A DNA stretch of 52,510 bases from a virus. Location: the IMG/VR virus record IMGVR_UViG_3300009001_002737, positions 1 to 52,510 of that record; one strand, 5' to 3'. Shown one piece after another: positions 1 to 52,510 of this stretch (its first letter is position 1; each line of letters starts with the position of its first letter). The notes below the pieces were generated by a model, which was not told where the DNA came from, made no database searches, and worked only from the letters and a program-made list of their open reading frames with translations. Position numbers and translations under genes: made by a program.

Positions 1-164
1 ACAAAAACATTATAATCTTTCACATGATCTACAATAGCATCTAAGTCAGTCATATCCCAACCATTGTATCTGCCAATAAATTCTACAAAGTTATGATTAT
101 ATGCTTGGTATATTCCTTTGCATAACCCTTCGTAATTTGGATTTCCTGTTACAAGTATTCTCAT
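1..164 (-). CDS. SDR / NAD-dependent epimerase-dehydratase-like protein, N-terminal part (runs off window)
   Basis: Only the first 54 codons are in the window. The protein begins MRILVTGNP, the start of a Rossmann-fold nucleotide-binding strand typical of short-chain dehydrogenase/reductase or nucleotide-sugar epimerase proteins. The glycine-rich turn is TGNPNYEGL, so the usual TGxxGxxG is only partly matched. The ATG (164-162) overlaps the TGA of the upstream radical SAM gene in an ATGA junction, so the two are translationally coupled. A second SDR lies about 2 kb upstream in the same operon. A role in nucleotide-sugar processing is inferred from context; the catalytic Tyr-Lys region lies outside the window, so the subfamily cannot be fixed. 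Confidence 0.6.
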   Translation of the reverse strand, partial: MRILVTGNPNYEGLCKGIYQAYNHNFVEFIGRYNGWDMTDLDAIVDHVKDYNVF

Positions 165-1060
165 TTTTCTTTCCTAATGTATATATCACTTAAACAACTA
201 CATACAGTTTTGCCACAGACTAATTCTTCTTTTGGAAGTTTGTATCTTTCAAGATTACCTAATGCACCTCCATATTGACAATCTGCTCTATACAGATTGC
301 CCCACATATCAATATTTACACCGTCAAGACCTGCCCAACATTTCCAACCTGAAAACTTGTTTTTACCTTGCAATATAATTTCATGTCCTTCATAATCTAC
401 ATTATCTAAAATCATATCTCCTCTGTGTAGATTATCAAAATTTAAATTACGTTGATATTTCCAATTAGCAATGATATCTTTTTGTTTTTGTGTATAAGTC
501 GATACAGTATTAGTTACAAAATCTGTGCTTGTTTTATCTACAACAATCTTAGGTATAACAGTTAAGTTCATACTACCGTTGTATAATTGCCTTGCTACTG
601 TACACATATCGTCAAATTTGTCTGGTACGAGCATAAGGTTTATTGCTACAGGACAATCAACTTCATTTGCAATTTTAATAAAATGTTCTACATCTGCATA
701 TTGAGGGTGATATGAAATCATAAACCCGTCTGTGTAGTTACTAATTTCTTTGTAGTATTTTACACGTTGACTTCCGTTTGTAACAAAACTAAAATAGTGT
801 CCTTGTTTTTTTACAAGTTTAGCAAGATCTAAAAAATGTTTCCAGTACGTGGGCTCTCCCCCACTCAATCTATAACAGATAGTTTTGTCTACTTTAAAGT
901 TTTCAACAAAACGCTTTACTGTTTCCCAACGGGGTTGACCTGTACTTCCGTTATGTAATATATCTGGACAATATTCACAACGATAGTTACACTTGTTAGA
1001 AAGTGTCCAACTAACAAGGAACCAATCTTGCATATTTTTATTTTTGTATTCTAACTTCAT
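161..1060 (-). CDS. Radical SAM protein with C-terminal cysteine-rich (SPASM/twitch-like) region
   Basis: This 299-residue protein has the radical SAM CxxxCxxC motif at C24, C28 and C31, which binds a 4Fe-4S cluster and generates the 5'-deoxyadenosyl radical. SGGEP at residues 66-70 is the usual SAM-binding segment. The last 70 residues hold further cysteines (GWKC, ADC, and VCGKTVCSC near the end), consistent with an auxiliary cluster domain. The substrate is unknown. It resembles the 7414-8373 gene product in layout, including a shared GWKC motif, so the two look like paralogs. Four-base ATGA-type overlaps on both sides place it in a tightly coupled operon with an oxygenase and an SDR, suggesting modification of a small metabolite or sugar rather than a stand-alone function. 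Confidence 0.85.
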   Translation of the reverse strand: MKLEYKNKNMQDWFLVSWTLSNKCNYRCEYCPDILHNGSTGQPRWETVKRFVENFKVDKTICYRLSGGEPTYWKHFLDLAKLVKKQGHYFSFVTNGSQRVKYYKEISNYTDGFMISYHPQYADVEHFIKIANEVDCPVAINLMLVPDKFDDMCTVARQLYNGSMNLTVIPKIVVDKTSTDFVTNTVSTYTQKQKDIIANWKYQRNLNFDNLHRGDMILDNVDYEGHEIILQGKNKFSGWKCWAGLDGVNIDMWGNLYRADCQYGGALGNLERYKLPKEELVCGKTVCSCLSDIYIRKEK

Positions 1061-1596
1061 AAGTATGCTTCAATCATATTCTTACTAAACACAGGGATGT
1101 CGTTTGGATCTCTTGCGATGTCCATTAGTAATACCACTCTTGTATCGTTGCCTCTATTATATGCTGTATGCTCAATAGTATCATCAAATAAAAATCCTTG
1201 TCCTCTTTTCCATTCGTATTTTTTATCACCTACAATTAATGCACTGTCCTTTGCTTCGTAAATACAAATATGTGCTTTATAAATTTTTTCTGCAAAACCT
1301 CTGTGTCCTTTGTGCGGAGTAATTTCTACTCCAGGTTTAAGTATAGAAAATATAGCACTTACAACCATATCATCACTTAGTAAATCATTTATAGGTGTAT
1401 CAAATGCTAAAGGTCTTTCAATATAGCCTTCGTCACCTACATAAGTAGCCTTTAAAGGAATTTGTAACCAATCGCCGTTATATATTTTTCCATCAGGATA
1501 GTGTTTGCTATTATCCATAAGTTGATTATATGTTTTTTCAACGTCATCAAAACGTTCAACAAAATTATCTATTATTTTAGTCGGCCAAATGCCCAT
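1057..1596 (-). CDS. Aspartyl/asparaginyl beta-hydroxylase-family 2OG-Fe(II) oxygenase
   Basis: The product (179 residues from the ATG at 1596) matches the aspartyl/asparaginyl beta-hydroxylase family. The first metal ligand is H95 in PHKG, where Gly takes the place of the usual Asp, as in true AspH enzymes. The distal half has DDTIEH (H143) followed by RVVLLMDI (R153, the expected 2-oxoglutarate-binding arginine). I chose ATG 1596 over the longer TTG start at 1617 because a clear AGGA Shine-Dalgarno lies six bases upstream of it. The gene overlaps the QueC-like gene upstream by 25 bases and the radical SAM gene downstream by 4. The phage substrate is unknown; hydroxylation of a small molecule or of a protein is possible. 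Confidence 0.82.
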   Translation of the reverse strand: MGIWPTKIIDNFVERFDDVEKTYNQLMDNSKHYPDGKIYNGDWLQIPLKATYVGDEGYIERPLAFDTPINDLLSDDMVVSAIFSILKPGVEITPHKGHRGFAEKIYKAHICIYEAKDSALIVGDKKYEWKRGQGFLFDDTIEHTAYNRGNDTRVVLLMDIARDPNDIPVFSKNMIEAYL

Positions 1597-2285
1597 TGTC
1601 TTTCCTCGCACCACCAACAGTTACCACAATGATCCATTCCTGGATCAGGTGCTTCATAGTCTGATGGATAATATTCGCAACTAAAAGTTAAAGGAAATAG
1701 TTTATCTAACAACTTTAGTTTTTTATATATGTTTGCTATTGTTTGTTTATTATGAATTCTCCAAGGTGTGTATAACCAAGGATAACCTTGTTCTGTTGCA
1801 TTAATTAATTCATAATCTGCATTGGGGTTATCTCTGGATTTATCTCTCGGCGAATAAGTGTTATTCATTTTATCTAAAATATCCTTAGGAGGATTTGCTG
1901 TTACACCTATTTGTGCAACATTAATATCAACACCAACTTGTTTAATCATATCCCCTAAAACTGTTGCTCCGTCTGGCTTATTGCCTTCCATGTGTACAAT
2001 ATGATGTATTACATTATGTTTGTTTGTTAACTTTACACACTTGTTTAATACAGCAGTTACCGCAGTAATATTTTTTAATTCTAACGGATTATTAGCAAGA
2101 GTAAAAACGTGTATTGGATCGTCACTGTGTAACAATGTTAGATATAACATTAAAGAACTGTCGGCGCCGCCACTACACATTAACCCAAGAGGTCCTGGAT
2201 AAATGTTAAACCATACATCATTAAACGCTGTTGCAACACCAAACTCTGGTGGTTCTAATACTTGAATACGTTTTATCGGTTCCAT
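1572..2285 (-). CDS. PP-loop ATPase, QueC (7-cyano-7-deazaguanine synthase)-like
   Basis: The 237-residue protein carries the PP-loop pyrophosphatase motif SGGADSS at residues 38-44, used to adenylate a substrate. The C-terminus has four cysteines (about C203, then C220, C223, C226 in CGNCWWC) followed by an R..AF pattern. This arrangement matches the zinc site and tail of QueC, which converts carboxy-deazaguanine to preQ0. No QueD, QueE, QueF or DNA transglycosylase is visible nearby, and the neighbours are sugar- and radical-type enzymes. A different amidation or thiolation reaction on a sugar-like substrate is therefore equally possible. A strong GGGGGAG Shine-Dalgarno precedes the ATG. 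It overlaps the SDR gene upstream by 13 bases. Confidence 0.72.
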   Translation of the reverse strand: MEPIKRIQVLEPPEFGVATAFNDVWFNIYPGPLGLMCSGGADSSLMLYLTLLHSDDPIHVFTLANNPLELKNITAVTAVLNKCVKLTNKHNVIHHIVHMEGNKPDGATVLGDMIKQVGVDINVAQIGVTANPPKDILDKMNNTYSPRDKSRDNPNADYELINATEQGYPWLYTPWRIHNKQTIANIYKKLKLLDKLFPLTFSCEYYPSDYEAPDPGMDHCGNCWWCEERQWAFGRLK

Positions 2286-2803
2286 ACGTAATCTCCCCCT
2301 ACAGTGACATTAGAAATATTTTTGTTTTTTAAGCAATCTAAAATAACATCGGCAACTTTATCAACAGAAATTTTTTCTACATCTACATCTTTAACTAATG
2401 GAGTATCCATCCAGCCTATCTTAACATTTACTATTCTACAAGTTTTCTTTACGTGTTGTAGTCTTGTACAAGCATCATCTAAGGCTTTTTTATGAATAGG
2501 ATAAAAGTCAATTTTTTTTATATAATCTATCTTTGAAATATCCGATGCACAACTTCCTATATTAATAATTGTTTTATTTGTAAATTGCCATTCTTTAAAA
2601 AACTCTTCTAATAGATTAACTTGATGAAACCCGCAGTACGCATTATTAATAAACACATCACAATTTAATGCTGTACTAATCCACGGGTCTGGATTAGCAA
2701 TATCGTGATTACTACCTAAATCGAAACCAATACTGTTAGGTATTCTATTATATAACTCTTTACCAAGACCTGATAAATGCCCTGTGATTGCTATTCTTTC
2801 CAT
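2273..2803 (-). CDS. Short-chain dehydrogenase/reductase (SDR)
   Basis: A 176-residue Rossmann-fold enzyme. The N-terminus ITGHLSGLGK is a variant of the SDR cofactor motif TGxxxGxG. An NNAY segment follows in the position of the NNAG motif, a serine-rich strand (IGSCAS) corresponds to the catalytic Ser, and YPIHK supplies the YxxxK catalytic pair. It is shorter than the typical 250 residues, mainly after the catalytic Lys, so it is a compact family member. It probably oxidises or reduces a carbonyl or alcohol with NAD(P). It overlaps the class III aminotransferase upstream and the QueC-like gene downstream by 13 bases each. Ketone formation followed by PLP-dependent amination would be a natural pairing with its upstream neighbour, but that is inference. 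Confidence 0.8.
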   Translation of the reverse strand: MERIAITGHLSGLGKELYNRIPNSIGFDLGSNHDIANPDPWISTALNCDVFINNAYCGFHQVNLLEEFFKEWQFTNKTIINIGSCASDISKIDYIKKIDFYPIHKKALDDACTRLQHVKKTCRIVNVKIGWMDTPLVKDVDVEKISVDKVADVILDCLKNKNISNVTVGGDYVWNR

Positions 2804-3906
2804 CGGTCGTCCAACTGTTTTAATGTTTCAGGCAATGCTTCAAAATATTCTTCGTCTGCGTTTAAAGGTAAAACAAATCTAAATTTAAATGTGTTCTTGC
2901 TAAGTAAAAATACTAAACCATAATTGCCTACTATTTCAAAACCTGCATCTGTAAAATAATCTTTTGCTGTTGATACTATAGTAAAAACATTATCCATATA
3001 CTTGTTTTCTTTAAGTATTTTAATATATTCAAGCATACTTAATACACCTGATAAACAAAAACTATATGTGTGACCATGCAACCAAAAATTGTCGTGCAAC
3101 TGTTTATGTATCTTTTCGTTGTATAATGCTACACTTAAAGGAAAAAATCCTCCTGTAATAGATTTACCCATTACAAAGATATCTGGGTTGACTGGCAAAT
3201 TACTAAATCCAAAAAAGTTTCCTGTTTTGCCTCCACCCATAAAAATATCATCTACTATAACAATTACATCGTGTTTTTCTTGTATTTGATTTATCTTTTC
3301 CCAAACATCATATCCGTACGGCTGTATAGTTTGATAGTGTGGACAAGTTTCGACTAAGATACAAGCAACGTCACTCCAGTCTATTTCCTGTTTCATATCA
3401 GGTGAAATTTTAATTACATCTTGATAAGGATTCATATTATGAAAGCCTTTTTCTAAACCCACGCTTCCGCAAGACAGAGAAAGTAAAGTAGCACCATGAT
3501 AAGCATCATCAAATCCAACTATTTTTTTACGCTTGTTACCTTTTCTCTCATGATAGGCAAATGCAAGTTTAATTGCAACTTCTATACTGTCACTACCTGA
3601 CAATGCAAATACAGATCTGTAGCCGTTGCTCATCTCAAACAACTTATCTGTAAGTTCTACATGAGGACTGTTAATTGTTGGTTCAAAACTTTTAAATAAA
3701 TTATCACCTGTCTCTGGTTTAAATTTTTTTAATCTTTTACAAACTTTATCAACAATCCCGTGATCATCATATCCCAATGGATATGCTGTGTAATGAAGCA
3801 TATGATCTACAACTCTAACACCGTTACGATAAATCCCAAACTTCCAATGCTTGGTATCTACTTCAATATGCTGTTGCTGACCTGGTATTAATCCTTTATA
3901 ATCCAT
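2791..3906 (-). CDS. Class III PLP-dependent aminotransferase (glutamate-1-semialdehyde aminomutase-like)
   Basis: The 371-residue product matches fold-type I class III aminotransferases. SGSDS at 103-107 forms the phosphate-binding loop, AYHG at 135-138 is the ring-stacking aromatic region, VDD at 218-220 holds the pyridine-nitrogen Asp, and K248 in VMGKSITGG is the Schiff-base lysine. All key residues are present, so activity is expected. The usual Asp-Glu after the beta strand is Asp-Asp here. It is somewhat shorter than the usual 420-450 residues. The start codon overlaps the stop of the upstream radical SAM gene (TAATG). The family acts on omega-amino compounds or semialdehydes; an amino-sugar or small amine precursor is plausible given the cluster. 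The exact substrate cannot be read from sequence. Confidence 0.85.
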   Translation of the reverse strand: MDYKGLIPGQQQHIEVDTKHWKFGIYRNGVRVVDHMLHYTAYPLGYDDHGIVDKVCKRLKKFKPETGDNLFKSFEPTINSPHVELTDKLFEMSNGYRSVFALSGSDSIEVAIKLAFAYHERKGNKRKKIVGFDDAYHGATLLSLSCGSVGLEKGFHNMNPYQDVIKISPDMKQEIDWSDVACILVETCPHYQTIQPYGYDVWEKINQIQEKHDVIVIVDDIFMGGGKTGNFFGFSNLPVNPDIFVMGKSITGGFFPLSVALYNEKIHKQLHDNFWLHGHTYSFCLSGVLSMLEYIKILKENKYMDNVFTIVSTAKDYFTDAGFEIVGNYGLVFLLSKNTFKFRFVLPLNADEEYFEALPETLKQLDDRWKE

Positions 3907-5207
3907 TAGATATATTCTCCTAATTCAGGAAAGGTTTTTCTAAAATCGGTTCCTCTTGACTTGTCAAGAGTTTCTAAGTAGTTTACTGTTTGCGGTAACT
4001 TGTCCGACCAATCTTCTGCCATCATGTACTCAATTAGTCCCATCCATCTTGTTTTGCCCATTGGACTTCTATTCCAATTTGTGTTAAATTTCTGTCTGTC
4101 AACAAATACTTCTATTTGTTTTTTTGTAAATTCTTTTAGTTCTGCAGGCATAACTCTAACATTTAAGTAACTTGGGAAATACACAAGATGTGTACTTATT
4201 AAGCCGCCGCCGAATGGCATACTATTTACTTTGCTAAACTGTTGACTTGCTTTCCATTCTGCTAATTCACCAAGGTATGGTGCATTTAATAATTGTACTG
4301 CTGAGGCAATATTAATTCTTACGTTAGCATTACTGTCGTCTAATATTTTTAAATTCTTTGCTATTTCGTTCCATTGACTTGGATATCTAATATAATCATT
4401 CTTTTCACTGTATGCATCTATACTAAAATTAAACGTTACTTCCTTGAAGTGTGACCATAACACAAACAGTTTATCTTCTAATACAGTTCCATTTGAATTA
4501 TATCTTATACAGCAATCTTTTGCGTAACCTTCATCGACCATAAACTGCAAAATATTATAGTGTTCAGGAATCATTAATGGTTCGCCTCCAGCAAAATATA
4601 ATTCCTTTATATTTTTTACTTGATCTTTCATACTATCTAAAAATGTGCCTTTTTTATACCAAGTATAATCAAAGTTTTCATTCCAACTTTGATCACGTTT
4701 TAGATTTTCATTTGTGTATTTAGGATACAATAATTTCCATTCTTTAATCCAACTTGAACTATCATGCGGTGAACACATTGTACATTTTAAATTACACACA
4801 TTCCCCAACCGAAGATCAAAGTAAGGAATATCAACTGGCAGATTTCCTTGCTCGTCAGTCTTTGCAACAATATTATCTATATCTAATCGTTGGTTCCACA
4901 CTTCTGTTTCCCACTGACGTTTGCTAACAATACCTTTTGATTCCTCATAAAAGCATTTACGACAACTTTCAGGTATCTCGTCATTTAACATTTGCAGTCT
5001 TGTTCTACGCATATGTTCACTATTCCATACTTCTTCAATAGTATGATTACGTAAGTTCATAGCAACACCGTCTTGCTTTACAAGACCTGCTGTTTTGTCA
5101 TCTTCGACACCTGCACCAGAAGCATTTGCTGTACAGCAAACACGGACATCGCCATTTGGCCTTGTTGCTAAATGTATCCAAGGCAAAGGACAAAACGTTT
5201 TACTCAT
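3906..5207 (-). CDS. Radical SAM protein with N-terminal twitch domain
   Basis: A 433-residue protein. Its first 90 residues have a SPASM/twitch-like cysteine set (C6, CC at 24-25, C82 and C85) beginning FCPLPWIHL, as in N-terminal-twitch radical SAM proteins. The radical SAM core follows, with C138, C142 and C145 in CNLKCTMC and an AGGEPL SAM-binding motif. The domain order, auxiliary cluster first, is unusual among radical SAM enzymes. A second copy with identical core cysteine numbering is encoded at 15697-17067. The substrate is unknown. Starting at ATG 5207 with an AAGGA Shine-Dalgarno, it overlaps the next upstream radical SAM gene by 8 bases, so two radical SAM enzymes are made in series. 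Confidence 0.85.
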   Translation of the reverse strand: MSKTFCPLPWIHLATRPNGDVRVCCTANASGAGVEDDKTAGLVKQDGVAMNLRNHTIEEVWNSEHMRRTRLQMLNDEIPESCRKCFYEESKGIVSKRQWETEVWNQRLDIDNIVAKTDEQGNLPVDIPYFDLRLGNVCNLKCTMCSPHDSSSWIKEWKLLYPKYTNENLKRDQSWNENFDYTWYKKGTFLDSMKDQVKNIKELYFAGGEPLMIPEHYNILQFMVDEGYAKDCCIRYNSNGTVLEDKLFVLWSHFKEVTFNFSIDAYSEKNDYIRYPSQWNEIAKNLKILDDSNANVRINIASAVQLLNAPYLGELAEWKASQQFSKVNSMPFGGGLISTHLVYFPSYLNVRVMPAELKEFTKKQIEVFVDRQKFNTNWNRSPMGKTRWMGLIEYMMAEDWSDKLPQTVNYLETLDKSRGTDFRKTFPELGEYI

Positions 5208-6198
5208 GCTCTATCCTTTCAAACTGTTTGTTTAGTTTGTCAAAACTTCCACACTGTTTGCCACATTCGAGCATACCACAAGTTGTCCATGTCTTTTCAA
5301 TATTACGGAAAAAGTTTGAATCAAATATTTCTTGCATAGTATTCTTATGCAAATTAGGATATTTTTTAATTTTAACCATGTAATCTAATCTACTGTAACT
5401 ATGCTGTGGTAACCATTCTAAGTCTAACCAACAGCAAGGACTAACATTACCATTTGCACTAATATACATTTGATTATCATTTTTTGCTTTACAACTAATT
5501 GTTGGCAGTTTTTCTTTTTGTGCTTCTTTGGCTGGCTTAATCATATCGCGACTTTTCTTAGATGGAAACAATGTATGTGTAATATTATAATCATCATCTA
5601 ACACATCAAATCTACCATCTTTAAATCTTGTTGTATGCTTAATACTAAAGCCTTTGAAACCTAATTCTTTACTCATTTGTTCACAAGTTTCTACTTGATC
5701 TTCGTTGTGTTCAAACACTAACATATCCCAACGTGCATCTCCGCCTGCATGAATAAAATGTGTAGCATTGTTTATAATTTTATTCCAGTCGGTATTTACT
5801 CTGTATAATGCATGAGTATCTTTTAACCCGTCAATACCAAATACAACTTTTACTTTTTGCTGAGCAAGTTCTTGCCACCATTCTTTTGACCTTCCACTTC
5901 CGTTAGTATGCATTTGTAAAGTCATTCCTTGATTAGTTTCACGCAAGTATTTGAAAATTTCAAGTGTGTCTTTTGCTACAATAGGATCTCCTAAGTTTCC
6001 GCACATATTAAGAAAATGTAATTGACGAATAAAGTCTCTTGGAAACCAATTTACAAAAGTTCCTAAGTCTATTTCTTCTAAATCAATACTGTCTAACAAC
6101 GGTCCTCCGTGGATTCGTCTTGGACACATCGGACAACGTGCTTGGCACTTAGATGTAACTTCTAAATGTATTGATTTAATATCTGTGTAATCGTACAT
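5200..6198 (-). CDS. Radical SAM/SPASM-domain protein
   Basis: The 332-residue product has the CxxxCxxC motif at C18, C22 and C25 (CQARCPMC), close to the N-terminus, with a MCGNLGDP segment in place of the common GGEP motif. The C-terminal third is SPASM-like: an ISC..., a VSPCCWLDL segment after a GNV strand, and a terminal CGMLECGKQCG cluster. This architecture resembles SPASM proteins that modify peptides or sugars. No small precursor-peptide gene is squeezed between the overlapping genes here, so peptide modification has no local support. It is coupled by TAATG to the upstream oxygenase gene and overlaps the downstream radical SAM gene by 8 bases. Confidence 0.85.
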   Translation of the reverse strand: MYDYTDIKSIHLEVTSKCQARCPMCPRRIHGGPLLDSIDLEEIDLGTFVNWFPRDFIRQLHFLNMCGNLGDPIVAKDTLEIFKYLRETNQGMTLQMHTNGSGRSKEWWQELAQQKVKVVFGIDGLKDTHALYRVNTDWNKIINNATHFIHAGGDARWDMLVFEHNEDQVETCEQMSKELGFKGFSIKHTTRFKDGRFDVLDDDYNITHTLFPSKKSRDMIKPAKEAQKEKLPTISCKAKNDNQMYISANGNVSPCCWLDLEWLPQHSYSRLDYMVKIKKYPNLHKNTMQEIFDSNFFRNIEKTWTTCGMLECGKQCGSFDKLNKQFERIEHE

Positions 6199-6818
6199 TA
6201 TTTTTGATTTAACCTTTCTAAGGTATGCTTGATAGTTTCAGTATTGAGTTCTACATTAACCACCATCCAGTAACTGTCTGTAAAACTACTATTAAACAAA
6301 TAATGCATACGCTGTGTATCTAAGAAATACATTCTGCCAGGTTCCCAATGTAGTGTTTTATCTTCATAGACAAAATTGAAGGACGGAGGATTTACATTAC
6401 GCAAAGGCATTATTAATCTAAAATTATCAGGTGTACCTGTATAATAATTCCAATCTCTATGTGGTGGAAAGAATCCACCAGGACCGAATTTTAAGAAATG
6501 TGTTCTATAATAATAACCATCCCAAGGTTTTAATATATCATGTATTTGTTTATTTAATACCGGTGTTGGTGTTTTAAAATCTTCTTCTTTATAGTTTGTA
6601 TTATTCTCTTTATTATATTCATATAAACTATCTAAGTCGGGAATACCACTTAACCCTCCATCAAGGCTTGTAATACTCAGTCCCCACCTGTTTACATCTT
6701 TGCGAGGATTATATTTTACCCATTCAAAGTCATTTGCCCATGCAACTAATTTTTCTGCATCGGTTGTTACATCTAACTCTATAAAGTTTCCGTATTGTGT
6801 TATTGTTCCGTAGTTCAT
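6198..6818 (-). CDS. Putative 2OG-Fe(II) dioxygenase
   Basis: A 206-residue protein with a double-stranded beta-helix pattern. The facial triad is H120 and D122 in PPHRDW, with the distal His at H172 (QRMHYLF), after a GRMYFLDT strand typical of the last third of these folds. RLIMPL at about 134-139 is a core strand. The N-terminal 90 residues are not recognised. It differs from the AspH-like enzyme at 1057-1596 because it keeps the Asp ligand. Its ATG overlaps the TGA-side end of the methyltransferase gene's neighbour region in an ATGA junction, and its stop overlaps the next radical SAM start, so expression is coupled. The substrate is unknown; hydroxylation within a glycan or metabolite pathway is inferred from neighbours. 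Confidence 0.75.
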   Translation of the reverse strand: MNYGTITQYGNFIELDVTTDAEKLVAWANDFEWVKYNPRKDVNRWGLSITSLDGGLSGIPDLDSLYEYNKENNTNYKEEDFKTPTPVLNKQIHDILKPWDGYYYRTHFLKFGPGGFFPPHRDWNYYTGTPDNFRLIMPLRNVNPPSFNFVYEDKTLHWEPGRMYFLDTQRMHYLFNSSFTDSYWMVVNVELNTETIKHTLERLNQK

Positions 6819-7417
6819 TTTATCCCACTAATCATGTACCTTGTATACTTAGGTAATACAATTTCCTCTACACTATAATTTTTAGCACTGACAGACTCAG
6901 CAAGTTCTCCTGTACTGTTTACACAGTTAATGTGTTCTTCAAGTTCGAAATAATTGTTGCTTTGCATAACATACATAGTACCTTGAGGTATGTTATCAAA
7001 CCATTGTTGTAATTTGACTTTATCTACGTGTTCGCAACTTGTATTAATCACAATATCTGCATTATACTTATCTGTACACATATCTGCTGTTCGAGCAGTA
7101 AATAATCCCTGCATTTCTTGATTCTTATTAATAGTTCTTGCAGTTTCCTCAACTGTTGGGTCTATATCAACACTTGTAATATGTTCTATGTCTAAAAATT
7201 TACTGTTAAATAGCATTGAAGCAAGTACTCCATTCCAGCCGCCGTGAATAACAATTTTAGGTTTAGCATTTAAGTCATAATGATCTTCTAAATGTTTTAC
7301 TAACATTTCTTTACTTTTTAATTGTCCGCCCCAAAAACTTTCAAGAATACGATCTCTATCTTTGCTGTTGCGAATAGCGTCCATCCAAAACTTAATATCT
7401 TTAATATCTATTTTCAT
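6815..7417 (-). CDS. Class I SAM-dependent methyltransferase-like protein
   Basis: The 200-residue product looks like a Rossmann-type methyltransferase. A beta1 strand with a GGWNGVLAS loop near residues 58-66 corresponds to the SAM-binding motif I, an acidic strand end (SVDID) follows about 20 residues later for ribose binding, and a VINTSCEHV segment marks motif IV. Aromatic residues after it (SNNYF) may line the substrate pocket. No DNA-methylase motif (DPPY or PCQ) is present, so nucleic-acid methylation is unlikely. It is joined to flanking genes by ATGA overlaps, between a radical SAM gene and an oxygenase gene. O- or N-methylation of a sugar or small metabolite is the likely role, but the target is inferred only. 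Confidence 0.7.
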   Translation of the reverse strand: MKIDIKDIKFWMDAIRNSKDRDRILESFWGGQLKSKEMLVKHLEDHYDLNAKPKIVIHGGWNGVLASMLFNSKFLDIEHITSVDIDPTVEETARTINKNQEMQGLFTARTADMCTDKYNADIVINTSCEHVDKVKLQQWFDNIPQGTMYVMQSNNYFELEEHINCVNSTGELAESVSAKNYSVEEIVLPKYTRYMISGIK

Positions 7418-8373
7418 ATTTTTGCCTTTGGTATCTTGCTATCAGCACTACTTACACATGTCGGTGTAATACAAACCATAGGTTTGTCAAATAATTTAAA
7501 TCCATCAGTAATAGTTCCTAATGGTTGATCGTGACAACTATAACTGCGTTTTACTTCATTGCCTCTGATAATACAACTTTGATAACCACTGTTACATTTC
7601 CAACCTTTGAATTTGTTAAATCCATATGCATTTAATCTTTCTGCTTGATCGATTTCGTATTCTATTCCTTTATCGTCTTGTAGACGCACTTGCTTGTATT
7701 CTTGTTCGCTATCGTTTTGTAAGATTTGTCTTTGTTCTTCCGTGTAACCATCGACCACAAATGACGCAGTAGGATCTGATTGCGGCTTAAGAGTAACGTG
7801 CAACCCTCTTTGAATGAATCGTTGACTTCTTTCATAATACTCCTCCCATAGACTTGGAACCATTACTTGATTGATAGTAATAAACACTCCGTTGTCCTGT
7901 AAATATAATAACTTGTCACCAAACTCTTTTTCATTAGCAAATTCTGCATGAAAACTTGCAGTAATACTTCTTCTATCCATTACATCGGTAATATCTAACC
8001 AACGCTTCCACCAAGACTTTGACGGACTGCAATTACTTGTCATGTGTATACTTAAATAATTACTTTTATAATCTTCGTAGTGTTCTATTAATTTTAACAA
8101 GTCTTTGTATGCTGTAGGTTCGCCACCGCTGAAACTAAAATGAAATTTGTCATATCCGTTGGCTATTGCTTGACGTTTTATTTCATCAACTGTGTTTTTG
8201 TATGTTTGTAAATCATAATAGTCAGGCTTGTCTGTATTAGCATATGGCCAACAATAAGAACATTTGTAATTACAAAAACGTCCAATAATCCAACTTACCG
8301 AAAACAAATTGTTGTCCAGCATTGTCTTTTGGCCTAACTTAACAATATTATCAAATGGAATCTTTATAGTCAT
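7414..8373 (-). CDS. Radical SAM protein, paralog of the 161-1060 product
   Basis: From the ATG at 8373 the protein has 319 residues. It carries CxxxCxxC at C34, C38 and C41 (CNYKCSYC) and an SGGEPT motif. The C-terminal region repeats the layout of the 161-1060 protein, with a KFKGWKC motif followed by more cysteines near the end (SYSC, VCITPTC). I prefer ATG 8373 to the TTG at 8376 because AAGGAA sits seven bases upstream of the ATG. It overlaps the upstream glycosyltransferase-like gene by 23 bases. The same pairing, a glycosyltransferase-like gene just ahead of a radical SAM gene, recurs at 15697-17951. Confidence 0.85.
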   Translation of the reverse strand: MTIKIPFDNIVKLGQKTMLDNNLFSVSWIIGRFCNYKCSYCWPYANTDKPDYYDLQTYKNTVDEIKRQAIANGYDKFHFSFSGGEPTAYKDLLKLIEHYEDYKSNYLSIHMTSNCSPSKSWWKRWLDITDVMDRRSITASFHAEFANEKEFGDKLLYLQDNGVFITINQVMVPSLWEEYYERSQRFIQRGLHVTLKPQSDPTASFVVDGYTEEQRQILQNDSEQEYKQVRLQDDKGIEYEIDQAERLNAYGFNKFKGWKCNSGYQSCIIRGNEVKRSYSCHDQPLGTITDGFKLFDKPMVCITPTCVSSADSKIPKAKI

Positions 8374-9040
8374 CAAATTGTTCCTTCAACCATTTAAAAT
8401 TATTAATCATATAAAGCATTTCTTTATCGTCTTTGTGTGCTTCCCCAAAATGCTTTCCTACTTTTGCTCCATGAATTGCATATTTGCCAAACGGTATATC
8501 TTCTCCTACAGAGCACCAAATATCTAAACGTTTTTCTGTTTCTTCATCTACTTGACCTTTTATAGTTTTGCTGGCAAGTTTTACGCATTCTCTAAATCCA
8601 CTTTTCCAAGCACTAAACTCGTCTGTGTTAAAAGCAGTAATATTTGAAATTTCAGGCATTGCTTTAAACTTACTACTAATACTTGTTGTCATGTCGGGCA
8701 CAGTGACATCCATATTCACCGTGAGTGACCTTGGTAATAACTTAACACCACCGTACCCATATTCCAAGTCATTAATTGGATTTATACTTCGCCATACATG
8801 GACTGTTTCTAAATCCCACTCGGAAACCTCGTAATCAAATGTAAACCCTCTTGACAATTCTGCATCACCGTCTACAACCCAAAACATTTTTGTAAAGCAT
8901 TTTTTAGCCGCGGCAATATGTGCCTGATGTATGCCTTCTACATCCTTAACACGTTTAGCCATTGGAAACTGATCTTTAAGTATTAGCCAATTATTATCCG
9001 CGTTAGGTTCGCCATAACTTATAAACACTATATCATACAT
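8351..9040 (-). CDS. Glycosyltransferase-like phage protein (GT-A type, DGD motif)
   Basis: This 229-residue protein opens with DIVFISYGEPNAD and has VVDGDAEL around residues 55-62. A DxD-type acidic motif after a hydrophobic strand is the usual nucleotide-sugar/metal site of GT-A glycosyltransferases. The protein at 17064-17951 shares this opening (IIFLSYDEPNAEENW), the AKRV..VEG stretch, the DGD site and a later ...W+.GFREGVK segment, so the two are clear paralogs. The family is poorly characterised; I assign glycosyltransferase by pattern, not by a matched subfamily. It overlaps the SGNH gene upstream by 13 bases. Its likely role is transfer of a sugar to a glycan or to a virion protein, which is inferred. 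Confidence 0.6.
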   Translation of the reverse strand: MYDIVFISYGEPNADNNWLILKDQFPMAKRVKDVEGIHQAHIAAAKKCFTKMFWVVDGDAELSRGFTFDYEVSEWDLETVHVWRSINPINDLEYGYGGVKLLPRSLTVNMDVTVPDMTTSISSKFKAMPEISNITAFNTDEFSAWKSGFRECVKLASKTIKGQVDEETEKRLDIWCSVGEDIPFGKYAIHGAKVGKHFGEAHKDDKEMLYMINNFKWLKEQFDDYKDSI

Positions 9041-9810
9041 TCTACTTTATCTCTAATCTTGTCTACTACCTCTTGATGAATTAACGGACCGTCATGTGCA
9101 TTATCTCTTGCTCTGTCTGTGTTTTCAAGTTTTAAAACAGATACCATTTCTTTACTATATTTGGTCATAAAGTCGCCGCCAAAGGTCCAATTAAAAACGG
9201 GAACGCCTAAAGCATTCCATAAATTAGTTACACTATTAATATGTAAATTGTTTTCATATTCTAACTGTCCGTCTTCTGCTATCCAACGATTAAAATACCA
9301 ATCACTATCATAATTAGTTCCTGGTATCCAATTACTAACATTTCTATCTTCTAAACGTAAACCATCTGACTCTAAATATCCAAAACTTTTTCTTGTTGCT
9401 TGTGGCCACTGATTAATAACTGCACGTGGTTTTACAAATTTATTTTTTACAAATAACTGTGTGTTAAAATTTACAATATCAGGACCTGTACCTGCTTTTG
9501 CTAAATTTAAAATATCTATACCTAATTGTTTACCTAAAACATTACACCATATTTCGTTTTCATATAATCCAACACCTTCAGTATAACTACAACCAAGAAC
9601 AAGAATGTAATCGTTTAGAGTATCTAATTCACGTGTTCTGTAACCTAAACTATTAAATTCGTAGAATAGTTTGTCGTGGGTATTAAAGTATTTCCAAGAA
9701 GATTTATTGTGGTCATTATAATTTTCAGAGTCGTCTCCACAATACCACTGTAGTGTTTTATCAGCAACTTCTTTAAAATATAATAATGGCTCAGTTTTTA
9801 AATATTTCAT
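9028..9810 (-). CDS. SGNH/GDSL-type hydrolase-like protein
   Basis: The 260-residue product has the block I nucleophile segment LGCSYTEG with S75, a block II-like NLAKAGTGPD (conserved Gly) and a terminal NAHDGPLIHQ region that can supply the Asp-His pair. These match SGNH hydrolases, which remove or transfer acyl groups on sugars and lipids. The first 60 residues precede block I and are unusual in length for the family; they may form a separate cap or binding region. No signal peptide is visible, so it acts in the cytoplasm. It is coupled by ATGA to the dehydrogenase gene upstream. A role in acetylating or deacetylating a glycan precursor is inferred. A second SGNH protein is encoded at 12558-13238. 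Confidence 0.72.
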   Translation of the reverse strand: MKYLKTEPLLYFKEVADKTLQWYCGDDSENYNDHNKSSWKYFNTHDKLFYEFNSLGYRTRELDTLNDYILVLGCSYTEGVGLYENEIWCNVLGKQLGIDILNLAKAGTGPDIVNFNTQLFVKNKFVKPRAVINQWPQATRKSFGYLESDGLRLEDRNVSNWIPGTNYDSDWYFNRWIAEDGQLEYENNLHINSVTNLWNALGVPVFNWTFGGDFMTKYSKEMVSVLKLENTDRARDNAHDGPLIHQEVVDKIRDKVECMI

Positions 9811-10994
9811 CTTGTATTTCCGTAGTGTATAACCAAGTACTTAGGATTTTTTTCTACTTGTCTCCAAGGATCTATAATAACACTATCTGTTGAATAGTCT
9901 AAATACATTTCAGGGTGACACATTAAAACTATGCCACCAACAGAAGCACTGCCGCTTGGCATCTCACTTGCAAGAGGATCGATATAAATTGACGATTCTC
10001 CTAATTCTTTAATATAATGATCAACAAGTAGTGCATAACTACCGTCGACATAACTTACACCTGGTTTATAAGAAATACCATTTAAGATAATACTACCACC
10101 GTATACATTTTTCATTTCAATAACATACTTTGCAAGGTTTTTTGCTTGAACTTCTCTTGCTGTCATAATACTATCGAATATATCGTATTCTAAGTTTAAT
10201 TCTTTTGCCATATAACGCAATGCAATATTATCTCTCGGATGACAACTACCTCCGTCTCCCATGCCTGCTGTCATATATGCAGGACTCATGATACGTTGTG
10301 TACTTTCTGCTAATGCTTTTGTTACAACATCAACGTTAATATTACCTTGGCGTTGTGCAACATCTTGCATCATGTTTACAAGACTTAACTTTGTACTAAT
10401 AAATGTGTTGTAAAAAACTTTAATGCACTCACACTCGTCATATGTTCCTATAACATAACGAGGAAAGTTATCCATAATAGATTCATAAAATTTACGTAAC
10501 TGTTTTGCATCGCCCGTCTCACTACCATCGTCTGTGCCAATCATAACCATCTCAGGGTTAACCATATCCCAACCAACAGTCCCCATTGCAATTAAATAAG
10601 GATTATAAACAAAACGTGTATTAGTTACAAGTGGAACAAATTCTCGGCGTGTAGTGCCTGGTAATACAGTACTAATAAGGACGAGTAGTTGTTTTTTGTT
10701 CATATACTTGTTTGCTTCTTTTAGCACATCAATTACAATACTGTAGTCAAAATCTTTAGGCTCCAGATGACTTGTAGGACGTCTACCATCGTAATCGGGA
10801 TGATGTGGTGTTGGTACTGCAACAAAAACAATATCTGTACCTGTTACACAATCTTTAATAGATTCTGTTGATTGAATGTGCTTACTACTAAAAGGAGAAA
10901 TATCATAGCCTTTTACTGTATGTCCTTTTTTAACTATTTCTTCTGCACATGGCTCGCCTAACTTGCCCACACCAATAAAACCAATTGTACTCAT
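9807..10994 (-). CDS. UDP-glucose/GDP-mannose 6-dehydrogenase family protein
   Basis: A 395-residue enzyme of the family that oxidises nucleotide sugars to uronic acids in two NAD-dependent steps. The N-terminal Rossmann motif is GFIGVGKLG. STVLPGTT at 108-115, the EC(E)CIKVFYN helix with K192 and N196, and catalytic C251 in GGSCHPRDN are all present, so it should be active. The N-terminal and central dimerisation domains are complete, while the C-terminal domain is rather short. It sits between an SGNH hydrolase and a glycosyltransferase-like gene. It would supply an acidic sugar to the cluster. The exact nucleotide (UDP or GDP) and sugar cannot be told from sequence alone. Confidence 0.85.
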   Translation of the reverse strand: MSTIGFIGVGKLGEPCAEEIVKKGHTVKGYDISPFSSKHIQSTESIKDCVTGTDIVFVAVPTPHHPDYDGRRPTSHLEPKDFDYSIVIDVLKEANKYMNKKQLLVLISTVLPGTTRREFVPLVTNTRFVYNPYLIAMGTVGWDMVNPEMVMIGTDDGSETGDAKQLRKFYESIMDNFPRYVIGTYDECECIKVFYNTFISTKLSLVNMMQDVAQRQGNINVDVVTKALAESTQRIMSPAYMTAGMGDGGSCHPRDNIALRYMAKELNLEYDIFDSIMTAREVQAKNLAKYVIEMKNVYGGSIILNGISYKPGVSYVDGSYALLVDHYIKELGESSIYIDPLASEMPSGSASVGGIVLMCHPEMYLDYSTDSVIIDPWRQVEKNPKYLVIHYGNTR

Positions 10995-11941
10995 TTCATT
11001 TCCTTAATTAATTGTTCATAACCGCCGTGCTGTAAAATACTGCTCGGAACTTTGCTGATGTCGAACCTAATATCCTTTAGTATATTATAGTTTCTTTCTG
11101 CTTTTTCTGCAACCAAATTATATAATTTTTGATAATCTTTATCTACAACACTTTCAACTTGATCTAATAACAGTTTTAATCGTAATTTATTATCTTTTAC
11201 ACTATCAAAACTATAATCAAATATTTCATCATATAACTCAAAACCTAATTTTTGTAATGCTTTGTGATAATTAGGTACACTCCAAACTAAAAACGGTTTT
11301 TTAAAATATACAGGTGTATATGTTTTTTCTGTTGGAAAAATGGTATCCATAGTAGACTCGCTCACAAGACTCATAAAACTTTCGTGAAACTCTGGTGGGA
11401 AAGATCCGTATTGTTCTGTAGATTGTGCATACTCGGGATCAATAATTAGCCGTTCTTGACGCCAATGCTTGAAATCGTAATCAATATTACATTCATTCCA
11501 ACTGATTGCACCTTTTGAAATCAACTTTCTTTTTGCCAATTGATCAAGCAGTTCACAACGAAAATACCAAGGTTTGTTATTTAAGTTTACGTATGCCTTT
11601 GTGAATTTATTATTATTTGCAACGTGTCCCCATTTATCTAATTCATAATAAGTTTTTGTAGGCCAAAAACTTGTCCAATGTGTTATGTTAGTGCCTGGAT
11701 GAAAAGAGTTGCTTGTAGGAAATCCGCCACAAACAAACTCAACAGTATTAGAACTAACAGTAATTTCTTTTTTGATTTTTCTAAGGATATTTTCATTATC
11801 AGGATTATCCCAACCCATTATTGCATATTCTTCTGCACCTAAAACCCTTATCAGTGCATTAGAATTATTTTGGATCTTATCCAATAATTTTTCAAGGCTC
11901 CAAGACCTATGCCATAATAATAGATTAATAATTTCACTCAC
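10991..11941 (-). CDS. Conserved phage protein, putative glycosyltransferase-like
   Basis: The 316-residue product is not assigned to a known family with certainty. Its C-terminal half has FPTEKTYTPVYFKKPFLVW followed by an ...LQKLGFELYDEIFDYSFD segment. The 14682-15707 product has a matching stretch (FSEKTNNAMIYKRPFI, then KKLGFKTFDKWW), so these are distant paralogs. This SEKT..KPFI pattern recalls the C-terminal nucleotide-sugar domain of some glycosyltransferases, which is an analogy only. Translation appears to start at GTG 11941 because the nearby ATG is immediately followed by TGA in its frame. No Shine-Dalgarno is seen, and a one-mismatch late-promoter box lies five bases before the GTG. 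It is the first gene of the leftward accessory operon. Confidence 0.55.
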   Translation of the reverse strand: MSEIINLLLWHRSWSLEKLLDKIQNNSNALIRVLGAEEYAIMGWDNPDNENILRKIKKEITVSSNTVEFVCGGFPTSNSFHPGTNITHWTSFWPTKTYYELDKWGHVANNNKFTKAYVNLNNKPWYFRCELLDQLAKRKLISKGAISWNECNIDYDFKHWRQERLIIDPEYAQSTEQYGSFPPEFHESFMSLVSESTMDTIFPTEKTYTPVYFKKPFLVWSVPNYHKALQKLGFELYDEIFDYSFDSVKDNKLRLKLLLDQVESVVDKDYQKLYNLVAEKAERNYNILKDIRFDISKVPSSILQHGGYEQLIKEMK

Positions 11942-11946
11942 ATACT

Positions 11947-11953
11947 TACTTAT
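11947..11953 (-). promoter_or_regulatory. Variant late-promoter box (ATAAGTA), leaderless geometry
   Basis: The minus strand reads ATAAGTA, one mismatch from the ATAAATA box found before other operon heads here. Five bases separate it from the GTG at 11941. In T4 the late -10 box TATAAATA lies at about -13 to -6, which would put +1 on the G of the start codon. The position and spacing fit, but the motif is a variant, so confidence is limited. Confidence 0.4.
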
Positions 11954-11964
11954 TAAGTACGCAC

Positions 11965-11971
11965 ATAAATA
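11965..11971 (+). promoter_or_regulatory. Late-promoter-like box (ATAAATA) for the plus-strand operon
   Basis: The plus strand carries ATAAATA followed by five bases and an in-frame ATG at 11977. It is back to back with the leftward variant box at 11947-11953, giving a divergent pair within about 36 bases between start codons. No Shine-Dalgarno precedes 11977. With T4-like spacing the transcript would begin at the A of that ATG, so the aminotransferase mRNA is predicted to be leaderless. Confidence 0.5.
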
Positions 11972-11976
11972 TGTTT

Positions 11977-12561
11977 ATGTTTGAAACGGTAAAAGAATTT
12001 GAAAAACAAATAGCACAGTACTATAATGCTCCTTTTGCAGTAGCAACAGATAGTTGCACACACGCAATTGAACTTTGCTTAAGATATGATAATCCACAAA
12101 ATAAACTTACTATTCCAACCAAGACTTATATTAGTATTCCCTTTACATTAATAAAACTTGGGTTAGACTGGAGTTTTGTAAATGGCGAATGGGTAGGATA
12201 CTACTTTATCGGCGGAACAAGAATTATCGATGGTGCAGTAAACTTTGCAAAAGACAGTTACATCAAAGGGCAATTAATGTGTTTGAGTTTTCAACATAAA
12301 AAAATGTTAAGCCTTGGTCGTGGCGGCGCAATTTTATGTCCTACTAAACAAGATTACGAAATACTCAAACAGATGGCATATGATGGTCGTACTGACGATA
12401 AACCCTGGGCAGAACAAAATATTAAACAAGTAGGATATCATTATTACATGACTCCTGAAACTGCTCAACTTGGTATTGAAAAATTAAAAACAGTAAAAGC
12501 AGATAAACTATGGACCAGTGATGACTATCCTTATCTTCCAAGTATGGAGGTATTTAGGTGA
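11977..12561 (+). CDS. DegT/DnrJ/EryC1/StrS-type aminotransferase, short form
   Basis: From ATG 11977 the protein has 194 residues, about half of the usual 370. It retains the DegT features of the large PLP domain: an ATDSCTHAIELCL segment near 23-35, D85 in IIDGA as the pyridine-nitrogen Asp, and K109 in SFQHKKMLSLGRGG as the Schiff-base lysine. The C-terminal small domain is missing. The reading frame is intact, and the gene is coupled by GTGA to the next one, so this is a compact gene and not a broken fragment. An upstream in-frame ATG at 11971 overlaps the promoter box, so 11977 is preferred. The family aminates keto-sugars or keto-cyclitols on nucleotide carriers. Pairing with the amidinotransferase downstream suggests amination before guanidination. 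Confidence 0.8.
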   Translation: MFETVKEFEKQIAQYYNAPFAVATDSCTHAIELCLRYDNPQNKLTIPTKTYISIPFTLIKLGLDWSFVNGEWVGYYFIGGTRIIDGAVNFAKDSYIKGQLMCLSFQHKKMLSLGRGGAILCPTKQDYEILKQMAYDGRTDDKPWAEQNIKQVGYHYYMTPETAQLGIEKLKTVKADKLWTSDDYPYLPSMEVFR

Positions 12562-13238
12562 GACTCTTTACATTCGGGTGTTCGTATACTGAATACATTT
12601 GGCCTACATGGAGTGATATCATAGCACAAGATTTAGATATAGAAAATCATAACTATGCTAAGGCAGGAATGGGCAATCAAGGTATTGCTTGTCGTACAAT
12701 TGAAGCAAACGAAAAACATAATTTTAATGACAAAGATCTTGTTTGTATTTTATGGAGTAGTTGGCAAAGGGTAGATTTACTAAAAGACGGAAAGTGGATT
12801 ACCGAAGGTAATATACTTAACAGTGATTATTATGACGATGAATATCTAAGTAAACACTGGAGTGAAGAAAACGACATTGTTAGGAACAGAACAGCAATAT
12901 TACACACCAATGCATATTTAAAATCATTAAATGTAGATCTATTTCAAGGTCACAAAGATAAAGTAGACAATAGTTTACCAGGATTCCAAAACATCTTTCC
13001 AATGTCAAAAAATGTTTATAGAACAGATTCTCATCCAAGTGTTTTAGAACATTTAAGTTTTGTTGAAAAAGTTATATACCCTTATCTCGGATATAAATTA
13101 AAAGATTCTACTAAACATTGGTGTAGAGATATGGAAATTAAAATACAACAGATTGTAGGTGAAAATACACGAATGAGTAACTTAGAATTAGAAGATCAAA
13201 TATTAGAACATTGGTCTGGAAGAGTATCGTATGTCTAA
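12558..13238 (+). CDS. SGNH hydrolase-like protein
   Basis: The 226-residue protein begins RLFTFGCSYTE, with S9 in the block I nucleophile position almost at the N-terminus. NYAKAGMGNQG at 33-43 matches block II/III, and DSHPS with D157 and H159 matches the C-terminal catalytic pair. The start is GTG 12558, overlapping the stop of the previous gene (GTGA), with a strong GGAGG Shine-Dalgarno seven bases upstream. It is shorter than the SGNH protein at 9028-9810 and lacks that protein's N-terminal extension. The family hydrolyses or transfers acyl esters. It probably acts on the same product as its operon neighbours, the aminotransferase and amidinotransferase, which is inferred. Confidence 0.72.
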   Translation: MRLFTFGCSYTEYIWPTWSDIIAQDLDIENHNYAKAGMGNQGIACRTIEANEKHNFNDKDLVCILWSSWQRVDLLKDGKWITEGNILNSDYYDDEYLSKHWSEENDIVRNRTAILHTNAYLKSLNVDLFQGHKDKVDNSLPGFQNIFPMSKNVYRTDSHPSVLEHLSFVEKVIYPYLGYKLKDSTKHWCRDMEIKIQQIVGENTRMSNLELEDQILEHWSGRVSYV

Positions 13239-14199
13239 AAATGAGTGGGGTCAATTAAGAAAAGTAATTGTTGGTATTGCAGATAACGCAAAGATTCCTA
13301 CGGATATAGATATAAGTTTGCGTTGTGTAAACTTTGCTGATAAGGCAGACGAAAGCGAAATACAAAAAGGGCCTTATCCACAACAAGTAATAGATGAAGC
13401 AAACGAAGATTTAGAAACTTTTGTAGATTTTTTAAAAGGAGAATCAGTTGAAGTTTTACGTCCTGATGCTACTGATTGCAACTATTATAATTATTGTCCT
13501 CGAGACTCAGTATTTGTACACGATAAACTAACACTTGCAACTCCTATGCCTATTAGAGCAAGAAAAGGAGAATGGAGGGCGTTTGAAAAACATTTAAATA
13601 ATCCTCGCAATATTCGATGTTATCATGAAAGTAACTTATACAATACAGATTGTATTGGCAATAAAGATATACTTGCACTTACAGATTTTGAACCTGCGTT
13701 TGATGCCGCTAATATTATTCGTGCTAATGAAGATGTATTATATCTTGTAAGTAATAGCGGAAACGAATTAGGTGCAACACTGTTGCAAAATGCATTAGGT
13801 GACAGGGCAAAAGTACACTTACTAAAAGATGTTTACAGTTATATGCATATTGATAGTACTGTTGCTTTTTTACGTGAAGGATTATTACTTGCTAATCCAA
13901 GTAGAATAAAAAACAAAGAAGATTTGCCAGAACCTTTTAGAAGTTGGGATATATTATGGTGTCCAGATCCAGTAGACATCGGACATTATCCTGGTTGGTG
14001 TAATGCAAGTACATGGATAAACATGAATCTTTTTAGTGTAAATACTAAGTTAGTTGCACTTGAAAAACATCAAGAGCCACTACGTAAAGCCTTAGAAGCA
14101 CAAGGTATTGAATGTGCTATGTTGCCAATGAGGCATCAACGAACACTTGGCGGTGGATTTCACTGCGTAACATTGGATATTGAGAGAAATGTGGCATAA
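13231..14199 (+). CDS. Amidinotransferase (glycine / inosamine-phosphate amidinotransferase family)
   Basis: The 322-residue product matches the pentein-fold amidinotransferases that move the amidino group of arginine to an amine. EWGQLRKVIVG at 5-15 is the typical start, CPRD at 89-92 is a conserved substrate-binding element, EPAFDAANIIR at 154-164 carries catalytic D158, H206 in HIDST is the catalytic His, and C312 in GGGFHC is the nucleophile. All of the catalytic triad is present. It could make guanidinoacetate, but the DegT-type aminotransferase at the head of this operon resembles the StrS/StrB pairing that builds guanidino-cyclitols. An 8-base overlap with the SGNH gene and a GGAAGAG Shine-Dalgarno support the ATG start. 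Confidence 0.86.
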   Translation: MSKNEWGQLRKVIVGIADNAKIPTDIDISLRCVNFADKADESEIQKGPYPQQVIDEANEDLETFVDFLKGESVEVLRPDATDCNYYNYCPRDSVFVHDKLTLATPMPIRARKGEWRAFEKHLNNPRNIRCYHESNLYNTDCIGNKDILALTDFEPAFDAANIIRANEDVLYLVSNSGNELGATLLQNALGDRAKVHLLKDVYSYMHIDSTVAFLREGLLLANPSRIKNKEDLPEPFRSWDILWCPDPVDIGHYPGWCNASTWINMNLFSVNTKLVALEKHQEPLRKALEAQGIECAMLPMRHQRTLGGGFHCVTLDIERNVA

Positions 14200-14680
14200 A
14201 GGTTACCTCCCTAAACTATGGGGTGAAGGTTATAAAAGTTTTGATTATGTAAGACAACCTATTACAGGTGCAGAGTCTACTACTTGGCGTAAGCAAGGGT
14301 ATACTCATAATACAACTACAGGCAAAATGTATGATAGCAGAAATCCTATGCCTGATTGGACTACTGGTGTTGCAAATTTAATTAATTTAAAAAATCCAGG
14401 ATTTGTTTTTTATAGAATGGATACACTTGATATTATGCCAGAACACGTTGACCATTTTACTACTTACTGTAAAGTGTTTAATCAAGACCGTAAAAATGTT
14501 AGACGTGCTATTGTGTTTTTGGAAGATTGGAAGCCGGGACATTATTTCCAAATTGATAACTCTGCTATTGTAAATTATAAAGCAGGAGAATATGTATTAT
14601 GGCATCCTGATGTTCCCCATGCCGCAAGTAACATAGGCATAGAACCAAGATATACTTTACAAATTACTGGCACTTATTAA
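14189..14680 (+). CDS. 2OG-Fe(II) oxygenase-like protein
   Basis: From ATG 14189 the product has 163 residues. The triad is H86 and D88 in PEHVDHF and H144 in DVPHAAS, with R154 in the expected 2-oxoglutarate position. A GEYVLW strand precedes the distal His as in the cupin fold. A longer start at TTG 14180 exists, but the ATG is preferred and has GAGAG just upstream. It overlaps the amidinotransferase by 11 bases. The first 60 residues are not recognised. In the operon it is well placed to hydroxylate or otherwise oxidise the aminated or guanidinated product. The substrate is unknown. Confidence 0.75.
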   Translation: MWHKGYLPKLWGEGYKSFDYVRQPITGAESTTWRKQGYTHNTTTGKMYDSRNPMPDWTTGVANLINLKNPGFVFYRMDTLDIMPEHVDHFTTYCKVFNQDRKNVRRAIVFLEDWKPGHYFQIDNSAIVNYKAGEYVLWHPDVPHAASNIGIEPRYTLQITGTY

Positions 14681-14681
14681 A

Positions 14682-15707
14682 ATGTTTAAGCAAGATATTT
14701 TCTGGGGCAATTTGCCTGTTAAAACTACAAAGTTAGGAGGAATGTTTACACAACTATTTGAACATTGGTATCCGGAAAATCCATTTATTATCTTTACTGG
14801 CACTAATAAAATAAACTTTGATAAATTTCCTCTAACTCCTAAATTAGTTAAAAAACTTAAAAAATTAGAAATATATCTTTATGAACCATTAAGTTTGTAT
14901 GAAAAAGGTAAACAACATAATAGAGGATTTTTTAGTGAATTCAAAGGTGGGGAAACACTTCGTGCTGATGAATTAGATAGTATCGAAGAGTTTAGTAAAA
15001 GACTTAATGCTTCTATTACTGTTTATACTTGTAACTACAATGTACAAAAACATATTACAGATTATCCATTTGAACTAAAGTGTTTTGATATTTTCTTACG
15101 TAATCAATTTAATGGTGGTTCTATTACTGTAACAAATTCTATAGAAAAACGTTTTATTTGTCCTAATTGGCGTTACAGTAATCATAGAGAATTAATTATA
15201 AATCATATAAAAGACACGCCAGGTTACTATAGTTGGGCATTTAGTGATCCACCATTATCGATAGATGTTAAATTAAAAAGCATCAACTCTGATTTTAAAA
15301 AATGGCCAGAAGGAAATGTGTCAAGTCCCCAGGGTTTGCATGAATACTATTTGAAATCGTTTTGTGTAGTTGCTAATGAAACACGGTTTTACGAACCTAC
15401 AGGAAATTTCAGCGAAAAAACAAATAATGCTATGATATATAAAAGGCCTTTTATTTGTGTTGCACCTCCGTTTACTTTAGAGTATATTAAAAAATTAGGT
15501 TTTAAAACATTTGATAAATGGTGGTCTGAAGAATACGATACTGAAACTAATCATGATAAAAGAATACAGATGATTTTCGATACATTAGATAGTATAAAAG
15601 AAAAAAGTATATACGATTTACAACTTATTTTAAATGATATGCAAGATGTATTAGATTGGAATCAAAATCTTGCTAATAAAATTTTTAAAAATAAAATTAT
15701 ACTTTAG
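14682..15707 (+). CDS. Conserved phage protein, distant paralog of the 10991-11941 product
   Basis: This 341-residue protein shares its C-terminal half with the product of 10991-11941. Both have an SEKT-type motif, a KRPFI or KKPFL strand, and a KKLGF-aromatic-acidic segment followed by a helix-rich tail. The N-terminal half differs. No established enzyme motif is seen. Glycosyltransferase activity is possible by analogy, since both genes sit in glycan-type operons, but the function is unassigned. It starts one base after the previous stop codon without a clear Shine-Dalgarno. It is the last gene of the plus-strand operon and converges with the 15697-17067 gene, overlapping its end by 11 bases, which leaves no room for an intergenic terminator. 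Confidence 0.55.
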   Translation: MFKQDIFWGNLPVKTTKLGGMFTQLFEHWYPENPFIIFTGTNKINFDKFPLTPKLVKKLKKLEIYLYEPLSLYEKGKQHNRGFFSEFKGGETLRADELDSIEEFSKRLNASITVYTCNYNVQKHITDYPFELKCFDIFLRNQFNGGSITVTNSIEKRFICPNWRYSNHRELIINHIKDTPGYYSWAFSDPPLSIDVKLKSINSDFKKWPEGNVSSPQGLHEYYLKSFCVVANETRFYEPTGNFSEKTNNAMIYKRPFICVAPPFTLEYIKKLGFKTFDKWWSEEYDTETNHDKRIQMIFDTLDSIKEKSIYDLQLILNDMQDVLDWNQNLANKIFKNKIIL

Positions 15708-17067
15708 ATTGACAACTTAAATAAAATTCTTCCAATTCAGGAAACACTTCGGTCATTTTAATACCAGTACGACTATCATATTCATTAAACCAAGTATAGA
15801 AATTTTTATGCCCATTAAGTAACTTAGCATCGTCATAATTTGTTTTACGCATATAATCTACTACCCTACGAAATCGTTCGTATTCTAACAAACTAAATTT
15901 TGTTCTATCAGCATCATTAATATTTTCTGCTATAAATTTTAAATGCTTTTCCATATATGGCATAAAGGTATCTTTAGGCAATATATTCATATCAAATTGA
16001 ATAGGGTCTCTAAGATATGGTGTATCAAATCTTATATTTTGCCATTGTGTTTTATTATTTTTATTGTACTTACTACGCCACTCGAGTATCTTTTTCAGTA
16101 ATTTATCAAAACTTGTGACCGCAAATAAATTAAATGTAATCATAAATGTTACAGGGTATCCAAGATTTTTAAGATAATAATCAAGATTACGTTCCCATAG
16201 GCCTAAATCTAATCCCCTACGAGTATAACTTGCTCTTGGCCCCCAAGTATCAATGCTTGTATATAATTTGAAACTTCTAATACAATTTTTTTCTTTAAGT
16301 AGTTTAATTCTTTCAACAAGTTTTTGCACAAGTTTTTCTTTTACTCCCATATTACTATTAAGTTCGATTTGAATATGTGGTTTAGGATTTTGTTCAAGTT
16401 CGTCGAATAGCCTCCAAGTACTCTTATGCATTAAAGGTTCACCTCCCGTGATACGTAAGATATTAAGAGTCTTGGAGACTTCCGGCCACCACTTCCACCA
16501 TGCATCAACATATGGATTTGTTTGTTCATCAAATAATTCAAGCCAGTCAATGTCGTTGCGATGCACAGTACTGTCTTTGTATGGTCCATGCTTTTTTATT
16601 TCGTTGAAATAACTTGTGCTAAATTTAGGATGGCAGTATCCACATTTAAAATTACATTCATTTGAAAAATTTACTTCTATATACTCAGGATTAATATCAT
16701 AATCCCACGGGTTACTTTTAATTTCTTCTATACGTTCGGGTTTATATATACTTGCAGTTTTGATGTGTCGATCACTAATATAATCTTTACCCATACATTC
16801 AATGTTCCAACAATATTGACACCCGCTCGGCTTTTCCCCTTCAAGCATTTGCTTACGCTCTTGTTTCTTCTGAGGCGTATTATGAAGTTGACTTGGATTA
16901 TCAATTAATCCTTCAAGTGGAATTTTGTGAGGTGCTGGATGATAACAACTGTGTGTTTCACCTGTTTGCAAATATATAGTTACATGATGCCATTTAGCCA
17001 AGCAGAACGTAGGAGATATCTTATCAATCTCCGGCATTATTTTTTTAATTTGATCTACTTCACTCAT
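15697..17067 (-). CDS. Radical SAM protein with N-terminal twitch domain, paralog of 3906-5207
   Basis: A 456-residue protein with N-terminal cysteines at C22, C41, C83 and C86, then the radical SAM core with C138, C142 and C145 in CNFKCGYC and a TGGEPLM motif. The core cysteines fall at the same residue numbers as in the 3906-5207 protein, and the domain order is the same, so the two share one architecture. The first segment, FCLAKWHHV, replaces FCPLPWIHL. The substrate is unknown. It is coupled by ATGA to a glycosyltransferase-like gene upstream, as the other pair at 7414-9040 also is by overlap. It ends convergently with the plus-strand operon. Confidence 0.85.
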   Translation of the reverse strand: MSEVDQIKKIMPEIDKISPTFCLAKWHHVTIYLQTGETHSCYHPAPHKIPLEGLIDNPSQLHNTPQKKQERKQMLEGEKPSGCQYCWNIECMGKDYISDRHIKTASIYKPERIEEIKSNPWDYDINPEYIEVNFSNECNFKCGYCHPKFSTSYFNEIKKHGPYKDSTVHRNDIDWLELFDEQTNPYVDAWWKWWPEVSKTLNILRITGGEPLMHKSTWRLFDELEQNPKPHIQIELNSNMGVKEKLVQKLVERIKLLKEKNCIRSFKLYTSIDTWGPRASYTRRGLDLGLWERNLDYYLKNLGYPVTFMITFNLFAVTSFDKLLKKILEWRSKYNKNNKTQWQNIRFDTPYLRDPIQFDMNILPKDTFMPYMEKHLKFIAENINDADRTKFSLLEYERFRRVVDYMRKTNYDDAKLLNGHKNFYTWFNEYDSRTGIKMTEVFPELEEFYLSCQSKV

Positions 17068-17951
17068 TTACGTCTTATAACTCTATCACTATTAATGTAA
17101 ACAGTTTTAAAGAATTCACTTTGTAATTTATCAAAGGGAATAACAGCAATTGGTATATCTAATTCGTTAATCAATTTTTTGCCTAACTCCTTACATTCTT
17201 CAGACACGTTTATGTCTTTATGTTGTTCCCACAAACTATTTAAATATGTAAAATCTCTTGTTTGTGTGTGATCCCATTCAGTTAGTAAATTCATATAAGT
17301 TCCAAGTCTTGCACCGTAGACTGCCCATATGCCGTTTGGAATATCACAACCTACCATTTGCCAAATATAAAGTCTATGTCTGTTTTGCCACCACAAGGTG
17401 TTTATATCTTCAATTGGTTTTCCTCTATCCAAACTCATTTTAACACCTTCACGAAAACCTGCTCTCCATGCTTGTTGAGGTGTAGATGTAATAATGCTGG
17501 TTGAATAATTGTCATTAAGTTGATAATAGTTGTCAAAATAACAAAACTCAATACTTGTTTCATTACTACCGTCTGTGTTTTCATGAGTTTTCATATTTTT
17601 AACAAACTCTTTAGTCCACATTTTTAAACTACCATTGCCGTACATAAGTCCATTAGCATTAATTTTACCACACCAACTAAATTGATAGTCATCGTCTACT
17701 CCTAATTTGTCTAAATCTAAAGAGACTTGCATAAATTTAGGATCAACAATAGTATCTCCATCTACTGTAACAAAATGTTTTGTGTCTGATAAATCAGCAC
17801 AGGCTTTGTGTGCCGCATCTGATCCTTCTACACCGTGTACACGCTTTGCCCACGGGATCTTACGTTGTAGATCTGCCCAATTTTCTTCAGCATTAGGCTC
17901 GTCATAACTTAAAAAGATGATATCTACATCTTGAATTTTAATTATCGACAA
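17064..17951 (-). CDS. Glycosyltransferase-like phage protein, paralog of 8351-9040
   Basis: The 295-residue product opens with DIIFLSYDEPNAEENW and has VTVDGDTIVD at 61-70, with D64 and D66 as the candidate metal/nucleotide-sugar site. It shares the opening, DGD site and GFREGVK-type segment with the 229-residue protein at 8351-9040 but has an added C-terminal region of about 60 residues. The start is TTG 17951. A GGAG Shine-Dalgarno lies about six bases upstream, and the nearest ATG is out of frame. It overlaps the unknown gene upstream by 14 bases. Glycosyltransferase function is by fold-type pattern and context, not by a matched family. Confidence 0.6.
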   Translation of the reverse strand: MSIIKIQDVDIIFLSYDEPNAEENWADLQRKIPWAKRVHGVEGSDAAHKACADLSDTKHFVTVDGDTIVDPKFMQVSLDLDKLGVDDDYQFSWCGKINANGLMYGNGSLKMWTKEFVKNMKTHENTDGSNETSIEFCYFDNYYQLNDNYSTSIITSTPQQAWRAGFREGVKMSLDRGKPIEDINTLWWQNRHRLYIWQMVGCDIPNGIWAVYGARLGTYMNLLTEWDHTQTRDFTYLNSLWEQHKDINVSEECKELGKKLINELDIPIAVIPFDKLQSEFFKTVYINSDRVIRRK

Positions 17952-18501
17952 TTTCTACTCCATAACTATTAAACATTTTGTTTGTATATACGTCAAAGTC
18001 TATTATAGCATCACTATCATCAAAATGCAAGACTAAATTGTCACTTGCTAAATTAAATTGCAAAGAACGATATAATACATATGGGTCGTTCTTTTTAACA
18101 ATACTAAAATTTTTGATAGTGTTTAATGTTACATTATTTGATTTAAGTGTTTTGGTAAATAATTCACCAAATTTAATCTGCCATTGGCCTTTAGAATAAT
18201 TTTTTACCAAAATAATATCTGCATCTCTGTTATTCTGTAGTTTGTACAAACTATTATTAACATTGTATTCATAATGTGTTTCATCGTAGATGTTTTTTAA
18301 TTCGTACAGTAAAGATGTAGTATTGAATAATACATTATAATGCTTAAATTTTTCTCTTCCAGATGCCAACCCTTCTACATCTTTAAAATCTACTTCAATA
18401 TAGTTTTTAGACTGGGGATAACTTGTCAATGTTAGAACATTGCCAGTTTTCGGGTCAAACTCTACATACGTAGAAACATCATCTTTAATAACTTTGTTCA
18501 T
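17938..18501 (-). CDS. Hypothetical phage protein
   Basis: A 187-residue protein I do not recognise. It is hydrophilic, has no transmembrane segment and no signal peptide, and reads as a mixed alpha/beta protein with many Asn, Asp and Lys residues. The first half includes VEFDPKTGNVL, a short beta-hairpin-like segment. It lies between an oxygenase gene (17-base overlap) and a glycosyltransferase-like gene (14-base overlap). The operon context suggests involvement in the same glycan or virion modification, perhaps as an accessory or acceptor protein, but there is no direct evidence for either. Confidence 0.7.
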   Translation of the reverse strand: MNKVIKDDVSTYVEFDPKTGNVLTLTSYPQSKNYIEVDFKDVEGLASGREKFKHYNVLFNTTSLLYELKNIYDETHYEYNVNNSLYKLQNNRDADIILVKNYSKGQWQIKFGELFTKTLKSNNVTLNTIKNFSIVKKNDPYVLYRSLQFNLASDNLVLHFDDSDAIIDFDVYTNKMFNSYGVEIVDN

Positions 18502-19051
18502 CAGTTGCCTTATAAAAGTCAGAAATGTCTACGTACATATTCCAACTTATAATTGTTTTTATTTCTTTTGTTTGATTTATAGGTGCTCGGTGTACAGTCC
18601 AACTTGGAAATGTAATTATATCTCCTTCTTGAACATTGAAGTTGTGTGCATTACCTGTTACAGGATCAATCCATTGCGTTACCGGAGTTTCTCCAGGTAA
18701 ATCTAAAAAATACACACTTGTAAAATTGCACCCATGAACATGCCAACTGTGTTTACCACCTGTTGCATACTGTTGAAACCATATTTCATGTATTGTGAAT
18801 GTTTCATATTTGAACTGTTTCATCCAGTTCTTAAGATGTTCATTCAAATCAAATTGTAAAACTTTTAACCATTCTCTATTTGGGTCGAATCTTCCAGGTC
18901 CCCAGTCACAACGTGTAATATCATTATTAGGGCCAAAGATTTTTTCTACAAGTGTAGTATTATTAATAGCATCTAATAACTCTTTTTTCTTAGAGTCATG
19001 TGCTTGAAATTTTTCAGGTTTAACTGGAAATTGTATAATTGAATCTGTCAT
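18485..19051 (-). CDS. 2OG-Fe(II) oxygenase (2OG-FeII_Oxy_5-like)
   Basis: From ATG 19051 the product has 188 residues. SWHVHGCNFTSVYFLD at 102-117 and a distal FPSWTVHRA (H154) match small phage oxygenases of the 2OG-FeII_Oxy_5 type, where the first metal ligands lie in an H-x-H segment (H104, H106). The 22-residue N-terminal extension available from 19117 is rejected because a GGAG Shine-Dalgarno sits eight bases upstream of 19051. Such oxygenases are frequent in marine T4-like phages, but their substrate is not established. It overlaps the glycosyltransferase gene upstream by 32 bases. Confidence 0.78.
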   Translation of the reverse strand: MTDSIIQFPVKPEKFQAHDSKKKELLDAINNTTLVEKIFGPNNDITRCDWGPGRFDPNREWLKVLQFDLNEHLKNWMKQFKYETFTIHEIWFQQYATGGKHSWHVHGCNFTSVYFLDLPGETPVTQWIDPVTGNAHNFNVQEGDIITFPSWTVHRAPINQTKEIKTIISWNMYVDISDFYKATDEQSY

Positions 19052-19853
19052 AAAATTTCTCCGTAAAATCTTTTTCAGTATAATGAAAAACTGTGTTTTG
19101 TAAATGTCCGCCAACACGCATTTGTTTTTTATCGTTTACAAAGCAACTAATCCTGTCTTGCCATTTTTTAGTTTGCGTTTTCCATGGTTGAGCATAAGGT
19201 TTCATATGAACAAAATTAGGAAAAGGTGTAACAGCATTAGTTACTTTATCTTCGACTCCTAAAACTCTAATAGTAATTGCTGTGCATACATCTACACTTA
19301 AAAATTTTTGCATTTTCTTAGGAGCATATTTTTCATAATAGTATTCCCAGTTTTTCATTACTTCTTCTAAGCAAGTATAAAATTTTTTAGCAAAGTCTGA
19401 CTTCTTGAAATAATGTAGTGCTACATATGTATCTGGTAAATTATTCTGTTCAAACATTTTCCTATAATATGTTGCATTAAGTTTACATTGTTTATAATCA
19501 GTTACTTTAGTGGTATAGAATACTTCATAGTTTTTCATTAAGTTCCACCAATGTGTTAGATTATTGCACACTATCATGTCTGTATCTAAGACAAAAGTTT
19601 CATTATATGGACAAGCATGGTAAATCTTCCAACGATTTTGGACTTTCCATTTATGTTCTTCTGCTTTATCTTCCCACGGTATAGGTACAATGTCGTCAAA
19701 TAAGTTTTCTTTAATCCACTCGTTATCTTCATTTGTAATTAAACAAATTTTACTATCTGGATTTGTGTTACGAATACTCATTGCCAACAACTCTGCCTGA
19801 CGAATATAGTTATCTTGTCCGTTGTTTTGTGCAAGAACTGTAAAATTAGGCAT
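19020..19853 (-). CDS. Glycosyltransferase family 8-like protein
   Basis: From ATG 19853 the product has 277 residues. It has a GT-A fold pattern: an N-terminal strand, a KICLIT strand, and FVLDTDMIV with the DxD motif D90-T-D92 that binds the nucleotide sugar and metal. HMKP and FHYTEKD near the C-terminus resemble the metal-coordinating His regions of GT8-type enzymes. TTG 19859 is also in frame, but the ATG has a GAGAG element at a better distance. It overlaps the next glycosyltransferase gene by 8 bases. The two neighbours resemble each other around the DTD motif, suggesting an ancient tandem duplication. The sugar donor is unknown. Confidence 0.75.
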   Translation of the reverse strand: MPNFTVLAQNNGQDNYIRQAELLAMSIRNTNPDSKICLITNEDNEWIKENLFDDIVPIPWEDKAEEHKWKVQNRWKIYHACPYNETFVLDTDMIVCNNLTHWWNLMKNYEVFYTTKVTDYKQCKLNATYYRKMFEQNNLPDTYVALHYFKKSDFAKKFYTCLEEVMKNWEYYYEKYAPKKMQKFLSVDVCTAITIRVLGVEDKVTNAVTPFPNFVHMKPYAQPWKTQTKKWQDRISCFVNDKKQMRVGGHLQNTVFHYTEKDFTEKFYDRFNYTISS

Positions 19854-20667
19854 TAGCAATCTCTCTACTTAAACTAAATTTATTCATAATGTGTAAGTTT
19901 GTATCTTTAGATTTTAATAAAGTATATTCACCTGTTCTATTTTGTTTTTCAACTAACATAGTTAATTCATTATTATCAATCTTATGCAATATATCTTTTG
20001 CAGTTGAATAAATCATCTTACCTGGCAACTCTTTGACATTACCCATAATATGAGCCGCTATACTAAATGCATAGTCATTCCTAAAAACTGTGCTTGTAAT
20101 TTGATATAAGTTCCTATAGTGTTGATAATTATTTTTAATATGTTTTATGACATCAAAGAATGCTTTATTTTCCGGATCTTTTGTAAAATATACACAAGTT
20201 GCCCAGTAGAATTTGATGCTGGTTTCACTGATGTAAGAAAATTCTGATGCATCACGCCAACCTGATACATCTAAAGACTTGCTATACATCATAAGTTTAT
20301 TAGAACTTTCAAATACTTTGCTTAAGATGTTGTTTGATATAATGTAATCTGTATCAAGAATTAGTGTTTGTTGATATGGTGTTAGATCATATGCATCGCT
20401 TCTGGTAAAATTCTTAAAGTCTAATACCTTTTTTGATAGAGATCCATCGAAATATGTTTTTTTATTTTTTTGTTCTACTGCATGACCATAAATGTCATCA
20501 AATACTTCAAGACCGTTATAGTGTTTTACTACTCTTTGAACATCATCAGTAACAAGAGTAGTAGGTAAATTCATATATTGCTTTATACGACCTGCTAAGA
20601 AACAAGCCTGGGCAACATAGTCTATTTGTTCATTGTTAAATGCAAATAATAAAACACCGCGTGTCAT
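19846..20667 (-). CDS. Glycosyltransferase-like protein (GT-A, DTD motif)
   Basis: A 273-residue protein with a LLFAFNNEQ opening strand, a TLVTDD strand and LILDTDYII at 102-110 giving the DxD motif D105-T-D107. This is the same arrangement as in the 19020-19853 product, although the rest is divergent. No membrane anchor is visible, so it is soluble. It likely transfers a sugar in the phage-encoded glycan or virion-modification pathway. The start ATG overlaps the stop of the 20664-21005 gene (ATGA), and its own stop lies inside the next glycosyltransferase gene. The subfamily is not determined. Confidence 0.7.
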   Translation of the reverse strand: MTRGVLLFAFNNEQIDYVAQACFLAGRIKQYMNLPTTLVTDDVQRVVKHYNGLEVFDDIYGHAVEQKNKKTYFDGSLSKKVLDFKNFTRSDAYDLTPYQQTLILDTDYIISNNILSKVFESSNKLMMYSKSLDVSGWRDASEFSYISETSIKFYWATCVYFTKDPENKAFFDVIKHIKNNYQHYRNLYQITSTVFRNDYAFSIAAHIMGNVKELPGKMIYSTAKDILHKIDNNELTMLVEKQNRTGEYTLLKSKDTNLHIMNKFSLSREIANA

Positions 20668-21005
20668 TTTACCAAACCGTCAACTGATCTACTTTTTTGT
20701 AATTTCTTATATTCTGTGTAGTATTCATTCGACGCTGTAAAGTATTTGTCAGTAATATCTTCTAAAAACTCATTAACTTGTATTTCAATAGGAATATTAT
20801 TATCATCAACAAGTACAGATGTTTCTTGACCTGTTTGTTGTAACATGTAAACAAAGTTTATTAATTCTTTTGTAAGTGTAAATTGGCCGCCAGCATAGAA
20901 ATGAATAGTGTCTGTTACGAACTTTTCTTGTAACATACGTTTTTGATTTTCAAGAGTAGCAGTGTAATTGCCAAACTCTAAGGCTTTTGATAACTTTTCG
21001 TCCAT
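20664..21005 (-). CDS. Hypothetical phage protein downstream of the tail fibres
   Basis: A 113-residue acidic, probably helix-rich protein that I cannot place in a known family. Its start, MDEKLSKALEF, and a central VLVDDNNIPIEI segment followed by a long helical stretch suggest a small structural or chaperone-like protein, which is speculative. It is the first gene after the fibre cluster and heads the second glycan block. It has no Shine-Dalgarno. A late-promoter-like box five bases upstream and a perfect inverted repeat that includes the start codon mark its 5' end. A fibre-assembly role is possible from position alone. Confidence 0.65.
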   Translation of the reverse strand: MDEKLSKALEFGNYTATLENQKRMLQEKFVTDTIHFYAGGQFTLTKELINFVYMLQQTGQETSVLVDDNNIPIEIQVNEFLEDITDKYFTASNEYYTEYKKLQKSRSVDGLVK

Positions 21006-21021
21006 AGTAATATTTACTATG
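21003..21021. repeat. Perfect 8-bp inverted repeat over the start codon of 20664-21005
   Basis: CATAGTAA (21003-21010), a 3-base loop and TTACTATG (21014-21021) form a perfect stem in either strand. The ATG of the gene is the end of one arm. In a read-through mRNA from the fibre operon this would hide the start codon. Confidence 0.6.
21011..21017 (-). promoter_or_regulatory. Variant late-promoter box (GTAAATA) inside the inverted repeat
   Basis: The minus strand reads GTAAATA, one mismatch from ATAAATA, exactly five bases from ATG 21005. With T4-like spacing the transcript would start at the ATG and would not contain the hairpin. The box could also be an accident of the palindrome, so confidence is moderate to low. 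Confidence 0.4.
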
Positions 21022-21028
21022 TTAAGTG

Positions 21029-21961
21029 TTACTGTAAGTTATTTGTGGTTGCGAATGTTGGAGAAGTAAGAGATACTCTTGTGCCTGTAGGCAATCTTTC
21101 ACCTACAATACTGTCCAAAGTACCAGTTACTGATTCATCAACTGGATTAATAGCACCGTCTTGGTTTGCATCGTCAGTATCATCACCAATATCGTCATCT
21201 CTAAATTGTATTCTAAACTGAATAACATTAGTGCTATTTTCTTTTGCGGCAATATTGTAATCGTTCTCTGCATAAACTCCAGTACCGTCTTTTTGAAACA
21301 CTGTTTGATAATCTGCGGTTAAATCAAAATTACCAATTCCTAAATCTGTTCCTGGTGCAGAACCATCTGATGCACAACCATTTGATTTAAACTTTGCTGT
21401 ACCCATTGCAGATAACAAATTATTCCAATCGTTATTTTTACCGTTTGAAGCCGCTGGATCTAAATCAGCAGTGAATCTAATTTCACCACCAGCATTAAAA
21501 AAGTGTCTACGTGCATCTGCATTAGGCCATGTTACTGTTATAACATGATCTACCGTACCTGCCCAAGAATCAGTTCTTGTTGAACTTGTTTTAAGTGCTG
21601 TGATTGTACTCTGTGAAGTGTCGGCAGTATAAATTACATCTTTGTTTGTTTCAACCAGTGTTGCCATATCTTCATACTGTATTACACCTCTATTAGTACC
21701 TGTGTCAGTGCCATCTTCTTCAATTACTTGTCCTGCTGACACTGTTGCCAGTGAATTAGGAATACTACCAACTTGATGTACTCTTGCATTGATAAGATCT
21801 GTATACAAGTCTGACATGTGTTGCGAATCAATTACAGTTTCAGCCGCTACCTGCGAACTAACAAGTGTTTGTCCATAACCAAATTGACCGCTTCCGTTAC
21901 CTAAAACATTTGCTACTTTTGCTTGTAAATCGTTGTATCTTGCCGCTGTGATAATCGCCAT
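21029..21961 (-). CDS. Phage virion structural protein with dockerin/EF-hand-like calcium loop
   Basis: The 310-residue product has an N-terminus rich in Ala, Gln and Val (MAIITAARYNDLQ) typical of trimeric fibre or fibre-associated proteins in marine T4-like phages, then a Ser/Thr/Gly/Asp-rich beta-type body. Near the C-terminus the stretch DANQDGAINPVD fits the DxNxDGxIxxxD calcium-binding loop of dockerins and EF-hands. Such loops commonly stabilise exposed beta structures. It follows the fibre genes and is preceded by an AAGGA Shine-Dalgarno. A role as a fibre tip, whisker or accessory virion protein is inferred. It is the last gene of the structural block. Confidence 0.65.
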   Translation of the reverse strand: MAIITAARYNDLQAKVANVLGNGSGQFGYGQTLVSSQVAAETVIDSQHMSDLYTDLINARVHQVGSIPNSLATVSAGQVIEEDGTDTGTNRGVIQYEDMATLVETNKDVIYTADTSQSTITALKTSSTRTDSWAGTVDHVITVTWPNADARRHFFNAGGEIRFTADLDPAASNGKNNDWNNLLSAMGTAKFKSNGCASDGSAPGTDLGIGNFDLTADYQTVFQKDGTGVYAENDYNIAAKENSTNVIQFRIQFRDDDIGDDTDDANQDGAINPVDESVTGTLDSIVGERLPTGTRVSLTSPTFATTNNLQ

Positions 21962-21977
21962 TTATTAAATCCTTTTC

Positions 21978-23456
21978 TTATACTTTCAAGAATGTTTCCA
22001 CTAACTTTTCTTCGTGTCTATCGTTAGACTCTAATGCAATACCTACTAATTCGCCTTCATTTGCTTTTTGTGCTGTACCATTAGCGCCTACATAAAGTTT
22101 GTCGCCTTTGTTAACTGGTCCTATGACTCTTACCGGCACACGACCTTTAAGTGCAACTGCTTGTCCTTCAGACTCTGCATTCATTAAGTATGCAGGCTTT
22201 GCACTAATAACGCCTATTGGCATTCCTGTCATCGGGCACCAAGTCGCTTCATTATCTTCGTCTGTACCAATTGTCATAATTGTACCTACCGGATATTGAT
22301 CATCTGTTGTATATTTTTCTGCTAAGTCAGCATATCTTGCTGTAGTTGCAGTACCATTAAACAAATTAGCATTTATATTACCCGAACTATCTCTTACTGC
22401 AACAGTATCGTTAGTTGCTGAAGTACTTGCAGTTCTATTGTTCGATCCAACAACTAAAGCATTTGCCGCCGTTGCTGTACCGTTGAATAGAGTTGCATAA
22501 ACTTCTTTGAATTTATTTGCACTTGTACCGATATCAAATGTATTGTTAGCACCAGGAACGATACCTTCTGCTTTAATTTGCACAGGTTCTGTTGATTGTG
22601 CTTGTGCATTATCAACTTTGAATCTAATTACAGTTCCTACTTCATTTGAAATAACTGCTTGAGTTCCGTTTTCAATTGATACACGTAAATCATTTGAATC
22701 ACCTACGGTAAATCCTGCATCACTAAATCTAACAATTTCTGAAAATGTTGATTCTTGTCCTGGAATACTTACTACATATTCACTTGCTGATCTGCCGCCT
22801 AATTTTTCTGAGTTAGTTGCAGTACCCCAAAACCTATGAGCAGTTGATGTTACACCTTGCTGTGCATTAGTTGTATTTTTTAGGGTCATACCTTGGTGAA
22901 TGACATCAAACCCAGTTATGGCATTGTCGGGGTCGCTTGAGTCAATTGTAAAGTCTGACGCTGAGAGTACTATAACTACTTCATCGTTAATTGTACCTTT
23001 GATCACTGTTCTTTGAACATTACTGATATCTCTAATTGAATCTGTTACAAATGATGTTACTGTATCACCTTGTGATTGTGGACCAATTAAAACAAATCCT
23101 GCTCCGGTGTTTGCATACAGTTGATTGTTTGCATTATCCCACCAAAAATCACCTTCAGTTAACCCTGACGGTTGACTTGCACTTACTTCTGCTCCACCAG
23201 TTGTTCTAAATTTTGTACCGTCATAAAATTTTAGTTTGCTTGTGCCCGAATCAAACCAAATTTGACCTCTAATTGCTCTGGATGGTGCGTTAGCACTTGA
23301 AAAGTTTTCAAGTATATGAACGAAATTTTCGTTCTGGATTTCACCGTATCCAGCATAGTTTTTACCAACAAGTTTTACATCAGTAGTTTGATCGACTGTA
23401 CCGTCTTCTACTACTGCAATCTGTGACCCATCAGTTCTATTAATAATATATGCCAT
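21978..23456 (-). CDS. Tail fibre protein with C-terminal peptidase G2-like (autoproteolytic) domain
   Basis: The 492-residue product begins with an approximately 130-residue module (MAYIINRTDG, a GYGE..NENFVHILENF stretch, then GQIWFD) shared with the next two fibre genes. The middle is Asn/Thr/Ala-rich repeat sequence with GTAT.. elements. The last 120 residues have LAEKY, YPVGTIM, ALKGRVPVRVIGPV and GDKLYV, resembling the self-cleaving intramolecular chaperone (peptidase G2-like) domain of phage fibres. This would drive trimer folding and then be cut off. A Shine-Dalgarno (AGGGG) and a late-promoter-like box precede it. It probably recognises the host surface. Confidence 0.8.
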   Translation of the reverse strand: MAYIINRTDGSQIAVVEDGTVDQTTDVKLVGKNYAGYGEIQNENFVHILENFSSANAPSRAIRGQIWFDSGTSKLKFYDGTKFRTTGGAEVSASQPSGLTEGDFWWDNANNQLYANTGAGFVLIGPQSQGDTVTSFVTDSIRDISNVQRTVIKGTINDEVVIVLSASDFTIDSSDPDNAITGFDVIHQGMTLKNTTNAQQGVTSTAHRFWGTATNSEKLGGRSASEYVVSIPGQESTFSEIVRFSDAGFTVGDSNDLRVSIENGTQAVISNEVGTVIRFKVDNAQAQSTEPVQIKAEGIVPGANNTFDIGTSANKFKEVYATLFNGTATAANALVVGSNNRTASTSATNDTVAVRDSSGNINANLFNGTATTARYADLAEKYTTDDQYPVGTIMTIGTDEDNEATWCPMTGMPIGVISAKPAYLMNAESEGQAVALKGRVPVRVIGPVNKGDKLYVGANGTAQKANEGELVGIALESNDRHEEKLVETFLKV

Positions 23457-23480
23457 AGTTAATAACCCCTTTATTGTATG

Positions 23481-23487
23481 TATTTAT
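23481..23487 (-). promoter_or_regulatory. Late-promoter-like box (ATAAATA) upstream of the 21978-23456 fibre gene
   Basis: The minus strand reads GATAAATAC between the stop of the upstream fibre gene and the ATG at 23456. Predicted T4-like +1 is near 23475, leaving an 18-base leader that includes the AGGGG Shine-Dalgarno. This is the leadered class of these boxes. Confidence 0.55.
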
Positions 23488-23489
23488 CG

Positions 23490-25586
23490 TTATACGGCAG
23501 AACTCGCTCCGCTTGTATAAGTCCAAGACCCTCCTGTTACAGTACAAGTAAGGACATATCTGTTTACTGTTAGTGTTACAGAACCGTTAACATCTGTAAA
23601 TTCAATATCTTTTAATACATCTTCGTTTTCTTGTCCAGTTTCTGTTACTCTATTTGTGCTACCACTCGAAGCATCGTATGCAAAAGCACCGTCTGTGCTT
23701 GTATCAGCAGATACTTCGATTTGTGTTGAACTAACAATTCGTTCAATATTCCATGTTCCATTTAAATTAGCCCATGCAGTTCCTGTGTTGTATGTTGCTC
23801 CTGAAATAATAACATTACGTCCAGCATCATACCCATGCACTGCATCTAATGTTAAAATTGTAGTTGCACCAGTTGTTACGCTGGTTATAGATCTTGTTGC
23901 AACTGTTACAGTTTTATCAACAGATACTGTGCTTTCTTCAAGAGCCGCGTTTAAATCTGCCGCGGCGAATGTTGCACTTGCACCAGTTTGTTCTGTGCCA
24001 TGAATTTTAGCAATAGATCCGTTCTTTTTTGTGGATGCCGGGACAATTTCCTCAAGTAAAGTTTGAATATTTGCGGCAAACGTTGCACCACCATTCTGAA
24101 CTGGATCATATCCCAGCCCTGTGATGTTAAGTGCTAATACAATACCTTCTCCATCAATAGCATCGTCGACATATTGTTTACTTGCGGCATCTGTTGAATT
24201 TACTGGAGTACCTAATCCTGTGATTCTATTTGAGTTTTGTACTTCAATTACACCCGATGTACTTTCAATTTGTAAATTACCTACAGTCGAAGAAATTTTC
24301 TGTGCATCAATCTTCACATTGTCAACATTAAGTCCTGTTAAAGTTCCTATAGTTTGTAAATCAGGAGCACTTGTGATATAACTGAGTGCTGTTCCACTTA
24401 AGACTGTATTTCCATTTAGTTTATAACCTTGTGTACTATCATAATAGACATTTGCTGTCCATGCATTAGATGTAGATAGCCAATTGAATGTTTTGTCACC
24501 ATCACTTGAAACCAGTGTTAATCCGCCACCGTTTATTTCTGCATCTGGTTGTGCAGGATCTGCAAATCCAAGTTGCATATTTTTATCAGAAATTCTTACT
24601 TCTTCAACATCTGTTTGAAAGGTAGTTCCAGCAATAGTCATATTGCCTTGAACTCTCATGTCACCGCCAACATCTAAAGCAAATTGCGGATCACTTTCAA
24701 AAATACCAAGGTGCGAATCTAAAGTGTTAATTTTGATTGCCGCTACTGCGCCAGTTGATTTTCGTACTTTAAATTCTAAATTTCTATCACGCACTTGATT
24801 TTCAAAAATTGTATGATTTGCAACAATTTTTAAAACAATATTATCTTCTGGTCCTACTGTGATACCGCCATTGTTAATAGTAGTAATAGTTCCGTTGGTT
24901 ACACCATTAGCATCTGTTGGTAAAAACTGTGAAGCATTTTTCTTAACGCCTTGAGCATTAATAATAGTATCAGCCGATGTTGCAGTGCCGTGAAATTTAA
25001 AGTCATCATCAAGGACTGTGATACCTTTTTGTACTGTACCTGTAATTCCATTGATCGGATTACTTTCATCTGGAGTAAATGCAATTCTTGAAATTACTGC
25101 TTCGGTTTGTCCGCCTACATTTAAGTTAACAAGTGTTCTATTTGTTTGAGTTGTATCAAGCACTGTTTCTGTTGAAAATCCTGATAGTCCTTCTGAACTT
25201 GCATACTGCGGACCAACCAGTACTAAGTCAGTACCATCATAAAAATATAGTTTGTTATTTTGATTGTCAATCCATAAATCACCTGCAACAAGTTGAGGTT
25301 GTGTAGGACTAACAATAGGACCACCCGCACTTTTAAAAGTACTACCGTTCCAAATTTTTAATCTTGCTTCACTGCTATCGTACCATAGTTGTCCTGTTAA
25401 CGGATTTGCTGGTGCTTGAGTATTTGAAAAATTTTCTAACATCTTAACGAAGTTTTCGTTAATGCTTTCACCAAATCCAGAATAATTTCTACCAATCAGC
25501 GATATGTCAGTTGTTTGTGTATTAAGTTGTCCGTCAACTAATTCTACTAACAAGTCTCCGTTAGTTTTGTTAATCTGATATGCCAT
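23490..25586 (-). CDS. Tail fibre protein
   Basis: The 698-residue product shares the N-terminal module of its neighbours (MAYQINKTNG, GFGE..NENFVKMLENF, GQLWYD, an LKIWNG strand, then GDLWID..KLYF). The centre has repeated beta-type segments with GTATSAD and DVGGDMRVQGN motifs, like the repetitive shafts of other phage fibres, and the C-terminal 150 residues are Thr/Ser/Ala-rich with no recognised chaperone or collar domain. It therefore differs from its two paralogs at the tip. A TAATG junction couples it to the collar fibre gene upstream. It is likely a trimeric long- or side-tail-fibre component, an assignment from position and composition. Confidence 0.78.
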   Translation of the reverse strand: MAYQINKTNGDLLVELVDGQLNTQTTDISLIGRNYSGFGESINENFVKMLENFSNTQAPANPLTGQLWYDSSEARLKIWNGSTFKSAGGPIVSPTQPQLVAGDLWIDNQNNKLYFYDGTDLVLVGPQYASSEGLSGFSTETVLDTTQTNRTLVNLNVGGQTEAVISRIAFTPDESNPINGITGTVQKGITVLDDDFKFHGTATSADTIINAQGVKKNASQFLPTDANGVTNGTITTINNGGITVGPEDNIVLKIVANHTIFENQVRDRNLEFKVRKSTGAVAAIKINTLDSHLGIFESDPQFALDVGGDMRVQGNMTIAGTTFQTDVEEVRISDKNMQLGFADPAQPDAEINGGGLTLVSSDGDKTFNWLSTSNAWTANVYYDSTQGYKLNGNTVLSGTALSYITSAPDLQTIGTLTGLNVDNVKIDAQKISSTVGNLQIESTSGVIEVQNSNRITGLGTPVNSTDAASKQYVDDAIDGEGIVLALNITGLGYDPVQNGGATFAANIQTLLEEIVPASTKKNGSIAKIHGTEQTGASATFAAADLNAALEESTVSVDKTVTVATRSITSVTTGATTILTLDAVHGYDAGRNVIISGATYNTGTAWANLNGTWNIERIVSSTQIEVSADTSTDGAFAYDASSGSTNRVTETGQENEDVLKDIEFTDVNGSVTLTVNRYVLTCTVTGGSWTYTSGASSAV

Positions 25587-27667
25587 TAGTTTGCCCCCGT
25601 GTAGATTATGTAATTAACAGCCAAGTATGGGTTCATAACATCAAAGTTTTGACCAACCGGTGTGTTGTTTACAACACCTCCTGAGAATGGAAATTTTTGA
25701 CCTGCATTACTTCCTGTTGGTGCATCTGCTACAGTAGCATCTGAATCAACTGGTGTGCCTTGAACGTCTCTTGTTGCATAATATTGTGTACCACTTGGTC
25801 CACGTAAATCGTGTTCGTGTTCTGGTAAGTTTTCAACTTCAATTAATTTTTTATCAACACCTGCTGTACCGCCAAGGGTATCAGCGTTTTCATTTGTAAC
25901 TCTGTTTGCTGATCCTTGTGTAGTACCCATATTATCCATACCTAATGGAAATCTTCCACGTAAATCTGGTAATGCAAATTTACCAATTGTTGGATTTGCT
26001 TTATATCTTGTACCAATAATAAGATGTAGATCTGTATAATCAACAATGAATACCTCTCTACCATCGCAAGGTAACCAGCCTGCTAACTTTAATTCTTGTT
26101 CTCTTGCTGTTGTCATTTCGCCTGCATATGGTGTAATAATACCAATTGGATTAACCGGTAATGATGCAAATAAATTACTTCTTGAAATTTTCTTAACACC
26201 TGTACCGCTTCCATTTTCGTCATTGACTCTATTGATTAAGATTTCGTCATCAAACCTTGACGTTGGTACTGCTTGTTTATTTGTAATAAATGTACTGTTA
26301 ACTGTTATATCAAAGTTTTTAACAAGAGTAGTTTCTCCTGGAGCAGTATATTGTCCGTCATAAATTACATCTGGTGCTGTTACATCTCCAGTTACTCTAA
26401 ATGTAGTTCTACTTGCAAGTTTGTCTGAACTTCCCGAACGTCCTGTAACAGTTCCAGTAACGTTACCTACTAAGTTTGCTCTTACTGTATTTGCATTAAT
26501 TTCAGCAAATTTTAATACTGTACTACCAATGTTAACTGAATTTGTTGTATCTGGTAAAATTGTTCCACCAAACGTACTATCACCGCCTACCTCTAATTGG
26601 TTTCCGATTCTTGCACTTTTAGCAACACCAAGTCCGCCTTTTGTTATGATAGAACCTGTACCAGTATTAACTGCTTCTGCGATTCCATTAATAACAATAT
26701 TGTTAGAAACAATAGCATTACCGGTTACATCTAAGGCTTCTTGAGGTGATAAGTTGTTGATACCAACTTTTTGTGTTGAATCAATTCTTAGTACCGGTTG
26801 TAAGTTTCCTGCATTGTTTATACGCAGGTCAATATTTGCACCTGACGTGTTATTTGAAATAATGGCATTTTGTCCTTCAATACCAATTTGTAAAGTAGCA
26901 TCACTACCAATTGATACACCTGAGTTGTTTCTAACTGTTAATGCTTGACTTGAAACTGAAGGTTTGTCGCCTCTTAAGAAGTTTGATGCAGGAACAGGTT
27001 CTGTTTCGCCTGGAATGATTAATGCTTCTGCTTTTTCTGCAACACCATAATATTTTGAAATACCTGAGCCTGTAATATCTGCACTACTCATATTGAAACC
27101 AGGTTTAATTGTTGTAAATCCTGTAATAGTTGATTTAGGTGTAAATGCACTTGTAGCATAAATTGCTAATACTTTGCCGCCAATCTCAACTTGTAGTGCT
27201 GTGTAATTTACGTTGTTAGTTCCAGTAAGTGTTGTTGGTCTAACACCTGCCGCCAGTCCATCGCTAAATTCCGGACCTACAAGAATCCAACCCGAACCAG
27301 TAAACAAATATAGTTGCTGATTGTCTGTATCGGTCCATAGGTCACCTGCTACTGAATTAGCAACATCTGGTGCTGATTCGCCTCGTTTTAATCCGCCGGC
27401 TTCAATCCAGTTAGTGCCATCATAAAGTTTAAGTAAATTAACACCAATAGAGGTATCATACCACAATTGGCCTTCAATAGGTCTTGCTGGTGCTGAATTA
27501 TTTGCAAAATTTTCTAATAATTGTAAAAGGTTCTGACCAATTAGTGTACCGTAATCCGTTGTGAATCTTCCCGGAATTCTTAACGAAGTAGTAGTATCAA
27601 CTGTATTATCTTCAATGACAATACTACCTTTGTTAGTTATGTCTGTGTAATTAATAGTATATGCCAT
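25586..27667 (-). CDS. Tail fibre with phage tail-collar domain (short tail fibre gp12-like tip)
   Basis: The 693-residue product has the shared fibre N-terminal module (MAYTINYTD, LLQLLENF, GQLWYD, GDLWTD) and a repetitive shaft with DVTGNAIVSNN- and GSTV-type segments. The C-terminal 180 residues match the phage tail-collar domain: AGWLPCDGRE, FALPDLRGRFPLG and the metal-binding EHEHD near residue 605. In T4 gp12 this domain forms the receptor-binding knob with HxH metal sites. Here it is fused to the shared module instead of the usual gp12 shaft. It is the first of three tandem fibre paralogs and is likely involved in host attachment. Confidence 0.85.
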   Translation of the reverse strand: MAYTINYTDITNKGSIVIEDNTVDTTTSLRIPGRFTTDYGTLIGQNLLQLLENFANNSAPARPIEGQLWYDTSIGVNLLKLYDGTNWIEAGGLKRGESAPDVANSVAGDLWTDTDNQQLYLFTGSGWILVGPEFSDGLAAGVRPTTLTGTNNVNYTALQVEIGGKVLAIYATSAFTPKSTITGFTTIKPGFNMSSADITGSGISKYYGVAEKAEALIIPGETEPVPASNFLRGDKPSVSSQALTVRNNSGVSIGSDATLQIGIEGQNAIISNNTSGANIDLRINNAGNLQPVLRIDSTQKVGINNLSPQEALDVTGNAIVSNNIVINGIAEAVNTGTGSIITKGGLGVAKSARIGNQLEVGGDSTFGGTILPDTTNSVNIGSTVLKFAEINANTVRANLVGNVTGTVTGRSGSSDKLASRTTFRVTGDVTAPDVIYDGQYTAPGETTLVKNFDITVNSTFITNKQAVPTSRFDDEILINRVNDENGSGTGVKKISRSNLFASLPVNPIGIITPYAGEMTTAREQELKLAGWLPCDGREVFIVDYTDLHLIIGTRYKANPTIGKFALPDLRGRFPLGMDNMGTTQGSANRVTNENADTLGGTAGVDKKLIEVENLPEHEHDLRGPSGTQYYATRDVQGTPVDSDATVADAPTGSNAGQKFPFSGGVVNNTPVGQNFDVMNPYLAVNYIIYTGAN

Positions 27668-27671
27668 TTAA

Positions 27672-28286
27672 TTACCCCTCGTTAAAACCGGTTAATGATT
27701 GTACTCTAACTGTATAGTCAATTTGAATTAATCTGTTTAAACTTTTTTGTACCGGGTGGAAAATTACGTGTGTTAGTAATCTACCTGTTCCAGTTGGACT
27801 GTAACTTACAAGACCTAATTCATCAAACACATATTGACTCTCGGTGCTTGTTGCTGTATCATTTGCTTCTTGTCCATTTGGTTCACCGTAATCAAGTAAA
27901 CATTGCACAATAATATCTGTGTAATTTGTACCAGTAACATGTCTTGTTTCAATTTTGTTTCTGTTAGGGTCAACATTGTTGACTGACTGATCGTCTACAA
28001 TTTTCTTATATGTTTCGTTGTATAAACTTGCATTTGTACCTGTTGAATTTGGAGTTAGGTATGTAATAATGCCTGTAGGATCAACGCTTGTACCACCGTT
28101 TCCAAATGCCATTTCGTATACAAATCCTTGCCCTGCATTAGCAAGGGATTCAGCAAGTGCTATACTCATATTCTCATAATGAATTGCATTGCGTTTATCA
28201 ATGATTACTTCTTTAGTTTCAGGGTCAGATATCTTAATGTGTCCCTGTACTAATACTCCGTTTTTGTCTAATAAGTTGTCTGTCAT
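27672..28286 (-). CDS. Conserved phage virion protein between giant protein and fibres
   Basis: A 204-residue protein without a recognised domain. Its composition is beta-rich (DIIVQCLLDYG, VTGTN, SYSPTGTGRLLTHVIFHPV), and it sits between the large baseplate-associated protein and the first fibre gene, where T4-like phages place baseplate-periphery or fibre-attachment proteins. The position suggests a connector between baseplate and fibres, but neither gp9 nor gp11 can be recognised in the sequence. A TAGGAT Shine-Dalgarno precedes the ATG, and a late-promoter box overlaps the stop codon of the upstream gene. Structural role is inferred from context. Confidence 0.65.
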   Translation of the reverse strand: MTDNLLDKNGVLVQGHIKISDPETKEVIIDKRNAIHYENMSIALAESLANAGQGFVYEMAFGNGGTSVDPTGIITYLTPNSTGTNASLYNETYKKIVDDQSVNNVDPNRNKIETRHVTGTNYTDIIVQCLLDYGEPNGQEANDTATSTESQYVFDELGLVSYSPTGTGRLLTHVIFHPVQKSLNRLIQIDYTVRVQSLTGFNEG

Positions 28287-28303
28287 TTTGTTATCCTACA
28301 TTG

Positions 28304-28310
28304 TATTTAT
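28304..28310 (-). promoter_or_regulatory. Late-promoter-like box (ATAAATA) overlapping the giant gene stop
   Basis: The minus strand reads AATAAATAC. The TAA stop codon of the giant gene (28309-28307) is embedded in the box. Predicted +1 is near 28298, with a 12-base leader that holds TAGGAT before ATG 28286. Confidence 0.55.
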
Positions 28311-31300
28311 TTAGGTAAGTCAACCTCTTCCGCTCTTAAGAACTGTGCGATTGCATTTTCCGTCTTACCTAAGGTTTTTCCTGGTTCATTCCAAATTTTA
28401 CCAATTTTTCTAACGATAGTAATGCGTACACCGTCTGCTGGAGCAGTAGTAATAGTTAGTATATTTGGCGAACTAATACTAAACTCTGCTGGTGCTGTTA
28501 CATCACCTTCTGGGGAATCTTGATCTACTGTTGGGTCAAACGTTAAAATTGCTGTTTTTCTTAATCGTCTGCCGCCTACAAATACCTCAAATTCATTAAC
28601 ACTATCTGGTTCCCAGTCCAGATTAAACGTTTTTGTACATCCATCACCGTTATAAGTGTTTACTAAAGTTTGATCTTGGTACGGAACTGTTTGTTGGAAT
28701 CCTTGATCAAATAACTGATCTCCAACATTATGTATCTCTTTAACTCCAGTACCCATTGTACCTCTACGAAGTTGTTGTAAACTATTACCATCTTTTACAA
28801 AATACTCAATACGCTCACCATTAATAAACAATACACCCGGTGTATTACTTTCTTTTTCAGGTACAAACATCTTAGATGCATCATCTACAATTATTTCTTT
28901 GTCAAAAATCTTGAGATCTTTTGCTAATCTGTAACTATTACTATCACCCAAGCGTTTGTATACAGTTCTATTAAGCATATCTTTAAATTGTCTGTAACCA
29001 AATTTAGAAACTGTTGGTCCGTCTTCTGCAAACTGGATTAACTCAATTACGTCGTTTGCATCTAATGGTTGTGCCATTCTAACAAAAAGTTTGTCATTGG
29101 TTACTTTATAATCAACACTTGGGGTTTGTAATTTTCCATTAAGAATAACCCAAACATATTCGGCATCGATTGTTGGACGTTGCAATCTAATTAATCCTGC
29201 AAGTAGATGATTGTACTCAATATCACCAGCACTTTCAAATTGTACTGTTGTTCTGGTAACTATGTCATAGTTTTTACGATCAATTTGTTGAATATCGTGA
29301 TTACTAAAATGTGTTACGCTAATCAACGTATTTTCTGTAGGTACTGTATCTAATGTTAATGTGTTTCCACTAACCGTGTACTCCCCGTCTGTGGTTACAA
29401 ATATTTCAAGTTTATCACCTTGCTGGGCAACGTTCTCAAAAATTTCTACGCTTGAATTTGCTGGACGGAAAATAAAGTCTGAAGTATATGTTAATTGTCT
29501 ACCGTTGAGTAATACGATAATATCATCAGCACCTAATGTACCGCCAGGCTGTTGCCAGTTACGTAGTTGATATTCTATTCTATTATCAATAGTAAATTTT
29601 TCATTGTAACCTGCATTAAGAATGTTGTCACCAACTTTTACAATCAAGTTATGACTTGCAGGTAAACTACTAAACGGAGTAATGCTTAATTCATAACTTG
29701 CACTGCTTCCATCTGCAACTAAGTTGTCTGTTTTAATTTCACTAAATGTCTGTGCTTCACTTGCATAAATTGCGTAGTTAATGACAGCATTGTCTGTTGG
29801 TGGTGCACCAAAACTAATAACTGTTTTATTTGCAGTATCATAAGAACTATCTGTAGTTTCTAATATGTAGTTTACTTTTTCACCATTTACTGTTACAATG
29901 CTTGATAAATTTTCTTTCCAATCAACTTGTGTAACAAATTGTAGTGTTGATCCGTCGCCATCAAATGTATCCATATCAAGGATACCTTCACCGTTGCCAC
30001 TCATTGTAACAATGTTTATACGTGAATTATTTGCAGGTGCTGTTGTAAATGTTAGTTCTTTGTTTTTATAATTAACAGTATAATCAGAAACAATAACATT
30101 GTTAACCTTAACAAAAATTGCATCGTTAGTTTGAGGTAATCCAGTAAACTTGTAAGTTGTTGCTGTTCCGTTTGCAACATAGGAAACACTTTCAATAATA
30201 CTTCCGCCTTCTCCTACTCTATCGTACACTTTAATATCTAATGTATCTAAAACTTGTCCTGGAACTAATTCTTCTGGTCCTTTTGAAGTTGTAGGTGTTA
30301 CGAATCCGTCACCGTCGATATTAATATCTTCTGGATTCAATCCTGTTGCTGTTGAATAAGCAAGATCGCCACCGGTTACAATAGTATCGTATGCTCTTGG
30401 ATCAGGAATAAATGATCCGTCTGATGTATTTTTACGAATTACAATTACATCTCCACTTTGTGTCGAAACAACTTCTTCGTCAAATTTAATAACTGTTGAT
30501 TCTACTTCTGTGCCATCGTCGGTTAAAATAAATCCTGTTTGTCCTGCACCAATAATACTTGGGATTAATGCGTCTGGATTTGTAGGATTACTTGGGTAGT
30601 TTGGATCGTCAATTCTTGTGCCATTCTTGTAAACGTTGTAAGTAATACCTGTTTCAAGTGGTTGAGCAAAATCATATACTTTTGTACTGTCGTCACCTAA
30701 TCTAAATACCTCATCTTCATATGTGTTATCGTATGTGTCATACGCAGACGTAAACCATTCGTCGGCATCCCAACCAGAACCTCCACCAAAGTTAAAACTC
30801 TTGACTTGAACACCACCATAATCAATACCATCTAATAACTGACCTAAATCATTAGCAATCATTCCTGTTTGTGGATTATAAAACAAATTAATTCTATCTG
30901 CGGCAGTTAGTAGAGATATATCCTTTTTATACTCAATTTTGATATTAAGATTGTTAGCAGGCGGAGTATCAAACGTGATTTGTGCTATTTTTCTTTTATG
31001 GGTTCTACCTACACTATCTTCTATATTTTCAATAGTATATCTACTTGGTAGAATTTCTAAATCACCCACTGTAATCTTTATTTTATCTGTTCTAACATCT
31101 GCAGGCCACTTTAATTTATATGTAAATTTGCTTCCCGATCCTACAAAGTTTTCTATTTCATCAAGTGTAGTAATAAAGAATGTACCTGTAACCCTATCAA
31201 ACTTAACATTCATATGTGTTGTTCTTAGATTTGTATTACCGATTACCGAACTTACTTTTGCAACTCTGCCGCCGTCTGCTGTTGAACCATTTAGCACAAC

Positions 31301-34300
31301 TGATGGTGCACCCAAGTATCCTGTTCCAGGATTATCAATTTTTATTTCAGTAATTTTACCTCCGCCGACGTATGCTGTTGCTTTTGCTCCAGTGCCGCCG
31401 CCACCTACAAATTCTACACCTGGTGCGTTTTCATAGCCACTACCTGCATCAGCAATATTAATTCCTGTAATTTGATAACTTGCATTATCTAACCAATGTT
31501 TGAATGGATAAGAATTAATTACATTACTTGCTACTTTTAATTCATTATTCTGTACTACAACATTTTGCGGTAAAATTCTTCCTGCTTGTTCGTCATATAC
31601 TGCTGGTAAATCGAAATCTGTAACCATTGTTTGAGAGTTATCAGTACCCTCGTATGTGCTGAGATATTCTCTAATTTTTGTTTTATAAGGTTTAACCTCA
31701 TTTGTATATGCTTCATAACTTTCTAAGAAATCATTATTAAACGTAACATCTTTTCTTAATGCACCAATATTGTGTTTTGCTTTTACAAACGAAGTTTTAA
31801 ACATCCAATCAACAAACGGTTGTTCTGCTAATACATAACGCATTTGTGCAAAAAATAGTTCGTTGTAATGAACTGCTAAATTATCAATTAAAATTTTATC
31901 TCTTAATGTTTCAAGAATAATTCTTAATTCGTCAACTGGTTGTAAATCAAATGCATTGTCGTCATATCCAAAACTATCAAAACCTACTGTCTCGTTTGAA
32001 TAGTCGTAAATAGATTTTGATAATTGTATAGTAGCGTTTTGTCTACCAATAGTTTCATAATTTACTGTGTAATCAACGTTTGCTTGATCGTCAATCTTTC
32101 TAAGTAACAACCAGCCTCCTGATCCTACAGAATTAATTTTAACAATATCTCCAAATGTATCGGCTAATGATTCTAATTCATATGTTTCGTCAATTATATA
32201 ATCTGCTTTTGTTAAATTGTTATATCCTGTAGTATACCAATCTGCATAATTCCAATAAGGTTGTACATCGTATCTTTGACTTGCCACTCTGTTCCACGGA
32301 TTTATTCCGCCTTGGTATTCATAAAGTGACCATTTGTTTGCAAAACTTGCATCAACAGTAGTAAGGACTGTAAAGTTTCTTACTGTTATTGTGTCGCTTT
32401 GCTGATAATTTGTACCCGAATTTACTATTGATGCACTTGTGACTGCGCCTACATTGTTGATTTCTAATCGAACTTCAGCACCTTCGCCTGTGGCGCTATT
32501 AATTTTTATTGTAGGAACAGTTTTGTATCCTCTGCCCGGATTAGTAATATCAACTCTTAGAATTTTGCCATCTTGTATTGTAGCAGACAATGTTGCACGT
32601 CGAACTCTACCTACAGCAACAAATTCTAATTCTGCATTAGAATCAATTTGAACATCATATCTTCTTGATGCTACTGTTGGAATTGGATCATTACTTGTAA
32701 GATCACTTAAATCAAAATCATCAATTATAATATTTTTGATTAAAACACTGTTGACTCGTTCAACTAATTGTTTTAGGGCTTCTACTCTGTTAACAAACAT
32801 TGTTTGTCTTGGTGTATTTAAAATACCATAGCGTTCTTTTTCGCCTAAGAATCTATCTGGAACTTCTCTACCTTGTTCGTCATATCCAATTAAACTATCA
32901 TACCATTTGCGTTCAAAGTCGGATTTAGGAACACTTGTTTCTAACCCATCTGTAATTATTCTGTACTGATTGTGAATATTTTTTTCAATATTACCAATAG
33001 TCCAATAACTAAATTTAAGTACTGTAGATAGACCTTTAATTGTGCTTTCTAAATTGTGTGCAGTCCATTCATTGTTACTAAGTAAAGAAATATACTTGTA
33101 ACCTTGTGCAGAAGGATCTCTAATTAATTCTTGTACATCAGAACTACTAATTGTTCTGCCTGGTACATCTGGTACTGTTTTTTTATTACGTACCCAGAAG
33201 TAATAATATGTAGTAAACTTTTGTGCAGGTTCATCGTATATGCGTTTAGTACAGTATGCGTTCATACCATACTTGGTTGTACCGCTTATTCCTAAAGCAA
33301 GTCCTTCTTCCGAGTCTGCTTGATTGTCCCAGACTTCAGGAGATATTTTAGATTCAACCCACTCGTAAACTTCTACTTCTGTACCAGGAAATATTGTATT
33401 CATTGTATTGCTTACATTAAAAATATTTCCTGTGTTACTATAAGGATTAATAAATCTTACAGCATCAGTGTCCCACCATAGTTTACCAACCATTTCTTTG
33501 GCTGTAAAATGTGTAGTATCCTTGTTTACCAGTGTTGTTTCTGCGTTGTTATAAGTTGCAGGATCAAATGAAGTTTTAAAAGATAATTCTACTTCTGCCT
33601 GGCCTGCAATTTTTCCTTGTAACGGATCAATATAATCTAAATATTCTTCAACAGTTTTAGTGTCTTTGTTATAGATAGTAATACCTTTAATTTTTTCTAC
33701 ATCAACTAACGGTCTTGCATTACGTTTTCTTTCCCACAATTTACTGTTAAGTTTTACTCTGTAATCTAATAAGGCGCCTTGAGCATTATTTGAGTCTCTT
33801 TTATACTGAGGTAAACAAACATATATGTGATTGCCTTTTAGCAACATTGTTTTACCAAAATATAAAGTTTTTCTATCTGCAAATTCTAACTTGTCACTAT
33901 AAACATATCTATTACCTAATAGTTCAAATACAAATACTTCTCCTGTATCAACTAATGTTGATGTAAAGTATGTAGTACCGTTATCGAATACTGTAGTACC
34001 TGTATCAAAGTTTGTGTTACTAAACAAGTCGCCGCCTGCTGAGTGTACAACAATTCTATCATTGTCATATTTGACTACTGTACCGAATTTTTCATTAGGT
34101 AGTCCTTTTGGTCCTGTTAAGTGTTGTACTTGTGTAAATCTACCATCTACTTGTTCATAAATGAATACTGTACCTTCGTTTGAATATTTTGCAGAATAAT
34201 TAGGAGCACCTACTGCAATAAACTTACCATCAGTGCTTACTGCTACAGATTCGCCATAATTAATATCTGCTAAGGGCGAATCAATCATTTGATCAAATAC

Positions 34301-37300
34301 GTAATGTCCTAATAATGATTTTCTATAGATTACTAATTTTCTTGTTGCTATTGAACTATCAACTGTATCACCATATTTTACAATCGTTGCTAAAACATCG
34401 CCTGTAAAACTTACATCAAACTGTGTTCCAAACTCGTATAAATTTTCTGTTTCAATTGCACTATCTGTTCCTGTAATGAATCCGGTATTATTTGGCAAAA
34501 ATCCATTAAGGTCAACACCTGTTAAAATTTGTTCCCAATCATTTACATTAAAAGTGCCTGCAATCAGATTTGTTTTTGCTTGATATACTTGATTGTTTAT
34601 TTTAACATATTCACCTTCAAAATATGATACATTTACTTGAAAGTCGCCTCTGTAATTATCATCAGCACCAAGTTTCCAACCTCCACTTGCTGTCCAATTT
34701 AAAATATTAATTCTTCCAGGTTGATCAAAAGTGCCATTTCCTTTACTTAATATATAAGCAGAGTATGTATTGTTTGTATGGCTTACTATTTTTATTTCAC
34801 TTCCAAGATATCTATCTGCTTCGACATCTGGTGTTACATATATGTTTTCTAATGTATAAAAATTACTTGCGTTTCTCTGATAAACTGCATAAGCACCTTG
34901 ACGTTGTAATCCGCTTGAAGTACCATTGGTATCGGCTGGAATATTATAAACACGTTGCCAGTCATTGTTTGTTTTTGCAGGAGGGTTTGCATCTCTTGCG
35001 ATTCCATCCAATAGAATTGATTTGTAAACCCAATATTCAAAACCTTGTAATGTACGACTTGTACCTCTCGGAAGATTAACTCCCCTGTCAACAACTACAA
35101 TAAATCCTGCTGTAGTTGATTGTAAGTTTACAGTATCAGTTGTACCTATAAGACGAAGTACTCCTTGTCCTTGTGATCCCCCAACAATACTTGCACTTGA
35201 AATTGCTCCATTGATGTTCCCCAACTTCCATGTGCCTGTAACATTTTTTACCCACACTCGTAAATCATTAAAAGTTTTTTCAACATATGTTACTTCTGCT
35301 GTTGCAAGTGTATCATTGTCTTGAATTGTATCTCCAACTATCGGAACAAACGGATTACCATAATTAGGATTGTAATCCGGATCTCCTGGTGTCGGTGATC
35401 CTCTGTCGTCAAAGTTTGTAAGATTAATTTCAATCCAGCCGTCCCATAGATCATTAATTGTGTGTTCTGTATTATTCAAATAGTCGTGTGTGATAACACT
35501 TGAAATAACGCTTGGGTCCTGTAGTATTCCGTCTGTATTTCTATATTCGTTAAAGAAGAAATTAAAAGTTTCTCCTACTGCTAAATTATTATCCAATGAC
35601 CTTGGTGCTCTAAATACCCATTTATCTGCAATCTCATCACCGTTGTCGCCGGTATAAGTTAATGTTTCAATATAAGAGGTAATTGTAGGTGATGTTTGCG
35701 GATCAGTAATCCTTAAAACATTTTCATAATAGTTTGGTGTTCTACTTACTCCTGCTTGAATTACATCTTGTATTACAAGGTATGGCTTAGTTTCAATTGT
35801 TGCTGTTGATTGGAATGTGCCACCAACATCAATTTTCCACCAACCACCCAGTGCTTCATCGTCTTGTTCTACTGCTCTTTCGTATGCACCTATTGAAATA
35901 TCTCCAACAAATAAATTTCCTGTTGATTCAAAGTCACCGTTTGCATCTTTAATATAAATTAATGTTCTATTATCGCCAGTTGTGTATCTAAATGCAACAA
36001 CACCAACTGCTGTTGAACTTGAAATAACATCGTTAACACTTGGAATAGCCTGTGTATTATCTACTAATAAGATATCATCGATTTTTTCTGTAATAGTGTG
36101 ATTACCATCAAAGAATTGTTTATTAAGTGTTGGATCACCATTAAACGGTTGTACGCCGCTTGGATATCTTGTGTTGATATCGTTCCAAAATAATTGCAAA
36201 GAATCTCCCGGAGTTGTAGCAACATAGGCAAGTCTTGGCGCTCTAATTAATACATGATCTGTAGTTTCTTCTTGGAATAAGAAGTTGCCTCTTAAGATGT
36301 AATAGATATTATCATATTGTTGAGTTTCAGCATCATACGTTCCAATTAAATGTCTTATGTGGGAACTAAAACTTTGAAAATCTAAACTTGGATCTGTAGG
36401 CTCTATAATGTTTTTAGCCTTCCAATATTGATTAGTATACTTTACAATTTCGTCTTTCTGATAAACTTGTCCTGAATTAAATTGTCCTTTATATTTTGTT
36501 TTGACATTTGAAGCATATGGTAAGCCTACAAAAAGCCATTTTGCATCTGAACTCAATGCTGTTGCTCTTCCAAAACTATTTTCTCCATCTAAGAAGTTTA
36601 TAGGACAATCAATTGTCTGGGCTAATACCAGTCTGATATTTTCTCCTGGTCTAAAGTGTACATCAACTCTACCGTTTACTGTTGATGATGGTGAACCTAC
36701 TGCTACAGTCGTATTATTTGCATTAGAACTAATACTTGTTCCAAATGCTCTTTGGTCTGTACCCAACAATCCTTCTACTGTACTGTTGTAGATTGTTTGT
36801 TCTAATCTATGTGCATTAGTATTTTCTACAACCGTCCATCTATTATTTTCATCGTAATCAACCCAAACACGTTCCTGAGTTGAATAGTTATCTCTTGTAA
36901 TTTTTTCGTTAACATCTGTAAGTGTTTGTACGCGAGAACTTACAAGTTTTAAAATAAATCCGTCTACTTCTGTAGCATCTTCAACTTCGCCAGTAGTTTC
37001 TGCATAGATAACATTTAAACTTACTCTTAATACTTTATAAAATCTATTTTGTTTTTCGCCTACACCTAATATACCAATAATGTCATCTTTATCAACTGTT
37101 GGTGCTTTACGTGTTTTAATTTCAATTGATTTAGAACTGTCACTATTAACAATATCTGTGACCTTCATTTCTGTTTCAGTTTGGCGTAATACGTCCCAAG
37201 TTTGACCTTTTTGTGCAACCCAAATATATTGTCCTATTTCAACTTGATTTAGATCTAAATCAAGAATATCATTGTAGTTTTTTACTTTATAATCAATATC

Positions 37301-40300
37301 TTCTTCAGCAACATATCCTGCGGTCTTAATATAAGTGTCATTCTCATCAATATACTTTGTTGGAAATGGCTTGTGATCGTAGTTCGATGGTTTACTATAG
37401 ACATCTACCGGAGTATATCTATAAACCAAATCTGTTGATTGAGGATTGATCGTTTGTACCAACTGGAATGGTTGCGGACTTAATCTAAATTTTGATTCGT
37501 CAATTTCGTATTCTACTTCTTCAAACGATTCACTTGCTCCATACTGTCCTACTTTAAATGCCCAATCTTCAAAAAATTCTAAACTTGAATTTTCTGTATT
37601 TGAAAGTGCATCAAATAGTTTTTCTAATGAATTTTTTGTACCTTTGTCTTGAATAAACCCTTGATAAAATTTATATTGTGAAACATCATCATTAATAATA
37701 TTTTCTAAATATGTACGTTTTTGATATCCAATTAAATGTTGTGCAAGTCTTTGTTGTTCACTGTCGAAATTATCAGTATCTAAATCATAAAAGTCTGCAA
37801 ATTGATTTGCTTTATAATCAAAATTAGGAATTAATCCCGCAGTAGGTTTTTGATTTAAAATATACCACTCATCTTCATTAAAAGTTGTTGTTCCTGTAAT
37901 TTTTTGTTTTGCACTGTAGTATCTTGTTTTGTAATAAACTACATCTGCAATATCATAATCTGTATTTTGTGTCCAGTCCTTAACATTTACATCGTCAAGA
38001 GTAAATCCTGGAATATTTACGCTCCCGTTCCAATCAGTACTACGATATCCAAGTACTCTAACCCTTGCTTGTCTATATCCAGGTGCAGGATTATAAATTG
38101 TATCATTAAAGACAGTTTTGTTGTCAAGTAAACAAACATGCTCTTTTTGTACAAGTGGTAATTTAACAAAATAAATTCCGTCTGCTGTATTTTTTAATGT
38201 TAATCCAAATTCGTTTTGACTACTTCTAATAGTGTTAGCAAAATCTTCTTGAAGTTTTTGTCCATCTGCTTTAAGCAGGGTGTAGTCGTAGAAGTTATCA
38301 AATAAATTATCAACAACTACGTAGTCTCTACTAAATTGTAAATTTATTGCACTTGGAGAAAGTGTTAATAATGCACCTTCATTCCAGTTTTGTGTAGTCC
38401 AGAATAAAAATTCTCTTGCACTTAGTTCCCAATTCTCAATTGTTTCTATAGCCTGGTTAAACTTTTCAAAATTAAATCCTTGCGATTCTAAATATTTTCC
38501 ATACCCGAGCAAAAAGTCTACCACTTCTTGATACGTTCTAAACAATGTACCGTAGTTTAATTTAGATGTATCTTCTTCGAATGTTCTACGTAGTATAGCA
38601 TCTTTGCCGCCTTCAATTGGTAATTCTACAAGTTTTACAAAGTTATCTGTAGAAAATGTATCAAATGTACCACTAACTTTTACTCTAAAGAAACTATCAC
38701 CGAATCTAACAATTTGATCTTTTTGGTAACGCTGTCCTGCTTCCCATTCAAGAAATGACTCGCTAACGCCGCCTATATTAATAACAGGATCCTTTGCACG
38801 TTCTAAATGTTTATAATAATCAAAGTAAGGTTTAGATTTATCATAACCTCTTACTAAGAAACCTGCCGCACGTTTTTCAATTATAACTCCGCTATAAGTT
38901 ACTGTGTCAACGGGTGAACTTGTGTTTAAAAATAGTTTATAATTTTCTTCAGGAATAAACACGTTGCCTTTATTGTTAGGTGTACGCGAATCTAATATTA
39001 GTCTAAATTTATCTTTTGTACTAAATCCTCCAACCTTAAATCCAAGTTGAATTTTTAAATTTTTTATTTCTTTACTATATTCTTCATTTAATTTAGTTAC
39101 ATCTGCATTGATATAATTAAAGATGTAATTTACTATTCCAGCAGTAGTAATTCTTACAGAACTTTCTGATGTATTAGGAAAGATAAGACTATCTAATTTA
39201 ATTCTTTTGTTATTTCCTGTGTATACTATTTGACCTGCATTATTACGTTTAATACGAGAACGATCAAATCCTAATCCAATCACTTTAGCAGGCTGATGAA
39301 TCATCCAAGCAGTTATATATGCAAAGGCATATTCTGATGATCTACGCCATGCTGTCTCTGTTGGTGCTTCGTCACCGAATACAAAATTATTATTTGTTTG
39401 CGGAACAATTAATCCTTGAGCGTATCCTGATTCATAAGGACTTAGTAACACACCCTGTGAATTTACAGGAATATGTTTTAATAAATCTTTTCGTGCGTAA
39501 TTAGGGCGGTATCTAACTGGATTTCCTGGTTCACGAACTCTACCTTCTTGCAAGTCTTCCCAAAGAATTAAGTTTTCTTTTGTATAAGGTGCTGGACCAT
39601 AAACTGTTTCCCACCAGTCTGGTTGGTCAATGTAGCCTAATATTTTCCAAGGTGTAGTATGAGGACTGTCAGTTCCTAAGTACTGCTTGTAAATTGCTCT
39701 CCAAAACCCGGGTAATTTTTCATTATACGGATCTACCATAAAACTGTAATTCCAAGTAAATGAATTATCTCTATCATAAAAACTTGTATCTGTATAATCA
39801 GGATCACCTGCAATAGATAACCATTCTGCAAAATCAGTTATGATTATGTCGTCTAAGTCTTTATTTGTAAATCCAGTATCGCGTGACTTATGCCCTACAA
39901 AACTATCTACATCAAAAATATCTTTGTCATATGTGACTTTTATATTATTGTAAATTCTTTTTTCTAATTCCAGTATTAAATCATCCCTGTAATCGCCATA
40001 TGCTTTAATAATACTTCCATCATGTCCTTTAATAACTTGTTGCGGAGTTTGATATGTGTTATCAGTATATTTTACAGGAATATGTAGTGGCCATAAACCT
40101 AATTTTGTAGGAGTTGGCGGAATATACGATGCATCTGTTGACTCGTATTCGTAAATATCAATTATATCGTTAACTGTTAAAGTAATTTTATCAGTTATTT
40201 GAATAAAACCTTCGGTGGTAAAAATATAATCTCTGTTATGTATCAATTGCTGATCATTTAGATAAACATAAACTGCTTTTGCAGAAACTGTTTTTAAATC

Positions 40301-43186
40301 AAATGGCTCAGTAAGACTATAAAATTTATTTCCTATATCAACAACTGTAAATGAACGTTTGTTACTTGCTCCATTACCAATCATATCTGTCCAATAGAAC
40401 GCTGTTTGCTTAGATTTTTCTGACTTCCATTTTTGTAAGGTTTTATCAACAAGATATCTTGCTTCGCCATCAATGCCTAAATCTGTTGCTATCGAAATAA
40501 ATGCTCTTTTAAACTTAGCATATTCTTTTCTTGCAAAGCGTAATGCTTTTACTGAATTATATTTCTTGTTGGTAATATGATATGATGCAAGAGAAATAGG
40601 ACCACTATGCTGTACAAACTTTGTACCAAATTCTGATAGTTGACCTAAGTTACGTAGATTACTACTACCTGGATATTTTCCTTCAAATCCTGATACATTT
40701 TCAATAATAGTAGTTACATGATCAGCAACTTCACCGTATGTAAAATCGTTTATATTTTCATTAAGCGGATTGTGTTCTAAGTTTATAGGAAATGCATAAT
40801 GACCGTTGTTGTTTTTATCTGCCTCACTTGTACAATGTAAAATTATATTATCATTATTTGCAAGATTACTTGTAAATGTAATGTATGCTATTCCGTTTTC
40901 TCTGTTGATTTCCCAATCAGTTCTACGTTCATTGTTAACAAATACCTTAACATCAAGGTTGTTAAGATCGCCGCTTCTATCATAAACATCTACAGCAAAA
41001 TTATTACGTTGTCCTGAAACAACATATTGTCTAATTACTTTTTGTTTACTATCTGCTATTGCTTTTTTCCAACCACTTACACTCTTATAAGAAGTTAAAT
41101 CAGTATACTTTCTTAAAGTTGCAATATCGGTTTTTTGTGAAAAATTCACTTGGCCTTGAGTATATGTAAATTCTTCATTTAAAAGATTAAAGTTAAAAAC
41201 GATATCGCCACTGTTTTCAATGTTTCTATATGTTAGCGGAAAGCCTAAGACGCTGTCGTTTGCTCCCGAACCTTGTTTATAAGAAAATAGTTTATTACCA
41301 ATAAACGAATTACTTGCATATGTTGAAAAAGAATTATCATCTGCATCATATAAATCAAACAATGGTGCTTGGTTGGCTGTAAGTTTATCTTGTGCTTTTT
41401 GCCATTTAGTACCATCATACCAATAAATTTTACCTTGATTTGTTGTACCATTTCGAACAAGAACTGTTTCATTTGTTTGAGGCTCAGTATCTGTTTCTTC
41501 TTGCAGAGAAATTTGTCTTGTGCCAAGATGATTAATAAAGTTGACTTTGTAAATTCTACCATTGACTCTGATATCAGGATCTGCTGTAAACAATACACGT
41601 TGTCCGTCAATTAAATCTACACCGTCAATATTATAACCTATTGATCCTTCAATAATTGAAAATACATCAATTGTTTTGTCGTCAATTAGATCTACATTAG
41701 ATTTAAATTTTGATCCATAATTATATAATCTTAATCCTGCATCAAATTCTATAATAGGTCTTTTTGCACGTTGGCTCTGATCAAACTCTGTAGGTGTTCC
41801 GTTTGCCTTTGCAACTTTTTCAATAACGTCTCTATGAAACCACCTGTTGTGTCTGGACCATTGATTACCGTCAATCGCCGCACGGTTGATTGTAATATAA
41901 TCTTGTTCTTTTGGATAATTTAATGCTTGTCCGAATGGTAGTTTATCAAAGTTTTCAGTATCAAAAGGTATAAACAGATTAGAACTATATGCTCCAGTGA
42001 TTTCTAAATCTGCTTTACTAATAAGTTTAATACTGTCACCAACTCCTTCTACATACCAAGTGCCTTCTCCATATTTTGCAGGAGTAACATCTCCAAGAAA
42101 TTCAACAAGCATACCATTTGATAAGTCGGTGTCGGTTCTTGTTGTGTAAGTTTTCTTTTGTAGTATTTCTTCTTCTACATTAATTTCAGTATTTTCTAAG
42201 ATGTTATACATTAATATAGTACCACTTGTATTAACATCATTTTTACTAATGTAAAATAATCTGTCTGGTGCGTTTAACGGCACTGTAAATTTTAGTGTTC
42301 CCTTCTCTACAAATACTGTTGCGGATTCAACTCCGTCTGTATATAATGTAGATATGTTATCGCCTTCTGTGAATCCTTCGATACCACCTTCCACAGGTTC
42401 TACTATGTATTCACCAGTGTCGTATCCATCGCTGTCAAAAAGTTCTGACTCAAACTTACCAGGAGCCAACACCCCTTCTACTGTTTCAGTAATAATTGCT
42501 TGACCAGGGGTAAAGGCTCTGTTTGTTGCGAATGCAATAGGATGTCCCGGACAATCAATTTCAAATATGTAAGTTTGACCTTTGTATAGTTTTAAAGTAG
42601 GATTTTGTGTTAAACCTGTTGGCGTAAACTTGTAGGCTACGTTGTCATCATTTTCCTCCAATGATACTTTAAATGTTGAAACTATCTCTTTAGATTGTCC
42701 AAAAATAGATAATATTTGGGGACCAGAAGGTAACCAATAGTATTCTCTAAAATTAACAAACTTGTCCCAATCAATATGCGGATTCCATGCATAGTATTCT
42801 TGTGCATTAATTTTGCTATGATCTTTGTTTGTATTTCCAAATGAACGTAATTGATTAATATAATCATTATAGTCTTTATAATATGTTACGTTGTCTATAT
42901 CATCTTTAAGGACCAATGCTGGTTCTAATTGATAATCTTCTCTTGTCTTAGTTACATCGCCGACATAATTATCATCGGCGGCATACGCTTTAGCATCTTT
43001 TCTGCCGTAATATGCATTAAGTTTTTCAACCACACCTGGTTGAATAAGTTGATCAAGCGTACTTGTTAAAAACTTTTTGTTTGCCGGTGTTCTAAAATAA
43101 CGAGGTAGATGACTTAGGCTGGTTCTTTTTTCATTTTCACCATCTGGATTAATCGGAAACTCGTTTTGATCATTGTCATAAGCCAT
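28307..43186 (-). CDS. Giant baseplate-associated structural protein (4959 aa)
   Basis: One uninterrupted frame of 4959 codons. It starts with HLPRYFRTPANKKFL, typical of a large protein after gp6 in marine T4-like phages; such proteins are sometimes called VrlC-like, and gp7-type function is possible. Recognisable modules by residue: four WxxGxxYxxxDxVxYxxxxYxA units resembling CBM5/12 carbohydrate-binding folds (about 1472-1520, 1736-1775, 2230-2260, 2843-2887); FG-GAP-like beta-propeller repeats (about 2142-2225 and 2975-3054); Gly-rich GYxxxPxV repeats (about 3531-3602 and 3909-3977); and tandem beta-sandwich-like repeats from about 4345 to the end. No transmembrane segment or protease motif was noticed. 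It lies between gp6 and the fibres, and no separate gp7 or gp8 gene is seen, so it may replace them. A TAATG junction couples it to gp6. Confidence 0.85.
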   Translation of the reverse strand: MAYDNDQNEFPINPDGENEKRTSLSHLPRYFRTPANKKFLTSTLDQLIQPGVVEKLNAYYGRKDAKAYAADDNYVGDVTKTREDYQLEPALVLKDDIDNVTYYKDYNDYINQLRSFGNTNKDHSKINAQEYYAWNPHIDWDKFVNFREYYWLPSGPQILSIFGQSKEIVSTFKVSLEENDDNVAYKFTPTGLTQNPTLKLYKGQTYIFEIDCPGHPIAFATNRAFTPGQAIITETVEGVLAPGKFESELFDSDGYDTGEYIVEPVEGGIEGFTEGDNISTLYTDGVESATVFVEKGTLKFTVPLNAPDRLFYISKNDVNTSGTILMYNILENTEINVEEEILQKKTYTTRTDTDLSNGMLVEFLGDVTPAKYGEGTWYVEGVGDSIKLISKADLEITGAYSSNLFIPFDTENFDKLPFGQALNYPKEQDYITINRAAIDGNQWSRHNRWFHRDVIEKVAKANGTPTEFDQSQRAKRPIIEFDAGLRLYNYGSKFKSNVDLIDDKTIDVFSIIEGSIGYNIDGVDLIDGQRVLFTADPDIRVNGRIYKVNFINHLGTRQISLQEETDTEPQTNETVLVRNGTTNQGKIYWYDGTKWQKAQDKLTANQAPLFDLYDADDNSFSTYASNSFIGNKLFSYKQGSGANDSVLGFPLTYRNIENSGDIVFNFNLLNEEFTYTQGQVNFSQKTDIATLRKYTDLTSYKSVSGWKKAIADSKQKVIRQYVVSGQRNNFAVDVYDRSGDLNNLDVKVFVNNERRTDWEINRENGIAYITFTSNLANNDNIILHCTSEADKNNNGHYAFPINLEHNPLNENINDFTYGEVADHVTTIIENVSGFEGKYPGSSNLRNLGQLSEFGTKFVQHSGPISLASYHITNKKYNSVKALRFARKEYAKFKRAFISIATDLGIDGEARYLVDKTLQKWKSEKSKQTAFYWTDMIGNGASNKRSFTVVDIGNKFYSLTEPFDLKTVSAKAVYVYLNDQQLIHNRDYIFTTEGFIQITDKITLTVNDIIDIYEYESTDASYIPPTPTKLGLWPLHIPVKYTDNTYQTPQQVIKGHDGSIIKAYGDYRDDLILELEKRIYNNIKVTYDKDIFDVDSFVGHKSRDTGFTNKDLDDIIITDFAEWLSIAGDPDYTDTSFYDRDNSFTWNYSFMVDPYNEKLPGFWRAIYKQYLGTDSPHTTPWKILGYIDQPDWWETVYGPAPYTKENLILWEDLQEGRVREPGNPVRYRPNYARKDLLKHIPVNSQGVLLSPYESGYAQGLIVPQTNNNFVFGDEAPTETAWRRSSEYAFAYITAWMIHQPAKVIGLGFDRSRIKRNNAGQIVYTGNNKRIKLDSLIFPNTSESSVRITTAGIVNYIFNYINADVTKLNEEYSKEIKNLKIQLGFKVGGFSTKDKFRLILDSRTPNNKGNVFIPEENYKLFLNTSSPVDTVTYSGVIIEKRAAGFLVRGYDKSKPYFDYYKHLERAKDPVINIGGVSESFLEWEAGQRYQKDQIVRFGDSFFRVKVSGTFDTFSTDNFVKLVELPIEGGKDAILRRTFEEDTSKLNYGTLFRTYQEVVDFLLGYGKYLESQGFNFEKFNQAIETIENWELSAREFLFWTTQNWNEGALLTLSPSAINLQFSRDYVVVDNLFDNFYDYTLLKADGQKLQEDFANTIRSSQNEFGLTLKNTADGIYFVKLPLVQKEHVCLLDNKTVFNDTIYNPAPGYRQARVRVLGYRSTDWNGSVNIPGFTLDDVNVKDWTQNTDYDIADVVYYKTRYYSAKQKITGTTTFNEDEWYILNQKPTAGLIPNFDYKANQFADFYDLDTDNFDSEQQRLAQHLIGYQKRTYLENIINDDVSQYKFYQGFIQDKGTKNSLEKLFDALSNTENSSLEFFEDWAFKVGQYGASESFEEVEYEIDESKFRLSPQPFQLVQTINPQSTDLVYRYTPVDVYSKPSNYDHKPFPTKYIDENDTYIKTAGYVAEEDIDYKVKNYNDILDLDLNQVEIGQYIWVAQKGQTWDVLRQTETEMKVTDIVNSDSSKSIEIKTRKAPTVDKDDIIGILGVGEKQNRFYKVLRVSLNVIYAETTGEVEDATEVDGFILKLVSSRVQTLTDVNEKITRDNYSTQERVWVDYDENNRWTVVENTNAHRLEQTIYNSTVEGLLGTDQRAFGTSISSNANNTTVAVGSPSSTVNGRVDVHFRPGENIRLVLAQTIDCPINFLDGENSFGRATALSSDAKWLFVGLPYASNVKTKYKGQFNSGQVYQKDEIVKYTNQYWKAKNIIEPTDPSLDFQSFSSHIRHLIGTYDAETQQYDNIYYILRGNFLFQEETTDHVLIRAPRLAYVATTPGDSLQLFWNDINTRYPSGVQPFNGDPTLNKQFFDGNHTITEKIDDILLVDNTQAIPSVNDVISSSTAVGVVAFRYTTGDNRTLIYIKDANGDFESTGNLFVGDISIGAYERAVEQDDEALGGWWKIDVGGTFQSTATIETKPYLVIQDVIQAGVSRTPNYYENVLRITDPQTSPTITSYIETLTYTGDNGDEIADKWVFRAPRSLDNNLAVGETFNFFFNEYRNTDGILQDPSVISSVITHDYLNNTEHTINDLWDGWIEINLTNFDDRGSPTPGDPDYNPNYGNPFVPIVGDTIQDNDTLATAEVTYVEKTFNDLRVWVKNVTGTWKLGNINGAISSASIVGGSQGQGVLRLIGTTDTVNLQSTTAGFIVVVDRGVNLPRGTSRTLQGFEYWVYKSILLDGIARDANPPAKTNNDWQRVYNIPADTNGTSSGLQRQGAYAVYQRNASNFYTLENIYVTPDVEADRYLGSEIKIVSHTNNTYSAYILSKGNGTFDQPGRINILNWTASGGWKLGADDNYRGDFQVNVSYFEGEYVKINNQVYQAKTNLIAGTFNVNDWEQILTGVDLNGFLPNNTGFITGTDSAIETENLYEFGTQFDVSFTGDVLATIVKYGDTVDSSIATRKLVIYRKSLLGHYVFDQMIDSPLADINYGESVAVSTDGKFIAVGAPNYSAKYSNEGTVFIYEQVDGRFTQVQHLTGPKGLPNEKFGTVVKYDNDRIVVHSAGGDLFSNTNFDTGTTVFDNGTTYFTSTLVDTGEVFVFELLGNRYVYSDKLEFADRKTLYFGKTMLLKGNHIYVCLPQYKRDSNNAQGALLDYRVKLNSKLWERKRNARPLVDVEKIKGITIYNKDTKTVEEYLDYIDPLQGKIAGQAEVELSFKTSFDPATYNNAETTLVNKDTTHFTAKEMVGKLWWDTDAVRFINPYSNTGNIFNVSNTMNTIFPGTEVEVYEWVESKISPEVWDNQADSEEGLALGISGTTKYGMNAYCTKRIYDEPAQKFTTYYYFWVRNKKTVPDVPGRTISSSDVQELIRDPSAQGYKYISLLSNNEWTAHNLESTIKGLSTVLKFSYWTIGNIEKNIHNQYRIITDGLETSVPKSDFERKWYDSLIGYDEQGREVPDRFLGEKERYGILNTPRQTMFVNRVEALKQLVERVNSVLIKNIIIDDFDLSDLTSNDPIPTVASRRYDVQIDSNAELEFVAVGRVRRATLSATIQDGKILRVDITNPGRGYKTVPTIKINSATGEGAEVRLEINNVGAVTSASIVNSGTNYQQSDTITVRNFTVLTTVDASFANKWSLYEYQGGINPWNRVASQRYDVQPYWNYADWYTTGYNNLTKADYIIDETYELESLADTFGDIVKINSVGSGGWLLLRKIDDQANVDYTVNYETIGRQNATIQLSKSIYDYSNETVGFDSFGYDDNAFDLQPVDELRIILETLRDKILIDNLAVHYNELFFAQMRYVLAEQPFVDWMFKTSFVKAKHNIGALRKDVTFNNDFLESYEAYTNEVKPYKTKIREYLSTYEGTDNSQTMVTDFDLPAVYDEQAGRILPQNVVVQNNELKVASNVINSYPFKHWLDNASYQITGINIADAGSGYENAPGVEFVGGGGTGAKATAYVGGGKITEIKIDNPGTGYLGAPSVVLNGSTADGGRVAKVSSVIGNTNLRTTHMNVKFDRVTGTFFITTLDEIENFVGSGSKFTYKLKWPADVRTDKIKITVGDLEILPSRYTIENIEDSVGRTHKRKIAQITFDTPPANNLNIKIEYKKDISLLTAADRINLFYNPQTGMIANDLGQLLDGIDYGGVQVKSFNFGGGSGWDADEWFTSAYDTYDNTYEDEVFRLGDDSTKVYDFAQPLETGITYNVYKNGTRIDDPNYPSNPTNPDALIPSIIGAGQTGFILTDDGTEVESTVIKFDEEVVSTQSGDVIVIRKNTSDGSFIPDPRAYDTIVTGGDLAYSTATGLNPEDINIDGDGFVTPTTSKGPEELVPGQVLDTLDIKVYDRVGEGGSIIESVSYVANGTATTYKFTGLPQTNDAIFVKVNNVIVSDYTVNYKNKELTFTTAPANNSRINIVTMSGNGEGILDMDTFDGDGSTLQFVTQVDWKENLSSIVTVNGEKVNYILETTDSSYDTANKTVISFGAPPTDNAVINYAIYASEAQTFSEIKTDNLVADGSSASYELSITPFSSLPASHNLIVKVGDNILNAGYNEKFTIDNRIEYQLRNWQQPGGTLGADDIIVLLNGRQLTYTSDFIFRPANSSVEIFENVAQQGDKLEIFVTTDGEYTVSGNTLTLDTVPTENTLISVTHFSNHDIQQIDRKNYDIVTRTTVQFESAGDIEYNHLLAGLIRLQRPTIDAEYVWVILNGKLQTPSVDYKVTNDKLFVRMAQPLDANDVIELIQFAEDGPTVSKFGYRQFKDMLNRTVYKRLGDSNSYRLAKDLKIFDKEIIVDDASKMFVPEKESNTPGVLFINGERIEYFVKDGNSLQQLRRGTMGTGVKEIHNVGDQLFDQGFQQTVPYQDQTLVNTYNGDGCTKTFNLDWEPDSVNEFEVFVGGRRLRKTAILTFDPTVDQDSPEGDVTAPAEFSISSPNILTITTAPADGVRITIVRKIGKIWNEPGKTLGKTENAIAQFLRAEEVDLPK

Positions 43187-46100
43187 TAGTAACTGCTTCC
43201 TCCGCCGTTTGATCCGCTTGAACTACTTGATACACTTAATGCACTTGATGTTATGCCTGCATTTGGTGTTGATGCTGTTGTTACTACCGCACCCGATGCT
43301 TTTAATCTCGATGCTGTTACACTATCAATAATTTCTATGTCGTCAACTGTTGCACTTGAAATAAAGATTTCATCACTTTCAGTTGTAATTTCGTATAAAC
43401 TTCCAAAAACTTTTTCCGTTTGTGTTGGCACTAATACTATTGTGTTAATATCTGGTGCTAAACTGTTCATAATAAATGTCGCTAATTCTGTAAAACTAAA
43501 CTTGTCGCCAAAGTCCCAAAACTCTAAACTAAAGAATGCATTAATTGCTGTAACAATACGCAATTTAATATCATTATCATTTGTTACTTGTTCATTATTT
43601 TTTACAACCTTAAAGATTGCTTGTAAGTCTGGATCTGCTTTTTGTCCAAATAGAATTTTATATTTTACTGGATGATAAATTACTTCATCACTGATTGATT
43701 TTATTTTATTAATACTTGCACCAAAGTTCTGAAATAATTGGTCTGAACTTGGTGGTAATGGTTTATTCTCAGTTGCACCTGACAAGTATTCCCTAAAACT
43801 TCTATCATATGTAGATGTTAACAAATATGTATCAATTATATTTGTACTACTTGGATCTAATCTATTATTTTCGTCTGCACTGTGTACGTATTGAAATTTA
43901 ATTTTATCTCTTCCTTTATATGCTTTATAATTTGTAATCAAAGAAAGCATTCCAGTAGTTTTATTGTATTGTTTAAAAATATTAGGATTAGTAAAGTAAA
44001 AAATTGTGCCGTCATCAAATGTAGATAATGCTCCTGTAGATGCTTCGAATTCAAATACTTTAATATTTTCTACTTGCGGATCAACGTAATTAAAGTTAGT
44101 TGATTGGTTGTTTGTTATTTCTTCTTTTACAAAAACCCATTTTGTCAAAGGATCAGTATCTGGTTCTACAAAGTTTAAGAAAGAGTCGGGATTATCAATC
44201 ACTCCGTCGCTATCACTATCAAAGAAACTTACTTCAACTTTTTTACTGTTTACATATCCCTCTTCATCTCTATATTCTTTTGTAATTTGCCAAGGGTAAT
44301 CAATAGTAAATGCATCAGTTGATCCTGGCTGTCTATTAATAGATAGTAAATTAATTTTATCTGTTATAATTTTGCCTGTTCTACTATCATAAATTTGATC
44401 TGTTTCATCAAAATAAAATCTAACTTCTTTGTCACTTTCAAAAATATACCTTACACCTCTATATGTAATTGTATATTTTTCTCCATCAGTTTCAAATAAC
44501 AATAACCAACTCGAGTCTAAATTTTGATTAGAACTGTCTCCTGATCTTCCTGTGTTAAACGCATTACCGATACTTAAATTGCTATTAAGAATAAGTCTCC
44601 ATTCTCTATCAACAAGACTATAACGTAATCCAAATGTTTTAAAAGCAAAAATTTGATCAATCATTTGTGATATTACATCCGATGTTAATGACGTTGCAAA
44701 CTTAGGTTTGATTTCGTTTAACCTTGCACCGGTCGGAATAACATCATTAAAGACTATAGGTCCTTGACCATCTTCATAATTTTCTGTTCCGTCGCCGTTT
44801 ACTTGAACAACTTTTGTCCAAAGGAATTTTGTTGCACCTGGGTGATCTGCTTCACCAGTCATTAGTTTATTAAGATCGTTAGTCATAAAATGTTGACCTG
44901 CTGGGGCAATAAATTTAACCAGTGCTCCGGGTTCCAAATATCTTAAAGCACTACCAGTAAATGTTCCTGTTGTTAATGTAATATCAAGTGCATCTTTAAG
45001 GAAACCACTCGAATTATTAGTTTGTCTTGCTATCTGTGTCCAAGTTGCGTCTAAGTCATTTGTAGATGTTTTTGGAAATTCACTAAGATAAAAATTTCTA
45101 AGTAAAATATTTCTTAATATAGGTTGTACAACGTTTTCTACACGACCTTCAACATCGGTTCTTGTAACAAAACTAAAGTTAACTTTTTTATCAAACACTT
45201 CTCTATAAAGTGCACCGTCATCACCATAAATGTTAGTACTTGAATATTTTCCAGTTGAATCAATTAGATCAAAGTATCTGCTAATACCACTTGATGTTCT
45301 GTTAATACTTTTACTTTTAATAATTTCTTGACTAACAGTTCTTGGTGCTACTTGGTAATCTTCACCAGTAATCATTCTATTCTGCGTATAGAATGTTGAA
45401 GGAGCATTTTCTTTTATGCTTTGACTTGTTTCTGTACTACTTGCATTATCAACTGTGTATCTTAAAGAAGCAACAATCGTAATATTTTCGTTAGTACCAG
45501 ATCTGCTTCTATATGGAACACTGATTGTGATGTTTGTTAATTCTTCAGGTTGGATAGCATAATTTCTACCTATAGATTTTCTATAGTAAACTCTAAATTT
45601 ACCTTTAGGTAAATTACCAAATGTACCATCAGCAAAAAGTAAACTTATTCTGTCTTCAATTCTTGTTAATACTGTATAGATATCTCTTTGGTCTTTACTA
45701 AGACTATTGTAAATTACATTATTGCCTTCCACGGCATCTACTTTAGTCCATTGACTTGATTCATTACCATTTGAGTCAAGTTTGTATAACCAAACATCTG
45801 AGTTGTTAATATTAGTTGCATCAATTGCAACAGTTTGATTTGTTGTTGGACTATCTACAGTAAATACTCCATTGTCTAAAACACCTTGTCTAAAATGTAG
45901 AAAGTATCCTGTGTTACTACTTCCAGCACCTTTGCCGTCTTCTCTATATAAAAATGCTAAACTGTTTCCAGGTAAAGGTGTTTCTTCGAAAATTTTGTCT
46001 TTAGTAATACTGGCACTTGTTACTTCAAACACCATATTCTTTTCGCCTACGTTTTTATTAAAACTATAAATTGGTAAGTTTGTGTTTGTTGCATTATAAC

Positions 46101-46662
46101 GATACTGCTCAGTAGTAATACCGTTGATTGTTTCTTTTTTAATAGGTCGACCAATAATAGAATTTTCTGGTAATGCAGAATTAAGCACTTTTCTAAATTG
46201 TTCTGACCAATCAGGGTTAGAAGGATCATTCCAAATAATAGTTTGGTTAGAAAGATTTACTCCGTTACTGTCAACAATTTCTTCCGAAGTCTGCACACTT
46301 TCAAACTTTAATAACCCGTTAGCACATTGATTACGTTTTGGATTATAAGAAAGTAAACGTGCTAACCGTAGTACGCTTTCCCTACGCTCTGCTAATTCTA
46401 AATAATTTTCACGTGCATTTAAATCTACTCTAAATGCTAAATTCTGTCCAAGGTAAGCAATCAAGTCAATCAAAGCAAGATATTCACTTGATTCAATATA
46501 ATCGTTAAAGTCTTCTGGATAGTTTTGACGCAGATAGTTGATCATTGTACGGCGTAGACTATCAAAGTCATACGACTTAAAGTCTGCGTTTTTAAATGTT
46601 TGATATACTCTCTTCCAGTCTTCTGCAAGTAGTAATCTATTCTGTCTATCTGTTGTTGACAT
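43186..46662 (-). CDS. 6: Baseplate wedge protein gp6
   Basis: The 1158-residue product has the hallmark N-terminus of T4 gp6: LLAEDWKRVYQTFKNADFKS, then LRRTMINYLRQNYP and a YLALIDLIAYLGQNLAFRVDLNARENYL helix region. In T4, gp6 dimers form the ring that links the six baseplate wedges. It is larger than T4 gp6 (660 residues), with additional beta-rich sequence in the centre and a Ser/Gly-rich C-terminus. A late-promoter box lies 21 bases upstream, and AAGGAATAGG provides the ribosome-binding site. It overlaps the start of the giant gene by one base, so the two are likely co-translated. Confidence 0.9.
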   Translation of the reverse strand: MSTTDRQNRLLLAEDWKRVYQTFKNADFKSYDFDSLRRTMINYLRQNYPEDFNDYIESSEYLALIDLIAYLGQNLAFRVDLNARENYLELAERRESVLRLARLLSYNPKRNQCANGLLKFESVQTSEEIVDSNGVNLSNQTIIWNDPSNPDWSEQFRKVLNSALPENSIIGRPIKKETINGITTEQYRYNATNTNLPIYSFNKNVGEKNMVFEVTSASITKDKIFEETPLPGNSLAFLYREDGKGAGSSNTGYFLHFRQGVLDNGVFTVDSPTTNQTVAIDATNINNSDVWLYKLDSNGNESSQWTKVDAVEGNNVIYNSLSKDQRDIYTVLTRIEDRISLLFADGTFGNLPKGKFRVYYRKSIGRNYAIQPEELTNITISVPYRSRSGTNENITIVASLRYTVDNASSTETSQSIKENAPSTFYTQNRMITGEDYQVAPRTVSQEIIKSKSINRTSSGISRYFDLIDSTGKYSSTNIYGDDGALYREVFDKKVNFSFVTRTDVEGRVENVVQPILRNILLRNFYLSEFPKTSTNDLDATWTQIARQTNNSSGFLKDALDITLTTGTFTGSALRYLEPGALVKFIAPAGQHFMTNDLNKLMTGEADHPGATKFLWTKVVQVNGDGTENYEDGQGPIVFNDVIPTGARLNEIKPKFATSLTSDVISQMIDQIFAFKTFGLRYSLVDREWRLILNSNLSIGNAFNTGRSGDSSNQNLDSSWLLLFETDGEKYTITYRGVRYIFESDKEVRFYFDETDQIYDSRTGKIITDKINLLSINRQPGSTDAFTIDYPWQITKEYRDEEGYVNSKKVEVSFFDSDSDGVIDNPDSFLNFVEPDTDPLTKWVFVKEEITNNQSTNFNYVDPQVENIKVFEFEASTGALSTFDDGTIFYFTNPNIFKQYNKTTGMLSLITNYKAYKGRDKIKFQYVHSADENNRLDPSSTNIIDTYLLTSTYDRSFREYLSGATENKPLPPSSDQLFQNFGASINKIKSISDEVIYHPVKYKILFGQKADPDLQAIFKVVKNNEQVTNDNDIKLRIVTAINAFFSLEFWDFGDKFSFTELATFIMNSLAPDINTIVLVPTQTEKVFGSLYEITTESDEIFISSATVDDIEIIDSVTASRLKASGAVVTTASTPNAGITSSALSVSSSSSGSNGGGSSY

Positions 46663-46682
46663 TCCTATTCCTTGTTATAAAG

Positions 46683-46689
46683 TATTTAT
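46683..46689 (-). promoter_or_regulatory. Late-promoter-like box (ATAAATA) upstream of gp6
   Basis: The minus strand reads AATAAATAC in the 56-base gap between gp25 and gp6. Predicted +1 is about 46677, giving a 15-base leader with AAGGA before ATG 46662. The rest of the gap (46690-46718) shows no further clear signal. Confidence 0.6.
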
Positions 46690-46718
46690 TTGTTTGAGAT
46701 AACCGAGTACTTAAATCT

Positions 46719-47165
46719 CTAATCTAAGAAGCCATTTCTTTGATCAAACTGTAATTTCATGTTTTCAGAGATATTATATGGTAGATATTGTAGTTCACAC
46801 TCTATTTGAATACCACTTTCATACTGATCAACAATCACTCTTGCGGCATTAATTCTTGGATCTGCATTTATAATTGTTGTTACATTGTCTGCTATTGCTT
46901 CTTTTAAATTTTCAGTCAAAGGTTCAAACAAAACGTCCCAAATAATTGTTCCAAATTCTGGATTTTCTAATTTTTCTCCTTGCCTAATATGAAAGTGATT
47001 TAGTAGATCTTGCTTGATAAGACCTATATCATATAGTGTGTATGATAAGTTATTAGGATTTACTGTGCTTAAACCTCTATAAGTTTGCTGTTTTACAACA
47101 GGTTGCTGTCTAAGGTTTTCTTTAACACGTACATTTTTAATTGTATCTTTTTCTAAACTACTCAT
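46719..47165 (-). CDS. 25: Baseplate wedge protein gp25 (GPW/gp25 family)
   Basis: The 148-residue product matches gp25: a LYDIGLIKQDLLNHFHIRQGEKLENPEFGT segment, a WDVLFEP element, then an ...NVTTIINADPRINAARV helix-strand region and an IQIECELQYLP strand. T4 gp25 (132 residues) nucleates sheath assembly on the wedge. The first 30 residues form a charged extension with KQQTYRG, likely binding the tail sheath. The start ATG 47165 has no Shine-Dalgarno. It lies exactly five bases after an ATAAATA box, so a leaderless transcript is predicted. The gene is located between gp5 and gp6, as is common in marine relatives. Confidence 0.92.
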   Translation of the reverse strand: MSSLEKDTIKNVRVKENLRQQPVVKQQTYRGLSTVNPNNLSYTLYDIGLIKQDLLNHFHIRQGEKLENPEFGTIIWDVLFEPLTENLKEAIADNVTTIINADPRINAARVIVDQYESGIQIECELQYLPYNISENMKLQFDQRNGFLD

Positions 47166-47170
47166 ATGTG

Positions 47171-47177
47171 TATTTAT
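47171..47177 (-). promoter_or_regulatory. Late-promoter-like box (ATAAATA), leaderless geometry before gp25
   Basis: The minus strand reads CATAAATAC, followed by CACAT (the first C being that of the box) and then the gp25 ATG. T4-type spacing places +1 at the A of the ATG. No Shine-Dalgarno lies between the gp5 stop and gp25, which is consistent with leaderless translation. Confidence 0.6.
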
Positions 47178-47183
47178 GTGCTG

Positions 47184-48656
47184 TTAAGCACCATCTTTCT
47201 TAAATGTATCAGGTAATGTATCTATATCCTGTGCTGACGGAATAACAACGTCATTGGTTCTATCAGTCATTGTAGGTGTATACTGTTGTGGATCAACATT
47301 TTCATGGTGTGTCCACGGCTCGTGCTGTGGCAAGCGTTTGTGCAAGGACGCGACAGCGGTAGCGGTAGCGCCGGGAACCACGTGAGTGGACAACGGAGTT
47401 GTCTGTGCCGCTTCTGGGCCATTCATATGGATCTGTAGTGCTGTCTCAAAATGTCCTAATGCACTGTATATGTTTGATGTTGAGCCACTTGTTATATTTG
47501 TTGCTAAACCTGCAAGTGTTTGAATACTTGTTAGAGACTCCATATTAATGCCAAAGTTTGTTTTTAAATTGAAGGTTCTGCCTGCCTGCATGTTGATATC
47601 TCTATCAGCAGTTATGTTTAAATCCTGTTCAGTGTGCATACTAATTGAATCTTTTGCATATACATCAATTTTACCATTGGCACTTAGTTCTATCCATGAA
47701 TTTCCGCTACCGTGATCAATGCGTATTAAATCTTCTGTGTTGTGAAAAAGAATTTGATGTCCTGAGCGTGTTCTGATACGCATAAGTTCATTTGCTGGTA
47801 ATTGTGGCACTCCTTTTTCATCTTTACCTACATTTGCATATTCTTTCTTTGTAGTACTTGCAGGACCTTTCCTTAAAAATTTATCATCACCGTCGTCCAT
47901 AACAAAATGCGTTCCGCCGAGGCGGCCAAATGGAATTTGTGCTCGTGTTTCTTTAGGACCATACGGTGCTTTTACGTAACCAGGACGTTTGTCATATGGG
48001 CCGGGTGTGCTTATACCAAACACCATGCTTGGCACTTCACGTCTTGCACTTGCAGAACTTAGTCCTCTTGTACCATCTGCACTTAACCCTGCATTGTGTA
48101 ACGTGCTCATCCAATCTTCATTGATAGGTTTTTTAAATTTTGTAGGATCGTTGCCTTTGTTATCTTCAAGATTCTTTTTGTTTATTTCACCTACAACTGC
48201 TTTTCCTGTTTTACTAATACTTTCTTTACTGCCCGGTGTTTGTCCTGGAGCGTTAACAAATGATGTTGCTACTCTGTCAGGCATTGAAAAATTAACATAG
48301 TTATCTTGGATACACCCTAACCAGAATCCCATGTTTTGCTGTCCTTCAATGAACACCACAATTACTCTCGTTCCAATGTCTGGCGGAGTCATCCAAAATC
48401 CATATGATTGTTGTGTGTATTTGTAGTCTTTATTTTTGCTTAAACCAGCCGCTGGTGTTTGACCAGTAAACGGTCCGCCGTAGCGTACTTTAACTGTTTG
48501 ACCGTCAAGTTGTTGTCCTGAACTTGAATTTAGTTTCAGTAGTTCAACTTCAATGCCTCCCATGTAGTTGGGATCAAGGTGTCCAACCACCCTACCAATA
48601 AAAGGACCGGGTTGGAGATTTTCTTGCTGGCCTGCTGTGCGAGTTTCATGACTCAT
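47184..48656 (-). CDS. 5: Baseplate hub/tail spike protein gp5-like, without lysozyme domain
   Basis: A 490-residue protein. The N-terminus (PGPFIGRVVGHLDPNYMGG) and residues up to about 130 fit the gp5/VgrG OB-fold. The C-terminal part from about residue 310 (GHQILFHNTED, WIELSANGKIDVYAKDSI, then repeated D-I-N-M/L strands) fits the VgrG-like spike beta-helix. T4 gp5 has a lysozyme domain between them; here that region, about 150-290, is a linker-like Gly/Lys/Pro/Asn-rich stretch with no recognisable lysozyme catalytic residues. The protein is expected to form the central puncturing device without the enzyme. A GC-rich segment codes for residues about 409-450. Confidence 0.82.
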   Translation of the reverse strand: MSHETRTAGQQENLQPGPFIGRVVGHLDPNYMGGIEVELLKLNSSSGQQLDGQTVKVRYGGPFTGQTPAAGLSKNKDYKYTQQSYGFWMTPPDIGTRVIVVFIEGQQNMGFWLGCIQDNYVNFSMPDRVATSFVNAPGQTPGSKESISKTGKAVVGEINKKNLEDNKGNDPTKFKKPINEDWMSTLHNAGLSADGTRGLSSASARREVPSMVFGISTPGPYDKRPGYVKAPYGPKETRAQIPFGRLGGTHFVMDDGDDKFLRKGPASTTKKEYANVGKDEKGVPQLPANELMRIRTRSGHQILFHNTEDLIRIDHGSGNSWIELSANGKIDVYAKDSISMHTEQDLNITADRDINMQAGRTFNLKTNFGINMESLTSIQTLAGLATNITSGSTSNIYSALGHFETALQIHMNGPEAAQTTPLSTHVVPGATATAVASLHKRLPQHEPWTHHENVDPQQYTPTMTDRTNDVVIPSAQDIDTLPDTFKKDGA

Positions 48657-51290
48657 CTACTGGACTCCCTCTGTTGCTTTTTGTGCTTGTTCTTGTGCTA
48701 ATATTTTTTGATTTTGTTGAGCGGCAATTCTATCGTCAGCGGTTGATTGTGTGCCTGGAGGTCCTGCACTAATAGATCCTTTTTGGTTTTCGCTATTAAT
48801 CTGATTGATGGTGCTTGAATCTAACTTTCTACCATCACCGTCGCCAACAGTTTGACCTGCTTTGTTTTCACTGTCTTGCGAAGTTTGTTTTTTAGGATAC
48901 TGATTTGATCTACGTATGGCTTCAATTGTTTGTTTAAATTCACCATTGTTAAAACTATTCTTCACTATGCTTACCAAATATAATCCACTGAAGGAATCTA
49001 CTGCTATAGTTTCATCTGGAAATCCCATCATACCATTTTCTTTGTAGTCTACCGGCGTTCTAAAATTGATAAGAACATCAACTTCGCCCGATTGATAATC
49101 AATATTACCATCTGCATCAATATTAATCAACTGTGTATTTTCTGAGTTGTAGTTTCCAAATCCGCTGTCTGAAATGTAATAGGGATCACCCCAAATTTCC
49201 ATCTCAATTGAAAGTAAGTCTGCATTAGAATTAATAATTGCATCATTGAACCTACGTGCAATCTCAATTCGCATGTCATCTTGATTTACCGCACCTGCGG
49301 CTTTAGCGTTGTTTTTAATGTCTGGAGCAGTTTTTCCACTGATAAGTTGCTCGTTGTCAACTTCTGTTTGTTCTAATGTCTGTTGTGGATTTTCTTCTGC
49401 ATCTTTTCCTTCTTCTACATTTACCTTAGGTAATACTCCTGGACTCATGCTTTTAAAGAATGTGTTGTCTAAGTTAATATTAAAATTAATAATGTCATCA
49501 TTTTTTCCACTATAGATATAATTGTATTCTTTACACACTTGTTTTCTCAGTGCTTCGATACCATATGGAATTTTATCAGGTGATAAAAATTTTGCCTCGT
49601 GTACTTTGTATGGCAATACTCTAAAAACGTATATCCTTGGAGGTTGACCTGTTTTCTTTTCTGTTATAGGATCGGTAATATTAAAAACTTGTGTATCAAT
49701 TTTGAACCAATTTTTCATACCCGTTCCGTCACTTGGTTCGCTGGTAAGGTTTCTACCATATTCACTTATTATTATAAGTTCTTCGATAATATCTTGAATT
49801 CTTGTGCCTTGGCCAAATTTAATTTCTCCCAATCCTGGAGACAGTTGCATTTGTCCTCCGTCTCTTTTCCATACATTCTTTTCTTTGTCCCAAGTAAAAT
49901 TTGCATCACCAAATGGTTGTTGGGTAGAACCAAGTTGCTCAAGGTTGAACATTTGCGATGTTCCAATAACATTACTATTTGCTTTACCTGTTTGTTTTTC
50001 TCTAATTTCTTCACCTAAGGCTGTGGTTGAAATTTTTGCTTTAATTTCATTTAGATATTTTTCTAATTCTGCTTGTTCTGGTGCTTCCCCGCCTTTGATT
50101 TTTTTATACAGTTCTTGTAACTCTTCTGCTGTGGCAGTGTTTCTTGTGGACTGTTTACTGCTTACACTTACACTTGGGGCTCCATTGTTTGAAGCAGTTG
50201 TTGCTCCTGCGCCGCCGTCACTAATAGTTCCTGATGAATTGCCTTTTGTTGCACGGGTTTTAGGGAACACAATAAAATATTGATCTGCGGTACTAATAGT
50301 TTTGTCTATTGCTTTTTGTTGATAGTATTTGTTCATTTCTGCAGATAAACTTTTAGGACTACTCTGTAACAGTTCTTCAATTGTTCTACCTACAAGTGTT
50401 ACGTCGACCGGAATACCCTGTGTTGCGTCTTTGAGTGCGCCTTCATTATAGGCAACACCTTCGACTACATATGCACTACCGCCATTTGTAACTGATAAAT
50501 CACTTCCTACAAGTTTAAATGGCAACATCTTAGTTGCTGTGGGTGTTTCAACAGGATTACCGTCTTGGTCCCAACCTATAAAATCAATTGTTAAAAGGAA
50601 AGGTGCTTCTACATAGTTTTCATGTCCTGCTTGATATGATGCCATTTGCAAAGTTTGTAAAAACAAACCCATACTGTATGGTTCTTGGATTTCTAATCTA
50701 AATCCTGTTGCATTAGTTGTACCTTTTCTTTGGTTAGGTGAAATTAGAGATTCAATCTCTAAATTATTCATAAAAAATTCAATCTTTCTACCACTGGATT
50801 CGTATCCTGTTAATACTTTACTATCTCCAAGACCGCCGCCACTTTGTAGTATTGCAATGTTAGGACGTTTAATTCTATAGGTTGCATCAGGATTGTTTAT
50901 TTCTTCGTTTGTTAACGCATACATTCCTATCCTATAATTGTAACTTGCAAAATTTCTTAATAGATTTGGAATAGGTAGGTTAACTACTCTACCGTCTGCT
51001 GTGTAAGCAACCTTTGCCGGATCAACTGTTACCCGTTCTTGAGAAACTGTCTCTTGTTTTTCTGTAGTAGTTGCATTTTTATCTGTTTCGACTGTAGTTT
51101 CAATGCTTGACGCATTTGTGTTTACCTTTTCAGGAGTATCTGAAAAGTCTTGCATATTTTCAGTGCCGGTGTTTTCAGATTCTCCGGCGCCTGCGGCATT
51201 TAATTCATCTTTATTTTCTGCCACATAGTTGTTTACTATAGATGCATAGTCTATTTCTGTACCTGGAGGACCTAATGGTTTATTAGCCAT
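48657..51290 (-). CDS. Baseplate hub-associated structural protein (gp27-like position)
   Basis: The 877-residue product has a low-complexity N-terminus (about 1-90, Thr/Glu/Asn/Val-rich), then beta-rich sequence with PIPNLLRNFASYNYRIGMYALT, FFMNNLEIESL and YSMGLFLQTLQMASYQ. The C-terminal third has SGEVDVLINFRTPVDY, then FSGLYLVSIVKNSFNNGEFKQTIEAIR, which resembles tail-hub proteins that end with ...G.F.Q.L...R. The location between gp53 and gp5 suggests a hub component such as gp27. I cannot match gp27 domain by domain. A terminal Gln/Ala-rich tail follows. Strong Shine-Dalgarno GGGAG; adjacent TAG-ATG junction to gp5. Confidence 0.72.
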   Translation of the reverse strand: MANKPLGPPGTEIDYASIVNNYVAENKDELNAAGAGESENTGTENMQDFSDTPEKVNTNASSIETTVETDKNATTTEKQETVSQERVTVDPAKVAYTADGRVVNLPIPNLLRNFASYNYRIGMYALTNEEINNPDATYRIKRPNIAILQSGGGLGDSKVLTGYESSGRKIEFFMNNLEIESLISPNQRKGTTNATGFRLEIQEPYSMGLFLQTLQMASYQAGHENYVEAPFLLTIDFIGWDQDGNPVETPTATKMLPFKLVGSDLSVTNGGSAYVVEGVAYNEGALKDATQGIPVDVTLVGRTIEELLQSSPKSLSAEMNKYYQQKAIDKTISTADQYFIVFPKTRATKGNSSGTISDGGAGATTASNNGAPSVSVSSKQSTRNTATAEELQELYKKIKGGEAPEQAELEKYLNEIKAKISTTALGEEIREKQTGKANSNVIGTSQMFNLEQLGSTQQPFGDANFTWDKEKNVWKRDGGQMQLSPGLGEIKFGQGTRIQDIIEELIIISEYGRNLTSEPSDGTGMKNWFKIDTQVFNITDPITEKKTGQPPRIYVFRVLPYKVHEAKFLSPDKIPYGIEALRKQVCKEYNYIYSGKNDDIINFNINLDNTFFKSMSPGVLPKVNVEEGKDAEENPQQTLEQTEVDNEQLISGKTAPDIKNNAKAAGAVNQDDMRIEIARRFNDAIINSNADLLSIEMEIWGDPYYISDSGFGNYNSENTQLINIDADGNIDYQSGEVDVLINFRTPVDYKENGMMGFPDETIAVDSFSGLYLVSIVKNSFNNGEFKQTIEAIRRSNQYPKKQTSQDSENKAGQTVGDGDGRKLDSSTINQINSENQKGSISAGPPGTQSTADDRIAAQQNQKILAQEQAQKATEGVQ

Positions 51291-51291
51291 A

Positions 51292-51585
51292 TTATTCTCC
51301 CAACAGTTGTCTTAATTTGCTACCCTTTGATACATAAATTTTTAATCCGGCCCTAAAATCATATATAGGGTCTTTTAATGAATCCATGTTTCGTTGAGCA
51401 AATACCCACCATAATTTTGGAGAGCCGTACATGTCATACGCCAACAAGTCTGGACGTTGATGATATTGCGATTCTATTTCATACACAACATCGTCGCCGT
51501 CTTCAGGAACAGGTCTAATACTTAAAATACCTAAGTATTGATTGCGTACAAGACGTGTTTTTGACCAGGGTGAATTATTTGACAT
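51292..51585 (-). CDS. 53: Baseplate wedge protein gp53-like
   Basis: This 97-residue protein has the gp53 signature: an N-terminal Trp/Thr segment, YLGILSIRPVP, YEIESQYHQRPDLLAYDMYGSPKLWWVFAQRN, then PIYDFRAGLKIYVS at the end. In T4, gp53 (196 residues) fastens the wedge to the hub and has LysM-like folds. The phage version is shorter, lacking part of the C-terminal domain, which is common in marine relatives. It is joined by TAATG to the gp48 gene and lies next to the hub gene. An AAAGGA Shine-Dalgarno precedes it. Confidence 0.85.
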   Translation of the reverse strand: MSNNSPWSKTRLVRNQYLGILSIRPVPEDGDDVVYEIESQYHQRPDLLAYDMYGSPKLWWVFAQRNMDSLKDPIYDFRAGLKIYVSKGSKLRQLLGE

Positions 51586-52472
51586 TAAATAAATCCTTTG
51601 TTGTTAGAACCAATATATCCGCCTTTGACAAATGTGTCTAAACTGAATTTTTCTACTTCTGATCTTGAGTAGATAGGTTGTAGTGTTACAGTAACTTGGC
51701 TTTCTACTGGAACATAGCCAATTTTGCCTCTATCAGTATCACCTGTAAGTTTTGTAAAGTTACCAAAATTACCGTCTGCTGTTGAAGGAGCATTAAATCC
51801 AAAATCAAGATCGACAGCAAGATAGTCAACATCAGTTGGCATATCAAGGGTAAAATTTGTAATTACTACAGGCACATCTTTAAACACATAATCACCATAT
51901 CCATTTAATTTAACTATAGGAGGTGGTGAACCTTGGTTAGATGTCTGACCGTAAAACATTTTTGTAATACTTCTTAGATAGTGCAACATTGCTATCCAAT
52001 ACTCACCTTCTAATGCATTTTGTACAATAAACTGCCCAGTCAGCGTCATTGCGTCCACACTTGAATTCTGATAAGCAAAGAATGGATAATTACTATGTAC
52101 TGGTGTAATTGCATTATAACTTGCTTGATGACTCATAATAATTGTAGGCGTATAAGGAAAACACAGTCCGCCTGTAGAAGTAATCAATCGTTGAATGTAA
52201 GGACTTTCTGTAAATGCTTTAATAGGAGGTATGCTTAATTTGACTCTCCAATCTTTTGAGTTGGGATCTTGTGCCCAAGACGCACTTGCTATATCAATTT
52301 CTGGTGGCTCACCGTCGGTGGGGATAGTTCGAGAGCGAATTGCTTTCATAAACCCTTTTCCGCCTGCCTGTAATACATCAACTGTTTGTTGTGCCAAATC
52401 TTTGGCACCGTCAATGATGTCTCCTGTAGTTACAGGTTTTTTAGTTGGGTCAAAATCAAATGTGTCTGCCAT
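51585..52472 (-). CDS. 48: Baseplate/tail-tube-initiator protein gp48-like
   Basis: The 295-residue product has the gp48-type pattern: an N-terminal helical region, DWRVKLSIPP, GGLCFPYTPTIIMSHQASYN, YPFFAYQNSSVDAMTLTGQFIVQNALEGEYWIAMLHYLRSITKMFYG, then beta-strands such as GDYVFKDVPVVITNFTLDMP. In T4, gp48 sits on the hub and starts the tail tube. Order gp48-gp53-hub-gp5-gp25-gp6 is that of marine T4-like phages, which supports the assignment. gp54, which is the related protein, is an alternative. It is the first gene of the window's structural block, with a late promoter upstream. Confidence 0.8.
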   Translation of the reverse strand: MADTFDFDPTKKPVTTGDIIDGAKDLAQQTVDVLQAGGKGFMKAIRSRTIPTDGEPPEIDIASASWAQDPNSKDWRVKLSIPPIKAFTESPYIQRLITSTGGLCFPYTPTIIMSHQASYNAITPVHSNYPFFAYQNSSVDAMTLTGQFIVQNALEGEYWIAMLHYLRSITKMFYGQTSNQGSPPPIVKLNGYGDYVFKDVPVVITNFTLDMPTDVDYLAVDLDFGFNAPSTADGNFGNFTKLTGDTDRGKIGYVPVESQVTVTLQPIYSRSEVEKFSLDTFVKGGYIGSNNKGFI

Positions 52473-52494
52473 AATTGGTAATCCTCGTTACAAG

Positions 52495-52501
52495 TATTTA
52501 T
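52495..52501 (-). promoter_or_regulatory. Late-promoter-like box (ATAAATA) upstream of gp48
   Basis: The minus strand reads AATAAATAC, with predicted +1 near 52489 and a 17-base leader that includes GAGGA before ATG 52472. The right edge of the window truncates anything further upstream. Confidence 0.6.
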
Positions 52502-52510
52502 TGACAAAAT

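Follow-up and report, generated by a model that had tools for sequence, protein, structure and literature searches.

The analysed window (the whole stretch of 52,510 nucleotides of the viral record) contains a cassette of five tightly packed plus-strand genes (positions 11971–15707), embedded in an island that otherwise lies on the minus strand. The cassette encodes (i) a half-size DegT/StrS-type PLP aminotransferase of ~194 aa, referred to here as mini-DegT (11977–12561), (ii) an SGNH/GDSL-hydrolase-like protein (12558–13238), (iii) a predicted StrB1-clade amidinotransferase of 322 aa (13231–14199), (iv) a small Fe(II)/2-oxoglutarate (2OG) oxygenase of 163 aa, OX (14189–14680), and (v) a glycosyltransferase-like protein, whose gene is the last of the plus-strand operon (14682–15707). 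"Operon" is a fair label, because the five genes overlap or abut, with successive junctions of -4, -8, -20/-11 and +1 bp. The open reading frames and their packing agree with the preliminary description, which had assigned an aminotransferase and an amidinotransferase to the plus strand of one operon-like cluster. It had placed the two genes two apart, which proved wrong, as only the SGNH-like gene separates them, and it made no mention of a third partner, the 2OG-type oxygenase encoded immediately downstream of the amidinotransferase.

The remaining two cassette genes had no match in Pfam or PHROG. The SGNH-like protein was recognised by eye from a GCSYT motif, and its gene lies outside the conserved core (18 of 84 loci, all from a single phage lineage). 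The glycosyltransferase-like protein, assigned by inspection, forms one family with the product of 10991–11941 (family 5, found in 47 loci). The island adjoins tail-fibre and other virion structural genes (21978–27667, minus strand; PHROG matches to tail fiber, tail protein and virion structural families) and carries a gene for a UDP-glucose/GDP-mannose dehydrogenase-type enzyme (9807–10994, minus strand; Pfam PF00984, 6.8e-18, and PF03721, 1.8e-15; PHROG 9148, 7.4e-95). Five radical SAM genes also lie in the island (161–1060, 3906–5207, 5200–6198, 7414–8376 and 15697–17067); two of them strongly match the twitch-domain radical SAM model NCBIfam NF033640. Two further genes are Asp/Arg-hydroxylase-like, and another (2791–3906) encodes a class-III (BioA/ArgD-like) aminotransferase, which might be an additional enzyme that generates an amine. 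Genes of the radical SAM and hydroxylase types outnumber the recognised glycosyltransferases of the island, several of which were called by eye. A single open reading frame of 4959 aa (28307–43186) was detected between the baseplate and tail-fibre genes of the window.

The amidinotransferase passed no Pfam or NCBIfam model and its best PHROG is of unknown function; its identity was taken from PDB, PHROG and tree evidence. A phmmer search of the PDB retrieved StrB1 (1bwd; 4.9e-63, 216 bits), human AGAT (2.4e-36, 128 bits), HsvA (125 bits) and SxtG (113 bits), and a profile built from 19 phage sequences gave the same leading match (StrB1 266 bits, HsvA 189, AGAT 177, SxtG 163). The full catalytic triad reported earlier (D158, H206, C312) was confirmed: it aligns with the AGAT/StrB1 triad and is invariant in 26 non-redundant phage relatives, as are the arginine-site residues D92, D208, R225 and S260. 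In maximum-likelihood trees, for which the StrB1 and AGAT rows were copied from the PDB-search alignments, the phage clade (100/100) grouped with StrB1 and relatives from actinomycetes or Robbsia, apart from AGAT (support 98/95 in one tree and 100/100 in the second).

The phage enzyme is ~40% identical to StrB1, the L-arginine:inosamine-phosphate amidinotransferase of the streptomycin pathway, and shares with it the triad, the motifs CPRD, FDAAN and WxxMNL, and a flap that is one residue shorter and contains a conserved Tyr. The pentein fold, triad and arginine-site residues are also common to AGAT, AmtA and CyrA, but AGAT forms a separate clade with MPRD and FDAAD motifs and a D-P-N-P-M flap (D298–M302) that governs substrate binding, and the flaps of AmtA and CyrA, unlike that of the phage enzyme, are of the D-x-x-P-x type (PMC4887976). 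In the phage flap, Y-S-Y-M, the Tyr and small residue are as in StrB1 (Y-A-S-T), whereas the Met corresponds to AGAT M302 and is kept in most phage members. Judged by sequence, the phage amidinotransferase belongs to the StrB1 (inosamine-phosphate) clade and not to the glycine-using AGAT clade, since neither the AGAT grouping nor the D-P-N-P-M 300-flap was found. The clade, motifs and flap comparison make arginine the likely amidino donor.

The mini-DegT open reading frame (11971–12561) encodes 196 aa, with ATG 11977 the likely start because the relatives begin with MFE..V. Full-length DegT enzymes comprise ~370 aa. Consequently, the earlier assignment to the DegT/StrS-type aminotransferases stands as regards family membership, for which a Pfam match (PF01041, DegT_DnrJ_EryC1, in two stretches; E 1.5e-16), the PLP lysine and the fold all speak, but not as regards a full-length enzyme. 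The PLP-lysine region (SFxxxKxxxxGxGG), the Asp and the phosphate-binding Ser/Thr are all present: K111, D87, S106 and T30 (196-aa numbering from 11971) never vary in 34 aligned rows, and K111, which aligns with Lys188 of AHBA synthase, is the likely catalytic PLP lysine. The two-domain chain with its NYRM motif is lacking, which defines mini-DegT as a reduced variant: the C-terminal domain and a central segment are missing, and the usual G-N-Y-R-M is replaced by G-Y-H-Y-Y-M, with H157 and Y159 in place of N and R.

An AlphaFold (AF2) model of mini-DegT (pLDDT 92.9, pTM 0.90) was compared with the PDB using Foldseek. The best 50 matches were DegT-family proteins, mostly sugar aminotransferases (TMq 0.64–0.75; TMt 0.33–0.41, a low target score being expected given the lost C-terminal domain and the incomplete centre). 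They included GDP-perosamine synthase, ArnB, WbpE and AtS13, as well as AHBA synthase and BtrR. Mini-DegT thus shares the PLP-lysine region and large-domain fold of the DegT/DnrJ/EryC1/StrS sugar aminotransferases, but differs from them in length, its lost C-terminal domain, its shortened centre and the N/R to H/Y exchange. The pattern of conservation points to aminotransferase activity; whether this activity is exerted on a sugar is uncertain because of the missing parts and the altered H157/Y159 positions. The best viral model match was a longer, 316-aa protein, and a plasmid search with mini-DegT gave no match. Single-sequence searches recovered only near relatives, and an alignment-based search was needed for the wider set.

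OX (open reading frame from TTG 14180, used for the 166-aa numbering; 163 aa from 14189) displays the features of Fe(II)/2OG oxygenases, i.e. the HxD...H motif, the 2OG-binding Arg and a double-stranded beta-helix. H89-x-D91, H147 and R157 are conserved in 27 rows of sequences that are only 24–80% identical, and 9 of 19 relatives match PF05118 (Asp_Arg_Hydrox). A sequence-only search of the PDB with the OX family was uninformative and a fold search was used instead: the AF2 model (pLDDT 91.8) matched 2OG dioxygenases, including P4H, plus some other double-stranded beta-helix (cupin-type) proteins. OX may oxidise an alcohol to a carbonyl.

For analysis of gene neighbourhoods, 80 viral loci, the window and the Synechococcus phage S-SCSM2R were dereplicated at 90% amidinotransferase identity, which left 26 loci. 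In this set, the members of which are related so that counts of loci are not independent trials, mini-DegT accompanies the amidinotransferase in 25 of 26 cases (24 by ORF calls, plus L016, which lies on the same contig as L084, where DegT was recovered) and OX likewise in 25 (no more than eight genes away in 24 loci, and nine genes away in L067), while the next most frequent neighbour family occurs in 13, and the UDP-glucose/GDP-mannose dehydrogenase-type neighbour is found in 13. In a second, partly overlapping set mini-DegT was present in 71 and OX in 72 of 77 loci, and 67 of 80 mini-DegT loci carried the amidinotransferase. The pairing of aminotransferase and amidinotransferase is far above chance. 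A stronger point than these counts is the survival of the trio through changes of gene order (DegT-AT-OX, DegT-OX-AT, and OX-DegT-n genes-AT) and on different phage backbones; the baseplate protein of the window is nearest to those of jumbo myoviruses (Phosso, Atu_ph07, Rak2/CBB-like). The searches with mini-DegT and with the amidinotransferase each gave at least 570 viral stretches among the matches listed, and the module is widespread in aquatic phages, including that of the window.

The trio also resides in a second context, amid tandem GT25-like genes (PHROG glucosyltransferase, 1.3e-41) and, in some loci, a NodU/TobZ-type carbamoyltransferase gene (Pfam, 1.7e-51). In S-SCSM2R, genes 302–310 encode glycosyltransferases, mini-DegT, a radical SAM protein, OX and the amidinotransferase (gene 309, same family, 63%). 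This phage carries a second, divergent amidinotransferase gene (gene 266; L250:5354–6247) adjoining KdsA/KdsB and glycosyltransferase genes and followed by two 2OG oxygenase genes. Mini-DegT is absent from some amidinotransferase loci (L055, L065, L208 and L223); L055 and L065 also lack OX, their amidinotransferase genes lying among uncharacterised and cupin-like genes, and in L055 a dTDP-glucose-dehydratase-like gene is located just upstream. Conversely, mini-DegT loci without the amidinotransferase hold other sugar genes, e.g. for a hexapeptide-repeat transferase (L133) or a GDP-mannose dehydratase (L137).

Phage amidinotransferases as such are already known. In 2010, the Campylobacter phages CP220 and CPt10 were reported to carry a putative glycine amidinotransferase and five radical SAM genes (PMC2853527), AGAT papers are cited by a marine AMG survey, glycine amidinotransferase is listed in a study of karst-lake viruses, and the S-SCSM2R record contains the annotation "inosamine amidinotransferase". 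As in the window, the amidinotransferases of CP220/CPt10 and S-SCSM2R are encoded near glycosyltransferase and radical SAM genes, but the Campylobacter phage enzyme is only ~25% identical, belongs to another clade and occurs without mini-DegT; comparison with relatives of this type added little. S-SCSM2R has the same family with mini-DegT and OX nearby, yet the trio is described neither in its record nor in PMC2853527. The literature searched contained no paper on the trio, a half-size DegT or a phage guanidino-sugar, and searches for phage inosamine or S-SCSM2 found nothing relevant.

The preliminary description had likened the pair to the amination and amidino transfer that build guanidino-cyclitols in streptomycin synthesis. 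The resemblance holds as regards the StrB1 clade, the PLP lysine within a sugar-aminotransferase fold, the conserved pairing and the loci, which are often rich in glycosyltransferase or nucleotide-sugar genes. It does not extend to the literal cyclitol route, which we dropped as unsupported: the annotated neighbours in the window and the S-SCSM2R stretches included no recognisable inositol dehydrogenase, inosamine kinase or phosphatase, although unannotated ORFs or host enzymes might supply these steps. The phage system further differs from that of StrB1 in its half-size partner aminotransferase and the attached 2OG oxygenase, which probably takes over the role of the oxidation step. A streptomycin-like cluster of Streptomyces NBC_00853 (DegT, a StrR-like regulator, a StrB1 homologue with 71% identity to StrB1, and a GMC oxidoreductase) has the same three kinds of activity as the phage trio. 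StrB1-type genes, too, are thus seen paired with a DegT aminotransferase gene (L252).

A genome scan for cellular relatives gave only two matches, owing to its narrow search patterns. Cellular relatives of the StrB1 clade at 38–43% are found with NRPS, peptide-ligase or aaRS-like genes; that of Robbsia, for instance, has a peptide-ligase neighbour. These parallels cut both ways, so membership of the clade is in itself no proof of a sugar acceptor. On an Amycolatopsis plasmid (L251:4375–6549), a single annotated gene covers both a StrB1-clade amidinotransferase and an aminoacyl-tRNA-ligase-related domain, and a gene for a TauD-type dioxygenase is located next to it. At an Actinophytocola locus (L092:5877–11041), the amidinotransferase is accompanied by a carbamoyltransferase, two 2OG oxygenases and an NRPS condensation domain; this locus, similar in make-up to the phage cassette, may be a cluster for a guanidino natural product.

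From the gene identities, active-site conservation, clade, fold and co-inheritance computed here, we infer the following order of steps. OX would turn a C-OH group into a carbonyl; mini-DegT, using PLP and probably dimeric, would transaminate the carbonyl to a primary amine; and the StrB1-clade enzyme would shift an amidino group from arginine via Cys312 to this amine, yielding a guanidine and ornithine. The acceptor would most likely be a sugar or cyclitol, whether in free form, linked to a nucleotide or as part of an existing glycan. Glycosyltransferases, the UDP-sugar dehydrogenase and, in other phages, the carbamoyltransferase might then build the guanidino unit into a decorated glycan carried by tail proteins of the virion or by the surface of the host. 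No phage is known to carry out such a modification. We regard the chances as even that the trio is a phage-borne hydroxyl-to-guanidine module acting on a sugar.

The same enzymes could instead modify a peptide or protein, acting with the radical SAM/SPASM and Asp/Asn-hydroxylase-like proteins of the island; the guanidino residue would then be borne by a ribosomal peptide, by a virion protein or by a small molecule derived from an amino acid. Such a role would suit the five radical SAM, two hydroxylase-like and one class-III aminotransferase genes of the window island, the Asp_Arg_Hydrox matches of OX relatives, the NRPS, peptide-ligase and aaRS-like fusion neighbours of the cellular enzymes, and the radical SAM genes, again five, of the amidinotransferase-bearing Campylobacter phages (PMC2853527). 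We nevertheless consider it rather doubtful, given that GT25/carbamoyltransferase contexts often lack radical SAM genes yet keep the trio, that the structural neighbours of mini-DegT are sugar or AHBA/cyclitol aminotransferases, and that no precursor peptide was identified, albeit without a systematic search.

It is improbable that the phage enzyme is an arginine:glycine (or lysine/polyamine) amidinotransferase whose product is a small metabolite (guanidinoacetate, homoarginine or a guanidino-polyamine) and whose gene lies amid unrelated cargo. The substrates of the family are generally flexible (PMC4887976) and most phage members have Met at the M302 position, but the clade, motifs and shorter flap follow StrB1 and not AGAT, AmtA or CyrA, on which grounds simple AGAT activity was judged unlikely, and co-inheritance with mini-DegT and OX would be hard to explain. 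Mini-DegT could also be a PLP enzyme of a different kind, i.e. a dehydratase or epimerase, or else a regulator, with the host supplying the amine and the phage enzyme only guanidinylating it; its half length, its altered G-Y-H-Y-Y-M motif and the amidinotransferase loci devoid of mini-DegT are consistent with this. Given the invariant PLP Lys, Asp, Ser and Thr and a fold that matches aminotransferases, we hold such a role to be quite improbable.

Taking the sugar-modifying module further, we tentatively propose, as a possibility to which we give well below even weight, that aquatic phages from two or more unrelated lineages make guanidinylated sugars by a self-contained three-enzyme module that includes an unusually small sugar aminotransferase of ~194 aa, and display them on virions or the surface of infected cells as positively charged glycans. 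The module is directly testable, because it is common and present in a cultured cyanophage. If this reading is right, the half-size aminotransferase would reveal how small a part of the DegT fold suffices, and phages would possess their own aminoglycoside-style chemistry. The strongly basic substituent thereby added to a glycan could protect virions, change adsorption or modify the surface of the host.
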